Assembly: GCF_023701485.1 (NCBI RefSeq)
Contig: NZ_JAMQBK010000039.1
Span: forward strand, 62,001-126,000
Source of the DNA: Aporhodopirellula aestuarii
GTDB taxonomy: Bacteria > Planctomycetota > Planctomycetia > Pirellulales > Pirellulaceae
Direction of reading: 5' to 3'
DNA: 64,000 nt
This document shows, one piece after another, positions 1 through 64,000 of the stretch. The translations under genes were made by a program, and so were the position numbers. Under the pieces are notes generated by a model that did not search any database, was not told the origin of the DNA, and saw only the letters and a list, made by a program, of their open reading frames with translations. Within the stretch, counting starts at the first letter, position 1. The number at the start of each line of letters is the position of its first letter.

Positions 1-1
1 G

Positions 2-3000
2 ACGCTGGACGTCACCGACCAAGTCGAAATTCATCCGCATGATTCTCTCGCGATTCAAACGGGCGGGCTGATCCGGCCGCGAGGCAACGCGGCTGGCGAG
101 GTGAGTGTTCAGTTTGGTCGACATGTTGTGAAAATCCCATTCAAAAGCACTGGGCAAACCGAGTTTGATGTCGACTTCATCCGCGACGTCAATCCCGTGC
201 TCAGCCGTCTGGGGTGCAATCAAGGAACCTGTCACGGAGCACAAAAAGGCAAGAACGGATTCCGTTTGTCGCTACGAGGTTACGACCCGATTTTCGACAT
301 CCGCGCACTCACTGATGACCTCGCCGCGCGGCGGATCAATCCCGCTGCACCGGAGGATTCGATGATGCTGCGCAAACCGCTCGGGTTGACTCCTCACGAA
401 GGTGGCACATTGATGTCCAGCGGAGATCCGTACCACGCCGTGCTGCGGCAATGGATTGCGGCGGGTTCTCAGTTGCGACTCGAGACACCACGCGTGGCAT
501 CGATTGAATTGTTTCCCAGTAACCCCGTCGTGCAGTCGATCAACGCGAGACAGCAGGTTCGCGTCGTTGCCACGTACACGGACGGTTCGTCTCGTGATGT
601 CACCCGCGAAGCGTTTATCGAAAGCGGCAACAGCGAAGTCGCGACGCCCCGTGCCGGTGGCGTGCTTCACGCCGTCCGCCGCGGCGAAGCTCCCGTGCTC
701 GCTCGATTCGAGGGAGCCTACGCTGCCACCACGCTTACCGTCATGGGTGACCGAACCGGTTATGAACAACCGGATGTCCCGTCATGGAACCGAATCGACG
801 AACTCGTAGCGCAGAAATGGGAACGCATGAAGATCGTGCCCAGCGATATCGCCGACGATGCAACGTTCCTACGCCGCGTTCATCTCGACCTCACCGGATT
901 ACCTCCGTCGAGCGACGCCGTCCGAGCGTTTTTGGCCGACCCGACTCCGGTCCAAGAAAAACGTGCCAAGGTCGTTGATCAACTCATCGGTAACGATGAC
1001 TTCGTTGTCTATTGGACCAACAAATGGGCTGACTTGCTCCAAGTCAATCGAAAATTCTTGGGTGTCGAAGGCAGCAAAACGTACCGCCAATGGATTCGCG
1101 ATGCGATCGCCGAGAACCGCCCCTACGACGAGTTTGCACGACAGATTCTGACCGCGACGGGATCCAATCAATCCAACCCGCCCGCGTCCTACTACAAAGT
1201 GCTCAGGACGCCGGAAGAAACGATGGAGAACACCACGCATCTGTTCCTCGGCATCCGATTCAATTGCAACAAGTGCCACGACCATCCGTTTGAACGATGG
1301 ACCCAAGACCAATATTACGAGATGGCTGCATTCTTCGCCCATGTCGGCCGCAAACGTGACCCCGCATCCGGTGACCGCAAAGTGGGCGGTTCCGCCGTCG
1401 AGAAGGCGACGCCGCTATTCGAAATGATCGACGATTCGTCTGATGCGGAGGTGATGCACGCACGCACCGGTGATGCGGTCGCTCCGAAGTTCCCATTTGA
1501 CCTGCGATCCGACACGCCACCAACCACCGATGACGACGTTGCAAATCGCGATTCAGTGGATGCTGCAAATCTCAACGCCGTTCCCGCAGAAACATTGACG
1601 GCGGTCCGAAAGGCCGACGATGTCAAGTTGCCGTCTCGTCGTGAAAGGCTCGCCGAGTGGATGACTTCGCCCAACAACGCGTATTTCGCTCGCAGTTATG
1701 TCAATCGAGTTTGGGCTTATTTGACCGGCGTCGGGTTGATCGAACCGATCGACGACATCCGCGCCGGAAATCCACCGACCAATCCCGAGCTTCTCGATTA
1801 TCTCACGGACGAATTCGTGCGATCGGGATTCGATTGCCGTGCGCTGATACGATTGATCTGTCATTCGAGGACGTATGGTTTGTCCGTCGAAACGCATCCG
1901 CTCAACGCCGACGATCATCAAAACTATTCGCACGCAACGCCGCGTCGATTGCCTGCGGAAGTGATCTACGATGCTGTGCATCAACTGACCGGTGCCACCA
2001 GTAACCTGCCCGGCATGCCCGCCGGTTCACGTGCCGCCGAGGCAACGGATGCGGGGATCGCGTTGCCCGACGGTTTCCTTGCAAGCCTGGGACGCCCCGT
2101 CCGCGAGACCGCGTGCGAGTGTGAACGCAGCGACGACCTCCAGCTCGGTCCCGTCATGGCGTTGATCAGCGGACCGACGATTGGCGCGGCAATCAGTGAT
2201 CCCAAAAACGAGATCGAGAAAATCGTTTCCGAAAATGCAACCGACGAAGCCGTTGCTGAAGAAATCTTCCTGCGAGCGATCGGACGTGTGCCCACGGTCG
2301 CGGAACTTGACGCGTTCATTTCAATGACCGCGCAAATCCAGACAGACCATCAACATTTGGTCGAACGGCTCGCGCGAGCCGAGGCGGATTGGAAAGATGA
2401 ATTCACACGGCGCGAAGCAGTTCGCACGTCAGCCCTCGCCGAACTGGAAACCCAGGTGGCATCACGAGAGGCGGAGATCGCCGATCATCAAGCGGCTTTG
2501 CGACAAAAACGCGAAACCGCGATCCAGCAGGCAGAAGCCCGACTCGCCGAGGTGACCGCTCGCATTCCAGAAGCCGTCAAAACGTGGGTTGCCAAAACTC
2601 GCGACTCCGCCCATCCCGAATGGTTTCCGCTGATGCCGATATCCGCGTCATCAACCGGCAAAGTCGTGCTCCGCGTCCAGCCTGATCGCAGCGTGCTCGC
2701 ATCCGGCAAAGCTGCCAAGGCGACGTACACGCTCGATTTTGAAACGAGCCTGAACCACATCACCGGTTTTCGAGTCGAAGCGATCGCGGATGCCGCATTA
2801 CCCGGTGGTGGACCTGGGCTACCGGAAAACGGCAACTTCGTCGTTACCGAAATCGCCGTGCAGGCGGGCTCGAATTCGACAACCGATCCGAAGAAGCTCG
2901 CCGCTGTTAGAATCGCCAGCGGGCAGGCTGATTTTCTGCAATCTGGTTTCACGATCAAACCCGTTTTCGATGGCAGAGTCGGCAATCAAAACGGTTGGGC

Positions 3001-3544
3001 GGCCGCCCCGAACCTTGGTCGAGACCATTGGGCCACGTTCCAGTTTGTCAAACCGATTGACGTGCCTGAGGGGAGTGACAACGGCAAAACGAAAACGCGG
3101 TTGCGGTTCACAATCTCGCAAAACCACAAGGCCGCCAATCACCTTCTAGGCCGTTTTCGAATCAGCGTCACGACACACGACGGCGACATCCCGCTGGGTA
3201 TCACCGAGTCGCTCGCAACGGCCGCAGCCACGCCCGCTGACCACCGCACTGACGAGCAAACCAAACTGCTCACCGATTATGTCAGCGGCAACGACGCGGC
3301 GCTCCAAAAGGCAAACGCTGCAGTCGTCGAAGCGAAAATGCCCGTCCCCGCAGACGAAAAACTGTCCGCGCTGCTCGCTCGCAAGAAGAAGCTAGAACCC
3401 GTCACCCCCACCGATCCCGACCTGGAAACGCTGCGGGCAAACGTGCAACGCAGTCACACTCAACGAGAAAACTACCGCGTCACCGCCGCCGAAGATCTCG
3501 TCTGGGCATTAATCAACACGCCCGCGTTCCTCTTCAACCACTAA
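2..3544 (+). CDS. DUF1549/DUF1553 (PSCyt2/PSD1) cytochrome-like protein, 5' partial
   Basis: Reading is open in one frame from base 2, so the gene starts left of the window; the GTG at 101 is internal. Visible order: a CNQGTCHG motif (about 212-240) typical of the planctomycete cytochrome-C-like N-terminus, an Ig-like (BIG2-type) domain (about 500-760), the DUF1549 domain (about 780-1360) with a CNKCHDHP haem-like CxxCH motif at 1264-1287, then DUF1553 (about 1625-2340) interrupted by a coiled coil (about 2345-2560) and a beta-rich insert, and a final ALINTPAFLFNH typical of the DUF1553 C-terminus. Such proteins are exported and in planctomycetes are usually paired with a DUF1501 gene, as here (4212). 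Exact biochemical function is not established; a role in breakdown of complex substrates is commonly inferred from context. Confidence 0.93.
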   Translation, partial: TLDVTDQVEIHPHDSLAIQTGGLIRPRGNAAGEVSVQFGRHVVKIPFKSTGQTEFDVDFIRDVNPVLSRLGCNQGTCHGAQKGKNGFRLSLRGYDPIFDIRALTDDLAARRINPAAPEDSMMLRKPLGLTPHEGGTLMSSGDPYHAVLRQWIAAGSQLRLETPRVASIELFPSNPVVQSINARQQVRVVATYTDGSSRDVTREAFIESGNSEVATPRAGGVLHAVRRGEAPVLARFEGAYAATTLTVMGDRTGYEQPDVPSWNRIDELVAQKWERMKIVPSDIADDATFLRRVHLDLTGLPPSSDAVRAFLADPTPVQEKRAKVVDQLIGNDDFVVYWTNKWADLLQVNRKFLGVEGSKTYRQWIRDAIAENRPYDEFARQILTATGSNQSNPPASYYKVLRTPEETMENTTHLFLGIRFNCNKCHDHPFERWTQDQYYEMAAFFAHVGRKRDPASGDRKVGGSAVEKATPLFEMIDDSSDAEVMHARTGDAVAPKFPFDLRSDTPPTTDDDVANRDSVDAANLNAVPAETLTAVRKADDVKLPSRRERLAEWMTSPNNAYFARSYVNRVWAYLTGVGLIEPIDDIRAGNPPTNPELLDYLTDEFVRSGFDCRALIRLICHSRTYGLSVETHPLNADDHQNYSHATPRRLPAEVIYDAVHQLTGATSNLPGMPAGSRAAEATDAGIALPDGFLASLGRPVRETACECERSDDLQLGPVMALISGPTIGAAISDPKNEIEKIVSENATDEAVAEEIFLRAIGRVPTVAELDAFISMTAQIQTDHQHLVERLARAEADWKDEFTRREAVRTSALAELETQVASREAEIADHQAALRQKRETAIQQAEARLAEVTARIPEAVKTWVAKTRDSAHPEWFPLMPISASSTGKVVLRVQPDRSVLASGKAAKATYTLDFETSLNHITGFRVEAIADAALPGGGPGLPENGNFVVTEIAVQAGSNSTTDPKKLAAVRIASGQADFLQSGFTIKPVFDGRVGNQNGWAAAPNLGRDHWATFQFVKPIDVPEGSDNGKTKTRLRFTISQNHKAANHLLGRFRISVTTHDGDIPLGITESLATAAATPADHRTDEQTKLLTDYVSGNDAALQKANAAVVEAKMPVPADEKLSALLARKKKLEPVTPTDPDLETLRANVQRSHTQRENYRVTAAEDLVWALINTPAFLFNH

Positions 3545-3553
3545 CACCAACCC

Positions 3554-4140
3554 ACTGTCGCCACGGCACTCCGTGACGTGCTTTCCCAACTCCCGAAAGC
3601 GTCCACGACCTTCGTGGCACCCCACAATCGCACCCAACGCTAACGCCAAACCAACCACTGTCGCCACGGCACTCCGTGACGTGCATTCGCAAATCTCGAA
3701 AGCCTCCACGACTTTCGCGACACTCCACAACCGCCCCCAACGCTAACGTCAAACCAATCACTGTCGCCACGGCACTCCGTGACGTGTTTTCCCAAACCTC
3801 GAAAGCCTCCACGACTTTCGCGACACCCCACAACCGCCCCCAACGCTAACACCAACCACTGTCGCCACGGCACTCCGTGACGTGTTTTCCCAACTCCCGA
3901 AAGCCTCCACGACTTTCGCGACACTCCACAATCGCCCCCAACGCTAACGCCAAACCAATCACTGTCGCCACGGCACTCCGTGACGTGCTTCCTCAACTCC
4001 CGAAAGCCTCCACGACTTTCGCGACACTCCACAATCGCCCCCAACGCTAACACCAACCACTGTCGCCACGGCACTCCGTGACGTGCTTCCCCAACTCCCG
4101 AAAGCCTCCACGACTTTCGCGACACCCCACTATTGCATCC
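3554..4140. repeat. six tandem imperfect 98/103-bp repeats
   Basis: Units begin at 3554, 3657, 3760, 3858, 3961 and 4059, giving periods of 103, 103, 98, 103 and 98 bp; the 5-bp difference lies in the joint before each ACTGTCGCC. Each unit holds two inverted repeats: CACGG-CACT-CCGTG, and in units 2 to 6 CGAAAG-(9 nt)-CTTTCG. Unit 1 is the most divergent and the last unit is cut short. The array fills the space between the DUF1549/1553 and DUF1501 genes. Long reading frames across it (both strands) repeat the same peptide and are by-products of the repetition. Confidence 0.9.
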
Positions 4141-4211
4141 AACCGAAATTACACAAACCGGGCGCTGACGTGTCCCGGCTCACAAGACCCGCCTCGCCCC
4201 AAGGAACACTC

Positions 4212-5690
4212 ATGTTGTCATTCAAAGGTCATGCCGCCAAAGACCTGTGTGATCCACATCTTGCCGCGACCCGGCGTACGTTCCTGCGAGTCGGCGGCGC
4301 CGGGATGCTCGGCATGTCCCTGCCGCAAATGCTTCAATTGCAATCAGCTCAAGCTGCCACCGAAACCCCGCACCGCGGTGGCGGACCGGGGTGGAACAAG
4401 GCCAAGAGCATCATCATGGTTTATTTGCAGGGAGGCCCCAGCCAACTGGACTTGTGGGATCCGAAAGAAAACGTTCCCGACAACGTGCGCAGTCAATTCA
4501 AACCGATCAGCACCAAAATCCCCGGCATCAAGTTCACCGAGAATTTGCCCCGGCTCAGCCAACTCAACGACCGCTTCACCACGATTCGGTCCATGTCCTA
4601 CACACCCAACGGCCTGTTCAACCACACCGCTGCGATTTATCAGATGATGACCGGGTACACGACCGACAAAGTCAGCCCGTCGGGTCAGCTCGAACCGCCG
4701 TCACCCAAAGACTTCCCCAACTTCGGCAGCAACCTAGTCAAGATGCGGCCCATCGATCAACCGATGCTCCCGTTCGTGATGCTGCCGCGTCCCTTGCAAG
4801 AATCCAACGTCATCGGAAAAGGAGGCACGGCTGGTTTTCTTGGTAAAGCCTACGACCCGTACACGCTGTATCCTTCCGGCGACGACATGTCGATGGACAA
4901 GATGGAACGCATTCGCACTGACGACCTCAGCCTCCGAGACGACGTATTCGACGTTCGATTGCAGCGCCGAGCCAATTTGCGGCAACTTCTCAATGAACAG
5001 ATGCCGACGATCAACCAAGCGGTGGAAGAGTTCCAACTCGATCAGAATTATGACCGGGCGTTGTCGTTGGTCTTGTCCGGCCGCGCCCGCGATGCTTTTA
5101 AACTCAGTGCCGAGGACGACGTGCTGCGTGATGCGTACGGACGCAACACGTTTGGGCAAAGCTGTTTGTTGGCCCGTCGGCTCGTCGAAGCGGGCACGCG
5201 GGTCGTGGAAGTGATCTGGCCCAAGGTTGCTAACAGCGATAACCACTCGTGGGATCACCACAAAGATCTGAGCAAGCGGATGAGAGACCAGTCCGCCCCG
5301 ATGCTCGACGCCGGGCTGAGCACATTGATCGAGGACCTCGACCAACGTGGTTTGCTCGAAGAAACGCTTGTTGTTGCGGTGGGTGAATTCGGCCGCAGTC
5401 CCCAGCGGGGAGTCAGCACCAGCGGCAACAATAATTCCGACGACGGACGCGACCACTGGCCGTACTGTTACACCGCAATCCTCGCCGGTGCCGGGATGCG
5501 GCGCGGGCTTGTGTACGGCAAGAGCGATGAGACGTCCTCCGCCCCGATCGAGAACCCCGTTCACCCCGCCGAACTGCTCGCCACGATCTACCACAGTTTC
5601 GGGATCAATCCCGAAACGATCGTCTATAACCACCTCAATCAGCCCCGAGAACTGGTCAAAGGCCAGGCGGTGACGGCGTTGATGTCGTAG
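4212..5690 (+). CDS. DUF1501 family protein with Tat signal
   Basis: The start chosen is ATG 4212, preceded by AAGGAA; an in-frame ATG at 4083 lies inside the repeat array and would add a meaningless leader. The N-terminus has a twin-arginine signal ([14 protein letters not shown], then a hydrophobic stretch ending in AQA), so the mature protein is exported folded. DUF1501 is distantly related to the alkaline phosphatase/sulfatase fold; [12 protein letters not shown] near the start of the mature protein and [10 protein letters not shown] near the C-terminus are family hallmarks. It is the usual partner of the DUF1549/1553 gene upstream. Enzyme activity is not known. Length (493 aa) is normal for the family. 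Confidence 0.93.
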
Positions 5691-5875
5691 TTAGCTCGGT
5701 GTGCAAAACGGCACCAAAGACCAGAGGTGATCGCCGGCTGGGTGGAAACCGACAAAAACAAACCCGGCAAAAATTTTTCTCCCAACCGGCCCGAAACCGC
5801 CCTTTCTCCTCTTTAGCAACCCGCATTCGACTGCTAAACTTCGCCTCATCGAAGGAACCCCCAAGGTTCCCCCGA

Positions 5876-5947
5876 TGCCCCGTGGTGTAATTGGCAACAC
5901 AGCTGGTTTTGGTCCAGCCATTCTAGGTTCGAGTCCTAGCGGGGTAG
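5876..5947 (+). tRNA. tRNA-Gln (anticodon TTG)
   Basis: Cloverleaf found by hand: acceptor TGCCCCG/CGGGGTA (one G-U), D stem GTGT/ACAC, anticodon stem GCTGG/CCAGC with loop TTTTGGT giving anticodon TTG, T arm CTAGG-TTCGAGT-CCTAG, discriminator G. The 3' CCA is not encoded. The stop codon of the integrase on the other strand lies inside the T arm (5923), the arrangement expected where an element integrated into a tRNA 3' end. Confidence 0.93.
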
Positions 5948-7332
5948 TTTTGCGATAGGGCATCTTGAGACACCACGAGACAGATGCCGACTTTTCCCGT
6001 GTTTTCCGCAACGGGGTTTCTTTGTGTCTCGGCTTGTCTGCCCATGTCCAGCGACGTCTGAGGTACAATTTGAGGTGCGCTCTGGCCCGGAATTACGGAT
6101 GGACCGTTGACCGCCCGATCGAATTCTTGCTGCATCGCCATTAGGTAGTGCTTCTCGGCGACCCTCGGCGAGTTGCCCAGCCAGTTGCAGGCCGCTTTAA
6201 TCTGGAATCCCTGGCGTTCGAGCTCAGACTGCCTAGTGCTCCTCATGCTCTGCCAAAAGTCCGACCACAAGACGACCTTCGCGCGAGCAGCACACGCCTC
6301 GATCCGTTTCGTTAGGTTCATGTCACGAGGGTACGTCGACTGCAGTAGCCCGCAGCCGCTGGTCATTTCTCGGTGTCGCAGAAGGTGTGGTAGCAATTCC
6401 TCGAAGATCGGCACGTCTCTGCGAATAAGTATCTTTCGACCCTCGTTATCTGCGCATTCCGGAGTGAGCGGCACCCCCGTTTTTGTGCTTAGGATGTGCA
6501 TTCTGCGGTTTACAAGATCGAAGTGTTCCCACCGTTGGATGCTCAGTTCATGACGGCGTAGTCCTCCGTAACGGGCGAGTGCCAACATGACTCTCAAACC
6601 CTCATCCTCCGACGCTTTGATTAAGCGTTCCACCGAATCCGCCGGTACCCAATTGAAGTCGCTCTCTGACTTTTTGGGCTCGGCGGTGCTGATTCCGTCA
6701 AACGGGTTTTCGGACAATTTGCGATCATCTATCGCGGCAGTGAAAATCCCTTTTAGTTTGCGTAGTCGTGTGCGGACCGTGGTAAGAGATAAGCCGGATT
6801 TGTATTCCTTTGCCTCCGATCCATATTTCCGCAACCATGTCGCAAATTCCTTTGCGTTGCGGTGGGTGAACTGATCGAGAAAGATGTCTCCGTGTCCTTT
6901 TAGCTCTAAGAACCGATAGAGTCCACGGGCGTAGAGTTTTAAGTTCGATCGCGTGTCCGCCGTCCCACCGTGACCGTCGATGAAGTGATCAGCCCATTCC
7001 CGCAATCGCCAACGTCGATCTTGGGCGGGTTCCTCCTCCGACTCGGGCTTGGCTTTCGGGGGTGCCAATCCTTTTCGGACGAACCGCTCGTAGAGATCTC
7101 CGTCAAGTTTGCTGAGCCAGTTGGTTACGGCGGTGTCGATCTCGCTCCCGAGCCACAGGCGATCAACGATGTGCTGGATACGGGAGGCGAATTCTTCGGC
7201 TTGCCGCACGGTCCTGATCTCGGGAGGCATGTAGAAGCTCGCGCGCTTCCGCTGACCGGCATCGTCAAGTTCAAGGCTTTGGTACTGGTATTCGAAGGTG
7301 CCGTTCTTTCGTCGCTTGGGTTTGTTCGCCAT
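5923..7332 (-). CDS. tyrosine recombinase (phage-type integrase)
   Basis: 469 aa. An N-terminal arm-binding-like region is followed by a core-binding SAM-like domain (about residues 110-200) and a catalytic domain: the first arginine in RYGGLRRHEL, the second box in SMRSTRQSEL, then NWLGNSPRVAEKHYL with the nucleophilic tyrosine in HYL. This is the divergent box II typical of planctomycete integrases, where the canonical HxxR is not obvious. The last 9 codons overlap the tRNA-Gln on the opposite strand, implying that integration at the tRNA shaped the end of the reading frame. It probably catalysed insertion and excision of the element that follows. No second copy of the tRNA 3' end was found by eye, so excision competence is uncertain. 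Confidence 0.9.
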   Translation of the reverse strand: MANKPKRRKNGTFEYQYQSLELDDAGQRKRASFYMPPEIRTVRQAEEFASRIQHIVDRLWLGSEIDTAVTNWLSKLDGDLYERFVRKGLAPPKAKPESEEEPAQDRRWRLREWADHFIDGHGGTADTRSNLKLYARGLYRFLELKGHGDIFLDQFTHRNAKEFATWLRKYGSEAKEYKSGLSLTTVRTRLRKLKGIFTAAIDDRKLSENPFDGISTAEPKKSESDFNWVPADSVERLIKASEDEGLRVMLALARYGGLRRHELSIQRWEHFDLVNRRMHILSTKTGVPLTPECADNEGRKILIRRDVPIFEELLPHLLRHREMTSGCGLLQSTYPRDMNLTKRIEACAARAKVVLWSDFWQSMRSTRQSELERQGFQIKAACNWLGNSPRVAEKHYLMAMQQEFDRAVNGPSVIPGQSAPQIVPQTSLDMGRQAETQRNPVAENTGKVGICLVVSQDALSQNYPARTRT

Positions 7333-7444
7333 CGATAATGATTCCTTGTCGTATGTTCAGTCGTCTTGCGTTGATTAGCATGGAGGCTATCGTGCGTCAC
7401 GCCTAGTTCGCCCACGGGCATCGTAAGTTTGCTGATCCGTGGTT

Positions 7445-7482
7445 TTGCAAAAAGGTAAAGAAGGGCCGAGCGTGCTCGGCCC
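7445..7482 (-). terminator. rho-independent terminator of the replication-gene operon
   Basis: On the minus strand GGGCCGAG-CACG-CTCGGCCC (8-bp perfect stem, 7463-7482) is followed by TTCTTTACCTTTTT. It lies just downstream of the DUF3987 gene and separates that operon from the integrase gene. Confidence 0.75.
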
Positions 7483-7609
7483 GTGTGGCCTTGGACAATC
7501 AGTCCAGGGGTAAATGTTTGGCAGGTGCAGCAAGGTCAATTGGTTTCTCTACTTAAGCTGCTCCTGAGTTCATTTCACGAAGTAAAGAACTGTATGTTTA
7601 ACGCGAAGA

Positions 7610-9496
7610 TCATGGTGCTAGCTCCGTCGATCTTTTAGTCCTCTTTTTTCGACGCTTTTTACCAGTCGTCCCCGGCGACGGCGACTCTCTGGCTCGTTTC
7701 CGTTTTGCCGCCGCTAAAGTGTCGCCGGTCGGTGTCTTCCTGGGTCTGCGAACAGGCTTTTTGTCCGCCCCTGTGGTTGGCGACGCGTTTGTTGGAATCC
7801 TTGTCTTTGCCGGTGACGTGTCACCGTCGCCGGTGTCGCTAGTCTCTCGTAATACGAGTCGCCGTGTTTTGCGGGTTACCCTCCAAGACGCTCGCCCTGA
7901 GGCAATGAGTTCCCGGCAATCCTCTTCAATGTGATTGCCTCCACGGTAGCGTCTGGGGCCGCGGCGGATCTCACGTTCGCTTGCCGATCCGCCGTGTGTC
8001 GCAATCCACTCTGCGAGGCGGTTGACATGGGGGCTCGTCCCGTTGGGCTCACAGTGTGTCGCAATACCGATCGCGTTATAGACACGTTCTGCTTCGTGAG
8101 CGAACCATCTCGACATTTCAATGCCGATCTCGATGCTCTGCAGTCCCACGGGCCCATCGTGCTCGCAGTTCGGATCGCCGGATGCCCATCGGGTCAAGTG
8201 GTCGACCAGTGCGAATCTGAGTGCATATCCCTCTAGCTTTGACCAAGCCGCCGCTAACGCGTCTTCATGCGCAATCGTCTCTGCTCCATGTGCATTCACG
8301 AACGCACTGAATCGTCTCCTCGCCTCGTCGGTGAGTGGTAGTACGATTGGCTTTCTGAATCCATCGACGACCTCATGGTCTAGCGTTTTGAGTCGGTCGA
8401 TGACTTTTTCCATCGCCATGCGGGTCCCTCGTGAAAGTGTGGAGTCCGTCCACTGCTTCGCCCGGGGTGTCGGCATAGTCAATAGTAGACGAGCGAGCAG
8501 TCCGCTCTCTATCTGGCCGTTGCTGACAACCCTGGCAAGTGTGCGAGGTTGGATCGTTCCTGCGACGGAAACGCCAGTAAAAGGGACGTAGGTCCGTTCT
8601 CGGTTCGTTTTTCGATCAACGTTGATAGCTCGACCTTCGAAGAGCATCAGCCAGCGGGCCTCATCACGCCCAGCCCGACCGCCCGACGAGTATGCCCCCA
8701 TGCCCTCAAAATAACCGCGGAGTTCGTCGCTTAATAAATACAACCCCCTCGGGTTTTCCGCTAAGAGGAGGGTGATGCTTTCAATCGTTTGGTCGTCGAC
8801 TAAAAAGCGTTTAGCGATTGGCGGCTCGGGAGCCTCAGGGCTGGGGCCGCTGTCGCGTGATCGCTCCCAGGCCTTGAGCTTCTTACGATATTCGAGTTCA
8901 TTTGCCTTGTGTTTTCGCTGTGCTTCAGAAAACTCTCGGTCATTCGCCTCTTCTGCCGGTTGCAGCAATTCGTACGACAAATCGTAGCCAACCGACTTAA
9001 CGCTACCCGATCTTGCGACCACAGCGCCCCACATGATTGCGGGTGCGGTCCAGTCGGGCTTCGCAGCGATCTTACGTGTTGTGCCGATGCAGGCTGCGAG
9101 GGTTACCAAGGCTGGTAACGCTACGATACTGGTATCGGTTGCTCGTGCTTTTGCGCCACGCACCACATATTTTCGGACAATCGGAGGCAATAGCTCATCC
9201 GGAAACCGAATGAATTCGGCCGGCGATGCAGTTTCTTTAGGTTGTCGGGCATGTGGCCTCTCACGCTCGGACAGCTTAAGCAATTCGTCTTCAATCGCCT
9301 CTGGCGAAACATCCGCACCCTCAACGATAGCAGGTACTTTGTCCACGAGGGCGTCAATGAACCTGCGTCGGTCGCGAGCTCGTTCAAGGAACAATGCATC
9401 ACGATGCAAGGTCTCTCCATCAAGTGTCGCGGCGATTGTACGTCGCCCGTTGGGCGTGATGGGATCAGCGGTCAGTGTAAGTGTCGGCTCGTTCAT
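7610..9496 (-). CDS. DUF3987 domain protein (element replication helicase-like)
   Basis: 628 aa. The central part (about residues 100-470) matches the DUF3987 pattern: PALVTLAACIG before a Walker-A-like segment, FLVDDQTIESI, LLSDELRGYFEGM, WLMLFEGRAI and VAGTIQPRTL. The P-loop is unusual: the family normally has a GxxGxGKS-type loop, here it reads ARSGSVKS. The C-terminal 90 residues are Lys/Arg-rich and probably bind DNA. The start overlaps the end of the primase gene by 4 bp, so the two are translationally coupled. DUF3987 proteins usually sit next to Toprim primases in mobile elements, and a role in replicating the element is inferred. Confidence 0.8.
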   Translation of the reverse strand: MNEPTLTLTADPITPNGRRTIAATLDGETLHRDALFLERARDRRRFIDALVDKVPAIVEGADVSPEAIEDELLKLSERERPHARQPKETASPAEFIRFPDELLPPIVRKYVVRGAKARATDTSIVALPALVTLAACIGTTRKIAAKPDWTAPAIMWGAVVARSGSVKSVGYDLSYELLQPAEEANDREFSEAQRKHKANELEYRKKLKAWERSRDSGPSPEAPEPPIAKRFLVDDQTIESITLLLAENPRGLYLLSDELRGYFEGMGAYSSGGRAGRDEARWLMLFEGRAINVDRKTNRERTYVPFTGVSVAGTIQPRTLARVVSNGQIESGLLARLLLTMPTPRAKQWTDSTLSRGTRMAMEKVIDRLKTLDHEVVDGFRKPIVLPLTDEARRRFSAFVNAHGAETIAHEDALAAAWSKLEGYALRFALVDHLTRWASGDPNCEHDGPVGLQSIEIGIEMSRWFAHEAERVYNAIGIATHCEPNGTSPHVNRLAEWIATHGGSASEREIRRGPRRYRGGNHIEEDCRELIASGRASWRVTRKTRRLVLRETSDTGDGDTSPAKTRIPTNASPTTGADKKPVRRPRKTPTGDTLAAAKRKRARESPSPGTTGKKRRKKRTKRSTELAP

Positions 9497-10596
9497 TTCA
9501 CCACCTCCTTCATGATTTTCAGGGATCTCGTGGTGGATGCGTGAACGATCTGCAGTACCTCGTCTGCGTTAGCCCCTGACCGTATCCAATCGCGTGCATC
9601 GTTGTGTCCACCAGGTGGATAGATGATTCGCACCCTCGGGCAGACTGTCGCTAGTCGTGCGGCTAGCAATTCGGCGCCTTTTTTTCCCGCGAGATTAGTG
9701 TCGTCGTCAGCGACGATTACGCACTCATGCGGGTGAAGGCGTTTCACCAACTTCAGTGTTTGAGGCACGGCACCGCTACAGGATGGCCGTCCGATGCAAT
9801 CGAAGCCTAGCGACAATAGAGAGGCACAGTCGGTCGGCCCTTCCGCGATAAAAAGGCGGTCAACTTGTGACGGAAGCTGCGTCGGTATAAATAGTCCATT
9901 CGTGCTATTTTTCACGCTCCATTTTTTCCCGGTACTCATCGATCGTAGCCGCACGCCGATGATGCGTTTGCGGGAATCTCGCATCGGCCACGTCGTAGCA
10001 TGGTGCTGTTGCGACCATCCCACACGCAGTCGCTGTAGCTCAGTGACGGGCAGGTCAAGCCGGTGCGAGAGGCGGTCCCACCACTTCGGCTTCATTGCCT
10101 TGTAGCAAGACATCGCCAACCTTTTGAGCTTCTGATTGTGCTTGTCGCGTGGTGGAAGCGATATGCTGCGGATGGCAGGCGGCGGAGAGAGTGGGCCACT
10201 GTCTGTGTTCGATTCGCTTGAGCACTCGGGGTCGTCCCATCCTAACCACTCTACGATCCATTGGCGTGCCCTTGCGGTGTCGCAGTCTAGGAGCCAGCAA
10301 AGCGTGTCGATGCCATCACCCGGACGCGGAGTGGTGTCCGCATTGAAACATCCGCGGCAGTGTACGCTGCCTCGCACTTTAAAATCGGCGAACGCTGCAA
10401 AGCGATCAGTACCACCGCATCTAACGCAGGGATGTCCACGGCCATCAAGATGTTTTCGTGGCACGTCGGCAGCGTCGCGGACTGCGTCGCCCCACCGCCC
10501 CACCATGGCCTTCTTGATTTCCGCGAATGACACCCTGCGGTTATGTTTTGGGTGACGGGTCGCACTGTCACCGCGTTTCGGAGGTTGTTGATTCAT
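9493..10596 (-). CDS. zinc-ribbon/Toprim primase-like protein
   Basis: The chosen start is ATG 10596, which overlaps the preceding HTH stop as ATGA; a longer frame reaches 10629. The N-terminus carries a zinc ribbon (CVRCGG then CRGC, about residues 60-95) like that of phage DNA primases. The Toprim domain follows (about residues 240-350): IAEGPTDC with the catalytic Glu, and IVADDDT with the metal-binding acidic residues. It probably synthesises RNA primers for the element, with the DUF3987 protein downstream as partner. It sits in the middle of a three-gene operon, HTH-primase-DUF3987. Confidence 0.82.
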   Translation of the reverse strand: MNQQPPKRGDSATRHPKHNRRVSFAEIKKAMVGRWGDAVRDAADVPRKHLDGRGHPCVRCGGTDRFAAFADFKVRGSVHCRGCFNADTTPRPGDGIDTLCWLLDCDTARARQWIVEWLGWDDPECSSESNTDSGPLSPPPAIRSISLPPRDKHNQKLKRLAMSCYKAMKPKWWDRLSHRLDLPVTELQRLRVGWSQQHHATTWPMRDSRKRIIGVRLRSMSTGKKWSVKNSTNGLFIPTQLPSQVDRLFIAEGPTDCASLLSLGFDCIGRPSCSGAVPQTLKLVKRLHPHECVIVADDDTNLAGKKGAELLAARLATVCPRVRIIYPPGGHNDARDWIRSGANADEVLQIVHASTTRSLKIMKEVVK

Positions 10597-10844
10597 TTTG
10601 CAGCCTCCGATTCGCGTTTTGGTGAACATTCGATGCTGTTGACGTGCATCGTGATCACGTCGGGGCGGAACCGAACCGTCCCTCCGATAACGACCTTTGC
10701 GGATGCTGGTAGGACGCCGCTAAGGATCCAGCGGTCAATTGTCCTTTCAGTCACCCCGCAGTACTTGGCGGCGTCTTTTCTTTTCCACAGCCCATCCGCT
10801 GTTGCCGGATTTTCTTTCGATATTGCCACGAGGCAATCTCCCAT
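10593..10844 (-). CDS. excisionase/MerR-like helix-turn-helix protein
   Basis: 83 aa. LWKRKDAAKYCGVTERTIDR followed by W and a short wing (VRFRPDVI) matches the HTH_17 excisionase/MerR type. It is the first gene of the operon that encodes the primase and DUF3987 protein. It could act as recombination directionality factor for the integrase or as operon regulator. Two palindromic sites lie just upstream (10927 and 11024) and are plausible targets of this or another regulator. Confidence 0.75.
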   Translation of the reverse strand: MGDCLVAISKENPATADGLWKRKDAAKYCGVTERTIDRWILSGVLPASAKVVIGGTVRFRPDVITMHVNSIECSPKRESEAAK

Positions 10845-10926
10845 CTTTCTAGTTCTCGTTAACCGGACAGTGGCCCAGTGCCCGCTGTCGTGATGGGAGA
10901 AATCAGAGCGATTTGAAAGGCCAATC

Positions 10927-10943
10927 GACGTTACGGTAACGTC
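10927..10943. promoter_or_regulatory. palindromic operator-like site 1
   Basis: GACGTTACGGTAACGTC is a perfect inverted repeat around a central base. It lies 83 bp upstream of the HTH gene start and recurs 97 bp away at 11024 with one change. Paired palindromes in the only non-coding gap of the element suggest a regulator binding site; the binding protein is unknown. Confidence 0.6.
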
Positions 10944-11023
10944 AGAATATCGCTAAAAAATGGTCGGGCATGCTGAGACGTTGGGATCCGATCAATCGAC
11001 AACCCGGTAGGTTTAAATTTTTG

Positions 11024-11040
11024 GACGTTACCGTAACTTC
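11024..11040. promoter_or_regulatory. palindromic operator-like site 2
   Basis: GACGTTACCGTAACTTC equals the reverse complement of site 1 except for one base. It lies 19 bp past the stop of the minus-strand gene at 11059 and upstream of the HTH operon. Confidence 0.55.
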
Positions 11041-11058
11041 AAGCGGTTTTCGTAATGC

Positions 11059-12102
11059 TTATTTGGGGTCCGTTTGGAATCCGATCACTTCGTAGCGGTT
11101 GACGTATGCGTCCGCGTTTCTGATCGCTTTTCTCATTGTTGAGATCTCATCGGTGGGGATGTTTTTCGCTTTGGCGTAGGCGGCAATCTTGCGATTGGAG
11201 TGCTTTTTTCTCCACGTCCGCCAATCTTTTCGTCGCATTAGATTGTCCTTTGTCTCCTCCCGCAGACTGTTCCAGTTCCTTTTCGGTTTTTGTCTCGGTT
11301 CCGGTTCCGCTTTGCCGAGCTGTTCGCGTTCCATCTCTTGGTTTGGTGCGTCCTGTGTCACATCTTGATTGATCCGGCTCTCGTGGTTCGGATGGCTTCC
11401 GTCCGCATCTAGCCACTCCCACGCGATCGATAGCTGTTGAACCGCCTTTAACTCGGGGTGGGCATCCATTGCCCCAGGCCAGTTGCGGCAGTGTAAGAAG
11501 CCACGATCGTGCAGCCAGCACGCTACTTTCTGTTCGGCCGTAAGCGGCGGGCGTCCCGTGTATCGATCGCCGGACGGTTTAAGGATTTCTCGTTCCGAGC
11601 CTTCGTCATCACGCAGGACATGAAGAGTTGGGGGCGTTGGCGGGCGTTTCCATGTGTCGGTACGCACCCATCTATTAAGCTCGACCCATGCCAGATCTAC
11701 GCGAACTAGTTCGGCAACCATGGCTTCCCCGAGCCGATCACCTACGCCCAATTCCGCGTAACTCGCGATGACCTTATGTCGCTTGAGATCGACATCTAGA
11801 TACTCCAAGTTCCCGTCTGCCGAGAATTGTAACGCACCCTGAAGGCTGAGCGGCACGGGAAGGTGCAGCTGTTCACTGCCGAAGCATTCCAAGAGCATAA
11901 CAGGCCCGAGCCCGCTGATACCGTTGTGCATTCCGCACGTATTCTCTCCGCACATGCAATACTGCCGCCTCCTCATCTGTCGCAAAAAATGTCTTGAACT
12001 GACGCATTTCGCCGGTGATTCTAAGCACTCTTGCGTCGTCAGTAGAGAGGCAGGACCAATCCCCGAAAGTTGCGACTCATGCAAATGCGAGAGGGGAGTC
12101 AT
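11059..12102 (-). CDS. unrecognised element protein
   Basis: 347 aa, family not recognised. Near the N-terminus there is a Cys-rich stretch (QYCMCGENTCGMHNG). The middle has VDLDLKRHK-like and LTAEQKVACWLHDRGF segments. The last 100 residues are strongly basic and probably helical (KPKRNWNSLREETKDNLMRR), suggesting nucleic acid contact. It is transcribed in the same direction as the primase operon, 214 bp upstream of it. The first codon is uncertain; no good ribosome binding site is seen before 12102, and Met codons further in could serve. Given its position it is probably cargo or accessory replication function of the integrated element. Confidence 0.6.
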   Translation of the reverse strand: MTPLSHLHESQLSGIGPASLLTTQECLESPAKCVSSRHFLRQMRRRQYCMCGENTCGMHNGISGLGPVMLLECFGSEQLHLPVPLSLQGALQFSADGNLEYLDVDLKRHKVIASYAELGVGDRLGEAMVAELVRVDLAWVELNRWVRTDTWKRPPTPPTLHVLRDDEGSEREILKPSGDRYTGRPPLTAEQKVACWLHDRGFLHCRNWPGAMDAHPELKAVQQLSIAWEWLDADGSHPNHESRINQDVTQDAPNQEMEREQLGKAEPEPRQKPKRNWNSLREETKDNLMRRKDWRTWRKKHSNRKIAAYAKAKNIPTDEISTMRKAIRNADAYVNRYEVIGFQTDPK

Positions 12103-12325
12103 AAGGCAAGCTTCAAAAGCTTTCCCTCATGCTTTTCATTCGCACGGACGTGATTTCGGTACGACGATGGAAGAAGCGGCCATCAAGTCGGGGAGCGGTA
12201 GCCAACGCGATTGTGCGGTATCAAAAATTGGCGAGCTCGCATCTGCATGACGCGACACTCTTTGGAACGTTTCTGACTACCTGGGGTTTGCAGGGTGGAG
12301 TGGCGTGTGGGAGTTCGGTTGGCTC
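12103..12325. other. no gene recognised
   Basis: Short open frames exist on the plus strand but none resembles a known family. This stretch lies between the last gene of the integrated element and the decayed fragments, so the distal element boundary may be here; no copy of the tRNA-Gln 3' end was found. Confidence 0.4.
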
Positions 12326-12614
12326 GACGATGTCATCGTCCCGCTCGTTGAAGAGGCGTCCCAAACCCAGCGACTGGCTCAGGCCACCACCACGCAACGA
12401 CTCGCCTCACGCGAGTGATGACGCTCAGTTGATCATCTATACGAAGTCAACCTAGCGTTTCTCTTTCCAAACTGCCCCGCCACCGAACGCCCCGTCTGCT
12501 CACTCGAGCGGAAAGGGGCGTTTCGCGTTGGCAATCATCTTTTCCACCAAGGAATCCACCCATGAGTATTGCACTTGAATCTACGACGCAACCGCGATTT
12601 GAAGAAGTGATTGT
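12326..12614 (+). pseudogene. decayed copy of part of the 38-kb locus (two gene ends)
   Basis: About 290 bp match 38425-38713: the last 30 codons of the 38089-38517 membrane protein (LVEEASQTQRLAQ against LVEETSQTRRLAQ, ending in the same stop), the spacer with its terminator-like ACGCCCC/GGGGCGT, and the first 16 or so codons of the 38667 gene (ATG 12562, MSIALESTTQPRFEE against MSIAFEPTTEPRFEE). Homology stops abruptly on both sides, and the right side runs into an hsdR fragment. The T-tract of the terminator has been lost (TTTCGCG), so the copy is non-functional. Confidence 0.88.
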
Positions 12615-12789
12615 CGGCGTGCATATCGGTGACGCAGTAGATCAGTGTCTTGCCGGGCAATTTTGGGTCAATGTGTTTAGCGAGTTCTTCGCAAATCACG
12701 CGATTGAAATTCTCGTTAACGAGGTGCGTTGATTTGTTTGAGATACTCGTCTCGTCTTGAAGTTTATCTAGTTCGCGTCTGAAGGATCA
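12606..12789 (-). pseudogene. hsdR: fragment of type I restriction subunit HsdR
   Basis: On the minus strand about 60 codons read as the middle of HsdR: FNRVICEELAKHIDP followed by LPGKTLIYCVTDMHAD, the helicase region of the R subunit. An in-frame TGA lies just upstream (about 12787) and the frame ends at the junction with the decayed 38-kb copy. No hsdM or hsdS is present. It records a past restriction-modification locus at this site. Confidence 0.85.
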
Positions 12790-12989
12790 CATCGCGAGAT
12801 ATCATCAGGATGGCGTGTCTGGCGGTTCGGCAATGCGAATATTCTATTTAACGCACCCATTGCCTTACGATTGAGATGACGGATTCGGTCAAGATGAATC
12901 GACATCGTGTTTCCGAAAACGAGTTTGCGATGATTGCCGCGACGCCAATACTCGCTGAACCCGCAGACGGGCTCCGGAGGTGTTCTCTA
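12790..12989. other. no gene recognised, left flank of the IS
   Basis: Two hundred bases without a recognisable product, ending in the TA target dinucleotide at 12988-12989. Confidence 0.4.
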
Positions 12990-14181
12990 AGCACGAGAAC
13001 AGGAGTTATTCGGCGTAATGTTGAAGCGACGGCATATAGGTCACTTCACCGAGTTCTGCGAGCTTCGATGTCAAAGTATCCAGCATAGTTTTGAACCGTT
13101 CCCAAGCATTTGCGGGCATCAGTTGGTACTTGAGTTTTTTCCACAATCGCTCGATCGCGTTGAGTTCTGGGCTGTAGGGAGGAATGTTGTAGACCAGCAA
13201 GCCCCGCTCCGCCCAACGTTCCACCGACGCCCTGAAGGTTTTGCTGGTGTGGCAGGACGCGTTGTCCAAGATTACCACTGTCGTCTGGTCGATGGTCTCG
13301 CAAAAATCGTCGAACACGTCGATAACGGTTTGCGTGTTGACGTAACCCTTGTGAAGGTAGGTCTGGGTTGTACCGTCCTGATGCTCGAAGCCCAGCGTCT
13401 ACACCGTCGAGCCGTGCGCACCGGTGACTGGCACATCGGTGCGTTCACCAAGCGGAAGCCAACCATAGGGAACGACTCCCTTGAGGGAGAAGCCAGCTTC
13501 GTCGAAATAGACTACGTTCAATCCAGGTTCTTCGAGCAGCTCGGCAAGTTCTGCTTGAGCGAGTCGAAACGCTCGTTCGTCCCGTTTCTGCCGAAGGCTG
13601 CGGCGAAACCGTTTCCAGCTGAGAGTGAACCGTTTGGCATAACGCGACAGGGACTTGCGGCTGATCGATTTGCCCGTTTTCTCTTTCAGCTTCGCAATCA
13701 CCTTTGCCGGGTGCGAGGGATACTCTCGGAGAAGATCCTCGAGGATCCGCTGCTCCTGATCGACGAGTTTTCGCGGCCCGCCCGGTCTGTCGTCATCGAA
13801 AAGGGCGTCGACTCCTCCCTGGTTAAAACGCGAGATCCAGCTGGCTGCGGTGTCGCGATCAACACCGAAGATGTCCACCAGTTGACTGACTTTGTAGCCG
13901 GCGTCACAGAGGATGATCGCGTGTCCCCGCATTCGCGTGTAATGATTGGGATGTTGTTTCCAAAGTTCGACAAGACGATCGCGTTGTTGTTCACTTTTGA
14001 TTTCCGCAAACAGAACTGCAGGCCGTGCCGTGATACTCCTCCCGTTGAAGTTAGGAGGAAACGACGCTGTGGCGGCCGCCTGACCTTCAGGCAAAATGCT
14101 AGCAAAACCACGAGAGATTCCCATCGAACCAATGCTGCAATTCGCTTGCCAATTAAACACAATCAATCCTGTTCACGTGCT
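12990..14181 (-). mobile_element. IS630-type insertion sequence, 1192 bp
   Basis: Terminal inverted repeats of 15 bp: AGCACGAGAACAGGA at 12990-13004 and its reverse complement with one mismatch (TCCTGTTCACGTGCT) at 14167-14181. Both ends are bordered by TA (12988-12989 and 14182-14183), the target duplication expected of IS630/Tc1-type elements. The transposase lies between, on the minus strand, with its stop 2 bp inside the left repeat. The element is complete in outline, but its transposase carries an internal stop. Confidence 0.9.
13006..14166 (-). pseudogene. IS630-family transposase with one in-frame stop
   Basis: The N-terminal part (13399-14166) has the HTH (VSQLVDIFGVDRDTAASWI) and the first catalytic Asp in VVYFDEAGFSL. 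The C-terminal part (13006-13317) has VVILDNASCHTS (second Asp) and NAIERLWKKLK (catalytic Glu). The two are in the same frame, joined by an otherwise normal sequence (TLGFEHQDGTTQTYLHKGY) and separated only by a TAG at 13399-13401. All three catalytic residues are kept, so the damage is a single nonsense codon. The exact start is uncertain; Met 14124 is an alternative to 14166. Confidence 0.88.
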
Positions 14182-14342
14182 TAGCTGGACAGAGGAATTT
14201 TCGGTGATTGGCGAACCTGTTGTGTTAATCATCCGGTGGAGAATGTGGAATTCGTCATTGACGGGAAAGCAATATCACACCGTTCCTCCATCCATATATA
14301 GGGTTGGGTGAGTCATGTCCGATAATTTCCTCTGCTCAGTAA

Positions 14343-16160
14343 TTAATGACTGTTTCCGGTGCCGCCACACGCCGGACATGAGACCTTTCCGAGGTTGCAA
14401 CGGGGGCAGTCCTGTTTGAATGTTTTGGGAGCGGAAATAGGGCTACCATCGACCGAGCGGCCGACAATGACGACTCTGCGAATGCTCGTCTTTCCGTTGA
14501 TGCAGCTTGGACAGGTGACGTATGTTCGGCCCCCACACCATAGACAACAATCGTCGGCAAGCAGCGAATGCTGAGTTGCCGATCGGTCACCGCCTGATGA
14601 TCCGCCTGTTGAAGGGGCCGACGGTGGAGAAGGTCGAGCGATCGCGTAACAATGCACCATCAGCACCGCTTCGCGACAGGCTTCAATCGTGTCAGCAAAC
14701 GTCGCGTGTGTCGCCAAGATGGGGCTGGGAAGTTCGACACCGGAGTCTTCGGCGAACCTCGCAGCGTCCTCGGGCAAGACGGCGTAGTTGCGGACTTCGT
14801 TCTGACGGTCAGTCGCGTAATTGACGCCTGCGACTCGCCCGGAAAGATCGACGCACGGACCGCCGCTATTGCCCGGCTCGACGGTCGCGGTGTGCAGCAT
14901 GTTCTTCCCGTCGATCATAAACTTGCTGATGCTGCCGCGGTTGGACATCAGCGATGGTTCGTAGCGACCGGGAAGCGGGTATCCCAATGCCACGATCTCT
15001 TCTTCCTGCCGCGGATTGCTCTTGCGGATATGCAATGGTGGGACATCGATCGATTGGTCGAGCTTCAAGATTGCCAGATCAATGTGGACGTCACTGCTAA
15101 CAGCCAGGACCGTTGCCTTGACTTCCAACCCGTGGTCGTTGGTCAGCAGAAACACTTCAACGTCTTTAACGACATGCCGATTCGTCATCGCGTACTGCGG
15201 AGTCAACAAGAAGGCGCTTCCGGAACTGACCAGAGTCAGCTCGTCGAGACTGACCGGAGCAGTGTTACCGGTCGTTTCCATGGAATCGCTGTCCGATCCG
15301 TCTGATGAACTGGTGTTCGAACTTTCCATCTGAAAGTGAAACGGATCGTGAGCAAAGGTATAATGCAATCGACTCTGAACTCGCGGTCCGGGTTCGGGAT
15401 CGCCCAGACCCACCACAGTCTGAAGCGTGCGACGGGCACCCCCGAGATCAATCTTGCTGGACAGTAGCAGCGATGCGTTGTGGTGCGTGGCGAACGACAG
15501 CGTCCCCGGCGTGGCTTCGCCGGACAGTTTGAGAAAATTGGCGAAGCCTTCGGCACTGCCGTTTCGAGCCGCGACGACGGCTTGGTTGTTGTAGACTGAA
15601 GCGAGCGTTTTGGTGTGAACGCCTGGAAAATGCTGTTGAACTTTTTTGATCGCGGAAATAACTCTTTGGTTGATCCGAATCGCTTCTTTGATCTCCACTT
15701 CCTTTCGCGTCTGTACCGGCTTGAGGCCACCAAGGTAGAAGTCCGAAACGAGTCCACTGGGAGACGACTTACCGATTGCTTCAAGGGCAGCCATCAACGA
15801 AGCGTTTCGCAAATTATCGGTTTCGAGCTGCGAAACAATGCTACTCGCTTGATCGGCCGACTGACGAAGAATGTCGCAAGCTTCGAGGTACTCACGGTCG
15901 GCTTTGCTGAGCTTGTTTCTTTGCATCACAACGGCTCGTTTGCCGGTGTGAAGCTTGACGGCAATTTCGTTGAAGTCAACCATCTGGGCGTCGACCGAGT
16001 GCCGACCGCTGACGTCGGTCCAACTCCGGCGTTGAGACAGGTTTTGTGCCGAGGTCGGGCTCACCGTAGCCACCGAACAAGCAAGCCATAAAGCGACGCC
16101 GTAAAATGACGCTTGCTTTAAAACGTGACATGGCTCAACGATAAGAGGATAACAGTGCAT
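14343..16160 (-). CDS. secreted SHD1-domain trypsin-like protease with DnaJ-type zinc finger
   Basis: 605 aa. A signal-like hydrophobic stretch ends at PTSAQN (about residue 39). An SHD1-like domain follows (RRSWTDVSGRHSV to KLSKADREYL, about 44-92), common in planctomycete secreted proteins. After a helical region, a trypsin-like domain (about 305-480) shows all three catalytic residues: His in TNRHVV, Asp in HIDLAIL, Ser in EPGNSGGP. The C-terminus has four CxxC pairs (CLWC, CPSC, CPRC, CPAC, about 540-600), like the DnaJ central zinc-binding domain. The combination suggests a periplasmic or surface protease acting on misfolded or bound proteins. It is not tightly linked to neighbouring genes. 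Confidence 0.85.
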   Translation of the reverse strand: MHCYPLIVEPCHVLKQASFYGVALWLACSVATVSPTSAQNLSQRRSWTDVSGRHSVDAQMVDFNEIAVKLHTGKRAVVMQRNKLSKADREYLEACDILRQSADQASSIVSQLETDNLRNASLMAALEAIGKSSPSGLVSDFYLGGLKPVQTRKEVEIKEAIRINQRVISAIKKVQQHFPGVHTKTLASVYNNQAVVAARNGSAEGFANFLKLSGEATPGTLSFATHHNASLLLSSKIDLGGARRTLQTVVGLGDPEPGPRVQSRLHYTFAHDPFHFQMESSNTSSSDGSDSDSMETTGNTAPVSLDELTLVSSGSAFLLTPQYAMTNRHVVKDVEVFLLTNDHGLEVKATVLAVSSDVHIDLAILKLDQSIDVPPLHIRKSNPRQEEEIVALGYPLPGRYEPSLMSNRGSISKFMIDGKNMLHTATVEPGNSGGPCVDLSGRVAGVNYATDRQNEVRNYAVLPEDAARFAEDSGVELPSPILATHATFADTIEACREAVLMVHCYAIARPSPPSAPSTGGSSGGDRSATQHSLLADDCCLWCGGRTYVTCPSCINGKTSIRRVVIVGRSVDGSPISAPKTFKQDCPRCNLGKVSCPACGGTGNSH

Positions 16161-16367
16161 GCCAGAACCTTCGGGTTAGCACGGGGGCCCTCAGACGGGC
16201 GGGTTGGGTCATGCGAAATATAGATATTGTTGAGTCGTTTGGCAAATTGCGATGAGTCTTTTTTCAAAGACGGATGAGGGTAATGTCTTTGAGACAAAGA
16301 GGATGCAACGATGGCCCTGCCGTTTTGGGGCTCTCTAACTCCGAACGCCAACGCCCTTCCCCAAGAA

Positions 16368-16447
16368 GCCGTGGCGGAATTGGCAAGCACGCCGGGTTTA
16401 AGAAGCCAGCTCCTAATTCGGAATCCAGGTTCGGGTCCGGTCACCCC
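16368..16447 (+). pseudogene. decayed tRNA-Leu-like sequence
   Basis: GCCGTGGCGGAATTGGCA is characteristic of the 5' half and D arm of bacterial tRNA-Leu, and GGTTCGGGTCC resembles a T loop about 45 bases later. A 7-nt anticodon loop TTAAGAA (anticodon AAG, Leu) can be drawn, but the anticodon, T and acceptor stems each have mismatches and the 3' acceptor strand does not pair well. It ends at the stop codon of the ExbD-like gene. Probably a degenerate tRNA left by past integration; not a safe functional call. Confidence 0.45.
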
Positions 16448-17364
16448 TACTGCACCCGGCTTCGTCCATTGCCATAGACGACTTCAAGCGGTTCGCCTTC
16501 GCCTTGTACCCATAGGTCGTAATTCATGCCGAAGGATTTGAATGCGTCACGGACCGGTCCGAAATGGTGATAACTATCCGGGTAGACGGCGATGATGAGC
16601 GTGCCGTCTTCACGTGACAGGCGACGGGCAGTTTCGCGAATGGCGATGATCGATTTTTCGCTGCCCAAGGTGATACCTTTTCCGTATCGAGGCGTGATTC
16701 TGTAACCGTCTGACCCAGTGCCCGGGATAGGGGCGGATATGACGTGTTTGTCGAAGAAGTCGCCTTTCTCATCATCAGGCGACGCGACCAAAAATAATTC
16801 TTCGCCCGAAAGCAATATGATTCCACGTGTCCCGGCACCTCGACGTTCTAATGGGACCTGCATCGTTTTTGACTTCTCTTTTCGAACGATTTGCCACTCG
16901 GCTTTCGCGGTCGCCAGTTCGACGCTGGCTACTTCGAGTTCTTTCTCCGCTTGTTCCACTTGCTCGGGAATCGTGGCGGTTTCGGCGGCGATGTCCATCA
17001 ATTTTTTGCCGAGCTGCTGCCGCTGCTCGATGAGTTTCTTTTCGGTCGCGGAAAGATCCTCCAGTTCGTCGCGTCGATCGACGAGGTTGGACACTTCAGA
17101 ATCAAACTGGAATTCGGGCGTCGCGTCACGGACGCTTTGCAAATCGAGTAAGCGACTTTGTTGCTGACTGAATTCCAGTTCGAGCGTTCGCATCGTCAAC
17201 GCTGTGACTGGTTGGTCCGCGGATTCGGAGCCGCTCGGGTCGTGCCGGATTCTCGCCAACAGCGCTACTAAGATGGCCAAGAAGACGATGCCGCCAAACG
17301 TATTGCAAATCGTGTCCAGAAACAGGTCGAAACTATCGCCTTGATCGGATTCGCGACGTTTCAT
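16447..17364 (-). CDS. ExbD-like single-span membrane protein (second of pair)
   Basis: 305 aa. One transmembrane segment near the N-terminus (FGGIVFLAILVALLA, about residues 23-38) follows DLFLDTICNT, the ExbD/TolR arrangement with an acidic residue before the span. A long coiled coil covers about 65-160, and a compact C-terminal domain about 165-300 probably lies outside the membrane. It is the last gene of the seven-gene operon and overlaps the previous gene by 4 bp. By analogy with ExbB/ExbD and ZorA/ZorB it should form the stator partner of the MotA/ExbB-like protein encoded two genes upstream. It is longer than classical ExbD (about 140 aa). Confidence 0.75.
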   Translation of the reverse strand: MKRRESDQGDSFDLFLDTICNTFGGIVFLAILVALLARIRHDPSGSESADQPVTALTMRTLELEFSQQQSRLLDLQSVRDATPEFQFDSEVSNLVDRRDELEDLSATEKKLIEQRQQLGKKLMDIAAETATIPEQVEQAEKELEVASVELATAKAEWQIVRKEKSKTMQVPLERRGAGTRGIILLSGEELFLVASPDDEKGDFFDKHVISAPIPGTGSDGYRITPRYGKGITLGSEKSIIAIRETARRLSREDGTLIIAVYPDSYHHFGPVRDAFKSFGMNYDLWVQGEGEPLEVVYGNGRSRVQ

Positions 17365-18236
17365 CCTTGATCCAGTTCAAATAACAGTTGAATATCCGCG
17401 TCACTACCGATGACATCGAATCCGTAACGGATGGACGTAGACAGATTACGAGATCCGAACAGAGACGAACCTTGGGTGGAGTCGAAATATTCGCGCAAGG
17501 TTTGAAAGTCTTCGGCACCACCGGGAGCGACCAAAACCAGATAGTGAGACTTCTGAGCGTCGCGTTGTTTGATCGCCCTGATCAAGTCTTCGACGTCGAC
17601 AAAGGCGCGATTGACCTCACGATCGCCTTCCCGCATTGAAAGGCGTGCAGACCGACTGGGATGCTCGCCCAAACGCACGATGACTAAGGCGCGTCCATCA
17701 CGAAGTCTGTCGTTGTATAGCGGGGAATCATTGCCTGCAAGCCTTTGGGTGCGAGCCTTGAAGTCGGCGAGCGTCGATTGCACCTGCCGATTCTCAGCCT
17801 CGATCTTCCGCATTGCCGCTTCGGCTTGTAGCCGGGCAGATTGGTACCTCGACTCGGCGTCCTCAATTTGTCGCTCAACGGCGGCGAGTTGACTGGTGAG
17901 TTGTTCATTGCGGCTTTGCTGTTTTTCGATTCGCTCGAGCAGCACTTCCTCAGTCACTGTCGATGACATCGCGATCGCCTGATTCTCTTTCTGTTGACGC
18001 TGCCGCATTTGTTGAAGTTCGGCTTCAATCGCATCGGCGTCAGCGCGGGTTTGGTCAATGACTCGCATGATCGCGGCGGCATCCCCGGCGGGGGTTCGTG
18101 ACGCCGCTTCGACCTTTTCGAGTAATTCCAAGATCATGATCAGCGTGATCAGGATAAAGATCCCTACCACGGCGGTGATGATGTCTTGAAACGCAAAGAA
18201 GGATACGCCCGGCCCGCCAGATTTTCGACGCATCAA
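17361..18236 (-). CDS. ExbD-like single-span membrane protein (first of pair)
   Basis: 291 aa. The N-terminal span FFAFQDIITAVVGIFILITL (about residues 13-35) with an Asp in FQD matches ExbD/TolR-type proton-channel partners. A coiled coil (about 55-165) is followed by a folded C-terminal domain (RALVIVRLGEHPSRSARL onward, about 180-290). The ATG follows the stop of the MotA/ExbB gene directly, with no spacer, and its stop overlaps the next gene. Two different ExbD-like subunits with one ExbB-like subunit is an unusual stoichiometry at the gene level. Confidence 0.75.
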   Translation of the reverse strand: MMRRKSGGPGVSFFAFQDIITAVVGIFILITLIMILELLEKVEAASRTPAGDAAAIMRVIDQTRADADAIEAELQQMRQRQQKENQAIAMSSTVTEEVLLERIEKQQSRNEQLTSQLAAVERQIEDAESRYQSARLQAEAAMRKIEAENRQVQSTLADFKARTQRLAGNDSPLYNDRLRDGRALVIVRLGEHPSRSARLSMREGDREVNRAFVDVEDLIRAIKQRDAQKSHYLVLVAPGGAEDFQTLREYFDSTQGSSLFGSRNLSTSIRYGFDVIGSDADIQLLFELDQG

Positions 18237-19181
18237 TCACCTCCCTTGGGAAGTTGCGGCGGATGCGCTCGCTGGTATCGTCGCTTGCGGCGACGGACTC
18301 AACTCCGGCGGTGCCTCTTGCAAACCTTGCGTTGCGTCGTCGGCCCGCATGCGGGAAACAATTTGACTGAGGCAGTAATCCTGGCACTGATCCAGGAACT
18401 CCTCTTCGGCTTTCTTTTGTACCGTGATCCAAAGCTGCAAGAACAACGCGATGACCAACGCGACCAAAGTCGTTTCAAACGCCGTCGATAGTCCCCCGGT
18501 CACCTCCCGAAGCGAACCGATGATCCCCGCCACGTCGCTGTCGTCGGTCAGCAGTGCCGAGAAATTGCCGATCGCGCCGGCAAGCCCCAGTACGGTTCCG
18601 ATGAAACCCAACACCGGAATCGCCCACAGGAAACCGGAGAGCATCCCGAACGAGGTCGCCGACGCCGACTCATCGCGATCTGCCATCGATTGCAAAACCT
18701 CGTCAACGTCACCGATGCGTCCCAGGTTTTTCAAGCTCGACAAAGCGATCAAAATTCTACGAAAGACTAGAAACTGATCGGGGAAGTCCGCGATTGCGTG
18801 GATCGTCGTCAGTACGTCCGGGGCGGTCTGTCGGGTCAGCACGAAGCGTTGATTTTCCGGTACAACCGGCCGGGCCAACGCGCGGCGCTGGACTGATAGT
18901 TTCATGCGTTTGAAGATCAGAATCACGGCCGCCCAAAAACCCAGCAACACCGCGGCGTACTGCGTCGGTCCGCGGTCCAGCATCATCGATCGAAACGGGC
19001 TCGCGGGTAGCGATGAAAGGATACCGAAGAAAATTGCGGTTAGGATCAACGCGATCAGACCGCAGAACGCGGTACGGACGGACGTCCCCGCCGCGGGCGA
19101 TAAACCGAACATCGCTTCGGGGTCGCCTTGGCGGACGGACAAACGCTCGGGCGAGTGCGGCCAAGGATTGGAGGCTTGCAT
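18237..19181 (-). CDS. MotA/TolQ/ExbB-type proton channel protein
   Basis: 314 aa. Four hydrophobic segments: about residues 35-55, 74-92, 177-206 and 234-255. The third contains LWAIPVLGFIGTVLGLAGAI, the hallmark of the MotA/TolQ/ExbB family, and the fourth AFETTLVALVIALFLQL. The region between spans 2 and 3 is cytoplasmic and larger than in ExbQ-type proteins. The product should form a pentameric ion channel around the ExbD-like spans encoded immediately downstream and convert proton or sodium flow into movement or signal. Nine bp separate it from the GYF gene upstream. Confidence 0.87.
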   Translation of the reverse strand: MQASNPWPHSPERLSVRQGDPEAMFGLSPAAGTSVRTAFCGLIALILTAIFFGILSSLPASPFRSMMLDRGPTQYAAVLLGFWAAVILIFKRMKLSVQRRALARPVVPENQRFVLTRQTAPDVLTTIHAIADFPDQFLVFRRILIALSSLKNLGRIGDVDEVLQSMADRDESASATSFGMLSGFLWAIPVLGFIGTVLGLAGAIGNFSALLTDDSDVAGIIGSLREVTGGLSTAFETTLVALVIALFLQLWITVQKKAEEEFLDQCQDYCLSQIVSRMRADDATQGLQEAPPELSPSPQATIPASASAATSQGR

Positions 19182-19190
19182 CAGGTTACC

Positions 19191-20129
19191 CTAAGTCGTT
19201 TGGGCGATGGTGATTAAAAGAAAAATGGCCAAGACGATTTGATTAGCGATAATAAACGCGGCCGATAGTCCGGCAAACAGCCATAGCCGGTGTTCGTGCC
19301 GGGCGATGGCGACGGAGTCATTCGATTCGCCTCGACGGTTCATCTTTGAAAGGAGCTTGGTCATTTCGATCGCTGTCATCAGCAGCAGGCCGGAAAAGAT
19401 CAGCGAGCTTACGGCCCATAGTGCGATTAGCCCGCCACTTTCGAATCGTCGGGCTGCCACCGCGGTGTAGATTTGGAAGAGTCCCGCAGCGAAAGATTCG
19501 GCCGCGAATATGTACGTGATGATGCAAACGGTCAGCACCCAGAACGCACGCCGCGAACGTAGGTCGCGTAGCGCGTAACCCCCATCGTCCGAATCGGTGA
19601 CCGCCGGGGACGACGTAAAGCTTGAAGCCAGATCGCGGGTTACAGCCGGCTGAGACATGATCAATGCAGCTGGCAAGACTTCGCGGGCGGGCTTCCAGTG
19701 TTCCATGCCGTGGCGCCACACAGGTGTTTCGGCATTGATGCGTCGCTCGCTGATCCAGCGTCCCAATGTATGTTCGTCGATTGGTCCCTGCCGATTGCCG
19801 TCGATGGCGATGTACCAATCACCGGCCGGTGCGTCGGCCACTGTGGCGGGATCCGAAGCAGGCTGGGAGTTCCCAGTGACTTTGGAAGGGCCGGTTTCTT
19901 CGACGATGACGTCATCGTTCGTTGATCCCCGCGTGCCGGACGATTGTTGCTCCAATTGCCACTGATCGATCCGCTTCCATTGATTGTTTCCGGCCGGGGA
20001 AATTTCATCCTTGGGGCCCAATTGTTGCCGCGAGATCATGCGATCAATCTGCGTCCGGTCAAACGGACCAAGACGACGTCCCTGACGACGGACCTGGAAT
20101 TTTTCGTAGGCTTCGGCGGTGGAACTCAT
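19191..20129 (-). CDS. membrane protein with two GYF_2 domains
   Basis: 312 aa. Two GYF_2-type modules: FQVRRQGRRLGPFDRTQIDR (about residues 11-55) and DWYIAIDGNRQGPIDEHTLG (about 106-155), each ending in the tryptophan motif (QWKRIDQW; HWKPA). The C-terminal half has three to four membrane spans (about 193-310). GYF_2 domains are small adaptor modules common in planctomycete membrane proteins and probably bind proline-rich or short linear peptides; the GAP1 protein of the same operon has a Pro-rich linker that could be a partner (inference). Its start overlaps the preceding gene by 4 bp. Confidence 0.8.
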   Translation of the reverse strand: MSSTAEAYEKFQVRRQGRRLGPFDRTQIDRMISRQQLGPKDEISPAGNNQWKRIDQWQLEQQSSGTRGSTNDDVIVEETGPSKVTGNSQPASDPATVADAPAGDWYIAIDGNRQGPIDEHTLGRWISERRINAETPVWRHGMEHWKPAREVLPAALIMSQPAVTRDLASSFTSSPAVTDSDDGGYALRDLRSRRAFWVLTVCIITYIFAAESFAAGLFQIYTAVAARRFESGGLIALWAVSSLIFSGLLLMTAIEMTKLLSKMNRRGESNDSVAIARHEHRLWLFAGLSAAFIIANQIVLAIFLLITIAQTT

Positions 20130-23128
20130 GGAGAGACGCTCACAAGGGAGTGTTGGTGACTAGGCAGATTGATCGCCACAGGCGTCGCCGTTCCGCTGCT
20201 GAGAAAAATTGGTTCCCCTGCGGTCATGGCAATCGATGAGTCGGTGACTTTCATTTGGCCACTTTCGAATGTTCCGAAGGGGATCCATCGGCATTTGAGC
20301 GGATCGGCAGAATCTCGGCGAACGACCATCAATATGCCTGACCCCAGCGATTCTGTGGGTTCCCAGTAGTGAACGACCCGCGTGGACGCCGGACTACTCA
20401 GTTTCGACCCGCCGACGATATCCCAAATTCCGACGGGCCGAATTCGCATGTGAGCCAGTCGTTTGGCTTCTTGCCGCGGGTCGCGATGGGCTTGATAAAG
20501 GGCAGACAAAGCCGGCATTATTTTCTGGACGACCAAGTCGGTCGGCCGCACCGAGCGTGCCGCCGGTCGATGCCAGTCCTCCCAATCCGCCTGGCGAGCG
20601 ACGAGGGCATGATGGACTTTGGCGAATTGATCCCGGGCCGCTGAACCTTCCATGATCTTTTCAATTGCTTGGGCCAGCAAGATTTCTTTGATCGTCGAAT
20701 CGAGTTTTTCACGGCGACATAGATTGGCTAGCCACTTGAGCATTTCGCCGTCCCAATCGGCCAAGGCATCGGCGCGGGCGGCTTTCCATTTAGCCTTTAG
20801 CGTCACGACACTAGCGGCCGGTTCCAGTTCAATCACCAGCGGTGTACTGAGTGTTTCCTGCTCGATCGCCCCGTCGCCGGTCTGGACGACTTCCACCCGC
20901 GAAAGCAGCGGTTGATTCTCGCCAATCGAGAATTTCTCCCGCTCACTGTCGTAGAAGTTTTTGTAGATATAGACTCGTTCTCCCTGGCCGCCCCTTTGCG
21001 TTACGGAGATGATTTGTGAAAAAAGCGATTGATCCAGAAATCTCTCAAACTGATCCAGAATCGACTGCCGACGTTCCGCCTGATCGATGCACGCCCGCAA
21101 CGATGCCGGAATATCGAACGGTGGCGTGACGCAGACTTCGGAAAGTTCTCCGCCGGACTGCGTCGCATTTGAAATCAACTCCCGTTGGAATTGTTTCGAG
21201 AAGATCTCCTGCACCCGCCGGATGTGTAGATTCCAAAGGTCCGCCGTCTCCCAGAACTCGGCCGAATCGAGCGTTTGACGGAACCCGGCGGATCTCCGAT
21301 CGACGGACAGTTCGGAGATATAGTTTTCCATTCGTGATTTTAAGTTGGACAACGATCGGGCGGCCAGCAGATCTTCAAGCGCTTTAGCGGATCGAATGAG
21401 CAATACTTCCTGCTCGTGCATGCGGGTCTTCAATGCAGCAATGCGTTGGATCTGGTTATCTCCTTCTTGTTTTGCTGAGAGGCTGGCGTAGGGGAAATCG
21501 GCAAGGCTATGTTTGATACTGACGGTCAATTCGTTGAGCTTGGCGGCTTGGCTGCGGAGATCATCCAGTTCAAACTTGGCGAGCTGTGCTTGGGAATGTT
21601 GAGGCAAGATGTCGCCGGTTTCGCGAAGCGCACTGATCAACGATTCGGTGTGGTTCTTTCGGCGGCCGTCGACGAAGCGTGCGTATCGGTCGCGTTGTTT
21701 CAGAACGCGGAGTTTCTCATCGTCGGTGGTCGCTTCCTCTTCCAGCCGAGAGAGCGTCGAAGGTTCGAGTGCTTCATCGTCGATGGCTTCTAATTCGGAT
21801 ATCTGTTGATCAAAGCGAGCCGCCCGATCCTCTTCGCTTTGCATCATCGACTGATGCAGCACAACCAGTTCAGCCACTTTTGGATCCGATACCAGTTTGG
21901 GTTGCGACCGCCGGACCGCTTCGATGAATTGGCTCGCCTCGTCCAACGCCCCTGAATCCAAAATTCGGCGAAGTTGACCGGATACCGTGGCAACCTTCTC
22001 GGCGTACCCACGTCGGATTTGCCACGTCACCAGAAACCCGATCAGCAGCAGGGTCGCAACCGCCACGGCCCCGACGGCGAGTTGAAACTTTCGCTTTCCA
22101 CGGGTTTTCAAGTCGTCGATCGTGGCCCGGTATCGATTGAATAGTTCCGGCGGCAAAGGTTCGTCAAACGTGATCGCTTTCTGATACGCAGATTCGATTT
22201 GCGGTACGGTCACGCCGGAACGATCCATCGTGTTTTCAAGTTTTGCGATGGCCGAGTGCCGGGCCGCAACGCGTTGCTGCTCGGCATTCAATTCGGCAAC
22301 ATACTCGAGCCCCGGGCTCGCGATCACTTCCGCCTCGGCGGCGACCGATGACGGCCCGAATTGTTCGACGATTTCGTCACGCAGCGTCGTGTAGAGGGCG
22401 GCCGCTTGGCGGGTTCTCGCTTCGTCGAATTGGTCCATCGATTCCTGAATCGCTGCGGCGGCAGCGATAAGGTCTTCTTGCTTTCCAGCCAGACGCAATT
22501 GATGGATATGCCGATTGACCGCTGTCTGCAACGACGGCGGCGGGGCGGTCTGCCAGGTATCAGCGAGTTCTCGCTTTAACAACATCAACTTCGCGAGGTC
22601 GTCTGACCTTACAGCTTGCTGGACGTCGGCGGAAAGTTCTTTCAACCGCGCTTTCTCGTGCGCGTCGATGTCATCGATCCAGTGGGGACTAGTCGGATCG
22701 GCCTCTGCGATCGCCCGAAGCGTTCGCAGACGCCAGACTAAGGGCGCGCGAGCCAGGACCAGTTTGCGTTGACGTTTAAGCAACCCGTCGATCGATTGCA
22801 ATTCGACCATCGCATCGCCGAGCACCTCGATCGCCTCGGTATCGACAACCGATATTGGAGGAAGGTCGTAAAGCTCCGTGAGCTCCATCAACTCATCGAG
22901 CCGCGGGATGGAAAGCTCGTTAGCTTGATCGATCAACGACGGTGACGATCCAATGATCGCCATCGCCTCGCTGCGAAGTCCACGACGGACCAAATCGACG
23001 GCATCGCCGAGTTTTTGATTGACGATCGATAACTCGCCTTCGTATTGCTCGACGACCTCGCGAAGATCTTCTTCGGAGATGCTGTGGCTGTCGAGCAATC
23101 GATTGACGCGTCGGGTGATGGCGGACAT
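20126..23128 (-). CDS. large helical single-span membrane protein of the GTPase operon
   Basis: 1000 aa, family not recognised. The N-terminal 340 residues are helical and cytoplasmic in character. One span lies at about residues 350-372 (LAVGAVAVATLLLIGFLVTW), followed by a long helical and coiled-coil region and a more globular end containing IWDIVGGSKLSSPAS and WIPFGTF segments. No enzymatic motif is visible. The length and single span suggest a scaffold linking cytoplasmic and outer faces of the membrane complex. It sits between the GAP1-N2 gene (20-bp gap) and the GYF gene (4-bp overlap). Confidence 0.75.
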   Translation of the reverse strand: MSAITRRVNRLLDSHSISEEDLREVVEQYEGELSIVNQKLGDAVDLVRRGLRSEAMAIIGSSPSLIDQANELSIPRLDELMELTELYDLPPISVVDTEAIEVLGDAMVELQSIDGLLKRQRKLVLARAPLVWRLRTLRAIAEADPTSPHWIDDIDAHEKARLKELSADVQQAVRSDDLAKLMLLKRELADTWQTAPPPSLQTAVNRHIHQLRLAGKQEDLIAAAAAIQESMDQFDEARTRQAAALYTTLRDEIVEQFGPSSVAAEAEVIASPGLEYVAELNAEQQRVAARHSAIAKLENTMDRSGVTVPQIESAYQKAITFDEPLPPELFNRYRATIDDLKTRGKRKFQLAVGAVAVATLLLIGFLVTWQIRRGYAEKVATVSGQLRRILDSGALDEASQFIEAVRRSQPKLVSDPKVAELVVLHQSMMQSEEDRAARFDQQISELEAIDDEALEPSTLSRLEEEATTDDEKLRVLKQRDRYARFVDGRRKNHTESLISALRETGDILPQHSQAQLAKFELDDLRSQAAKLNELTVSIKHSLADFPYASLSAKQEGDNQIQRIAALKTRMHEQEVLLIRSAKALEDLLAARSLSNLKSRMENYISELSVDRRSAGFRQTLDSAEFWETADLWNLHIRRVQEIFSKQFQRELISNATQSGGELSEVCVTPPFDIPASLRACIDQAERRQSILDQFERFLDQSLFSQIISVTQRGGQGERVYIYKNFYDSEREKFSIGENQPLLSRVEVVQTGDGAIEQETLSTPLVIELEPAASVVTLKAKWKAARADALADWDGEMLKWLANLCRREKLDSTIKEILLAQAIEKIMEGSAARDQFAKVHHALVARQADWEDWHRPAARSVRPTDLVVQKIMPALSALYQAHRDPRQEAKRLAHMRIRPVGIWDIVGGSKLSSPASTRVVHYWEPTESLGSGILMVVRRDSADPLKCRWIPFGTFESGQMKVTDSSIAMTAGEPIFLSSGTATPVAINLPSHQHSLVSVSP

Positions 23129-23148
23129 GGATTTCTTAAATGCTAATC

Positions 23149-25899
23149 TTAATTTGGGGGACCATAGACCAATTCTGGGAAGAAGAATAATTCGAAGGTC
23201 TCGACGGTTATAAACTTAGGTTTCTGTCCAAGCGTAGTTGCCGAGCGGGAAGTATTTTCCAAGGTGTATCCAAAGTCGAGTCGTGCTCCGAAATCCAAAA
23301 CACCTTCGTTCCTCATAAGTTCATCGTAGCTGTCTCGAAGCATTTCGAGGTTTTCGATGTGCTCATCGATCTTTGTTCCGATCGCCACGTTGGGCGTGAC
23401 GAATTTGCTAAAGACTTGAACGATGTCCAATTTGACCGATTTGAGGTCGATCACTGTCTGATCGGATTGCGTGATGTATAGCTCGTCGAGTTTGCCAGCG
23501 GGTGACTGGATAACGACTGCCGTCAATTTGTCGATAGCGGCGTTCCATTTATCAGCTTCTTTTTTCCGTCTTTCTTCTTCTCGCCTTTCTTTACCTTCAG
23601 TCCTTTTGACCTCATTTCGCCACTTTTCGATGTCGCTTTTCGCCTTCTCGGATTTGCCAAGAAATGCTGTTCTTAGGATTCGACTGGACTCGAATGTTAC
23701 GTCTTGTTGTTCGACAAATCGGTCGAGCTGTTGCAGTATCGGGTACCGCTGACGAACGGCAGGCGGAATATTCTTTTGATTGAGGTTGAACTTGAGGATG
23801 ATTTCGGAAGCACCACGCGTGACCGAGAGCCAACCCTCAAACCTACCTGGCAGCTTGACCGCGACATTCGATTGGGGCAGCTGAATCAGATCGCCATCGT
23901 CAACTTTCACTCGATTAATGGCTTTCAGGTTGTCTGCATTCACAGAGATCTCGCAGCGAGGCCTAATTTGAAGCCGGTCTTCGTTGCGACTGGAGTCACC
24001 ATCAAAGTGGATAAGCAGTCTATGCGAATCGCGACGACGTTTAAGCTCGGTGGCTAATTCTTCTCGCTTCGGATCCAATTGCTTCTCGAGCGACTCGGCG
24101 AGTTCTATCTTTTTAGCGGATAGTTCTTCGTATAGTTTCAATTGGCCCTTTTGTAGGTAGTCCTTCTCCGTCGCGCGAACCTTCTTGATCGTTTGTTCGA
24201 CGGCGACGCGATTGGAAAGCCGCAAAATTAGTCCCGGCTGTTTTTGTTTGTCATCTTCCCACTTCTTCGCGTCAACCTTCCAAATTTCAATCAGCTCGAC
24301 TAGACGCTCCCGGTCCGCTTGAAGATTGTTCAAAGGCACGTGTTGTTTCAACGCTTCGATTTCTTGCTTGCGAGCCTCAATGAAGCTGGCTAACTGTTTT
24401 TCCCCATCTTCGGCTCGCGCCCACATTGCCAACTGTTCGTCGGTTGGTTGCAGGGAAAGTTCATAAAGTTGTTTGTATCGGTCGTTTAGCCGCGTCAGTT
24501 CGTTTTTGACTTTCTTGGAGAACTTGGTGATCGAGTTTTCGTGATCGTTACCCAGGAAGGCTTCACCGTCGAGAATTCTCTTGGCGAGATCTTCAAGCGA
24601 TTTCCGTTTCTCGTCGTCGGCCTGCTTCGGCTCGGCTGCTTTGGCATCGGCGTTGGCATCCGCCGCCGATCTGGGTTCCATCACGGGTTCCGGTTCCAGC
24701 TCAACGTCCGGTTCCGGCTCGACATTCGCGGATACGTTCACTTCCGGCGGGTTCTCGATGCCGGCCGCAGCGTTCAGTTCGGCCAGTAAGTCGTCTGAAT
24801 CGGTACGTAACAAGTAAAAGGTCACGCCCCCGCCGAGGCACAACAACAGTAATGCCGCGACCCCGAGGAGGGCCCAAACATGGTTTTGAAACGGCGAAGA
24901 TTTAGGCTGGAACGGCGGCGGTAGTTGGCCCGGTCTAAGTTGTGGTGGCGCAAGTTGGGGCGGCATAAGTTCGGGCGGAGGGACCGGGAACCTGGGTTCG
25001 CCCGTATCGGAAACCGTCGGTTGACCGGTGGATTCAGGGAGCTCCATTCGCGCGGGAGTCGATGCTGCCGGCACCGCAGCCGGACCGACGGTTTCGGACA
25101 GAGCGAACTGCCCCGAACGGGCCGCGTCGACCAGCGGACTGGGAGGCGGAGTGCCCAAGTTGCCGGACGCTATATCGAGTGTCATTGCCGTTGGCGGTAC
25201 CGCCAACGCTTCGGGTGATCCCGCGATCATACAACGCAAACGACAATTCACTCCCGGCGGCAATTCACCGGTGTGCGTTGAAAAGGTAGCGTTCCAGCGT
25301 TTCGATTCGGGAAGTAGACAGATTGCCTCGTCGACCAAAGCCAACAAGTCAGCGTTCTGCTCAGGTCGGTATATCAAGTAAAGCGGTGGACCGGGAGCTT
25401 GGCTTTCGAAAATCGACGCCACGGTCCCGGCCCATCCGGCGTCGCCACTGAGTCGTGCCCAGGTTTGGGCGATCCGTTGGGGCGAGTCGGCCTGAGGGAT
25501 CGTCTTCAGCTCGGGTATCTTGCGAACCTCGCCGTCCCACGCCTCGATGGCGAACCCCGGTTGTCGCAGAACCGCGGCTGGCCCGCCGGCGGCTTGGGCG
25601 GTCGTGGCGACGACGACGTGATAGGCGATCTTATTGGTTCGGCCGGTGTAATCGGGTGGCGCCTCGGCGATTCGAGACAGCACGTTGACCGGACGTCCGG
25701 CCACCTTCATTCGCACGTGCATGTAGTTGACAGGGGATTGCCCGTCGCCGTCGGCGTGGCGATACGCCGACAAACTCTCCAGCGGCCCGACCAACCCGGC
25801 TGGCATGCTTTCGGACATGGCCACCGTGCAGAATCCGCGGCTTCCCGGGCGGAGCCCCCGCGGAGCAGAGGTGTAAACCAATTCGCTACTCTTAGACAT
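23149..25899 (-). CDS. GTPase-associated protein with GAP1-N2 domain and membrane span
   Basis: 916 aa. The N-terminus matches the GAP1-N2 type: ELVYTSAPRGLRPGSRGFCTV and LESLSAYRH, then the conserved RWNATFSTHTGELPPGVNCR region (about 205-225). A Pro-rich linker (about 270-345) leads to one span (about 349-371), then a long charged coiled coil (about 420-640) and a C-terminal domain. GAP1 proteins are named for their gene linkage to a distinct GTPase, and such systems are predicted to act in biological conflict; here the GTPase gene is directly upstream with a 1-bp gap. The protein probably carries the GTPase signal to the membrane complex. Confidence 0.82.
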   Translation of the reverse strand: MSKSSELVYTSAPRGLRPGSRGFCTVAMSESMPAGLVGPLESLSAYRHADGDGQSPVNYMHVRMKVAGRPVNVLSRIAEAPPDYTGRTNKIAYHVVVATTAQAAGGPAAVLRQPGFAIEAWDGEVRKIPELKTIPQADSPQRIAQTWARLSGDAGWAGTVASIFESQAPGPPLYLIYRPEQNADLLALVDEAICLLPESKRWNATFSTHTGELPPGVNCRLRCMIAGSPEALAVPPTAMTLDIASGNLGTPPPSPLVDAARSGQFALSETVGPAAVPAASTPARMELPESTGQPTVSDTGEPRFPVPPPELMPPQLAPPQLRPGQLPPPFQPKSSPFQNHVWALLGVAALLLLCLGGGVTFYLLRTDSDDLLAELNAAAGIENPPEVNVSANVEPEPDVELEPEPVMEPRSAADANADAKAAEPKQADDEKRKSLEDLAKRILDGEAFLGNDHENSITKFSKKVKNELTRLNDRYKQLYELSLQPTDEQLAMWARAEDGEKQLASFIEARKQEIEALKQHVPLNNLQADRERLVELIEIWKVDAKKWEDDKQKQPGLILRLSNRVAVEQTIKKVRATEKDYLQKGQLKLYEELSAKKIELAESLEKQLDPKREELATELKRRRDSHRLLIHFDGDSSRNEDRLQIRPRCEISVNADNLKAINRVKVDDGDLIQLPQSNVAVKLPGRFEGWLSVTRGASEIILKFNLNQKNIPPAVRQRYPILQQLDRFVEQQDVTFESSRILRTAFLGKSEKAKSDIEKWRNEVKRTEGKERREEERRKKEADKWNAAIDKLTAVVIQSPAGKLDELYITQSDQTVIDLKSVKLDIVQVFSKFVTPNVAIGTKIDEHIENLEMLRDSYDELMRNEGVLDFGARLDFGYTLENTSRSATTLGQKPKFITVETFELFFFPELVYGPPN

Positions 25900-25900
25900 G

Positions 25901-27211
25901 TTATCCCGAGCCTGCTGCGTCTTGTTTCCGACGCCCGACGTCGATCAGTCCGCGGAAACGTCGGGCAAGCAAATAAATTAGGCTGACCTCGGCCCACTGA
26001 GGCCGGATGTCTTTGGGGCGGATGCCCAGTTGCCCACTTTCAGGATCCAATTCTGGTCGCCGCCCAGTCGCCGAAACCGGCATGTAAATCACCTCGCTGC
26101 TTACCGTGGCCGCCGCCGCGGTCATTTCGGGACAGGTTCGACGCAGCAGGTCTCGCAGCTTGGCAGACGTTTGAAGGATCCGATCCTCATCGATCGCTTC
26201 ACGGTCGTGATCGACTTTACCGAATGGCGGATCGGTGGCTATGTCCGGTAGCAGCTTTCTCCAAGCGTCCCACTTAGTCACCAAGACGACCAACGTGGCA
26301 CCAATTTTTTCGTCTTCCCGCATACCGGCCTTTTGACGGACTCGGTTGATTGCTTCGAGCAGGATGCTGTCTTGGCGGATCGTCTGCCCGCCGGAACGTC
26401 CCGCCCCGGTCATTTGTGGGTCGTCACTCTTGCCTTCGCATACTGCGCGAAATCGAGGATCCTGCGTCGGATCAAAACAAAACAATAAAGCTTCACTGCG
26501 GGCCAAGTGGCCCGTCACCGGTCCGGTCGATTCGTCGGCGCCGGGTAAGAACGATTCGCCCGCGTTGTCGTACAGGCAAAGCACCCTTGATAGGGTGGCT
26601 TTCTTGTCTTCGTTGGGGTGGCCTTCACCCGGACTGAGCGTGAACAGGAATGGCCGCGGAAGATTGACCGCCCGTTCAGCCATTTGCACCCGGTTGTACA
26701 GCGTGCCCTGTTCTTCGGTCTTGGGAAGCCACGTCAACTGGTCAGGCTTACTGGACAGGAACTGACGTTCCTCGTACTCGATCAGCCTCGCGTTCATTGC
26801 AGCGTCGGCGTCGGTCAGCAGCATTTGAAACCGCTCAGCCATTGACCGCCGTGCCTGCCAAATCATTGAAGCGAGTAGGTAGCTCTTGCCGCTGCCCGGT
26901 GCCCCGAGGATTGAAAAGAAAACCACGGGAATTTCGAACAAGCGACGCGGCACCCTCAGGTGACATCGGGGGCACCCGGTTTCGGTAGCTTCGGAACCTT
27001 CCGGATCGATTGCACGGTTGTCGGGCGTAAAGCGTGAGGGCAAGAATCGCCGCAGTTCGCTTTCACCTAGTTTTTCGTCGCCATAGAGCGACGGGTGTGT
27101 AGCGATCCACACGGCGTCTTCAGGAGCGAACTCGGCCCAGCAATGCGGGCAAACAAGCTTTTCGAGTAGCCGCATGCTAGTCGGACTCGAGGAAGGGGAA
27201 GCGGAAGTCAT
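25901..27211 (-). CDS. zinc-ribbon P-loop GTPase (double-GTPase-2 type)
   Basis: 436 aa. The zinc ligands C21/C24 (CPHC) and C80/C83 (CPRC) frame an insert. The P-loop GAPGSGKS lies at residues 103-110, a G3-like DNAGE follows LCLY, and TKWD in LVVLVTKWDAW is a G4 motif specific for guanine. The zinc ribbon placed before the P-loop and its linkage to a GAP1-N2 gene point to the DO-GTPase2 family. It heads the seven-gene operon and is presumably the sensor or switch. Start at 27211 is supported only by frame; Met 27175 is an alternative. Confidence 0.82.
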   Translation of the reverse strand: MTSASPSSSPTSMRLLEKLVCPHCWAEFAPEDAVWIATHPSLYGDEKLGESELRRFLPSRFTPDNRAIDPEGSEATETGCPRCHLRVPRRLFEIPVVFFSILGAPGSGKSYLLASMIWQARRSMAERFQMLLTDADAAMNARLIEYEERQFLSSKPDQLTWLPKTEEQGTLYNRVQMAERAVNLPRPFLFTLSPGEGHPNEDKKATLSRVLCLYDNAGESFLPGADESTGPVTGHLARSEALLFCFDPTQDPRFRAVCEGKSDDPQMTGAGRSGGQTIRQDSILLEAINRVRQKAGMREDEKIGATLVVLVTKWDAWRKLLPDIATDPPFGKVDHDREAIDEDRILQTSAKLRDLLRRTCPEMTAAAATVSSEVIYMPVSATGRRPELDPESGQLGIRPKDIRPQWAEVSLIYLLARRFRGLIDVGRRKQDAAGSG

Positions 27212-27398
27212 GTGGTGGGATGCAGGTAACTAGTTGCGAGGCCTCTTTGCTCTAAGCACTATCGAAAGCGTCTTTCGTTTTGATGCGGAGGGGGTTAATG
27301 TACTAACCGAACAGGTGGTAAACAACTGGGCCCAATGGAAGAATAAGCGGCGTAACAGAAAACCACCAACAGCCTAATGATTCCATCGACGAGCCCCT
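27212..27398. promoter_or_regulatory. divergent promoter region
   Basis: 187 bp between the start of the minus-strand GTPase operon and the plus-strand GYF/DUF4177 gene. It must hold the promoters for both directions. No clear operator was recognised; the sequence is AT-richer than its surroundings. Confidence 0.5.
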
Positions 27399-28142
27399 AT
27401 GAGCAAGTTTCGTTTCGTCCGAAAGAACGGAAAGGTCCTCGGACCGTTGACCTCCGACCGCATCAACCATCTATTTTCCGAAGGTAAGCTCGCGCCCGAC
27501 GACGAACTGGGCGAAAACCATGACGGACCGTGGCAAAGCATGACGACGCTTCATGAACGAATCGAGCGGACCAAAAAGAAGAAGCAGGCCGAAGCGGAAA
27601 AACGTCGTGCTTTGCGGCATTCCACTCCTAGCGAGGTGCCCGCCATTCCGGATGTCAACGAACCGACTCAAAACCTCGAAGCGTCCGAAGCGTCCGAAGC
27701 GTCCGAAGCGTCCGAAGCGTCCGATGCGTCCGATGCGTCCGATGCGCTCGCGAGCATTGCGGATTCCCCAGGTCCGCCAGCCACCTACATCCCAACTGCA
27801 ATGGTTTCCTCGCCAGCAGTTGCCGTAACACAACAGCGATCGGCAACTTCGCCAAGTACTTGGTTAACGAACGTGCTGCTGGGAATGATCTTGCTTGTCG
27901 GCACTTTAATCGCAGTGCTCCTCGCTTCGCAATTCTTAGGAGTGTCCGAGACTGCCACCAAGGCAGCGCGAACACGATGGGAATACCAAATTGCAGCGCC
28001 GAACGACGAACTACTTGAATCACGACTTAGATCGCTTGGTGACGCCGGGTGGGAACTTGTCAACGCGCGGCGTGCTACATCCGAGTTCGGTTCAGCGAAA
28101 TATGAAATGATCTTTCGTCGCCCAAAACAAGATGGCGGATAG
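27399..28142 (+). CDS. GYF_2 and DUF4177 membrane protein
   Basis: 247 aa. A GYF_2 domain (FRFVRKNGKVLGPLTSDRIN, about 3-50) is followed by a charged stretch, a low-complexity Glu-Ala-Ser/Asp-Ala-Ser linker (about 95-117), one span (about 155-177, VLLGMILLVGTLIAVLLA) and a C-terminal DUF4177-type module (RWEYQIA then LGDAGWELVNA, about 190-245). It is transcribed away from the GTPase operon and shares the GYF_2 domain with its fourth gene, so it may be an accessory part of the same system. The linker is encoded by a 9-bp tandem repeat. Confidence 0.78.
   Translation: MSKFRFVRKNGKVLGPLTSDRINHLFSEGKLAPDDELGENHDGPWQSMTTLHERIERTKKKKQAEAEKRRALRHSTPSEVPAIPDVNEPTQNLEASEASEASEASEASDASDASDALASIADSPGPPATYIPTAMVSSPAVAVTQQRSATSPSTWLTNVLLGMILLVGTLIAVLLASQFLGVSETATKAARTRWEYQIAAPNDELLESRLRSLGDAGWELVNARRATSEFGSAKYEMIFRRPKQDGG
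27681..27743 (+). repeat. 9-bp tandem repeat, 7 units, coding
   Basis: Four GCGTCCGAA units followed by three GCGTCCGAT units, in frame, encoding the Glu/Asp-Ala-Ser linker. Length change by slippage would keep the frame. Confidence 0.95.
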
Positions 28143-28242
28143 TGACCTGAGACGGCGCCAGTGCGAGCCCATTGTCCCGATGAAGCCGTGGTCAAGACTG
28201 CTGGAACCTAACAACTCTACAAAAACGAAAGGTTAGATCGAG

Positions 28243-28419
28243 ATGGAAATCGTTCGAATACTGGGAAAGATCTTGGGTGACGTGCCGACAGCGACGGCGA
28301 TCCTGGATCGGTTCCTGTACTATCCGGAGATCGTGACCATCACCGGCAAAGGTTATCGGCTGAAGGATCACGCGATGACTTCACGCGAGGCCAAAACGCC
28401 CATAAGTGGCAGGTTATAA
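28243..28419 (+). pseudogene. istB: C-terminal fragment of IS21-type helper ATPase IstB
   Basis: A 58-codon frame begins at ATG 28243. It contains PTATAILDRFLYYPEIVTIT and GKGYRLKD, the C-terminal end of IstB, the ATPase that helps IS21 transposition. The Walker motifs and the whole N-terminal part are missing, and the end diverges from IstB. It is a relic, not a working gene; no istA is nearby. Confidence 0.75.
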
Positions 28420-28453
28420 ATCGCCTGGTGACAATAGAGATAACTATCGCGGA

Positions 28454-30925
28454 TCAATACTCATCGAATGGATCAAATCCTCCTCCAAATGGATCTTGAG
28501 TGTTCTCTTGTTCGCGTTGCAGGTTACGAGTTCTCAGCAACTCCATTTCAACGAGCTTAGATAGATTGGTCGCAGCATCGTGCACGCCGTCGCCGTTTGA
28601 CGGAATTGCAAGCTTGAGAGCAACCAAGTCCAATTTCTCGCATTCCTTCAGCAATTCCAAACGTTCTGCTATGCCTAGTGATGCGGGACTACTGCGGTAC
28701 ATCGTCCATTTCGCCAAAGCCAGCTCATAGTAGGCACGAGAGAAGTCAGCTTTTGCCTTTTCCGAAACTACGTCATCTGCAACTCGTAGGTAATCGGCAA
28801 CTGCATGGGACCAGTCCAAAACTCGTGCATAGGCTCGTCCACGAGCTTGATAAAAACTGCGATTATGCAACCCCGACTCGATGGTTTCATTGCAGGCTCT
28901 AACAACCTGCTGGTATTTGCCCTCTGCCCATAACTGCCGAATGGATCGCATGGCGGATTGCATATCGCTTTCGATCGGACTGGGCGATGCGGATTCCGAT
29001 ACAACTTTCAATTGATTGTCGGATGATCCTGAACCCGTAGAGATTGCTTGCGGAATAACGGTTTCATTTCCTGTAGTTGTCTTATGATGTGCAGCGTTCG
29101 AGACTTCCTTCTCGTTACCTCGACGCTCGGCATCGACGGTTTCATTCGAGCGAGGAACCGTCGGTGTGTAGATATCCCACGACGGATCGTGTTGCTTTTG
29201 CGTCAATTCGACTCTGTGCTGTCGGTTCATCAGGTGATCGGCGATGACTGCGATCAGGCAACCGGCAACGACTACGATGGGAATAGCACTAACAAATCCG
29301 ATCGCGCTCAGCATGGTCCAATGATGCCTAGACCCTGTTGAACTATGCTGGCTTACATTTTGTGCGTGCGTACTGTTTGGGGAACTGCTTGCCCCCGAGC
29401 TGTTGGCCTCGATTGAGGCGAACGTCTCATTGATAAGACACGAAGTTTGTTCTGATTGAGCGGGCCGTTCTGATTGAGCTTGTTGATTATCTCGCGTTGG
29501 CGTCTCAGCGGCGTTCCCCAATTCTTTGATCTCCACCTCCGGCTGGGCGATACCGACGTCGACTGCGGTCGACGCCGCGTCTGTTTCTTCGGGCACATCT
29601 CGGAATAGTTCAGCCGACAACTCATCAGTCGTTGGAAGGTCAATCGAGGCTTCGTGTTTCGCTGCGGCTGTATCCAACGCTTCTCCAAGAATTTCTTTCT
29701 CCACTGAAGCGGTTTCCTCACCTAGCCGCAGGCTTTCACGTCGTTGTAATAGATAACGCCGTTTGTTGTCAGAGAGTGGACCATCGGCCATTGCTGCTCC
29801 TAGCGCCTCCGTATAAGCACGCATCGCGGCACTATTATTACCAACGGAGCATTCTTCTCTGCGTCCTAGGATTGCGGCACCCAGAACCGTCGCGAAATCA
29901 CCCGACGCCCACGTGTAGGTACGTTGCGGAGCGAGCTGTTCGATGCTTTCTTTGAGTCCCGCGAGTTGGGAAGTGCCGCCAACTAATATGATGGAGGGTG
30001 CGTCGACACCTGCTTTACTGCACTTGTTGATGTATTCTGTGAGCGCCTCATTTGCTTTGGTCGTGAAATCTTCTGCGGCTGATTGAAAGATACGCCGAGG
30101 AATCTGATGGGATTTGCCTTTGAAGACCAGTGTCGCAACATCCAGGCCGCGTGAGTAGAACAGCTTGAGTGACTGCATTTTGACGAGGAAACTCTCGCGA
30201 ACTCGCGAAAGTACCGCGACTGTTGATTCGTTCTTCTGAGAATTCAACAGAGCGGCAAACGCTTGGTCGTCAATATCGTTGCCGCCGACCATTAACCCCG
30301 ACGGGAGCACGTCGCTATGAGGTAAGAAACGATCGTCGTCCCAACTGACGAGTGAGAAATCGGTCGTTCCACCTCCAATGTCACAGACGACAATGTGATC
30401 AGCCGGACGCTGGTGCACTTCACTTGCCCAAGCCCGCGCGGCCGCACTGGCTTCGTCCACTAAGCCAACCTGGGTAAAGCCTGCTGCAATTGCGGCATCC
30501 TCCAAACACTTCCGCTGACGCGGGGAAAACAGCACCGGCACCGCGATGGTGCATGTGTTGATCGCGCAACCATGAAAAACTTCTGATTCACATCGCTGGC
30601 GAATTTCTGCAAATAGTTTGGTTACTAATTCTTCCCTGGTAGGGGTGAGACGTCCTGGGCCGATGAGCTTGACACCAGGGCTGCCAATTTCTCGCTTAAG
30701 TCCACGAACGATGCCGCCAGGATCTTGGTCAATCATCAGCATCGCATCGTCGCCGATCGTGACCACACCAGCACCTTCGACAGGCACATGAAACACCGAC
30801 GGGATGATGTCCCGGTACTCCTTACCAAGACTAATCAATCTCGGTTCGTCTCGTTTCTCGTCGTAATACGCGACCTTGGTTCGGGTGGTGCCGAAATCAA
30901 TCGCGATTGTTGGTCCGTGGTTCAT
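28454..30925 (-). CDS. Hsp70-like ATPase with membrane span and TPR-like end
   Basis: 823 aa. The N-terminal 360 residues are an actin/Hsp70-type ATPase: phosphate-1 IAIDFGTTRTKVAYYD, phosphate-2 VVCDIGGGTTDFSL, and the adenosine motif ILVGGTSQLAGLK. The usual Hsp70 substrate domain is absent. Instead there is an acidic linker, one span (about 548-572) and a C-terminal helical part resembling TPR repeats (about 655-745). It is therefore not a general chaperone DnaK. The start overlaps the end of the dynamin-like gene upstream by 4 bp; it closes a peptidase-dynamin-dynamin-Hsp70 operon. Confidence 0.83.
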   Translation of the reverse strand: MNHGPTIAIDFGTTRTKVAYYDEKRDEPRLISLGKEYRDIIPSVFHVPVEGAGVVTIGDDAMLMIDQDPGGIVRGLKREIGSPGVKLIGPGRLTPTREELVTKLFAEIRQRCESEVFHGCAINTCTIAVPVLFSPRQRKCLEDAAIAAGFTQVGLVDEASAAARAWASEVHQRPADHIVVCDIGGGTTDFSLVSWDDDRFLPHSDVLPSGLMVGGNDIDDQAFAALLNSQKNESTVAVLSRVRESFLVKMQSLKLFYSRGLDVATLVFKGKSHQIPRRIFQSAAEDFTTKANEALTEYINKCSKAGVDAPSIILVGGTSQLAGLKESIEQLAPQRTYTWASGDFATVLGAAILGRREECSVGNNSAAMRAYTEALGAAMADGPLSDNKRRYLLQRRESLRLGEETASVEKEILGEALDTAAAKHEASIDLPTTDELSAELFRDVPEETDAASTAVDVGIAQPEVEIKELGNAAETPTRDNQQAQSERPAQSEQTSCLINETFASIEANSSGASSSPNSTHAQNVSQHSSTGSRHHWTMLSAIGFVSAIPIVVVAGCLIAVIADHLMNRQHRVELTQKQHDPSWDIYTPTVPRSNETVDAERRGNEKEVSNAAHHKTTTGNETVIPQAISTGSGSSDNQLKVVSESASPSPIESDMQSAMRSIRQLWAEGKYQQVVRACNETIESGLHNRSFYQARGRAYARVLDWSHAVADYLRVADDVVSEKAKADFSRAYYELALAKWTMYRSSPASLGIAERLELLKECEKLDLVALKLAIPSNGDGVHDAATNLSKLVEMELLRTRNLQREQENTQDPFGGGFDPFDEY

Positions 30926-32646
30926 GAAGCGATCTTCTCGCGTTGGCCCGACAATTCAATGTGATGATAGAGCTGTTCGAGCCGGTCGATCGCATGCTGG
31001 CACGTATGATGAGTTCTCGGCGATCCCTTGTCCACGTAACCACGCAGCGTTCCAACCAATTCGACGATCGCCTCGGACGGGTTGCGTGATCGGTGCAACC
31101 CTCGCATACGCTCGCCAACGGACACGCCGTGTTGTCCGAACACGTATCGAAGCGTGTCTCGTAACTCGGCCGGTAATTCGTCTAGCTGTGATTCGGCAAT
31201 CGCTTCAATCCCGGCCAGATCTCCGTCGCACCCGTCATGAATCGTTTGGAGCGTCTCGAATCGCTCACCGAGGGTCTCGAGCGTGTCCGTTAGCTTTTCG
31301 AGCTGAGACTCGATAACCTGCTGTGATTCCTGCGTGTGGCGGACAACGCTCTGTAGATCGGTGTCGCCGAGTTCGATCCTCTGTTGCAACAAAGCCAAAA
31401 CGTTTGAAGAGCGATTCAAGTTGGTCTTGAGTTTCTCTGTTTCGTTTTGCAGGCGGGTCATTGCCAGTTGGCACGGTTGGCTTGCCCTCGTGGTCAGTCG
31501 CAACATTTTGATCGCGCGGCTGCGTGAGAAAAACCGTTGTTCCAAAATCTGCTTCAGGTCGTCGATTTGACTTATGGCTCGAACTCGCTGGCGTAGTTCG
31601 TTGATGCTGGTGCCTTGAACATTGGCCGCGATACCGATAATTGTCCGCAACGATGGCCAGGGCACCCCAAGCAAAAGCAAGTCCTTTCGTTCGGCGACAG
31701 CTACTGAGCACTCCGGTAACTCTCGCACGAACGCTCGTTCATGTCGTAACATTTTCTCACGAATAGAATCGTTATCGGGTTTCCCGAGTTCGAGGATTGT
31801 TTGCCAGTGACGATCGTTCAAACTGAAAACGGCTCGGGCAAGTGGAGCACTCACCGGTAGAACAGTGGCAAGATGTTCGGACAGCGACGCGGCGATCTTG
31901 CTCGCCTTCCGGTCTCGCTCGTCGAGTAAGTCGTCCGTATTGAGTGTTTCCCATTTGTGCAAAACAGCGATGCTGTTGTAGTTCGACGAACCGGGCAAAC
32001 GGGTTGCGTTCCTGAATGCGTCCAAAAATTGATCGTCGGTTTCCCGAGCCACTGGCATAATCACATAGACAATCGCATCGGCTTGGAGGCCAAGTTGCTG
32101 AGTTTGATCGGCACAGCGTTCTGCGTTTTTATCGTTGGCTCCGTTGATTCCGATAAAAGACTCGGTTGCGGATTCATGGGCAGCGATAACACTCCGCAGT
32201 CCGGGCGTATCAACAATGCTAGCGATCTTCAGAAACGCGGCGTCATCGAATAGCTCGATCGACCGTGTGTTGGCGGCAAGTTCCGAATCGCCGGTCCATT
32301 TGTCGAGTTCGCCCCGAGGGATTGTCTCGGGCGGTCGGTCACGCCAATGAACTCTCGCGATATTCGGATCGGTCCCATGGTGAATCCAATTGACCGTCGC
32401 AGTCGTCTCGGTCACGCCCGTGATCGCAATATCTTTTTCTAATAGGGCGTTTATGAGGGAGCTTTTGCCGACTCGCATTTGCCCAACGATTGCCACGGTG
32501 AAGGGTTTGTCAATGTCGGCCCTCAAGCCGGTCACTTGCGCAACAAGGTCGGAGGTGATCGAGTGGCGGCCGAGCAATCCAGGTATCTCGTCGCAGACTT
32601 TTTTGACATACTGCTGAACGTCATTGAGATCGAATACAAGCATCAA
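30922..32646 (-). CDS. dynamin-like GTPase (second of pair)
   Basis: 574 aa. G1 GQMRVGKSS (about residues 55-63), the switch Thr in ETTATVNW, G3 DTPGLRS (about 142-148) and a G4-like HKWETL fit the dynamin-family GTPase domain. The rest is helical with heptad patterns (about 350-500), the expected stalk. No clear membrane span is visible, unlike its partner. Three bp separate it from the first dynamin gene and it overlaps the Hsp70 gene. Paired bacterial dynamins usually work as hetero-oligomers on membranes. Confidence 0.83.
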   Translation of the reverse strand: MMLVFDLNDVQQYVKKVCDEIPGLLGRHSITSDLVAQVTGLRADIDKPFTVAIVGQMRVGKSSLINALLEKDIAITGVTETTATVNWIHHGTDPNIARVHWRDRPPETIPRGELDKWTGDSELAANTRSIELFDDAAFLKIASIVDTPGLRSVIAAHESATESFIGINGANDKNAERCADQTQQLGLQADAIVYVIMPVARETDDQFLDAFRNATRLPGSSNYNSIAVLHKWETLNTDDLLDERDRKASKIAASLSEHLATVLPVSAPLARAVFSLNDRHWQTILELGKPDNDSIREKMLRHERAFVRELPECSVAVAERKDLLLLGVPWPSLRTIIGIAANVQGTSINELRQRVRAISQIDDLKQILEQRFFSRSRAIKMLRLTTRASQPCQLAMTRLQNETEKLKTNLNRSSNVLALLQQRIELGDTDLQSVVRHTQESQQVIESQLEKLTDTLETLGERFETLQTIHDGCDGDLAGIEAIAESQLDELPAELRDTLRYVFGQHGVSVGERMRGLHRSRNPSEAIVELVGTLRGYVDKGSPRTHHTCQHAIDRLEQLYHHIELSGQREKIAS

Positions 32647-32649
32647 ACA

Positions 32650-34563
32650 TCACGCCTTCATCGTCGGGAACGCCCGTCGAAGCTCAGTGAGGTGTTTGCC
32701 GACCAGCATCATCTCGGCTCGAAGCTTCGCTACGACTTCTTGGGACTCTGCATGGGTCCGACCAGCAGCGGCTTTGGCATCGTCAAGATCGCGTTGCAAG
32801 TCAGCACGCATCTGCGATGTCGCCGCTTCGAACAGACCGTTGAGTCCCTTACTGCATTTGTCAGCACGATCTTCGAAATCACGCACCACCGAACGTCTCA
32901 CTTGGCTCAATTGATCGGCAAGAATTCCACGAAGTTTAGTGAACGCTTGTGCGTTGCGGTTTTCTGCCATCACACGTCCGGTTTCCGACGCACCGTAAAG
33001 TCCAAAGGCCGCCGCCACTAGCGAAAGTGCACCGACCGGCGGAAAAATGGCACTAATTACCATGGACGAAAGGTAGTAACCAGCGACTCCCGCGAAGGCA
33101 ATGTTCCGGGTTGATTCGAACACGCTAGTCGATGATAGATCAAGCGTAGTCACCTTCCGGAACTGTATGTCTCTCGAATGTGAGCTTCCGCTTCCTGATA
33201 CATCGCCAGTTGCTTTAACATTGAGTGCCTTCTGAGCTTGTCCAACGGCGTTCTCGAATCCCGAACTGAATTTGTCAAACACTTCTTTACTCGCTTCAGC
33301 ACAACGTTCCATAAAGTCCTGCTGGATCATTTTCAAATTCTCTTGCATTTCGTCCGCCGTGAACCCCCGATAAGCACTGACGAAGTCGGCCAGCAGATTG
33401 CCCGATGGTTGTAGTAAGCTTTCGAGTTCATCAAGTGAGTCGCGGGAAATTTTCCCAACCGTCTCGTTAGTTGAGGCCACGAGCGGTTTGAAAATGTTTA
33501 ATTCCCAATCGTTGAACTTGCTAATCGCTTCTCGGCGTTGTGTTTCGATCTCTTGAATTTTGCCGCTGGTGGTTTCACTCGCAAGCGAGAGACGAATGTC
33601 CATCTCATGGCTGACTTTGCTCGCAATCCGGGCCCAGTCGACAGCGGCCTTCGCTGCGAGGAAACGTTCTTTTGACGGCAACAAGGTTTGCGCGACGAAT
33701 CGCATCAGCGGCGGATATCCCGAATCCTCCAGCTCTTCAAGATCGAATTCTTCGTCGGCGAAGTTTTTCGTGCTGGCACTGACAGGGAAGTAAACGATGC
33801 GATCATCCGTGAGCCCCAGTTCGGACTTCAAAATTGTCTTGTTGCGGTCTTCCCAACCTCGCCACAATTCTTCGCTGGCAGCGTCAATCTTGGTCTGGAC
33901 GAAAAGTAGCTTGACAGCGAATTTTTCGGTCAAGTCCCGCAGGAAAGCAATCTCATCCGCACTCATGACAGATTCGACCGAATCAACGACGAAGAGGATC
34001 GCATCGGCGTTCGGGGCAAAACGCCAAGTGATGTCGCGATGGGCCTTGAAGAGACCACCGACACCGGGAGTATCGACGATCACCAACCCCGACTGTAGCA
34101 ACGGATTAGGCAGTTCGACCGCAATGAAATCAACTCTCTTTTCGTTGTTGGGATTCCCTTTTTCGGTGCCGTAGTCCATGAGTTGATCGGGTTGCACGAC
34201 TAGTGGTGCGACAGGCTGGCCGGTTTCGCCGTCGTCAAAAAAGAAGACTTTAAATTGTTTCTTCGGACCGTAGAGAATCTTGAAGACAATCGAGGTCGCG
34301 ATGTCCGAGTCGGTCGGCAGCAATTCCGGTTCGCTCAAGAAGGCATTGATGAAGGAGCTTTTTCCTTTCTTGATTTCCCCCATGACAACCAACCGAAACA
34401 CACCGCAGTTGAGACGTTTAAGGCCGGCGATCGCATCATCCAATTGCGACGTGTTGACGTACTCTTCGGCGAACGGAACCAACGAAGTCGCTACGTGGTT
34501 GACAACGGAGCGGAAATCGATCGAGTCGGGTTGGCTTGTTTGCGCGGTGGTGCTGGTGTTCAC
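32650..34563 (-). CDS. dynamin-like GTPase with membrane hairpin (first of pair)
   Basis: 637 aa. G1 GEIKKGKSS (about residues 63-71), G3 DTPGVGG (about 160-166) and G4 VQTKID (about 232-237) define the GTPase domain. A hydrophobic hairpin at about 485-525 (VAGYYLSSMVISAIFPPVGA then LSLVAAAFGLYG) matches the membrane paddle of bacterial dynamins. Helical stalk regions lie on either side. Such proteins remodel or protect membranes, for example under phage attack or antibiotic stress; the specific role here is unknown. It lies 62 bp downstream of the C39-like peptidase gene. Confidence 0.85.
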   Translation of the reverse strand: MNTSTTAQTSQPDSIDFRSVVNHVATSLVPFAEEYVNTSQLDDAIAGLKRLNCGVFRLVVMGEIKKGKSSFINAFLSEPELLPTDSDIATSIVFKILYGPKKQFKVFFFDDGETGQPVAPLVVQPDQLMDYGTEKGNPNNEKRVDFIAVELPNPLLQSGLVIVDTPGVGGLFKAHRDITWRFAPNADAILFVVDSVESVMSADEIAFLRDLTEKFAVKLLFVQTKIDAASEELWRGWEDRNKTILKSELGLTDDRIVYFPVSASTKNFADEEFDLEELEDSGYPPLMRFVAQTLLPSKERFLAAKAAVDWARIASKVSHEMDIRLSLASETTSGKIQEIETQRREAISKFNDWELNIFKPLVASTNETVGKISRDSLDELESLLQPSGNLLADFVSAYRGFTADEMQENLKMIQQDFMERCAEASKEVFDKFSSGFENAVGQAQKALNVKATGDVSGSGSSHSRDIQFRKVTTLDLSSTSVFESTRNIAFAGVAGYYLSSMVISAIFPPVGALSLVAAAFGLYGASETGRVMAENRNAQAFTKLRGILADQLSQVRRSVVRDFEDRADKCSKGLNGLFEAATSQMRADLQRDLDDAKAAAGRTHAESQEVVAKLRAEMMLVGKHLTELRRAFPTMKA

Positions 34564-34625
34564 TAGTTGTTTCGGGACAGGGTTTGGGAAGCAATAAACT
34601 CTGATTAAGGAAGAATAAGGGCCCT

Positions 34626-35474
34626 TTAGATCTGGCGAGCCAGTGAACTTCGTTCGTCGTCATTCAAGTCTTGGATCGTTTGCGAACACGCCTTCACGAC
34701 GGATGCGGCGTATCCTTCGAGCATGCCGCCGCTGTCCATAAGCCGATCAGAGACTTGGTCGACGTTCTTGGTGAAATGTTCGAAAGCGAGGCCGCGTGCC
34801 TCTCGAAACGATTCCCAAAACTTCGAGTCCATGTACATGCCATCGGACTCGTTGAAACCATTACCCAACACCGGATCGGCTCCCAATGCGGGCGGTGGAT
34901 TGTCGGTCGCGACGTAGAACTGGTCGGAGTCGTTCCAAGCATCGATGAAGCGGTCAAGTGGAACTCGCATGCCCGCACCTTCGGGGTGTCCGGGGTCATT
35001 GATCACCGCGATTGGATTGGACGGGTCCGACATGTCCAGACCATTGATCACAACGGCATGGTCGGGGGTCTGGCCTTGAAAGCGATCTTCAAGCACCGAA
35101 TCGGTGCCCCACAATTCACCACCATCGACGGCGACGATCACCTTGCGACCATGTGCGAGATCATTTAGTAGGTTATCGACGCCGATCGATTCATGAGTTG
35201 CAACGCCGTGGCCTTCGAGCAATCGCCCGAGGTCGTCCATCCTGGTTCCGGAATTGGTGAGGAATCCAGCCGAAGTTGCTTCGTAGACAAGATCGGCTTC
35301 GCTGATGATGACACCGAATTGTTCGAGAATCATCTGCTGCGAGACGACAGCACACGTGTAACTCGTGGTCTGCTGACGCCATCCCTGGGTATCGGCTGCG
35401 AATGGATCGTGTTCGGCAAAACCGAAGTTGGGCGAGAGAAAGTCGGCATCCGGTGCGAAATCATCAAACAACAT
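34626..35474 (-). CDS. C39-like cysteine peptidase
   Basis: 282 aa from ATG 35474, which has AAGGAA upstream; ATG 35498 would add 8 residues. Papain-like C39 features: the nucleophile in TTSYTCAVVSQQMIL, the general-base His in DHAVVINGLD, and the Asn/Asp in INDPGHPEG. There is no signal peptide or transporter domain, so the enzyme is probably cytoplasmic. The last 80 residues are helical without known motif. It is the first gene of the operon with two dynamins and an Hsp70-like protein, so it may process or be released by that module (inference). Confidence 0.75.
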   Translation of the reverse strand: MLFDDFAPDADFLSPNFGFAEHDPFAADTQGWRQQTTSYTCAVVSQQMILEQFGVIISEADLVYEATSAGFLTNSGTRMDDLGRLLEGHGVATHESIGVDNLLNDLAHGRKVIVAVDGGELWGTDSVLEDRFQGQTPDHAVVINGLDMSDPSNPIAVINDPGHPEGAGMRVPLDRFIDAWNDSDQFYVATDNPPPALGADPVLGNGFNESDGMYMDSKFWESFREARGLAFEHFTKNVDQVSDRLMDSGGMLEGYAASVVKACSQTIQDLNDDERSSLARQI

Positions 35475-35498
35475 TTTGGTTTCCTTGATCGAATACAT

Positions 35499-35680
35499 TT
35501 TCCGGGCAATGATGGACAGTTTAGCACCCCCCGGTTTGCGGTGGTATCTCCAGAAAAGAAACTTCTGCTACGTCCCCAAAACCGCTGAATTTCCGTCTCT
35601 TCCTCGCTACGTATAGGTGACGGTGGCAGCGTAGCTGCCGGCAATTACCTATTCCTCGTTTTTCAGACGGAGGTGCGACC
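35499..35680. promoter_or_regulatory. divergent promoter region between two modules
   Basis: About 180 bp between the minus-strand peptidase-dynamin operon and the plus-strand DUF1257 cluster; it should contain both promoters. No specific operator was recognised. Confidence 0.4.
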
Positions 35681-36049
35681 ATGTCGCATGTAGTGCAGAT
35701 TGAGACCCAAGTTCGGGACGCTACGGCGGTTCGGGCTGGGTGTAGTCGACTCGGGCTCGACGAGCCGGTCGAAGGTGAGGTGAGGTTGTTTAGCGAGACC
35801 GTGATGGGGCTGGCTGTACAGCTTCGTGAGTGGCGTTTTCCGGTGGTATTTGATCTTAGCACTGGGAAGTCTCGGTTCGACAACTACCAGGGCCATTGGG
35901 GCAAGCGAGAGCGTCTCGATGAGTTCTTGCAGGCATACGCGGTGGAGAAGACGAAGATCGAAGCTCGGCGGAAGGGATACTCCGTCGTTGAGCAAATGCT
36001 CGCCGATGGATCGATCAAACTCGCCCTGAGTGTGGGAGCGTCGACATGA
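35681..36049 (+). CDS. DUF1257 (Ycf35-like) protein
   Basis: 122 aa. The N-terminus MSHVVQIETQVRDATAV and the GLAVQLREWRFPVVFDL region match DUF1257, related to Ycf35 of cyanobacteria and plastids. A strong GGAGG lies before the ATG. It is followed with a 4-bp overlap by a DUF2997 gene and then by an AAA ATPase of Ycf46 type; the three form a recurrent cluster. Function is not established. Confidence 0.88.
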   Translation: MSHVVQIETQVRDATAVRAGCSRLGLDEPVEGEVRLFSETVMGLAVQLREWRFPVVFDLSTGKSRFDNYQGHWGKRERLDEFLQAYAVEKTKIEARRKGYSVVEQMLADGSIKLALSVGAST

Positions 36050-36234
36050 AAACCATCGAAGTAATCGTCAGCCCCGACGGATCGTCGCGGGTCGAGACCA
36101 ACGGTTTCACCGGATCGGATTGCCGACAGGCGAGCGAGTTCCTCGAACACGCTCTCGGCTCGCGATCGAGCGAGCGCCTGAAGGCCGAGTTCCATCAGGC
36201 CGATACGAAGGTCCAACAACATGCCCGGCAGTGA
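36046..36234 (+). CDS. DUF2997 protein
   Basis: 62 aa. MKTIEVIVSPDGSSRVETNG followed by FTGSDCRQAS and a helical end is the DUF2997 pattern, the regular companion of DUF1257. ATGA overlap with the upstream gene shows translational coupling. Its last codons form the left arm of a terminator-like hairpin. Confidence 0.88.
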   Translation: MKTIEVIVSPDGSSRVETNGFTGSDCRQASEFLEHALGSRSSERLKAEFHQADTKVQQHARQ

Positions 36235-36259
36235 TCGTCACTGACCGGGCTTTTCTTTT
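36223..36259 (+). terminator. terminator or attenuator inside the cluster
   Basis: GCCCGG (36223-36228), inner CAGTGA/TCACTG, CCGGGC (36245-36250), then TTTTCTTTT. It lies between DUF2997 and the AAA ATPase gene, so part of the transcripts should stop here. Confidence 0.75.
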
Positions 36260-36290
36260 GTCCATTCACAAACACGAAGGAACTCAATAC

Positions 36291-37781
36291 ATGACACTGA
36301 AACAACGTCTTAGCGAACTCGTCCGGGCCTGCTTTGCGGGTATCTGGATCGAGTCTTACGAGCATCCCGATGCGATCGCTGAGTTGGCATCGCTCTGCCG
36401 CGATGAAGACTGGCAACTTGTCACGTGGGATATCGAACGAGGGCTCCGTGCCCCAAATGGTGCGGGCGTCCAAGTCGATGCCAACGACCCTCTCGCTGCG
36501 GTCCGGGCGATCACGTCGCTGGCCGACGGTGAAACACCATCGATCGTGGTGCTGCAGAACTTTCAGCGGTTCATGCAGTCGGCGGAAATCGTTCAGGCGA
36601 TCTCCCGTGCGGTAGATGAAGGTAAGCAGAGGCGAGGATTCACGGTGATCCTCAGTCCAATCGTTCAGCTACCCGTTGAACTCGAAAAGCTGTTCGTCAC
36701 GGTCGAGCATTCGCTGCCGAGTCGTGAGCAATTACTGGAGGTCGCATCGGGGATCGCGACCGAGACCGACGAAATGCCTGTCGGCAAACAACTCGACGCT
36801 GTACTGGATGCTGCGGCGGGTTTGACGCGATATGAGGCTGAGGGGGCGTTTAGTCTCTCTCTCGTGCGTGATGGGGTTCTCGCACCGTCAACGATCTGGG
36901 AACTCAAGACCCAGACGGTTGAGAAGTCGGGCTTGCTCTCGATTCATCGTGGCGCCGAGACCTTTGATTCGCTCGGCGGGCTCGACGTGCTCAAGACGTT
37001 CACGCGGCGGGCGATGTTAAACCGTCGCAGCGACGGACAGGCGGTGCAGCCTCGCGGTGTGATGCTGTTGTCGCCGCCGGGTTGCGGCAAGAGCGAGTTC
37101 TGTAAGTGTCTGGGCAACGAGGTCGGCCGTCCGGTACTGACACTGGATGTCGGTAGCTTGATGGGTTCGCTCGTCGGGCAGTCAGAGGAGCGAACACGGC
37201 AGGCTTTGGCGATCGTCGATGCGATGGCACCCTGTGTGCTGATGATCGACGAGGTCGAGAAAGCTTTCGCTGGCGCTGCCGGCGGAGGTGCCAACGATAG
37301 CGGAGTGTCCTCACGGATGTTCGGTTCGTTCCTAACGTGGCTCAACGATCATCAGTCGGATGTGTTCGTGGTCTGTACCGCGAACGATGTGCAGCGGCTT
37401 CCACCGGAGTTCTGTCGTGCCGAGCGTTTCGACGCGGTGTTCTTTCTCGACCTACCCGGTCGGGAGCAAAAAGACGCGATCTGGTCGCTATATCTGGAGC
37501 AGTACGGTCTGGAGACAGAGCAGCGACGTCCGAAGGACGAGCAGTGGACCGGTGCGGAGATCAAATCCTGTTGCCGGCTGGCAGCCTTGTTGGATGTATC
37601 GCTCGCTCAAGCGGCACAGAACATCGTTCCGGTGGCGGTAACCTCGGCGGAGTCCGTCGATCGCCTTCGTCAGTGGGCCAGTGGTCGGTGCCTCTCTTCT
37701 GACCAGTCCGGTGTATATCGACACGACCAGCCGCCGACCAACCGTCGGCGGCGGGTTTCGACACAGCCATCCAGCAATTAG
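36291..37781 (+). CDS. AAA family ATPase, Ycf46-like
   Basis: 496 aa from ATG 36291, which has GAAGGAA upstream; an open frame further upstream overlaps the DUF2997 gene and lacks a good start. N-terminal 250 residues: non-catalytic domain beginning LSELVRACFAGIWIESYEHP, as in Ycf46. The AAA domain (about 260-450) has Walker A LLSPPGCGKSEFCK, Walker B CVLMIDEVEKAF, sensor-1 VFVVCTAND and arginine-finger region PPEFCRAERFD. It is probably a remodelling ATPase working with the DUF1257/DUF2997 proteins. Confidence 0.88.
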   Translation: MTLKQRLSELVRACFAGIWIESYEHPDAIAELASLCRDEDWQLVTWDIERGLRAPNGAGVQVDANDPLAAVRAITSLADGETPSIVVLQNFQRFMQSAEIVQAISRAVDEGKQRRGFTVILSPIVQLPVELEKLFVTVEHSLPSREQLLEVASGIATETDEMPVGKQLDAVLDAAAGLTRYEAEGAFSLSLVRDGVLAPSTIWELKTQTVEKSGLLSIHRGAETFDSLGGLDVLKTFTRRAMLNRRSDGQAVQPRGVMLLSPPGCGKSEFCKCLGNEVGRPVLTLDVGSLMGSLVGQSEERTRQALAIVDAMAPCVLMIDEVEKAFAGAAGGGANDSGVSSRMFGSFLTWLNDHQSDVFVVCTANDVQRLPPEFCRAERFDAVFFLDLPGREQKDAIWSLYLEQYGLETEQRRPKDEQWTGAEIKSCCRLAALLDVSLAQAAQNIVPVAVTSAESVDRLRQWASGRCLSSDQSGVYRHDQPPTNRRRRVSTQPSSN

Positions 37782-37952
37782 ATGGTCATCGAAACGCGCC
37801 CCTGAATGAAACCTTCCTCGTGCCGCACCGGCATTTCCCGAGGGACGATCGTGGGTAAGAAGCTGGCATGCCAGCGACTGTTGCCGGTTTCTATCACGCC
37901 CCGCATGCATGTTCTGCGAGGTGCTTCTTTTAACCCATTTAGGAGTAATCAC

Positions 37953-38168
37953 TTGAGTCCAATCATTGTCGTCTGCCTGTTCCTCGCACTCGGTCTCGCT
38001 GTCGCATCGCTTCTGGTAATGCAGCAGCGACGGCGATTGCAGGCCATGCAGTCGATCATCAACCAACTCGTCCAAAAGGAGTTCCATCATGCCGACCATC
38101 CTCCGCCTGATCGCCCCGACGACGGCGATGGTCTTGATCTTTACCGGATGCGGTCCGAGCGGTCGTGA
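37953..38168 (+). CDS. small single-span membrane protein
   Basis: 71 aa. Start TTG 37953 is chosen because AGGAG lies 7 bp upstream; a longer frame from ATG 37806 has no ribosome binding site. One span (IIVVCLFLALGLAVASLLVM, about 4-23) is followed by a basic and then acidic tail. Its 3' end overlaps the next gene by 80 bp in another frame. Function unknown; part of the DUF1257 cluster. Confidence 0.6.
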   Translation: MSPIIVVCLFLALGLAVASLLVMQQRRRLQAMQSIINQLVQKEFHHADHPPPDRPDDGDGLDLYRMRSERS

Positions 38169-38517
38169 CCTGAGCGATCGTCAGTGGCTCGACATGCAAC
38201 GAGAACTGCAGGCCGAGCGTGCAGAGGTCGGGCGTCAACGAGACTTGCTGGAATCGGATCGCCGCGAGTTCGAGGGTCGCGAACGCAACGATCCGATGCT
38301 GGCGGCGTCGATATCGTCGGCTGCGTTACTGCTTTGCTGCTGCCTACCCATGGTGCTCGTTGCCGTTCTGCTCTGGCCGCGACGATCGCACACCTCCGAC
38401 CAAGATGTTCACGATTTGTGGATTGACGAAGTCGTCATCCCGCTTGTCGAAGAAACATCGCAAACCCGGCGTCTGGCCCAGACCACCGCCACGCAACGGC
38501 TCGCCACCCGCGAGTGA
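38089..38517 (+). CDS. small membrane lipoprotein-like protein
   Basis: 142 aa. The N-terminal hydrophobic stretch ends in LIFTGCG, a lipobox; a charged coiled region is followed by a second hydrophobic stretch (SAALLLCCCLPMVLVAVLLW, about 76-95) and a conserved tail (LVEETSQTRRLAQTTATQRL). The tail is duplicated in the scar at 12326-12418. No known family. The gene ends before a strong terminator. Confidence 0.72.
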   Translation: MPTILRLIAPTTAMVLIFTGCGPSGRDLSDRQWLDMQRELQAERAEVGRQRDLLESDRREFEGRERNDPMLAASISSAALLLCCCLPMVLVAVLLWPRRSHTSDQDVHDLWIDEVVIPLVEETSQTRRLAQTTATQRLATRE

Positions 38518-38584
38518 TGGCGTTCGGGTCGCATCCGCTGGGATGCAACCGAGCGTTTTGATTTCCTGACTATCCCGCCACCGC

Positions 38585-38628
38585 ACGCCCCGTCTGCTCA
38601 CGTGAGCCGGCGGGGCGTTTTTTATTTT
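38585..38628 (+). terminator. rho-independent terminator
   Basis: ACGCCCCG (38585-38592) pairs with CGGGGCGT (38611-38618) and is followed by TTTTTATTTT. It separates the first part of the cluster from the 38667 gene. A decayed copy is present at about 12486-12520. Confidence 0.85.
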
Positions 38629-38666
38629 GCGTTGGCCCCCACCCTTTCCCACGAAGGAACCTAACC

Positions 38667-39635
38667 ATGAGTATCGCATTTGAACCCACCACCGAACCTC
38701 GCTTCGAAGAAACGATTGAGAACCCGCTCGCCAGCGTTGGCGAGCGATTGCAGTCGGAGACGACTGCGGTTCGGATGAAGATCCACTGGCCGGGCGTCCG
38801 CAAGACGCTCAGCCAAGACCAGAACCGACAGGCCGCTGGTACGTTCGCGGCGGACACCAAGTCGCTGTCGACGTCGAAGAAACTGTTCGATACCAGTCAT
38901 CCGGCCTTCCGAGCGGCGACGGCGGTGAAGTCACAGGCTTCCGATTATTGGAAGTCGATGACGCTGCCCTATGTCGAGCCGGGGATGCGGCTGATCCGCC
39001 GCCGTGATGTGGCCTCTTTCGACGTTCACATGACGTCGGTGCGGGCCGAACTCGCTGAGGCGGTTGAGCAGATCGAAAAGGCTTACGACGAGTTGGTCGA
39101 TCAGGCCCGTGATCGTTTGGGAGGCCTGTTTGATCCCTCGGATTACGCGAGCAACCTGCGTGAGACGTTTGCCATCGAATGGGACTACCCGAGCTGTGAC
39201 CCGCCGGAGTACTTGCTGCGGGTCAGCCCGCAGCTGTACTACAGCGAGTGTGCCCGGGTGCAGCGGCGATTCGATGAGGCGGTGCAGGTCGCAGAGCAGG
39301 CGTTCGCGGATGAGCTGTCCAAGCTGATCGGTCACCTGGCCGAACGATTGGCGGGCGAGAGCGACGGTACTCCCAAGGTGTTCCGGGACTCCGCGTTGAC
39401 GAATCTGCTTGACTTCTTCGATCGGTTTCAGCGTCTGAACATTCGATCCAACGACGACCTCGATCGCTTGGTCGCGGATGCTCGCGAGATCGTGGGGAGC
39501 GTCGTGCCCCAGGATCTTCGTGATCGGACGAACCTTCGTGACCGCGTCGCCGAGCAACTGTCCCAGGTCGAGGCGTCGCTGGACGACTGGATGACGGACC
39601 GTCCACGCCGCAGCATTTTGAGGCGGTCGAGGTGA
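38667..39635 (+). CDS. conserved planctomycete cluster protein (DUF3150-like)
   Basis: 322 aa, mostly helical, soluble. Segments such as LFDTSHPAFRAATAVKSQAS, YWKSMTLPYVEPGMRLIR and VFRDSALTNLLDFFDRFQ look strongly conserved and recall DUF3150-like proteins that occur with AAA ATPases in planctomycetes; this match is from memory and moderate. ACGAAGGAACC precedes the ATG. The first codons are duplicated in the scar at 12562. Probably a partner of the AAA ATPase at 36291. Confidence 0.75.
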   Translation: MSIAFEPTTEPRFEETIENPLASVGERLQSETTAVRMKIHWPGVRKTLSQDQNRQAAGTFAADTKSLSTSKKLFDTSHPAFRAATAVKSQASDYWKSMTLPYVEPGMRLIRRRDVASFDVHMTSVRAELAEAVEQIEKAYDELVDQARDRLGGLFDPSDYASNLRETFAIEWDYPSCDPPEYLLRVSPQLYYSECARVQRRFDEAVQVAEQAFADELSKLIGHLAERLAGESDGTPKVFRDSALTNLLDFFDRFQRLNIRSNDDLDRLVADAREIVGSVVPQDLRDRTNLRDRVAEQLSQVEASLDDWMTDRPRRSILRRSR

Positions 39636-39931
39636 TGGATGAGACGCTTGAAATCGTCGTTGGTCGCAGCGGCACGGTTCGGATGGTCTACGACGAGGCT
39701 TTTGATGGTCGTTGCCTCGGCCATCCAAGCATCCGCCGCGGATCGGAAGTCGAACCGACGGCGGACGGCCAGTGGACGGCCGACCTGTCCCGAGTTGGCG
39801 GACCGCGACTTGGTCCTTTCTCTTTTCGTTCCGAAGCCCTCGCGGCTGAGGTCACATGGCTCCGACGTCACTGGCTTGTCCGTGACGATTCGGTTTTCCC
39901 TTCCCACCCAACCCCAGGAGATTCCCTATGA
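39635..39931 (+). CDS. small cluster protein, unknown
   Basis: 98 aa starting at ATG 39635, which shares one base with the preceding stop (TGATG); GTG 39632 is the alternative. It contains the pattern LEIVVGRSGTVRMVYDEAFD and a GPFSFRSEALAAEVTWLRRH end. No family recognised. Overlaps the next gene by 4 bp, so it is translationally coupled on both sides. Confidence 0.72.
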   Translation: MDETLEIVVGRSGTVRMVYDEAFDGRCLGHPSIRRGSEVEPTADGQWTADLSRVGGPRLGPFSFRSEALAAEVTWLRRHWLVRDDSVFPSHPTPGDSL

Positions 39932-40389
39932 CGACAAAACTAAGCGTCGGAGTGACCCGCAAAGTCGGTCAGCCAAACTTCGGTAGTGCCTGTGCAACGT
40001 GTCAGCTCGAAATCGAGATCGACAATTCGTTGATGAACGATCATGCCGACACGCTCACCGAACGAATTCGGCGGACGTTTGATCTGTGCCGGCAAGAGGT
40101 CGATCGTGAACTGATGCGTCACGCAGACGGTTCACACTCACGACCCGAGGCCATCAACGGCAACGTGCGAGCCCGCAACGGATCGTCACCGCAGCCAACA
40201 CAGGCCCGCCGAGCACGCCCAGCCACGGATGCCCAGATCCGGGCCATCCACGCGATCGCATCGAAGGCGAACGTACGGCTGGCGAGCGAACTTGACGCCG
40301 AATTCGGTGTCGCGTCGCCACAGAGCCTGACGTTGCAACAGGCGAGTGAGCTGATCGAAAAACTGAAAAGTCAACTGACTGGTCAGTGA
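39928..40389 (+). CDS. cluster protein with C-terminal helical recombination-protein-like module
   Basis: 153 aa. The N-terminal 60 residues contain a CATC pair and an IEIDNSLM strand region. After a Gly/Pro/Arg-rich linker the C-terminal 50 residues (ATDAQIRAIHAIASKANVRL then SLTLQQASELIEKLK) resemble a short helical module found at the ends of many phage and mobile-element proteins that act on DNA. The last 30 codons are duplicated at 58090-58179. It ends just before a strong terminator. Confidence 0.75.
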   Translation: MTTKLSVGVTRKVGQPNFGSACATCQLEIEIDNSLMNDHADTLTERIRRTFDLCRQEVDRELMRHADGSHSRPEAINGNVRARNGSSPQPTQARRARPATDAQIRAIHAIASKANVRLASELDAEFGVASPQSLTLQQASELIEKLKSQLTGQ

Positions 40390-40413
40390 GTTCACCGGCC
40401 TTCGGGCCATTCC

Positions 40414-40446
40414 GCCACGTCCTTACCGGGTACGTGGCTTTTTTTT
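40414..40446 (+). terminator. rho-independent terminator of the DUF1257 cluster
   Basis: GCCACGT (40414-40420) pairs with ACGTGGC (40432-40438), followed by eight T. A GGCC-TTCG-GGCC hairpin precedes it. The same terminator is present at 58204-58236. Confidence 0.9.
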
Positions 40447-40584
40447 AGCTCCTGGCGGAGTTGTAGAGGAACAAATCACCCCATCTCCGACCAGCAGGGC
40501 CGCTTCACTACGGCAGGCGAATGACTTGTAAGCAGACAACAAAACGGACCACCCGTCCTCGGTTGCATGCGATGGTTCAAGTAA

Positions 40585-40695
40585 GCCGCTGTCGCGGCGG
40601 TTTCTTTTTGGTGGCGGAACGGAGGCGTCGCGGATTGTTGGAAGCCTCCGTTCAGGAGGAGCTGTTCGCTGGGAACAGCTCAGCAACTCCTCCTG
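40585..40695 (+). promoter_or_regulatory. structured leader with three hairpins
   Basis: Hairpin 1: GCCGC-TGTC-GCGGC (40585-40598) followed by a T-rich run. Hairpin 2: perfect 10-bp arms GAACGGAGGC (40617-40626) and GCCTCCGTTC (40644-40653). Hairpin 3: outer CAGGAGG/CCTCCTG with inner AGCTGTTC-GCTGG-GAACAGCT (40653-40695). The last arm ends just before the AAAAGGAAATC ribosome site of the short frame at 40707. In copy B (58331-58497) hairpin 2 has two mismatches. It looks like a regulatory leader or recombination-site structure. Confidence 0.6.
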
Positions 40696-40706
40696 AAAAG
40701 GAAATC

Positions 40707-40878
40707 ATGATGACCAAGTCTAGCTCAAATGGCTCGCAAGATGCACCCGGACTTCACTTCCCTGAAAGTCTTCGCCTGAGACTCTCCGAAGACTTGCACC
40801 TGACTGGCAAGGCTAGTCGAAGGCGAATTGATGGGATACAAATTCACAGTCGAGCACCATGGCGAATCGGACAGGCTC
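40707..40878 (+). pseudogene. truncated N-terminus of a tyrosine-recombinase-like gene, copy A
   Basis: From ATG 40707 about 57 codons are shared with copy B at 58500 (MTKSSSNGSQDAPG). The segment FPESLRLRLSEDLHLTGKAS recalls the start of the core-binding domain of site-specific integrases. After GKAS the expected continuation is lost, and beyond 40878 the frame runs antisense through an ISL3 remnant. No catalytic domain follows. Confidence 0.5.
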
Positions 40879-41207
40879 AGCTGCAGAGCGTATCTGGCCC
40901 AGCCCTTGGTGTAGCTTCGGCGGGTGTCGGCAAAATTAATTTTGATTTGGCGAATGGTCCGGCAGTCATGGCACTGCACACGAGGCAAGGCGGCGACGAC
41001 GACGGTCTGTTTCAGGCCAATCGGAGAAGCCCGAAATTCTCGTTGCTTGAACCCTCGACGGATCACGTTTCGACTGCCGCACATTGGACAGCAAACCGCC
41101 TTTTCACTTGGCTCGACATGAAATCGCGTGACACCTCCGGTAAACTCGATCCGGGTCTGCCGGTAGCCACGGATGCCAAAGGACTGATACAACAAGGTGG
41201 TGATCAT
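40879..41207 (-). pseudogene. 5' fragment of an ISL3-family transposase
   Basis: Minus-strand frame from ATG 41207: MITTLLYQSFGIRGYRQTRI, then the N-terminal zinc finger CPMCGSRNVIRRG with CHDC, characteristic of ISL3 transposases. About 107 codons remain; the DDE catalytic domain is missing because the sequence is cut at the border of the 579-bp repeat. No inverted repeat was identified upstream. Confidence 0.82.
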
Positions 41208-41375
41208 GTGCGTTTTTCCAAAGAAGACTTGAGAAATCTCCTTGGAAGATGGCATGTCCACACTTTTACTTCCATATGCCGAACTTTCAATCGCACTCAG
41301 CCTTGCGCACCCGTCAGTCGGATGAGCCATGTTTTTGTGGTCTGCCGGGTCGCGCGGTGGGTTCCGTTGAGTGCG

Positions 41376-41894
41376 TCAATGTCTTTGACATCGTTGGTTT
41401 CCATCGTTCTGTGACTTCGCATGCCAAATTGCACCGGCAGAAGCAAGCAACGCGAGGCTCAAACTGACCAGCCAGACGTAGTAACCTACTAGAATCTCTG
41501 AAATGGTTACCGGAGAATGAACTAGAAATGAGAGCGCGATCAGAACCGCAATCGTACTCAGCATCAGCGTCTGAACGCTTTCCGAGCCTCGCAGCAAAAG
41601 AGCAACCACGGACCAATAAAATGGGTTTGCCAACCAAACAAAGCCCTCCATTTCAGCCAAAGCCAAGAACGCGATCCCGAAGGCTTGAATTCCAATGAAA
41701 TGATTTTGCTCGTAGCTGCCGACGGTCGGGAGTAAAAATGACACGAGGTACACGAGAAGGCTTAAGACGGTTATCGCCAAACTCGCGCTACTTCCGAATT
41801 GAAGATGGTTTTTCAAGAACACAACGATACTCAATCGGACTCTAGATTTGAGTGGTCTACTGCCGTTTCTTCGTTGGTTCTGCAACGGAAACAT
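41376..41894 (-). CDS. multi-span membrane protein, unknown
   Basis: 172 aa with four hydrophobic segments (about 37-57, 65-83, 88-118 and 130-155: ILVGYYVWLVSLSLALLAS). No family recognised. It stands alone, opposite in direction to the kinase genes that follow. Confidence 0.55.
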   Translation of the reverse strand: MFPLQNQRRNGSRPLKSRVRLSIVVFLKNHLQFGSSASLAITVLSLLVYLVSFLLPTVGSYEQNHFIGIQAFGIAFLALAEMEGFVWLANPFYWSVVALLLRGSESVQTLMLSTIAVLIALSFLVHSPVTISEILVGYYVWLVSLSLALLASAGAIWHAKSQNDGNQRCQRH

Positions 41895-42259
41895 CGACCT
41901 AGTTTAATGTGAGCTTTCGGATTTAGATATTCCTGTGAGTGAAGCGGGCGAGAGCCAAACTTTCGGTCCCACCGACGCCTTGCTCCAGTCTCGGTTGAGC
42001 GTCTTCGTCAAGCTCTGTTGCAAAACTGACAGCTTTACTGAGTATCAGGCAATGCTTACTCGAGTGAGGTTCGACTGCCAACACCAAGTCAAGCAGAATG
42101 TTTAGATTGACACGTGAGTCAGCGTCCGAATCCGATCCGACTAAATACAGTGAGTGTCGCTCAGAGAAGGCGTTATGATGCCTAATTGCGAGACCTTCCA
42201 CAAATTGCGTCTCGGGCAAATTCCAGGCTCATTGCACAAGGTTAGGTACTGGTGACACT
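41895..42259. other. 365 bp with no secure gene
   Basis: A minus-strand open frame of 98 codons (41923-42219) has no recognisable family and no good ribosome binding site. The promoter of the ECF sigma factor gene at 42260 should lie in the right half. Confidence 0.35.
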
Positions 42260-42826
42260 ATGCGGTCAGAGAAAGAATGCGACTTCCCACTTACAAAAAT
42301 TGAATCTTATCGCGATTACATGCGTTTCCTTGCCCGTGTGCAGATGCGTGACGAACTGCGAAAGAAGTTCGATCCTTCGGACATCGTACAGCAATCAATG
42401 TTGCAGGCTTATCAGGCGTTTTCTGACTTTCGCGGTAGCAGTGAAGCAGAACTCGTTGCCTGGCTGAGAACAATCCTCGCAAGAACGATCTCTCACGCGA
42501 TCCGTGATGCCCATGCGGACAAACGAGATGTTGGACGAGAGCGATCCATCCATGCGGCGATGGATGCTTCGTCTTTGCGTCTGGAAACGTTCCTGGCTGC
42601 GGAGCAGTCCTCGCCAAGTCAAAATGCCCAGCGGCGAGAACAGGCGGTCGTCGTAGCAGAAGCCGTTGAAACGCTCTCGGAAGGGCAGCGTGAAGTGATT
42701 CTGCTCCGATACTGGCACGGCAAAACAATCACGGAAATTGCCGAAGAAACGGGAAGGACCGTCTCGGCTGTCGCCGGCTTGGCATTTCGCGGACTGAAAT
42801 CGTTGCAAGAAAAGCTGGGAACCTGA
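42260..42826 (+). CDS. ECF sigma-70 factor of planctomycete type
   Basis: 188 aa. Sigma region 2: LRKKFDPSDIVQQSMLQAYQ and WLRTILARTI; region 4: LSEGQREVILLRYWHGKTIT with the HTH EIAEETGRTVSAVAGLAFRG. The DPSDIVQ motif is typical of ECF factors that in planctomycetes are encoded next to large Ser/Thr kinases, as here (kinase start 150 bp downstream). The kinase may control the sigma factor by phosphorylation, replacing an anti-sigma factor (inference from the family). Confidence 0.93.
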   Translation: MRSEKECDFPLTKIESYRDYMRFLARVQMRDELRKKFDPSDIVQQSMLQAYQAFSDFRGSSEAELVAWLRTILARTISHAIRDAHADKRDVGRERSIHAAMDASSLRLETFLAAEQSSPSQNAQRREQAVVVAEAVETLSEGQREVILLRYWHGKTITEIAEETGRTVSAVAGLAFRGLKSLQEKLGT

Positions 42827-42976
42827 AAGCGACATCCAGAACCGCTACGAGTTCTGCTTGCAGGCTGCAAACTCAGATTCAATTTTTCGCGCATTGCATC
42901 GCGTCGCGACCGGCTCTCTGATCTAAGAGGATAATTTAATGCAGATCTCACCTGTGCCGCGAATGCGGAAGTGATC

Positions 42977-45900
42977 ATGAACGAAAGCTCCGGTAATTCC
43001 GAGTTCGATGCAGTTCTCGCCGACTATTTACAACGGGTCGAAGCGGGAGAGTCGATTGACCGCAGAAGTTTTCTCACTCGACATCCCCAATTTGCGAAGG
43101 AATTGGAGCAATTTATTGAAGAAGATTTTCGCTGGAAGCGGCTGGCGGGGGCACACTCTGCCGATGAATCCGGTTTTGAACCGACGATCGATTCTCAATC
43201 CCCGGTCGAACAACCGACGCCCATTCAAACGCAGATCGGGTACTTCGGCGATTATCAACTGATCGAAGAGATTGCTCGCGGTGGAATGGGCGTCGTCTAC
43301 AAGGCGCGGCAAGTTAATTTGAACCGGGTCGTGGCGTTGAAAATGATTCTGGCTGGGCAACTCGCTTCCAAGCAAGATGTACTGCGGTTTTACCAAGAAG
43401 CCGAGGCAGCGGCGAACTTGAATCATCCTGGTATTGTGCCGATCTTTGAAGTGGGCCAACACGAGGGTCAGCACTTTTTTTCAATGGGATTCGTTGATGG
43501 CCACAGTTTGGCAAAACGCGTTGGGGAGGGCCCATTGCAGCCGCGTGACGCTGCCGAACTTCTACTCAAGGTGGCCGAGGCCGTCGAGTTCGCGCACCGT
43601 CGGGGCGTCGTACACCGCGACTTGAAGCCGGCGAACATCTTGCTCGATGCCAACGATGAACCGTTGGTCACTGACTTTGGCTTGGCTAAAAAGACGGAAG
43701 CAGATTCCGAGCTGACATCTACGGGGCAGATTCTTGGTACGCCGGGTTATATGCCGCCCGAACAAGCAGCCGGAGCGACCGAGAAGATTGGCCCGCTGGC
43801 CGATGTCTATTCGCTCGGCGCGATTTTGTACTGCGTGCTCACTGGTCGACCGCCGTTTCAAGCTGCGAATGTGCTCGACACATTGATGCAGGTACTCGAA
43901 CAAGAACCCGTCGCGCCGCGGCAGCTCAATCCACAAGTGCCTCGCGATCTGGAAACCATTTGCCTGAAATGTTTGCAAAAGGACCAGCAGAGACGCTACG
44001 AATCGGCTCAGGCACTGGCCGACGATCTTGGTCGCTGGCTTGAAAACAAGCCGATTCTGGCTCGGCCGGTGGGCCGCGCCGAGCGAACAGTGAAACTAGT
44101 GCGTCGACATCCCGTGGTCGCGGGACTTTCCTTGGCCGTTGTACTGGCGCTGGTCAGCGGCATCGTCGTCAGTTCCATCTTTGCCATACGCGCCAAGCAG
44201 TCGGCAGATTTGGAACGGATCGCACGCGGCGATGCAGAAGCGAAGCGACAGCTTGCCGAGTCCAATGAGCAGCTTGCCGTTCGTGAAGGTCAGAGGGCCG
44301 AGCGAAATGCCGTGGCCGAGCGACAGGCTCGACAAGTTGCTCAGCGGAACCTCTATCTCGCCGACATGCGTCTGGCTCAGGAAGCTTGGCAAACGGGCTA
44401 CTTGCTGCGGCTGCGCGAACTGCTGGATCGACACGTACCGCAACCCGGTCAAGCTGACTTGCGCGGTTGGGAGTGGTGGCTGATGAACACCGCTTGGCAA
44501 CGTTTGTCGCTGGTGCTCGATGGCGGACGTTGGTGCGCGGCCGTGGCCTGGAGTCCCGACGATCGATTCCTGGCTACCGGCAACGTCAGCCCCTCTTACG
44601 GTGCACACGTACAAATTTGGGACGCCGCCACGGGCCAACGCGTCCACGAACTGGCGACGGGAACAGTCGGCGTCTTTGGAATCGCTTGGAGTCCCGACGG
44701 CGAGCGACTGGCAACAGCGGTTAGCGACGGGTCTGTCATTCTTTGGCAAGCGTCCGATGGCGTCGAACTGCGTCGCTGGCAAGCTCATCGCGGACCAAGC
44801 AGTGTACGCAATTGGTTTCCGTGCATGTCTGTCGACTGGCATCCCGAAGGCGGTCAGATTGCCTCCGCGGGTCGCGACGGGATGGTAAGGATATGGAATC
44901 CAGAGACGGGTGCGCAAATCCACGAGTTCACAGGCCACAGCAGCGATGTTAATTGCATTGCTTGGAGTCCCGATGGTCGTCAATTGGCATCGGGCGGACG
45001 TGACCATTCGGTGCGAATTTGGGATTTGTCCGTGCTGGATGAGCCCAACCGCGGGAAGTCATCGACCGCGACGGCAGTCCCCGTTCAGGGTCATGAGGAC
45101 CGCGTTTGGTGTGTGGCGTGGAGTCCCGATAGCCAGCGGTTGGCATCGGCAAGTGACGATGGCAGTGTTGGAGTCTGGAACGCCAAAACGGGACAGAGGG
45201 AGTTGAACTTGCGGCAAGAACGCGACACACGCGGGTTATGGGCGTGGAAGGGTAGCACGGAAATTCCGCTCGTCGGACTGGGCCACGACAGCTTCGTCAA
45301 CGCAGTTGCCTGGAGTCCCGATGGCGAGCGCATCATTTCGGGCGGCGAAGACCAGACCGTGCGAGTGTGGGATTCCACCTCGGGCCGCGAGTTGGAAACG
45401 TTGCGACCGCATCGCGGCGGAGTGGAGACGCTGGCGTTCAATCACGATGGAACCCGTTTGGCGTCCGGCGGCAAGGAAGGTTCCATTGCTGTCTTTGACA
45501 TGCAGCGTGATTCTGCGGCCTTCATTTTGAGTGAATCCGTCGGCGAAGTAACGCGGGTTTGCTGGAGCCCGGACGGCAGCCAGTTGTTAACAGGCCACCA
45601 CGACCGCTGGATAGAGCCGCATTTCGTTGCGCTGCTATGGAGGGGCGATCAGCCAGGGATAGTCAAGCGTTTCCCGCCGTTGTCACTGCCCCCAATTCCC
45701 TTGGGGTGGAGCCGCTTGGGCAATCAACTATTGTGGCCAGAAAGCGCCAGCAAGCTGACGTTCACTGATCCTGAATCCGGCACGAAGGTCGGCGGCTTTG
45801 AAGCGACGAACAAGAAAACGATCGTCGCTGTTAGCAACGATCCGTCGGGATCCAAACTGGCGATCGCCGCAGACGATGAAATCTATGTGATGGATGCCGC

Positions 45901-48900
45901 CAGCGGTGAAGTGTTGACGCAGTTTCGACCCCATAGCGCCGCGATTCGAGATTTGAATTGGAGTCCTGACGGCCACTGGATCGCGGCCGGATCGTCGGAC
46001 AGCAACATCACGATCTCCGATAGTGTTAGTGGCCAATTGCGTTGGCGGCTGAGCGGTCATTCCGATGGCGTTGGATCTGTCACATGGAGCGTCGATGGAC
46101 AGCGGTTGGCGTCCGGCGGCGACGATCGTACGATTCGAATCTGGGACGTTCAAACGGGCGAACAATTGCGCAGCCTGCGCGGGCACTCTCAAATGGTGAG
46201 TAACGTCAGGTGGCATCCCGACGGAAACCGCCTGGCTTCCGCAGACTTCGACGGAACAATAAAGCTCTGGGACACCGATCTATGGCGCGAGGTTCTTAGT
46301 CTTCGTGCCCACGTGGGTGGCGTCAACTCATTGCAGTGGAGCCCCGATGGGCGAAGATTGGCCAGCGGCAGCAGCGATCACACCGTCACCGTCTGGCAGG
46401 CCGCCGGAATCGACGCTGCGAAGAGTGAGCGCCGCGACCACCCCATGTTGCAACTCGCATGGCACGTGCTAGGGCTGGGAGGATCACTCGACTTGGGCGA
46501 CGAGGTCGTCAGCAATTTGGCATCCTTGCCGCAAGGCGAGTTCGCGATTTTCGGCATCTCGTTCCCGCCTGGCACGGCATTGACATCGCGGGACGTTGCT
46601 AATCTTAAGGCTGCTTCGGAGTTGACGTCGCTCGATCTGCGGCATACCGCGGTAAACGACCAAGCCGTCGAACCACTCACCGCTTTCACTCGTCTGCGAG
46701 ATATCGACCTCACCGAAACGCTAGTGTCGCAAACCGCAGTCAACAAGCTTCGCGCGGCGCTGCCTGAAGCAGAGATTCGTTGGGAAGAGTTCCTGGCCGA
46801 TCGATTGGCTGCCGAGAAAATTTTGGCTCTCGGTGCATCCATCACCATGCGCATGGCGGACGATACCGTCACAGTCTCAGCGGCGTCTCAGCTTCCCGAG
46901 CATCCTTTTCGCGTTGTGGGCATCCAGTGGAAGAACCAATCTAATGTGCAGGATGAAGATCTGGCCGCGCTGGCCGATTTGACCGAAGTGGAGACACTTG
47001 ACTTATTCGGTTTGAACATCACGGATGAAGGGCTTAAGCATTTGCAACATCTGAGCAAGCTGAAATCGCTGGACATCAGTCGGACGCAGGTCACTGGCAG
47101 CGGACTCGCGTATCTGCAGTCGCTGTCCGAATTGAACAGGTTGGTCTGCGAGTACAGGTTGCCGTTTACTGATGAAGGACTGTCGTATCTGCCGCCGCTT
47201 CCCAGCTTGAAAAAGTGGCGAGGCAACCTGCAAACTCCCGTGACCGACAATGCGTTGGTTTATTTCCAGCGTTGGCAATCGTTGGAAATAATGTACATCT
47301 GGCGTTCTGATCTGACAGGAGCGGGCTTGGAGCATCTGAGCAAGTTGCCCTACTTGAACGATCTGGTGATTCGATCCGATAACTTGCAGAACGAGCAACT
47401 CAAACATTTGAAGGATTTCCCTGCGCTGAGAGCGCTGAACATCCCGGCCTTCGGAGGGCTGGATCGAGTGGGAGTCCAGCACATCGCCGACATGCCGGGC
47501 CTCGAACGCTTGGAACTCAAAGGATGTTCGCTGGACGACGATGGCCTGTTGATCCTGTCGCAATCGAAATTCCTTGCCGAACTGAACGTGGAGGGGACGT
47601 CTGTCTCCGTCGCTGGGATAACAGCCTTCAAGGAACGCAAGCCGAATTGCAAAGTCGCCTGGGACGAGTCGCAGGCGATACAGCGAGCAGCGAACGAAGC
47701 TCGTCTCAAGGTAACTCGAGAATTACTTGAAAAAGAACCTCTGCATCCACACGAGGTGCGTCGTTTCTGGGGTCATACCGGGTCGATCAAGTGCATCGCC
47801 GTTTCGCCGGACGGGAAAACCGCCGCGTCAGTTGGCGGTTGGCCGCAGGGTGATGGCACGTTACGGCTGTGGAACTTGCAAACCGGCGAGCTACTGCACA
47901 CCCTTTCGGCTGCAAGAATGTACGCGATGGCGGTGGCGTTCACTCCGAATGGTCAGCGAGTAATCTCCGGCGGCGAACAACAAGTCCGTGTATGGGATGT
48001 GGAAACTGGCGAGCTACTGCGCGAGTTCCAGACGAATGGCAAGACATCAGGCATTGCCGCACTAGCGGACAGCCAACGTATCGTCATCGGCGATGTTGCG
48101 GGCGTGTCGCAGTGGAATATCGATACCGGAGAGTTGCTGCGCACGTATGGAGGTATTACGACCGGCGGCCGCCAACTGGATGTATCGCTTTCGGGCGATG
48201 GCCGCCGGCTGATTTCCGGCGACGAACGCAACGCGGTTCACGTTTGGGACCTGGAAACGGGAGACCAGCTGCTGCACTTGACCGACTTGAGTGCGGCGGT
48301 GGAATCGGCGGCGCTGGACAGCGACGGCAGTCATGCGGCCTTCGCGACGCGTCAAGGCGAACTGGTGATCTATTCGCTGAAAACGCTGACTCGCTCTCTC
48401 TCGTTCGCAGGCCATACCGAACGAATCAACTCGGTTCGCTATTCGCCCAATGGCACGCGGCTGGCAACCGCCGGTCACGATGGCTTGATTCGCATCTGGA
48501 ACGCGGAGACGGGCGAATCGATCGCGACGTTGACCGGACATGCGAATATTGTCTGGTCCGCTGTCTACACGCCCGACGGACAATCCATTTTAGCAGGTGG
48601 CGGCGGACTTGTGATCGATGGCAAGATGCAGGCCGGTGAAGACCATGCCTTGCGATTGTGGAAAGTGAGTGACGACGGCCATGCCGCCGCTCCCACACCC
48701 GAGTCGCCGAAGCAGTCTCCTGAGGACGAATCCGTGGACGTGAAAGCGACCGCAGAGTCCGTCGAACCGACGCAAGTGTCCGCCGCGCCGCGATCCTTTA
48801 CCGAGTTGCCTTCCGACCACTTGATTGCCATTTTGCAACACGAACGATATCAAGCCCAAATCGGCTTGACCGGGATCGACCGCGAGTTCGTGAAACCCAT

Positions 48901-49585
48901 CATCGCGCAGTACCTGAAAGACTTGGGCCAACCGGACCGAAAAGTTTCCGCAACGGAACTCGCGGATCGGTTTGCTAAACCAATTCGAGATTCGCTGAAT
49001 GATGATCAGCAACGCGAATTGGCTCGGCTGGAGCGATCCATCAAGTTCACGTCTCCCACTGTCACGCACTTGAGTGTGAACTGGATACAGCACGAACTTG
49101 AACTCACCAACGAGCAACTCCAAAAACTGGCCGACTTGCAATCTGAATCGCTGTTACGGATTTATACCATTCCCAAAGCGGACGGAGACGCGAAAGTCGA
49201 AGCGGAGGTCGATCAGGCTTTGGCCCGCGAACGACAATTGTTGACGGACGACCAACAAAGCCGATTCGATCAAATCTACCTGCAGCAGCAAGTCTGGCTT
49301 CATGGTCCCGGTTTGTTCGCGTCGGATATTGCTCAAATCCAGCCTTTAGAAATCACAACTGCCCAGCAAGAAGCGCTCGCCACTTTTGTCTCCAAATGGC
49401 GGGCCAACCTACCCTCCGCAAAACAGTTAGGCAGCATCGAAGCGTTGATAGACCATCGTCAAGCGGGTGTCGATGATGCGTTACAGTTATTGACGCCACA
49501 ACAAAGAGAACGGTGGAAAGAATTGCTCGGTGAAACGATCGATTGGCGAAACCAATGGCCCGTGGTGCGAGAAAATGACGAATGA
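42977..49585 (+). CDS. giant Ser/Thr protein kinase with WD40, LRR and second WD40 block
   Basis: 2202 aa from ATG 42977 (GTG 42971 is in frame). N-terminal 90 residues with LADYLQRVEAGESIDRRSFL, a motif shared by planctomycete ECF-linked kinases. Kinase domain about 95-360: Gly loop ARGGMGVVYKA, VALKMIL, catalytic VVHRDLKPANILL, VTDFGLAK, MPPEQ, all intact. One span at about 383-405. Then a WD40 block to about residue 1155 (many AWSPDG repeats with IWD ends), an LRR-like block (about 1200-1560), a second WD40 block (about 1590-1890), and a helical end with repeated DDQQ motifs. The kinase is cytoplasmic and the rest should lie across the membrane as a sensor or scaffold. Confidence 0.93.
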   Translation: MNESSGNSEFDAVLADYLQRVEAGESIDRRSFLTRHPQFAKELEQFIEEDFRWKRLAGAHSADESGFEPTIDSQSPVEQPTPIQTQIGYFGDYQLIEEIARGGMGVVYKARQVNLNRVVALKMILAGQLASKQDVLRFYQEAEAAANLNHPGIVPIFEVGQHEGQHFFSMGFVDGHSLAKRVGEGPLQPRDAAELLLKVAEAVEFAHRRGVVHRDLKPANILLDANDEPLVTDFGLAKKTEADSELTSTGQILGTPGYMPPEQAAGATEKIGPLADVYSLGAILYCVLTGRPPFQAANVLDTLMQVLEQEPVAPRQLNPQVPRDLETICLKCLQKDQQRRYESAQALADDLGRWLENKPILARPVGRAERTVKLVRRHPVVAGLSLAVVLALVSGIVVSSIFAIRAKQSADLERIARGDAEAKRQLAESNEQLAVREGQRAERNAVAERQARQVAQRNLYLADMRLAQEAWQTGYLLRLRELLDRHVPQPGQADLRGWEWWLMNTAWQRLSLVLDGGRWCAAVAWSPDDRFLATGNVSPSYGAHVQIWDAATGQRVHELATGTVGVFGIAWSPDGERLATAVSDGSVILWQASDGVELRRWQAHRGPSSVRNWFPCMSVDWHPEGGQIASAGRDGMVRIWNPETGAQIHEFTGHSSDVNCIAWSPDGRQLASGGRDHSVRIWDLSVLDEPNRGKSSTATAVPVQGHEDRVWCVAWSPDSQRLASASDDGSVGVWNAKTGQRELNLRQERDTRGLWAWKGSTEIPLVGLGHDSFVNAVAWSPDGERIISGGEDQTVRVWDSTSGRELETLRPHRGGVETLAFNHDGTRLASGGKEGSIAVFDMQRDSAAFILSESVGEVTRVCWSPDGSQLLTGHHDRWIEPHFVALLWRGDQPGIVKRFPPLSLPPIPLGWSRLGNQLLWPESASKLTFTDPESGTKVGGFEATNKKTIVAVSNDPSGSKLAIAADDEIYVMDAASGEVLTQFRPHSAAIRDLNWSPDGHWIAAGSSDSNITISDSVSGQLRWRLSGHSDGVGSVTWSVDGQRLASGGDDRTIRIWDVQTGEQLRSLRGHSQMVSNVRWHPDGNRLASADFDGTIKLWDTDLWREVLSLRAHVGGVNSLQWSPDGRRLASGSSDHTVTVWQAAGIDAAKSERRDHPMLQLAWHVLGLGGSLDLGDEVVSNLASLPQGEFAIFGISFPPGTALTSRDVANLKAASELTSLDLRHTAVNDQAVEPLTAFTRLRDIDLTETLVSQTAVNKLRAALPEAEIRWEEFLADRLAAEKILALGASITMRMADDTVTVSAASQLPEHPFRVVGIQWKNQSNVQDEDLAALADLTEVETLDLFGLNITDEGLKHLQHLSKLKSLDISRTQVTGSGLAYLQSLSELNRLVCEYRLPFTDEGLSYLPPLPSLKKWRGNLQTPVTDNALVYFQRWQSLEIMYIWRSDLTGAGLEHLSKLPYLNDLVIRSDNLQNEQLKHLKDFPALRALNIPAFGGLDRVGVQHIADMPGLERLELKGCSLDDDGLLILSQSKFLAELNVEGTSVSVAGITAFKERKPNCKVAWDESQAIQRAANEARLKVTRELLEKEPLHPHEVRRFWGHTGSIKCIAVSPDGKTAASVGGWPQGDGTLRLWNLQTGELLHTLSAARMYAMAVAFTPNGQRVISGGEQQVRVWDVETGELLREFQTNGKTSGIAALADSQRIVIGDVAGVSQWNIDTGELLRTYGGITTGGRQLDVSLSGDGRRLISGDERNAVHVWDLETGDQLLHLTDLSAAVESAALDSDGSHAAFATRQGELVIYSLKTLTRSLSFAGHTERINSVRYSPNGTRLATAGHDGLIRIWNAETGESIATLTGHANIVWSAVYTPDGQSILAGGGGLVIDGKMQAGEDHALRLWKVSDDGHAAAPTPESPKQSPEDESVDVKATAESVEPTQVSAAPRSFTELPSDHLIAILQHERYQAQIGLTGIDREFVKPIIAQYLKDLGQPDRKVSATELADRFAKPIRDSLNDDQQRELARLERSIKFTSPTVTHLSVNWIQHELELTNEQLQKLADLQSESLLRIYTIPKADGDAKVEAEVDQALARERQLLTDDQQSRFDQIYLQQQVWLHGPGLFASDIAQIQPLEITTAQQEALATFVSKWRANLPSAKQLGSIEALIDHRQAGVDDALQLLTPQQRERWKELLGETIDWRNQWPVVRENDE

Positions 49586-49591
49586 CAATCG

Positions 49592-50938
49592 ATGAAGCAT
49601 AAAAGTGAACGCACAATGAAGAACAAATACTTAAACCTCATCATTGCCACAGTAGCAGGAACAGGAGTGGGGATTTTTATTCTGATGATGATGATTCCCA
49701 CGCTGCTGGGACTGATGGTCGGCAATAATCTAAACATCGTTCTAGGCATTCGTCGAGTAACGGGATGGGGTCTGGCGATGGGCCTGATGCACTGTATGCC
49801 AGCGACGTTTATTGCTGCACGGGTTGCGATCGGGCGCGAGGCGAAGGAGCTATCCGATCGGATACTGCTGACGAAGGGTGTCGCGATAACCATTGGCGTG
49901 ATCGCGGGCATCGGTACGACAACGATCTTGTGGGTTTTAAAACCGCTGCGCGTTTCGCCGCAAGGGCCACCGGTGCTGCACATTGCCAATTTTGCAGGTA
50001 TCGCCATGGCCGCGTTCTGCGCAGCAGCAACGGTCGTCTTAATATCGCAACGGCTCAAAGCACAACCCGACAGGCCGGAGCCAACAACGATTGGACGTTC
50101 ACTCACACTGACGGTTTTGTTGTGGAGCCTTTTGTTGTGGTCACCGATCGCCATGCTAGGGTGTGTCGTTTGGGGTTCGCAACTCTATTGGGATCCCGCA
50201 AGTTTTCATACACGCCAGCTTGAATCCGAAGATAGTTATCAGCGTTTTTTGGCAATCTATAAGTTGAGCGAGGAACAAGCTTATTCGCCTGACGTCATTC
50301 ACGCGGTCGGCCAGAGACTTAGCGATGATGATTTTCAGGTGCAAGGAAAAGCATTGGAGTATATAACTCTCGCCGCACTTCAGGGGCCAGATGAGCTTGC
50401 GCAAGTCAAGCAGTTGAAAAATTCCGAAGATCAACAGATCCGCGAAGGGGCAATCGAGGCAATTGAGTTGACGAAATATGACTTTACGGCGGATCGCGAA
50501 GCCGCTGAAAAGGCACTTGCAATGCGTGCCAATATCGACGTTTACCGGTTCGGGTCCATGTCTAGGATTGATTGGAATAAAGAATTAGATTCCTCGCTCT
50601 TTCAATTGACAGGTGTCTATTTGGAGAATTTGTCCGTGGTCAGCGGTAATGATCTCGCTGGCTTTTCGAATTCGCCGATGTTGTCAGAATTGAAATTGAT
50701 CGGCACCGAGATCACCGAGGACGGATTGGAACAGCTCACGCACTTTCCTGCCTTAAAGCGACTCTGGATAACAGGGTCGAAATTGAACGACGATGACCTG
50801 CAAATCCTGGCGAAAATTCCGGAACTCGCGTATCTGGATGTCAGTAAGACGCAAGTCACGTCCAAGGGCATCAATGCGTTCTTAAACATGAAGTCGAACT
50901 GTGAAGTTCATTGGACCATTCCCGTAGCCGCTCCCTGA
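49592..50938 (+). CDS. membrane protein with HEAT-like and LRR-like C-terminus
   Basis: 448 aa (ATG 49616 is an alternative start). Four to five spans in the first 210 residues, among them IPTLLGLMVGNNLNIVLGI, which is also found in the 129-aa protein at 52762. The C-terminal half has helical repeats (about 225-300) and LRR-like repeats (LSELKLIGTEITEDGLEQL), the same type as in the giant kinase upstream. It lies 6 bp after the kinase stop and is probably co-transcribed. Confidence 0.75.
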   Translation: MKHKSERTMKNKYLNLIIATVAGTGVGIFILMMMIPTLLGLMVGNNLNIVLGIRRVTGWGLAMGLMHCMPATFIAARVAIGREAKELSDRILLTKGVAITIGVIAGIGTTTILWVLKPLRVSPQGPPVLHIANFAGIAMAAFCAAATVVLISQRLKAQPDRPEPTTIGRSLTLTVLLWSLLLWSPIAMLGCVVWGSQLYWDPASFHTRQLESEDSYQRFLAIYKLSEEQAYSPDVIHAVGQRLSDDDFQVQGKALEYITLAALQGPDELAQVKQLKNSEDQQIREGAIEAIELTKYDFTADREAAEKALAMRANIDVYRFGSMSRIDWNKELDSSLFQLTGVYLENLSVVSGNDLAGFSNSPMLSELKLIGTEITEDGLEQLTHFPALKRLWITGSKLNDDDLQILAKIPELAYLDVSKTQVTSKGINAFLNMKSNCEVHWTIPVAAP

Positions 50939-50961
50939 ATCATAGATGAGTAAAACAAATT

Positions 50962-51510
50962 ATGCAGCTTCTCGTTGTTCATCTACCTTGGGTTGTTGCG
51001 GCTGCAACAGCCGTGTCCTGTGCGGCGGCACTTACCAGTCGAGACGCCGATTGGATGCGAGCCGCAGTGTTCTTTTCCATCGGCACAGTTTTGATTGTTT
51101 TACGGCAAACGTTTCGCGACGATCCCCGCAGTACAGAGCTCGAAATGGAGATGACGACATGCGGAGAAGGAGGCTTGGGCAAGATTGGCAGGATCGTTGA
51201 AAAAATCTGGCCGCAACGTGCTTTGCGTGGCCCCATTTCTCGCGTCTTCATCTATGTGACGTGGATTATGGGTGGTGGTGCAGTTGTGCTTTGGTTTGGA
51301 GCGGCAGTCAGCGGCGGAGATGCCGAGTGGGTCTTGCCAGCTGTAGGTTTGTCGTTAGGCACTTTCTTGCTTTTCTTGGCGACCGCTTTTCCAGCTCGAT
51401 TCACATTCCCACAACGCCTCACTGTGGGAGTCGCGGTTGCTGCGTGCCTCATTATTGTCGGCCTCGTGGTCTTCGCTGCGGCGATGGCGGGATTTTCCGT
51501 AGCAAGATAG
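50962..51510 (+). CDS. membrane protein, unknown
   Basis: 182 aa with five predicted spans (about 4-24, 33-49, 92-115, 126-142 and 153-178). No family recognised. It starts 24 bp after the preceding stop and is in the same direction, so it likely belongs to the kinase transcript. Confidence 0.7.
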   Translation: MQLLVVHLPWVVAAATAVSCAAALTSRDADWMRAAVFFSIGTVLIVLRQTFRDDPRSTELEMEMTTCGEGGLGKIGRIVEKIWPQRALRGPISRVFIYVTWIMGGGAVVLWFGAAVSGGDAEWVLPAVGLSLGTFLLFLATAFPARFTFPQRLTVGVAVAACLIIVGLVVFAAAMAGFSVAR

Positions 51511-51621
51511 CCGGTCCCAAAAGTGCTTGATTTATTGCTTGGAGCTATATAGATCGCGGCAGTGTGCTGCAGCAAAGTGACTCAATGATTACTGGTCTCT
51601 GATCACGTAAGGAAATATTTC

Positions 51622-52677
51622 ATGCGAGTAATGATGATGGGCTTTTTGGCATTGATGGTTTCCGGGTGTGAATCGCCGGCGGAGAAAGCGGAACAGCTTG
51701 TCGCTCGGATCGTTGCAACGCCCGCAGATTGGGCACGACCGGGGCATAAGCAAACCGTCATCGAAGCGAAGGATGAACTCATCAAGCTGGGGCCGGCAGC
51801 TTTGCCTGCGATAATCGATGGGCTCGGCGACGACAACCGATTCGTTGGCATGTGGTTGCTTGAACCGATTTTGGCCAGCGGTGAATCAGCGGTCCTGCCC
51901 CTAGCAGCAGCATTGACAGACGCCGACGTCGATCGCCGACGTTGGGCATTGTTCGCGATCAGCGGGCTCGCTTCAAAGGAAATCGATATTTCCGCCGCTC
52001 TACCCGCAATCCAGCGTTGTACCCGTGATGAAGACTCCGAAATTCGGGCGTTATCATTGATGGCGATCAGTAGTACAAAGGAAGATCGAGGTGTGCCTGA
52101 ATTTATCTCTGCGCTGAAGGATCCTGATGCACATGTTCGAAGTGAAGCGGCCAAATGGCTAGGCATTGTCGCGACCGTACGCGTCCCTGGTGCTCGGTTG
52201 CAAGACGATCCGCTGCCGCAGCTTTCCGAGAGTGTAATCGCTGAGATTAGGCCAAAACTGATCGCCGCATTTTCGGATGAATCGGCAATCGTGCGGCGTG
52301 AAGTCGTAGGAGCACTCAGCGAGTATGGTCCATCGGTCGAGCCCACACTGCGAGAAGCAATGAAAGATCGCGACGCCGAAGTCCGTGCGGCAGCACTTGA
52401 GTCATTGGCCTGCATCCGCTCCGACGGTGCTGTTGCGGAGTTGATTGAGGGGCTTGGTGATCCAGACATACCGGTACGTCTCCGATCCGCAAAGTGGCTC
52501 GGGATGCTTGCCGATCCAGACACGTTGTTGCTAAGCCGGCGACGTCCATCGCCACTTCCCACGATCGATCCGCTTGCGTTCGAAGCAGCGATTGATTCTC
52601 TCACGACTGCATCGAAGGACGCCCATGCAGGCGTCCGTTCGGCTGCGAGTGACGCCCTGAAGAAGATCGGACGTTGA
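51622..52677 (+). CDS. HEAT-repeat lipoprotein
   Basis: 351 aa. Lipoprotein signal MRVMMMGFLALMVSGC with the lipobox Cys at position 16. At least six HEAT-type repeats follow, for example DPDAHVRSEAAKWLGIVATV, DESAIVRREVVGALSEYG and DRDAEVRAAALESLACI. It is probably anchored in a membrane facing the periplasm and used for protein binding. TAAGGAAAT precedes the ATG. Confidence 0.85.
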   Translation: MRVMMMGFLALMVSGCESPAEKAEQLVARIVATPADWARPGHKQTVIEAKDELIKLGPAALPAIIDGLGDDNRFVGMWLLEPILASGESAVLPLAAALTDADVDRRRWALFAISGLASKEIDISAALPAIQRCTRDEDSEIRALSLMAISSTKEDRGVPEFISALKDPDAHVRSEAAKWLGIVATVRVPGARLQDDPLPQLSESVIAEIRPKLIAAFSDESAIVRREVVGALSEYGPSVEPTLREAMKDRDAEVRAAALESLACIRSDGAVAELIEGLGDPDIPVRLRSAKWLGMLADPDTLLLSRRRPSPLPTIDPLAFEAAIDSLTTASKDAHAGVRSAASDALKKIGR

Positions 52678-52761
52678 CAAGTAGAGGCTTCCAGCCTGCG
52701 TTGCCAAAATCGCAGGTGGGAAACCGACGCGGCATTTTATAACTTATGAATAGAACCCATC

Positions 52762-53151
52762 ATGCAAACAAAATGGCAGAATAACGGCATCACCCGCGGA
52801 GTCCTAGCCGTTGTGGGGGCCGCACTTGTCGGCTACTTCTGGTTGAAATTGACGATCCCGTTCATGATGGGAGTATTTGTCAGCAACGACTTGAACACCC
52901 CACTGGGGATGAACCACCATTTAGCGTTCGGACTCGCCACGGGCGTAATGATATGTGTCCTTTCTGCATTCGTTGCCGCTTGGGTCGCAACACCGTTTCG
53001 TAGTCAGTCACTTGATGGGCCGCCCTTAGCCAGTTTAGCTGTCGCGGTGACAGTCGGCAGCGTCCCTGCTATCAAAGCGAAACGAGTCGATGCGTCGACA
53101 GAATTAAATCGAGGTCGGCAAGATGCGCATAACACTAGCAAAGAAACCTAA
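52762..53151 (+). CDS. small membrane protein, paralogue of the 49592 N-terminus
   Basis: 129 aa with three hydrophobic stretches. IPFMMGVFVSNDLNTPLGMN and the following FGLATGVMICVLSAFVAAWV parallel IPTLLGLMVGNNLNIVLGIR and WGLAMGLMHCMPATFIAARV of the 49592 protein. The C-terminus has no repeat domain, so it corresponds to the membrane part alone or to a truncated paralogue. Confidence 0.6.
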   Translation: MQTKWQNNGITRGVLAVVGAALVGYFWLKLTIPFMMGVFVSNDLNTPLGMNHHLAFGLATGVMICVLSAFVAAWVATPFRSQSLDGPPLASLAVAVTVGSVPAIKAKRVDASTELNRGRQDAHNTSKET

Positions 53152-53477
53152 GCCGTGGTTGCATCGTTAGTTAGGTTCACGATTGCTCATGGAGATTGGG
53201 GGATGAAGACCAGTGCTGAAATCAGCGAATGAGATCTTAGGAACTGTAACGCCACCGATAAAGAGTCGCCGAGTCCAACTGCAACCAGTGACAATGAATG
53301 CCTCGAAAATAGCTGACGAAGAGCCAACACGGAAAATGAGGTAGGCGTGATAGGCACGTTTACGAGACAGAATTTTTTCCAGATCGTATAGAGAATCCGC
53401 GCAGCGGATTCGCATGAGCCGGGCTCGTAGTAAGAACGGAAGCCTTCCATTGAATGCTTTGTCGAGCTGAGTCATAA
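53152..53477. other. 326 bp with no secure gene
   Basis: Two overlapping minus-strand open frames (53167-53475 and 53187-53450) resemble no known family and share DNA, so at most one could be real. No terminator was recognised. Confidence 0.35.
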
Positions 53478-53870
53478 ATGAAATTTCGCATTGCTGACTT
53501 GTTGCATCTGACCTTCATGGTCGGCTCGCTATTGGTGATGTGGCGATCTCCTGAAGTTTTTCTGTGGCTGGTTGTGTTAGTGTCATCACTATTTGCAGTG
53601 CCGGTAAGCCACGAATGCCTCCGTCTTATTGCGGCAGGAAACATCACAGGGGCGGAGTTGTTGAATGCCTTGCAACCACGAATACGTGTTTGGGTTGTCC
53701 TTTGGCTGTTTTACTTCGCGGCACTCGAGGTTTTCCTAGCCTTCGTTTGGGGCGGGCTTTCTGTCATGGTGTCCGCAGTTCTGCTCGGATGGATGTCGTC
53801 GCTGGTCACACTCAAGGTACTGCTTGCACCACGTGTTCGTCGCATGTGGGCACTCCTGCCATTGGTCTGA
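53478..53870 (+). CDS. membrane protein, unknown
   Basis: 130 aa. The start MKFRIADLLHLTFMV is typical of small planctomycete membrane proteins. Four spans (about 9-22, 28-46, 70-88 and 92-115). No catalytic motif. It precedes a short coupled membrane gene and the second kinase. Confidence 0.65.
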   Translation: MKFRIADLLHLTFMVGSLLVMWRSPEVFLWLVVLVSSLFAVPVSHECLRLIAAGNITGAELLNALQPRIRVWVVLWLFYFAALEVFLAFVWGGLSVMVSAVLLGWMSSLVTLKVLLAPRVRRMWALLPLV

Positions 53871-53879
53871 GTTGCAACC

Positions 53880-54068
53880 TTGGTGACAACGGCAGTCGCG
53901 GCTTTCGTCGCGTCTGGCATCGTCTATATTTTCATCGAGGCCGATCTAATCGGAAGCGGCTACATGGGACCAGAAATCGCCATGATGATTGGGACCCCCA
54001 TCGTCGCAAGCGGCATATTGATCGTTATCTCGACACTTACCTTGTATGTCGTTAGAAAGTCAACATGA
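53880..54068 (+). CDS. small two-span membrane protein coupled to the second kinase
   Basis: 62 aa from TTG 53880 (GTG 53883 equally possible; no clear ribosome binding site). Two hydrophobic segments (about 5-21 and 33-58). Its stop overlaps the kinase start as ATGA at 54065-54068, the main reason to accept it as a gene. Confidence 0.55.
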   Translation: MVTTAVAAFVASGIVYIFIEADLIGSGYMGPEIAMMIGTPIVASGILIVISTLTLYVVRKST

Positions 54069-57000
54069 CAGACGAGCACGAATCGGGAACTTCAAAACTC
54101 GACAAGATTCTCGTCGAGTTGCTGCAACGAGTGGAATCCGGCGAATCGGTGGACCCCGACACGTTGTTGCGGCAGCACCCGGAATACGCGGAGGAACTCC
54201 GCAAGTTTTTCGCTGGTGATTCGCAAGACGCGTCAACGTTGGACGCGGACGAGTTGCTTGGCTCACGCGAAGGGGCGGCAACGCGTGTCCGCTACTTAGG
54301 CGATTACGAGTTGTTGGCTGAAATCGCCCGCGGCGAAACGGGCGTGGTTTACAAGGCACGGCAGGTGAACCTGGATCGCACGGTGGCTTTGAAGATGATC
54401 CTTTCCGGCCAATTGGCGAGTGTTGACGACGTACGGCGGTTTCACTATCAGGTCGAGGCAGCTGCCAACCTGCACCATCCCGGCGTCGTGCCGATCTACG
54501 AAATTGGTGAGCACGACGGGCAACACTTCTTTTCGATGGCCTTCGTGGACGGCCCCAGTCTCGCACAAGTGTTGGCGGCGGAACCATTGCCGTCCCGCGA
54601 ATCGGCTCAGTTGGTTCAACACGTTGCCCAAGCAATCGCTTACGCGCACTCCCACGGAGTAATCCATCGCGATTTGAAATCAGCCAATATCCTGTTGGCT
54701 CGGTATGAGCAGCGCGATGCCAGCGGCGGCAATCGTGTGATTGAAATCAGCGGCACGGCAGAGCATCCCGAATTCGCGGGACTGTACCAGCCGAAGGTTA
54801 CCGCCTTTGGATTGACCAAACGCACCGGGGGCGCGACTGAAATGACCAGCGCCGGACGAACTCTAATCACGCCCAGCGACATGCCACGGGAACAGGCATC
54901 GGGACAAACAAAGGAGATTGGTGAGACGGCGGATATTTATTCGCTGGGTGCAATTCTTTACGCCGCACTCATCGGCCAGACATCCAGCCCGCTGGACACG
55001 CTGATGCCGGTCGTCCAAAACGAACCGCCGCGGCTGCGGCAGCTGAACCCGCGAACTCCGCGAGACCTGGAAGCGATCTGTCTGAAATGCTTGCAAAAGG
55101 AACCACACAAGCGGTACAAGTCGGCTCAGGAACTGGCCGACGATCTAGGCCGCTGGCTCGATGGGAATCCGATCACGGCTCGCCGGGTTAACCAAGTCGA
55201 GCGCGGCTTGAAGTTGGTTCGGCGTCATCCAATGGTTTCGTCGCTGACTGCGGCGCTGACCATTGCTTTACTGGCTGGTGCGATCATTTTTTCGGTTTCG
55301 GAGGTACGAGCGCGTCGTGCGGCAGTCGCCGAGAGGGAGGCACGAACTGACGTGGAAGAGGAACGGCAACGCGGCGAGGCAAGCGAACGCCTCGCCGCCG
55401 CCAGCGTACAGAAAGCAAAGGAACAAGAAATACAGGCCATCGCAGAACGCAACATTGCTCGGCGACTTCGGTATGCCATTCATATGAATCAAGCTCAACG
55501 GCAATGGGAAGACGGTGCGATCGACTCCACCGCCGAGATGATTGATCTCTATCGGCCGCAAGATGACAAAGGAGAAAGCAGCGAGCCGCTCGACTTGCGC
55601 GGCTGGGAGTGGAATCACCTGTGGCAACGCACGCATCCGGAATTGCGGCGTTTTTCGACGCCTGATCGCAGGTTGGCCGACATGGCGATTAGTCCCGACG
55701 GAACCCGAGTTGCCGCGACAGCAGGAAGTTACAGGTTGGCAGTATGGGACGCCGCCAGTGGTGAACTGCTGGTTCACGTTCCCGAAAGTGAACGCGGCTT
55801 GCGACAATACCGTGGGGTGGAAATCGCATTCAGTCCCGATGGTCAGCACATCGCAACCGGTGGCCATGACGTTCACGCCAGCGCACGCATTTGGGACGCA
55901 GCGTCGGGCAAAATGCTTGTTGCAATCCCCGAAACCAAAGGCGATCCGGTTCCAACATCCATCGACTTTTCGCCGGATGGCCAGCGGCTGGCGATTTCCA
56001 ACGCTGACGGCGCGATTCGAGTTTGGGATCTTGCAGCAAGAAACGTGGTTCTGACAGTGGATGCGCACGGCCACGAAGCCTACAACGTGGCTTTTAGCCC
56101 GGACGGCCAACGGTTACTGTCCAGAGGCCTGGAGCGTGAGTACTCGACCAAGGCGGGTGATAATTACCTGATCAAACTGTGGAATGCGGAAACTGGTGAA
56201 CTGGAGAGAACAATCCGCCACCACGAGGGCGGCCGTATTTTCGAGACGACGCTTAGCCCCAGCGGACGGCTGATTGCCTCCCGCGGGGCAGGCGAAGACG
56301 GAAATGGTTCGGAAGCGAAAATCTGGTCCGCCCAAACCGGTGAGTTGCTTCACACGCTTTCCGACGCTCATGGCACGATTCTGTTCACTCCGGACGAGCA
56401 GCGATTGATCACCCGCGGCTCTGGGCATTCGCTGAAAACGTGGGACTTGCAAAGTGGCGAACTGATTTCAGAACTTCCGTACAGGCGAGAGCCCGGTTTC
56501 GACAAATATCTGTTGGATCCGTGGGGTTGGCAGTTTCTATACGCGGTTGGCAACATTGACTTATACGCTTTGCAAAGCGAGCCGGTCGAAAGGACGATTA
56601 ACGTATCGGAAAGATTGCGGTTGAAGAGCGTGGTGTTTGCTCCGGAGGTCGGCTTGTTCTCAGCCTCACTCAATGGCGAGGTCGCCCTAGACGACCCGCT
56701 GTCAGGGGTGCGGCTGAAACGGATCCAGACGGATCGCCCTATCGGCCAAATCGCCTACAGCCACGACGGCTGGCTCTTTGCAACCTCCCCGCCCATGTTG
56801 AACCGCGACAAAATGCAAGAGTCCTTTGAGGGGCCGCAGGGGATCCACATTTGGGATGTCAAAAGCGGCAATCGCGTGCGAACGATTTCGGCGCATCGGC
56901 GGATTCCGCATTTTCCGGCCGTTCGACATCTGGTGTTTTTCCCCAACGACTCGCGGTTGTTATCGATTGGCGTTGACAAGCATGTGTATGTATTCGATGC

Positions 57001-58060
57001 GATCACCGGAAACCAATTGAACGACTTCCGCATTATGGACACGCCAAGCATGTTCATCCGCGCGTCCACTCTCAGCAGCGATGGTCGGCGTCTGGCCGTT
57101 GCGAGTTCCGGCCAGATTTCCATTTACGAAATCAAGAGTGGAAAACAACTGCAAAGTTGGAAGACAGGATCCCGACCGCAGCACTTGAAATTCAGTCCCG
57201 ACGGAACGATTCTCGCGACCTCAGACGCGTTGTGGGAGGCAGGGACCGGCAGCGAATTGGCCAGACTGCGCGGTCACACCTCGCCGGTGTGGGACATCGC
57301 CTTTTCCCCCAATGGCCGCCGCCTTGCTACGACCGGGATAGATAAAACGTGTCGATTGTGGGACGTCGAAACAGGCCAACAGGTATTGTCTATGCCTCTA
57401 CCATTCAGCGGCGTAGGCGCCGATTTCAGTTCCGACGGACACTGGTTAGCCGTCGGGCTTGCCGGGGACGTCGATCGGCCCGAAGTCGGGACGCTGAAAG
57501 TGTTCGACGGTCGTGCTTCAACGCCCGAGGTTCAGGTGGATCGCGAAGCGCTCGCCTTGGTTAGATTCTTGATCGATCGGCCGCTGTCAAAGGCAGACGT
57601 GCTCAAATTCGTGAAATCGGCAGCAGTTAGCGACGCAGTCAAGAAGAGAGCCGCCGAATTGGCTGACCGACTCCAGACAGAAACGGATCCGCAGCGTTAC
57701 GCCGATGCGGCGCGGAGAATCGCGCTGAAGCCCCAACTAAACAAGTTTCAATATCAATTTGCTTTGGCACAAGCCGAAACGGCGCATCAATTGAGCAGCG
57801 ATGAGTCGTCATACCTGCTTGAACTCGGTATGGCGCAGTTCCGCGCTAACCAGTTCTCCAAAGCCCTGGAAACTCTCAACGAAACTCCTCCACCACGTTC
57901 ACCGATCGCACTCGCGTTTTTGGCAATGGCGAATCATCAACTCGGTAACAGAGAACAAGCGGCACAGTTGCTGGAGGATTTACGTGAAAGTGCGACCGAC
58001 GATTCACAGACGGCGTTGTTGATCGACGAAGTCGAAACTTCCATTCAAAGAAAACTATAG
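54065..58060 (+). CDS. kinase-WD40-TPR membrane protein, probable pseudokinase
   Basis: 1331 aa. Same architecture start as the 42977 protein (LLQRVESGESVDPDTLLRQH). Kinase-like domain about 81-375: Lys110 in VALKMIL and IHRDLKSANILL (200-211) are kept, but the Gly loop reads ARGETGVV (88-95), the DFG Asp is Ala247 (VTAFGLTK; codon GCC at 54803), and the APE region reads TPSDMPREQ. A 30-residue insert precedes the DFG. One span (about 393-414), coiled coil (about 420-475), WD40 repeats (about 530-1140) and a TPR-like end (about 1200-1325). Loss of the metal-binding Asp predicts no phosphotransfer; it may bind and regulate the active kinase. Confidence 0.88.
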   Translation: MTDEHESGTSKLDKILVELLQRVESGESVDPDTLLRQHPEYAEELRKFFAGDSQDASTLDADELLGSREGAATRVRYLGDYELLAEIARGETGVVYKARQVNLDRTVALKMILSGQLASVDDVRRFHYQVEAAANLHHPGVVPIYEIGEHDGQHFFSMAFVDGPSLAQVLAAEPLPSRESAQLVQHVAQAIAYAHSHGVIHRDLKSANILLARYEQRDASGGNRVIEISGTAEHPEFAGLYQPKVTAFGLTKRTGGATEMTSAGRTLITPSDMPREQASGQTKEIGETADIYSLGAILYAALIGQTSSPLDTLMPVVQNEPPRLRQLNPRTPRDLEAICLKCLQKEPHKRYKSAQELADDLGRWLDGNPITARRVNQVERGLKLVRRHPMVSSLTAALTIALLAGAIIFSVSEVRARRAAVAEREARTDVEEERQRGEASERLAAASVQKAKEQEIQAIAERNIARRLRYAIHMNQAQRQWEDGAIDSTAEMIDLYRPQDDKGESSEPLDLRGWEWNHLWQRTHPELRRFSTPDRRLADMAISPDGTRVAATAGSYRLAVWDAASGELLVHVPESERGLRQYRGVEIAFSPDGQHIATGGHDVHASARIWDAASGKMLVAIPETKGDPVPTSIDFSPDGQRLAISNADGAIRVWDLAARNVVLTVDAHGHEAYNVAFSPDGQRLLSRGLEREYSTKAGDNYLIKLWNAETGELERTIRHHEGGRIFETTLSPSGRLIASRGAGEDGNGSEAKIWSAQTGELLHTLSDAHGTILFTPDEQRLITRGSGHSLKTWDLQSGELISELPYRREPGFDKYLLDPWGWQFLYAVGNIDLYALQSEPVERTINVSERLRLKSVVFAPEVGLFSASLNGEVALDDPLSGVRLKRIQTDRPIGQIAYSHDGWLFATSPPMLNRDKMQESFEGPQGIHIWDVKSGNRVRTISAHRRIPHFPAVRHLVFFPNDSRLLSIGVDKHVYVFDAITGNQLNDFRIMDTPSMFIRASTLSSDGRRLAVASSGQISIYEIKSGKQLQSWKTGSRPQHLKFSPDGTILATSDALWEAGTGSELARLRGHTSPVWDIAFSPNGRRLATTGIDKTCRLWDVETGQQVLSMPLPFSGVGADFSSDGHWLAVGLAGDVDRPEVGTLKVFDGRASTPEVQVDREALALVRFLIDRPLSKADVLKFVKSAAVSDAVKKRAAELADRLQTETDPQRYADAARRIALKPQLNKFQYQFALAQAETAHQLSSDESSYLLELGMAQFRANQFSKALETLNETPPPRSPIALAFLAMANHQLGNREQAAQLLEDLRESATDDSQTALLIDEVETSIQRKL

Positions 58061-58089
58061 AGAAAGTGATGAGATGTCCGCAAATAAGC

Positions 58090-58179
58090 GAGTTCGGCGT
58101 CGCGTCGCCGCAAAGCCTGACGTTGCAGCAGGCGAGCGAACTAATTGAGAAGCTGAAAAGCCAGCTAGCTGGTCAGTGA
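58090..58179 (+). pseudogene. 3' fragment of the 39928 gene
   Basis: The last 29 codons and the stop match the end of the 39928 protein (SLTLQQASELIEKLKSQLAG against KSQLTG). No start or N-terminal part is present; the fragment begins abruptly 30 bp after the kinase gene. Confidence 0.9.
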
Positions 58180-58203
58180 GTTCACCGGCCTTCGGGCCAT
58201 TCC

Positions 58204-58236
58204 GCCACGTCCTTACCGGGTACGTGGCTTTTTTTT
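58204..58236 (+). terminator. rho-independent terminator, duplicate
   Basis: GCCACGT (58204-58210) and ACGTGGC (58222-58228) followed by eight T; identical to 40414-40446. It now serves the end of the pseudokinase gene. Confidence 0.88.
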
Positions 58237-58499
58237 AGCTCCCGGCGGATTTGCAGAGGAGCAAACCGCCTCATCTCCGACCAGCAGGGCCCCATCACCA
58301 CGTCAGGCGAATGACTTGCAAGCAGACAACAAAACGGACCACCCGTCCTCGGTTGCATGCGATGGTTCAAGTAAGCCGCTGTTGCGGTGGTTTCTTTTTG
58401 GTGGCGGAACGGCGGCGTCGCGGATTGTAGGAAGCCTCCTTTCAAGAGGAGCTGTTCGCTGGGAACAGCTCAGCGACTCCTCCTGAAAAGGAAAACAAG

Positions 58500-58668
58500 A
58501 TGACCAAGTCTAGCTCAAACGGCTCGCAAGATGCGCCCGGAATTCAATTCCCTGAAAGTCTTCGCCTGAGACTCTCTGAAGACTTGCACCTGACTGGCAA
58601 GGCTAGTCGAAGGCGAATTGATGGGATACAAATTCACAGTCGAGCATCATGGCGAATCGGACAGGCTC
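58500..58668 (+). pseudogene. truncated N-terminus of a tyrosine-recombinase-like gene, copy B
   Basis: MTKSSSNGSQDAPGIQFPES and the following LRLRLSEDLHLTGKAS match copy A. The frame continues to 58841 with unrelated residues. No catalytic domain is present. Confidence 0.5.
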
Positions 58669-58758
58669 GCCTCGACACCGCTCTGGCGGCCGACTTTGGA
58701 TTGTCAAGTTCGAGCTGCTGGTCGATGAAACCGGAGCGTAAGGAACAAAGCAATCGTC

Positions 58759-58781
58759 GCTCCGGTGTCGGCCACCGGAGC
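58759..58781. repeat. 9-bp-arm hairpin, with an inverted 20-bp copy at 61548
   Basis: GCTCCGGTG-TCGGC-CACCGGAGC is a perfect hairpin. Its first 20 bases recur in reverse orientation at 61548-61567. The pair brackets the kinase, DUF2971 and OLD-fragment genes. Confidence 0.6.
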
Positions 58782-58924
58782 GTTCGCCGAATGGTCGTCG
58801 GCTGGTCCCTTGCGTCCAACATAATCGGCGTTGCGGCGTGACGGGGCTGGATGTTGAGCCAGAAATCCGGGATGCTCTTACCGTTGAACGATCGCGAAAA
58901 CAGCATGTTGAGTTGATTTGGATA

Positions 58925-60082
58925 ATGAACATTTCTTTGGGTGATCAGGTTGACCTCGGCTCGCTGACTATTGGTGAGAAGCTTGGGGAAGGTGGATACG
59001 GAACTGTATACAGTGCGAAACACCCGTTTTTAGATCACCCCTGTGCGGTTAAGTTTCTAGATCCGCACCCCTTCCGGAGTAAAGAGTCGAGAGCGTCCGA
59101 AAGATTTGAGGCGGAATCGAAGCTACTGTTGTCGTTGAGGCACGAGTACATCGCGCCGATTTTTGGCGTGGGTGAACATGCTGGGGTTCCCTTCATTCTC
59201 ATGGAGCGGTTCGAGGGTTGGAATCTCCATCAAGTAAAGGAGACAAACTTTGATGTTACCCCTCAGGTCGTTTTGCCATTCGTGGAACGAATTGCGTCCG
59301 CGTTGGCATATTCTCACGACAAGGGAATTATCCATCGCGACGTGAAGCCTACCAACCTGATGACTTCAAAGGGAACCGCAAGAGTACTAGACTTTGGGAT
59401 TGCAAAGGTCATGGACCCCGGAGGAGAGAGATTCACCCGCACAGGAGGAACGCCAGTCGGAGGATCATTCACCGCGCCAGAATTACTTGCAGATCCTCGA
59501 TTGGTGAATGCTCGTTGTGACGTGTACAGTCTCGGAGCTTGTTGGTACTGGCTTCTTGCCGGCACTGCCCCCCAGGGGAGAAACTGGGAAGCATCCCTGC
59601 GTGCCGTTGACGGGGTGACGGAAAACTATGCTCGCGTGATATTCACCACGCTTAATCCGGCTGACTCCCGGTATGCTTCTATGCACGAACTGCTCTCGGA
59701 CATTTCTTCGCTGAAGCGAGACGAAACTCCTGTTGCGCGAACCGAGTTGAGCATTGATGCGCAGACAATTCTGGGGATCCTATTCGAGCAAACGTACGAC
59801 TCATCTGGCATGCAGCTCTACGAGATTGAAAAGCAAACCCTGATGCCCAGGATGAGCGTGATTATCTCGATCCGACAGCTTGACCGTCTAGATCTAGTTG
59901 AGGTTGATACTGGAATGGACTTTGGTGAAGAGTACAGCGTCTACAAAATCTCAAGCGACGGCGTTGATTGGGTTGAGACGAACAGAGTTGAGGTAGAGTC
60001 CGCACTGCGTGAGCTAGAAAAGCGGATAGAAGCGAGCAAGCCAAAGAAGGTGGATGCTGAAGATCCGGACGTCCCATTCTGA
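58925..60082 (+). CDS. Ser/Thr protein kinase, compact soluble type
   Basis: 385 aa from ATG 58925; an in-frame upstream start at 58838 would add 29 unlikely residues. Kinase domain about 16-275 with intact motifs: GEGGYGTVYSA, CAVKFL, IIHRDVKPTNLM, LDFGIAK, FTAPELL. The C-terminal 100 residues (ELSIDAQTILGILFEQTYDS onward) look like a small winged-helix or sensor module. No membrane span. Unlike the two kinases upstream it has no WD40 repeats, and its neighbours (DUF2971, OLD-type fragment) suggest a defence or stress context. Confidence 0.88.
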   Translation: MNISLGDQVDLGSLTIGEKLGEGGYGTVYSAKHPFLDHPCAVKFLDPHPFRSKESRASERFEAESKLLLSLRHEYIAPIFGVGEHAGVPFILMERFEGWNLHQVKETNFDVTPQVVLPFVERIASALAYSHDKGIIHRDVKPTNLMTSKGTARVLDFGIAKVMDPGGERFTRTGGTPVGGSFTAPELLADPRLVNARCDVYSLGACWYWLLAGTAPQGRNWEASLRAVDGVTENYARVIFTTLNPADSRYASMHELLSDISSLKRDETPVARTELSIDAQTILGILFEQTYDSSGMQLYEIEKQTLMPRMSVIISIRQLDRLDLVEVDTGMDFGEEYSVYKISSDGVDWVETNRVEVESALRELEKRIEASKPKKVDAEDPDVPF

Positions 60083-60134
60083 TTTGCAAACTCGGACGAA
60101 CGTAACGACGTAAGCAAGTCACGAAGACGGCGAT

Positions 60135-60953
60135 TTACCGCATCTTGAGTTCAGAGATGTTGACAATCGTGTTTTCATACTCCCAGTCGGTCAACATGTT
60201 CGCAGCTGCATGCCTGTTGGTGCCATGTGACGAAAATGGTCCAAGTCGAATTGACTTAATGACTTCAGTTTGGAACTTGTGGACAGTGTAGGGGATCAGC
60301 CGACTGTAAGCTGATCGATACTTAATTTTCCATTTTGGTTCATCTCCGTCAGTGTCAAGGACCGGAGCTACACAGAGTCGCACTTCCTTCTCTGTTTCGA
60401 AACCGACACTCTTGACATAAGCGCACTGAGTAGCGGCATGTCCAGCCAGGTACTCAGCAAGAGCAAACTCAGAACTATCAACGTCGTGCTCGAGTTCCGA
60501 TTCACGATTGTGAAACCAAGCTTTAAATCCCTCCAGGTTTTCTACGATTCTGTCGAGCCCCGGCTGACCGTACATCACAGCGCTTGATGTTGCTCTTTCT
60601 CCGTGAGCGCGAAGCCCATCTAAATCGAACGCGATGCTTATACCTTTGCCACCGTCGCCGTATGCAATCCACTGGGTAGCATTGTCTTCAAGAGTCGTGA
60701 AGCTTGCATAGAATGCTAGGTCGGGCTCTTCCAAGTCTGCCCCGTAGAGAGATACAAAACTGTCAAGTCGTTCACAGAATCTTCGTTGACAAAGTTCATC
60801 TGACAGCCATTCAGAAACCTTGCTCTTCAAGTGCTCAGCCGCGAAAATATATTCGCCCAGATCACTTGCCGAAGTGACTGCGGATAGCCACAACTCTCGC
60901 TTTTCCAGGATCTGTAGCCCGACTGGCAGAGACGTGTAGTGATGAACTATCAT
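60135..60953 (-). CDS. DUF2971 family protein
   Basis: 272 aa. MIVHHYTSLPVGLQILEKRE followed by LWLSAVTSASDLGE, FYASFTTLEDNATQWIAYGD and GKGISIAFD match DUF2971. The family is frequent in genomic islands and near defence genes; its activity is not established. It directly follows an OLD-type ATPase remnant on the same strand (3-bp gap), so the two were probably one operon. Confidence 0.82.
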   Translation of the reverse strand: MIVHHYTSLPVGLQILEKRELWLSAVTSASDLGEYIFAAEHLKSKVSEWLSDELCQRRFCERLDSFVSLYGADLEEPDLAFYASFTTLEDNATQWIAYGDGGKGISIAFDLDGLRAHGERATSSAVMYGQPGLDRIVENLEGFKAWFHNRESELEHDVDSSEFALAEYLAGHAATQCAYVKSVGFETEKEVRLCVAPVLDTDGDEPKWKIKYRSAYSRLIPYTVHKFQTEVIKSIRLGPFSSHGTNRHAAANMLTDWEYENTIVNISELKMR

Positions 60954-60956
60954 GGG

Positions 60957-61289
60957 TTACCGGGTCAGTACGTAGGTGCAATCCGCGAACTTGGGCGGGA
61001 TCACTTCGAGGTCTTGCTTTTCTATCTTAAATCGTCCGGTAACAACTTCAATATTCTTCGTATTGACTTCTCTAATCGCGATCTCGTTGCACATTGAACG
61101 TGGATAATCACGCAGCGGGTCGAACGCCTTTACACCATCTGGCCGATTTAGCTGCTGAACTGGCTGCAGAAGCGGGGATTTGCGTGCCTCATTAGGCCCT
61201 ACGAAAATAGTCTTGTTGTCTTGGACCTCAAAAGGACCTGAGTCCACGACGCTACGATAGCGTTTTACGCGTGCCTGGACGAACCGCAT
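60957..61289 (-). pseudogene. truncated OLD-type AAA ATPase with damaged Walker A
   Basis: 110 aa. MRFVQARVKRYRSVVDSGPF and the next IFVGPNEARKSPLL match the N-terminus of OLD/AAA_15 ATPases (usual GPNxAGKS/TxLL). Here the essential Gly before Lys is Arg and a Pro follows Ser, so nucleotide binding should be lost, and the rest of the ATPase plus the Toprim domain is missing. Alternatively a short standalone protein, which is less likely. Confidence 0.72.
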
Positions 61290-61753
61290 CTGACGCTCCG
61301 TCTTACAAACTCATTCGCTAGTAGCGTTACACTTTCTCCCGAGTAATGACGGAAGCCAAGAGCACCAGGTTCACTTCTTAAATGGTTACCTTCTTTTCTA
61401 AATCCACCGGCGTATCGCTTCGTTGTTCTTGGGCAAGGGGTCAGATCGTTGATTCGAGGAGCAATGAAGTAACTTTCGTGCGTTTCCAGTTCGCACTCGG
61501 ACTAATTTCGTAAAAGCTGTCCAACTCAAGGCTGACAACTGTTGGCACCGGTGGCCGACACCGGAGCCTTATCTCTACTCTCGGCCTGTTGCCGCTCCAT
61601 CGCCGACGCATCGGGGAACACAATTCTGGATCCTCACGAGAGATACCAGAGGACGATTTGCGTTTCGCGGCCAATTTTCTGGTTTACCCACGGCTCACTT
61701 TGCCTAAGTAACCCTGAGAGGGACGTTTGTTTGCGAGCGAGTGAGTTGCGGCG
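61290..61753. other. 464 bp with no secure gene
   Basis: Short open frames on both strands without recognisable families. It contains the inverted copy (61548-61567) of the hairpin at 58759. Probably decayed island sequence. Confidence 0.35.
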
Positions 61754-61951
61754 ATGGGTGATCACCTAAACGACGAGATTCGTGAGAACGCTTCGGGGCC
61801 TGCGAAGGCTTCGTGTGATGCGGGGTCGGTTGAGCAGCACAAGCTGACTGAGCAGATCGCTGCGGACAAGCATCTCGCTGGCAAGGACGCGGTTCGTAAG
61901 CCGAATCGTGGATTGCGTTTTAACAAGATCGTGCCGCCGTCGGCCGGCTGA
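61754..61951 (+). CDS. small conserved planctomycete protein
   Basis: 65 aa. The pattern ENASGPAKASCDAGSVEQHK followed by LTEQIAADKHLAGKDAV and a basic GLRFNKIVPP end recalls short proteins found in planctomycete prophage-like regions (from memory). No catalytic motif; soluble and charged. Confidence 0.55.
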   Translation: MGDHLNDEIRENASGPAKASCDAGSVEQHKLTEQIAADKHLAGKDAVRKPNRGLRFNKIVPPSAG

Positions 61952-62111
61952 TCTTTCTTTTTGGTTCGCGAACGGTCCTGATGCAGGCTTGTTCTCATCA
62001 AACAGTTCCACAATCACGTTGGCATGATCGGGAAAGCGATCCGCGTAATCTGCGAGTTGCGGAGATTGCCCTCACCTTTCGGGTGACAACAACTGCGAAG
62101 TTGCCTCAGGG

Positions 62112-62636
62112 ATGGCAGGTTGTCTGGCTAAAGTCACGCCCGCGGCTTGCAACGCCTGCCAGAACGAATCCAACCCGCGAGCGATCAATGTCGTCATGAT
62201 CGGTATGGCGTTGGTCAACAAAAAGCGACGCAAACAAGACGTCACCGAGTTGGAAGCACTTCTTCGCAACTACATCCCGGACGAAGACCCGATGCCGGCG
62301 ACGCTGAAGATCAGCAGCTTTTGGCCCGGTCCCGGCAACGAACTCAAAAAGATGATCGCTTGGTTTGCCAAGCCGAGCGAAACGTGCAACTGCGAAACCC
62401 GTGTCGACACGATGAACGACTGGGGTGCAGAAGGTTGCCGCCGAAACATTGACACCATCGTCGATTGGTTACTCGAAGAAGCCCAAGCAAGAGGACTCCC
62501 GCATGGAAGGTTTACGCAAGAAAACGTGCCGATCGACTGCCGATCCAACTTCATTTCCAGAATTGGCATTCGTTTTACCTTGCCCATCGAGTCGAGGTTG
62601 AAGTACGGTGGTTCCTCACACGCGAACGCGACGTAA
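62112..62636 (+). CDS. hypothetical protein, C-terminus possibly replaced
   Basis: 174 aa; ATG 62196 is an alternative start. The middle segment GNELKKMIAWFAKPSETCNC followed by NDWGAEGCRRNIDTIVDWL resembles small proteins of planctomycete prophage-like islands (Cys-rich, ending DWL/GWL). The last 40 or so codons overlap, on the other strand, the M28 peptidase fragment, so the natural end has probably been lost and the tail is read from antisense DNA. Confidence 0.45.
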   Translation: MAGCLAKVTPAACNACQNESNPRAINVVMIGMALVNKKRRKQDVTELEALLRNYIPDEDPMPATLKISSFWPGPGNELKKMIAWFAKPSETCNCETRVDTMNDWGAEGCRRNIDTIVDWLLEEAQARGLPHGRFTQENVPIDCRSNFISRIGIRFTLPIESRLKYGGSSHANAT

Positions 62637-62850
62637 CGAGCTGTTCGTTTGCCCTGGTGCTCGCGAAGCAACCGGCTGACCTCCAGCATGACCGCAACGG
62701 CCGAAGCGTTGTCGTCAGCACCAGGCGTGGAGTAAACAGTGTCGTAGTGGGCATCGAGCAGCACGATCTCGCCCGCACGCTTGGTTCCGGTTTGCTCCAC
62801 AATCAGATTCGTAGCTTCATCGTGAGGACTTGATTTCTTTGTCCCTTGGG
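62582..62850 (-). pseudogene. internal fragment of an M28 family metallopeptidase
   Basis: About 88 codons keep the zinc-site motifs LLDAHYDTVYSTPGADDNAS and CEEPPYF, characteristic of M28 aminopeptidases. The N-terminus and C-terminus are absent; on the left it changes into the hypothetical gene's territory and on the right it stops just before the end of the oxidase gene. Not functional. Confidence 0.8.
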
Positions 62851-62864
62851 GGCTCCGGAGACGG

Positions 62865-64000
62865 TTAACTGAAACGGTTGATGCGGAATAGATCCAAGTT
62901 GAAGTCGTGGGTGTCGCCGACCGCCAAATGCATTGCGATTTCGCCGAGAACGCTCGTGAACTTGAATCCATGACCCGAAAGTCCTGCGATCACAACGACG
63001 TTGAGATGCTCGGGCAACGTGTCAATCAGAAAGTGTTCGTCACTGGTCATCGTGTAGTAACATCCCGCGTGGGATCGCAAGTGAGTCGTCGCACCGGGCA
63101 AGTGCTCGCGAACGAATTCTTGCACAAGTCGAAGGTCTTCCGCATCGGTGGCATAGTCGCCGCGGGTCGGTATCTCGACGCTTTGGCCGCCGCTGTGACG
63201 CGCAACCTTGATGCCGTTGTCATCGATCGATGGGAATCCGTAAAAGTAGCCGCGAGGTAGCTCAAAGAAGAAGCATGGGAGATGCGGTGATTGATCGGAT
63301 TCGGCCGGCGCGGCGCTAAACCAGTACTGGTGTTTTCTCAGCACTTGCAATTGCACGCCCAGGCCGGACAAGACATGGCCGCTCCAGGGTCCGGCTGCGA
63401 TGATCAGCCGGGCGGCGGAATATCGGCCTTGATCGGTTTCGACCACAACACCCTCGGTTGTGGCCGACCAAGTCCGCACGGTTTCGTTGTGACGGCACAC
63501 GGCACCCTGATCCGCGGCACATTGCAAATAAGCGGCTACGCACGACTCCACCTTCAGATAGCCCGCGTTTGATTCAAAGACCGCCGCCATCTCGGAACTG
63601 GCGGAGAGTCCTGGCCAGCGGTTTTGAACTTGATCGATCAAGAGTTTTTCAATGTCCAGTCCGTATCGTTCGGCACTTCGGATCACACCAGGGACAACCA
63701 CGCCATCGACCGGTCCGACTTCGACCAGTCCGGTTCGTACAAACAACCGCTGGTCGGAGGCCTGCTCCAGCGACTCCCACAACTCATAGGCGCGTCGAAG
63801 CAACGGTATGTAGGCGGGGTGTTCAAAGTACGCCTGTCGAATCACACGCGTCTTTCCGTGCGAGCTGCCATGATTGTGCACGGGTGAGTATTGGTCGATT
63901 CCCAAAACTCTCAAACCGGCCAAAGCGGCATGGTACGCCGCCGCACTGCCGACACCGCCGAGCCCCAAGACAATCAAATCCCAATTCGAATCGGTATTCA
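62865..64000 (-). CDS. FAD-dependent sarcosine oxidase / N-methyltryptophan oxidase-like enzyme, 5' end at window edge
   Basis: About 378 residues visible. The FAD-binding fold starts with DLIVLGLGGVGSAAAYHAAL, followed by GSSHGKTRVIRQAYFEHP, typical of monomeric sarcosine oxidase/MTOX; GLSGHGFKFTSVLGE near the C-terminus is the second flavin site. Reading stays open to base 64000, and the last two bases would complete an ATG at 64001, giving MNTDSNWDLIVLG; the TTG at 63977 is internal. The reaction is oxidative demethylation of an N-methyl amino acid with release of formaldehyde and peroxide. The His and Cys that usually hold FAD covalently (HGS; AGCYYTMT) are present. Confidence 0.9.
   Translation of the reverse strand, partial: NTDSNWDLIVLGLGGVGSAAAYHAALAGLRVLGIDQYSPVHNHGSSHGKTRVIRQAYFEHPAYIPLLRRAYELWESLEQASDQRLFVRTGLVEVGPVDGVVVPGVIRSAERYGLDIEKLLIDQVQNRWPGLSASSEMAAVFESNAGYLKVESCVAAYLQCAADQGAVCRHNETVRTWSATTEGVVVETDQGRYSAARLIIAAGPWSGHVLSGLGVQLQVLRKHQYWFSAAPAESDQSPHLPCFFFELPRGYFYGFPSIDDNGIKVARHSGGQSVEIPTRGDYATDAEDLRLVQEFVREHLPGATTHLRSHAGCYYTMTSDEHFLIDTLPEHLNVVVIAGLSGHGFKFTSVLGEIAMHLAVGDTHDFNLDLFRINRFS

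What the first reader, a model, noticed from the sequence alone, without database searches (positions are those of the whole stretch)
16447..27211. Seven-gene GTPase-GAP1-ExbB/ExbD operon: candidate new membrane-coupled system
Seven minus-strand genes run with gaps of 1, 20, -4, 9, 0 and -4 bp: zinc-ribbon GTPase (DO-GTPase2-like), GAP1-N2 protein with a span, 1000-aa helical single-span protein, GYF-GYF membrane protein, MotA/TolQ/ExbB-like channel, and two different ExbD-like proteins. GAP1/double-GTPase pairs are predicted conflict systems, and ZorA/ZorB (MotA/ExbB plus ExbD-like) form the membrane motor of Zorya anti-phage defence. Here both themes are fused in one operon with no nuclease or helicase. 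The inference is that a GTPase senses a cue and gates an ion channel, depolarising or signalling across the membrane.
Basis: partly seen in the sequence, partly recalled or inferred. Interest (0 to 1): 0.88.

Follow-up and report, generated by a model that had tools for sequence, protein, structure and literature searches.

The report
GTPase-controlled seven-gene membrane motor operon
A block of seven genes, kept together in many planctomycete-group bacteria, joins a GTP-powered switch to what looks like an ion-driven membrane motor with two different axle proteins; parts were known, the whole appears undescribed in the papers searched.

Summary
New here: the two ExbD-like proteins are separate ancient lineages (74 first-position and 74 second-position genes, no mixing), each with the same Asp before its span in 74/74. 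Best reading: a GTPase-gated, ion-driven envelope motor with a two-protein axle, working more like Agl-Glt than Zorya, filed as a variant of GAP1-N2 GTPase systems. eLife 2020 already noted planctomycete GAP1-N2 systems with a GYF-pair membrane protein, but its main text has none of the motor-gene names searched. Limits: profiles do not establish ExbD identity; the window GTPase is below the DO-GTPase2 cut-off; structure prediction was off. Defence is plausible (variable island, patchiness) but untested.

The parts
25901..27211 (-). Cytosolic zinc-ribbon GTPase, 436 aa, DO-GTPase2-like; GAPGSGKS P-loop, DNAGE, TKWD and SATG motifs, paired cysteines
   Evidence: sequence; invariant G103, G108, K109, S110, D215, G218, E219, K313, D315 in 39 rows; 28/39 members match DO-GTPase2 at E<=0.01, window copy below cut-off; no predicted span in the window copy, none in 41 of 43 relatives
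23149..25899 (-). GAP1: GAP1-N2 + GAP1-M, one predicted membrane span (341-359), poorly conserved C-terminal half (probably periplasmic)
   Evidence: GAP1-N2 in 38/38 members, GAP1-M in 35/38; one span in 40 of 44 relatives, two in 4
20126..23128 (-). 1000-aa protein: better conserved N-terminal 345 aa, Arg/Lys-rich stretch, one predicted span (350-368), ~630-aa C-terminal part; no known domain found
   Evidence: one span in 54/54 relatives; nine relatives; R346 96%
19191..20129 (-). GYF-GYF adaptor with three predicted membrane spans
   Evidence: GYF_2 6.8e-24, two stretches; GltJ model E 1e-4, 21.5 bits, far under its cut-off of 450
18237..19181 (-). MotA/TolQ/ExbB-type channel subunit, four predicted spans, short tail
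   Evidence: 1.9e-9; P189, G192, G195, T196, G199, T228, G230, T238 invariant in 81 sequences
17361..18236 (-). ExbD-like axle protein A: F[AS]FQD motif, one predicted span, coiled coil, C-terminal domain
   Evidence: Asp18 column D in 74/74 first-position genes picked without motif; no PF02472 match
16447..17364 (-). ExbD-like axle protein B: LDTxxNxFGG motif, one predicted span, coiled coil, C-terminal domain
   Evidence: Asp17 column D in 74/74 second-position genes picked without motif; no PF02472 match

Best explanation
The seven genes encode one envelope-spanning machine. Several ExbB-like subunits (five, by analogy) are inferred to surround a heterodimeric axle of one A-type and one B-type ExbD-like protein, each bringing one Asp at the start of its span, so that ion flow drives the complex. 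Two proteins with a single span (GAP1 and the 1000-aa protein) link the cytosol to the periplasm; the 1000-aa protein would be the force-transmitting partner (TonB/TolA-like role) and GAP1 the likely sensor, since its outer half is the least conserved. The zinc-ribbon GTPase, with the GYF-GYF protein as adaptor, switches the motor on or off. Shown: gene order and its conservation, domains, predicted spans, invariant Asp residues, two axle lineages, rate pattern. Inferred: stoichiometry, ion flow, orientation in the membrane, which part senses, that the GTPase gates the motor. Most likely purpose: an accessory, mobile response to something at the cell envelope, such as phage or rival contact.
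For: Order conserved: 38/42 long-flank loci have GTPase+GAP1+1000-aa protein, 34 of 42 in the order GTPase-GAP1-1000-aa-ExbB; 64/67 have both axle genes; 29/32 ExbB hits have GAP1-N2 upstream; for the other three none is among the rows on that contig, and two of them lie near a contig end on the upstream side. Axle lineages labelled by gene position alone split 74/74 without error, support 1.0, and the Asp column is D in 74/74 and 74/74. A and B are homologous to each other, HHalign 99.5%. Distances of six of the seven proteins correlate at r 0.66-0.91 over 39 complete sets. GYF domains lie in the GTPase ORF of L101, L106 and L117; FHA matches 2 of 39 GTPases, by eye L106 and L117. Precedent: AglR with AglQ and AglS (PMC3169522, PMC5349195; passages). 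Island setting: ORFs shared with 4/4 fetched relatives end just left of tRNA-Gln.
Against: Profile comparison of A and B with genuine ExbD/TolR was not significant (HHalign 1.5% and 1.2%, E 0.03-0.05); ExbD is not among the 25 families shown of 209 and 130 for members of A4 and A5, nor among the 60 solved chains shown of 652 and 616. The 7-row ExbB-like profile matched no ExbB, TolQ, MotA or ZorA chain at E<=1. No TonB/TolA-type domain in the window 1000-aa protein or nine relatives. L126/L034 has only GYF-ExbB-A-B, so the motor block can stand without the GTPase nearby. The GltJ match of the GYF protein is only a shared GYF domain. The highest single dN/dS window is in the first GYF part (0.73), not in GAP1, and no window exceeds 1. 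Correlated distances also reflect species history. No structure, no experiment.
Confidence: 0.5

Rival explanations
1. Anti-phage or conflict system with an ion-channel effector: a GTPase-GAP1 trigger opens the ExbB-like pore and depolarises the membrane.
For: GAP1/DO-GTPase pairs are predicted conflict systems (PMC7159879, passages); the operon lies on the variable side of an integrase-bearing tRNA-Gln, near a dynamin pair that PADLOC likens to LeoA/LeoBC; patchy: 31 of 297 class genomes, 3 of 13 genus genomes counted by eye.
Against: Two axle proteins with an invariant Asp each and large parts beyond the spans are more than a pore needs; known ExbB/TolQ relatives are motors, not death pores (established knowledge). 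The dynamin pair and the Hsp70-like gene have no match at E<=1e-5 in the 80 loci, and the second dynamin has none in the other 12 genus genomes, so they are not part of the system.
Confidence: 0.2
2. Ordinary envelope work (Tol/Exb-like outer-membrane energisation, polymer transport or gliding-type movement) under a GTPase regulator, with no conflict role.
For: Strong purifying selection on GTPase and ExbB-like protein (dN/dS 0.05 and 0.09); analogy to the Agl motor, which serves gliding and spore-coat assembly (PMC3858216, passages).
Against: Patchy distribution and island position; low conservation of the GAP1 C-half (windows 43-66% identity, dN/dS 0.24-0.70).
Confidence: 0.25
3. Two modules that merely sit together: GTPase-GAP1-1000-aa on one side, GYF-ExbB-A-B on the other.
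For: L126/L034 has only the second block nearby; L066, L071 and L078 have the first block after the second; L107 and L119 lack GTPase and GAP1 nearby, and the genome of L119 has a matching GTPase about 1.2 Mb away.
Against: 38/42 loci hold GTPase, GAP1 and 1000-aa protein in the same locus as the ExbB-like gene; correlated divergence across both blocks.
Confidence: 0.1

Closest known systems
[quoted passage not shown] passages read)
   Same: GAP1-N2 + GAP1-M protein with a membrane span beside a zinc-ribbon DO-GTPase-like protein; the paper reports planctomycete versions coupled to a GYF pair fused to a TM-rich region
   Different: No FNIII-repeat protein found here; adds the 1000-aa protein, an ExbB-like channel and two ExbD-like proteins; MotA, ExbD, ExbB, TolQ, TolR and MotB do not occur in its main text; its supplements were not seen
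Agl-Glt gliding machine of Myxococcus (PMC3169522, PMC5349195; passages read)
   Same: One TolQ-type plus two TolR-type proteins; single-span linkers; control by a small GTPase (MglA, recalled); FHA in GltG (PMC3169522), GYF in GltJ (recalled, and a sub-threshold NCBIfam match)
   Different: AglQ and AglS are PF02472 members, ours are not; a different GTPase family (MglA is Ras-like, recalled); no TonB-type domain in the 1000-aa proteins scanned; Glt outer-membrane genes were not searched for
Zorya (PMC11890865; passages read)
   Same: MotA/ExbB-type subunit and a one-span partner with an Asp important for function
   Different: No long cytoplasmic tail, no peptidoglycan-binding domain found, no ZorC/D/E match, two partner genes instead of one
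Paralogous planctomycete long-ExbB cassettes (L035-L046)
   Same: ExbB-like gene followed by an A-type and a B-type ExbD-like gene in most
   Different: ExbB-like protein 448-629 aa in 11 of 12 (1088 in L043); the A-type protein reads Ser at the Asp place in 10 of 11 read, Asp in L043, L046 not read; no GTPase or GAP1 match in these stretches

Membership tests
GAP1-N2 GTPase-centric system | GAP1-N2 and GAP1-M domains | tested here: met
   2.6e-22 and 2.7e-9, both over cut-off; 38/38 and 35/38 members
GAP1-N2 GTPase-centric system | Adjacent DO-GTPase with N-terminal zinc ribbons | tested here: inconclusive
   Motifs and cysteine pairs conserved; DO-GTPase2 in 28/39 members at E<=0.01, window copy 16.6 bits against cut-off 27
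GAP1-N2 GTPase-centric system | FNIII-repeat component | tested here: not met
   No fn3 match at E<=1 in the ten window proteins, none at E<=0.01 in 38 GAP1 members; the paper itself lists planctomycete GYF variants
Zorya | ZorA with long cytoplasmic C-terminal tail | tested here: not met
   ExbB-like protein 314 aa, last predicted span ends at residue 252
Zorya | ZorB with peptidoglycan-binding domain | tested here: not met
   No such Pfam match for either window protein at E<=1; for relatives only the top 25 families were shown; ZorB model 0.061 on residues 15-87 only
Zorya | ZorC/ZorD, ZorE or ZorF/ZorG genes nearby | tested here: not met
   None listed for 10 window proteins at E<=1 and 10 more at E<=0.001; whether PADLOC 2023 holds ZorF/ZorG models was not checked
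ExbBD/TolQR-type ion motor | MotA_ExbB domain | tested here: met
   37.8 bits over cut-off 22.9; but no ExbB/TolQ/MotA chain found among solved structures with the 7-row profile
ExbBD/TolQR-type ion motor | Partner matching ExbD/TolR (PF02472) by profile | tested here: not met
   not among the 25 families shown; HHalign not significant
ExbBD/TolQR-type ion motor | Conserved Asp at the start of the partner's single span | tested here: met
   74/74 and 74/74, same alignment column in A and B, genes chosen by profile and position; one predicted span in each window protein
ExbBD/TolQR-type ion motor | 5:2 assembly and ion flow | not testable with these tools
   structure prediction switched off
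Agl-Glt machine | One TolQ-type and two distinct TolR-type genes | tested here: inconclusive
   One MotA_ExbB protein and two distinct ExbD-like lineages, but TolR identity not shown
Agl-Glt machine | TonB C-terminal domain linker | tested here: not met
   No TonB-type match in the window 1000-aa protein or nine relatives
Agl-Glt machine | Glt outer-membrane and periplasmic proteins | not tested
   not searched in the genome

The most novel reading that the evidence does not exclude
A GTP-switched, ion-driven motor with an obligate two-protein axle that serves as the effector of a bacterial conflict system: the GTPase-GAP1 pair senses an envelope event and turns on a pulling or rotating machine instead of a toxin or nuclease.
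Probability: 0.25. Interest if true: 0.92.

Novelty: new variant of a known kind. Interest (0 to 1): 0.72.

Why it matters
It joins two families that none of the seven paper searches aimed at the combination (listings seen) showed together: conflict-type GTPases with GAP1, and Tol/Exb-type ion motors. It offers a case outside Myxococcus of a GTPase beside a one-channel, two-axle motor, and makes the question of what powers and what triggers such GAP1-N2 systems testable by point mutants (two Asp residues, one P-loop). It also points to a family of axle-like proteins so diverged that the ExbD profile misses it.

Tried and rejected
Zorya membership: rejected on tail, peptidoglycan-binding domain and effector genes. 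Ordinary Tol-Pal or Exb locus: rejected because the partners are not PF02472 matches, while the genome has 10 over-cut-off ExbD places elsewhere. Chance adjacency: rejected. Searches of solved structures: for A and B the 60 chains shown of 652 and 616 are mostly coiled coils and no ExbD; 38 weak matches for the 1000-aa family; a weak Der/EngA match for the GTPase, E 3.5e-4; one irrelevant match for the ExbB-like profile. GAP1 C-half against the 1000-aa C-part: no relation. A copy of the tRNA-Gln end to mark the far island end: nothing convincing inside the window. Neighbour clustering: no other family in more than 10 of the 80 loci clustered; its window slice stopped at 32000, so the dynamins and Hsp70 were tested again against all 80 loci with no match at E<=1e-5, while the trypsin-type neighbour matched 6 of 80. 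First attempts at an ExbD reference alignment read wrong frames and were replaced.

One search scored at most 8 candidates per genome, so absences are soft; the cut at E 1e-113 was chosen after seeing the gap to 1e-69. Alignments A4 and A5 (69 and 68 rows) and the tree (76 and 74) were gathered by motifs that contain the Asp, so their invariant Asp is circular; one search repeats both tests with genes chosen by profile match and position only (73 of 80 loci plus the window; left out: L058, L063, L067, L074, L102, L111, L115, which show fewer than two such genes of 190 aa or more). In one search, L142 and L144 of ten own-genome ExbD places gave no usable ORF and were left out. One search leaves out the GYF protein. 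Island and patchiness rest on few genomes.
Full report
Observation. Pfam confirms GAP1-N2, GAP1-M, MotA_ExbB and two GYF_2 stretches over cut-off. DO-GTPase2 is sub-threshold for the window protein, and neither ExbD-like protein matches PF02472.

Is it one system? ExbB-like relatives at 43-63% identity occur in unnamed relatives with the same neighbours. In G006 and G032 all seven genes are present in the same order. A genome-contig scan kept the best 80 loci of 551 relatives. With iterated profiles, 67 loci have at least 3 kb downstream and 64 of these carry both axle genes, 62 in the order A then B, two (L064, L079) as an inverted block. Of 42 loci with at least 8.5 kb upstream, 38 carry GTPase, GAP1 and the 1000-aa protein, 34 in the order GTPase-GAP1-1000-aa-ExbB. 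The four others are L084 (only a GTPase fragment at the far contig end), L107 and L119 (a 690-aa form of the 1000-aa protein, no GTPase or GAP1 nearby) and L126 (GYF-ExbB-A-B only). The genome of L119 has a matching GTPase elsewhere, and that of L047 has two. In 297 genomes of the class, PF20013 occurs in 145 and a close ExbB-like hit (E<=1e-113) in 31, as 32 hits; 29 of the 32 have GAP1-N2 upstream on the same strand at 6,012-8,679 bp, median 6,346. Record titles place members in Planctomycetota and also in Verrucomicrobia-, Lentisphaeria- and Victivallales-labelled MAGs and in Desulfamplus (L117); MAG labels can be wrong.

Anatomy. Predicted spans (hydropathy script): GTPase none; GAP1 one (40 of 44 relatives, two in 4); 1000-aa protein one (54 of 54, near residue 350, preceded by an Arg-rich stretch); GYF three; ExbB-like four; A and B one each. 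ExbB-like P189, G192, G195, T196, G199, T228, G230 and T238 are invariant in 81 sequences. A and B are homologous to each other (HHalign 99.5%), yet form two lineages: with genes labelled only by position after the ExbB-like gene, 74 first and 74 second genes separate without error, support 1.0, and the Asp column is D in all 74 and all 74, the same alignment column in both. Earlier counts of the same kind used motifs that contain the Asp and are superseded. In the paralogous long-ExbB cassettes the A-type protein reads Ser there in 10 of 11 read, so the Asp is not kept by descent alone. Kinship of A and B with genuine ExbD is an inference from position, length, topology and Asp; the profile test was not significant, and the ExbB-like profile found no solved ExbB-type chain.

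Mechanism. The parts resemble an ion motor of the ExbBD/TolQR kind with a two-protein axle, beside a GTP switch. GYF domains lie in the GTPase ORF of three members and FHA matches two of 39 GTPases, by eye L106 and L117, which ties the adaptor theme to the switch. Between the window and Rhodopirellula sp. JC639 (L047) dN/dS is 0.05 for the GTPase, 0.09 ExbB-like, 0.15-0.16 for A, B and the 1000-aa protein, 0.29 GYF and 0.31 GAP1. GAP1 windows from residue 361 on run at 0.24-0.70 with 43-66% identity; the highest single window is the first GYF part, 0.73 at 67% identity. Over the family the GAP1 C-half is also the least conserved stretch measured (0.16-0.17 against 0.55 for GAP1-N2). I read that half, which topology would place outside, as the sensing side; the fast GYF part is not explained by this. 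Pairwise distances of six of the seven proteins correlate at 0.66-0.91 over 39 complete sets.

Setting. ORFs in the left 5.7 kb of the window are shared with 4 of 4 fetched genus relatives; to the right of tRNA-Gln 5876-5947 no window ORF of 110 aa or more matches them at E<=1e-20, except the integrase, which has a 25%-identical counterpart at the tRNA-Gln of G006. The tRNA was found in two of the four fetched stretches. Close relatives of the ExbB-like gene with the operon's neighbours occur in 3 of 13 genus genomes, G010 with the four-gene form only. Upstream lie an Hsp70-like gene and a dynamin pair with PADLOC LeoA/LeoBC matches; they do not travel with the operon. This suits a mobile conflict locus but does not prove one.

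Known work. The eLife 2020 paper (passages) predicts GAP1/DO-GTPase pairs as conflict systems and mentions planctomycete versions with a GYF pair and TM-rich region; six motor-gene names searched do not occur in its main text. Zorya and Agl-Glt were compared from passages; for the MotAB evolution paper PMC12505986 I also saw passages. Seven searches aimed at the combined operon listed no paper that describes it by title or abstract start; subscription journals and preprints are not in that library.

Verdict. Real, conserved, partly anticipated. A new variant of the GAP1-N2 kind with a motor-like output module; working principle at about even odds, purpose open.

Noticed in passing
window 28454-34563: Hsp70/actin-like ATPase with a predicted span, overlapping by 4 bp a tandem pair of dynamin-like GTPases that PADLOC likens to LeoA/LeoBC; a possible separate defence operon, without match in the 80 operon loci.
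   Followed up: partly
window 5876-10629: tRNA-Gln with tyrosine integrase, DUF3987 protein and a protein with a weak DnaG-like match: an integrated element at a place where synteny with relatives ends.
   Followed up: partly
window 14343-16160: SHD1 plus trypsin-like protease with a cysteine-rich tail directly downstream; six of 80 operon loci have a match (79% identity in L047, 27-32% in L048, L069, L105, L114, L118).
   Followed up: partly
window 27399-28142: Plus-strand one-span protein with a sub-threshold GYF match and an Sp36-like C-terminus between the operon and the Hsp70 gene.
   Followed up: no
L035-L046; own genome C99:398726-402034: Long-ExbB cassettes with A/B-type pairs in which the A protein reads Ser in place of the Asp in 10 of 11: a possible one-Asp motor; function unknown.
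   Followed up: partly
L033:250-6748: ExbB-like, GYF (608 aa), A, B and an Hsp70-like gene in a row; the contig starts 250 bp upstream, so a GTPase could not be seen.
   Followed up: no
G141, G278, G090, G155 (one search places): Two GAP1-N2 genes about 4 kb apart upstream of the same ExbB-like gene: tandem GAP1 copies.
   Followed up: no
window 13399-14166: Helix-turn-helix-rich transposase-like fragment (IS630 type by eye) overlapped by an opposite ORF.
   Followed up: no
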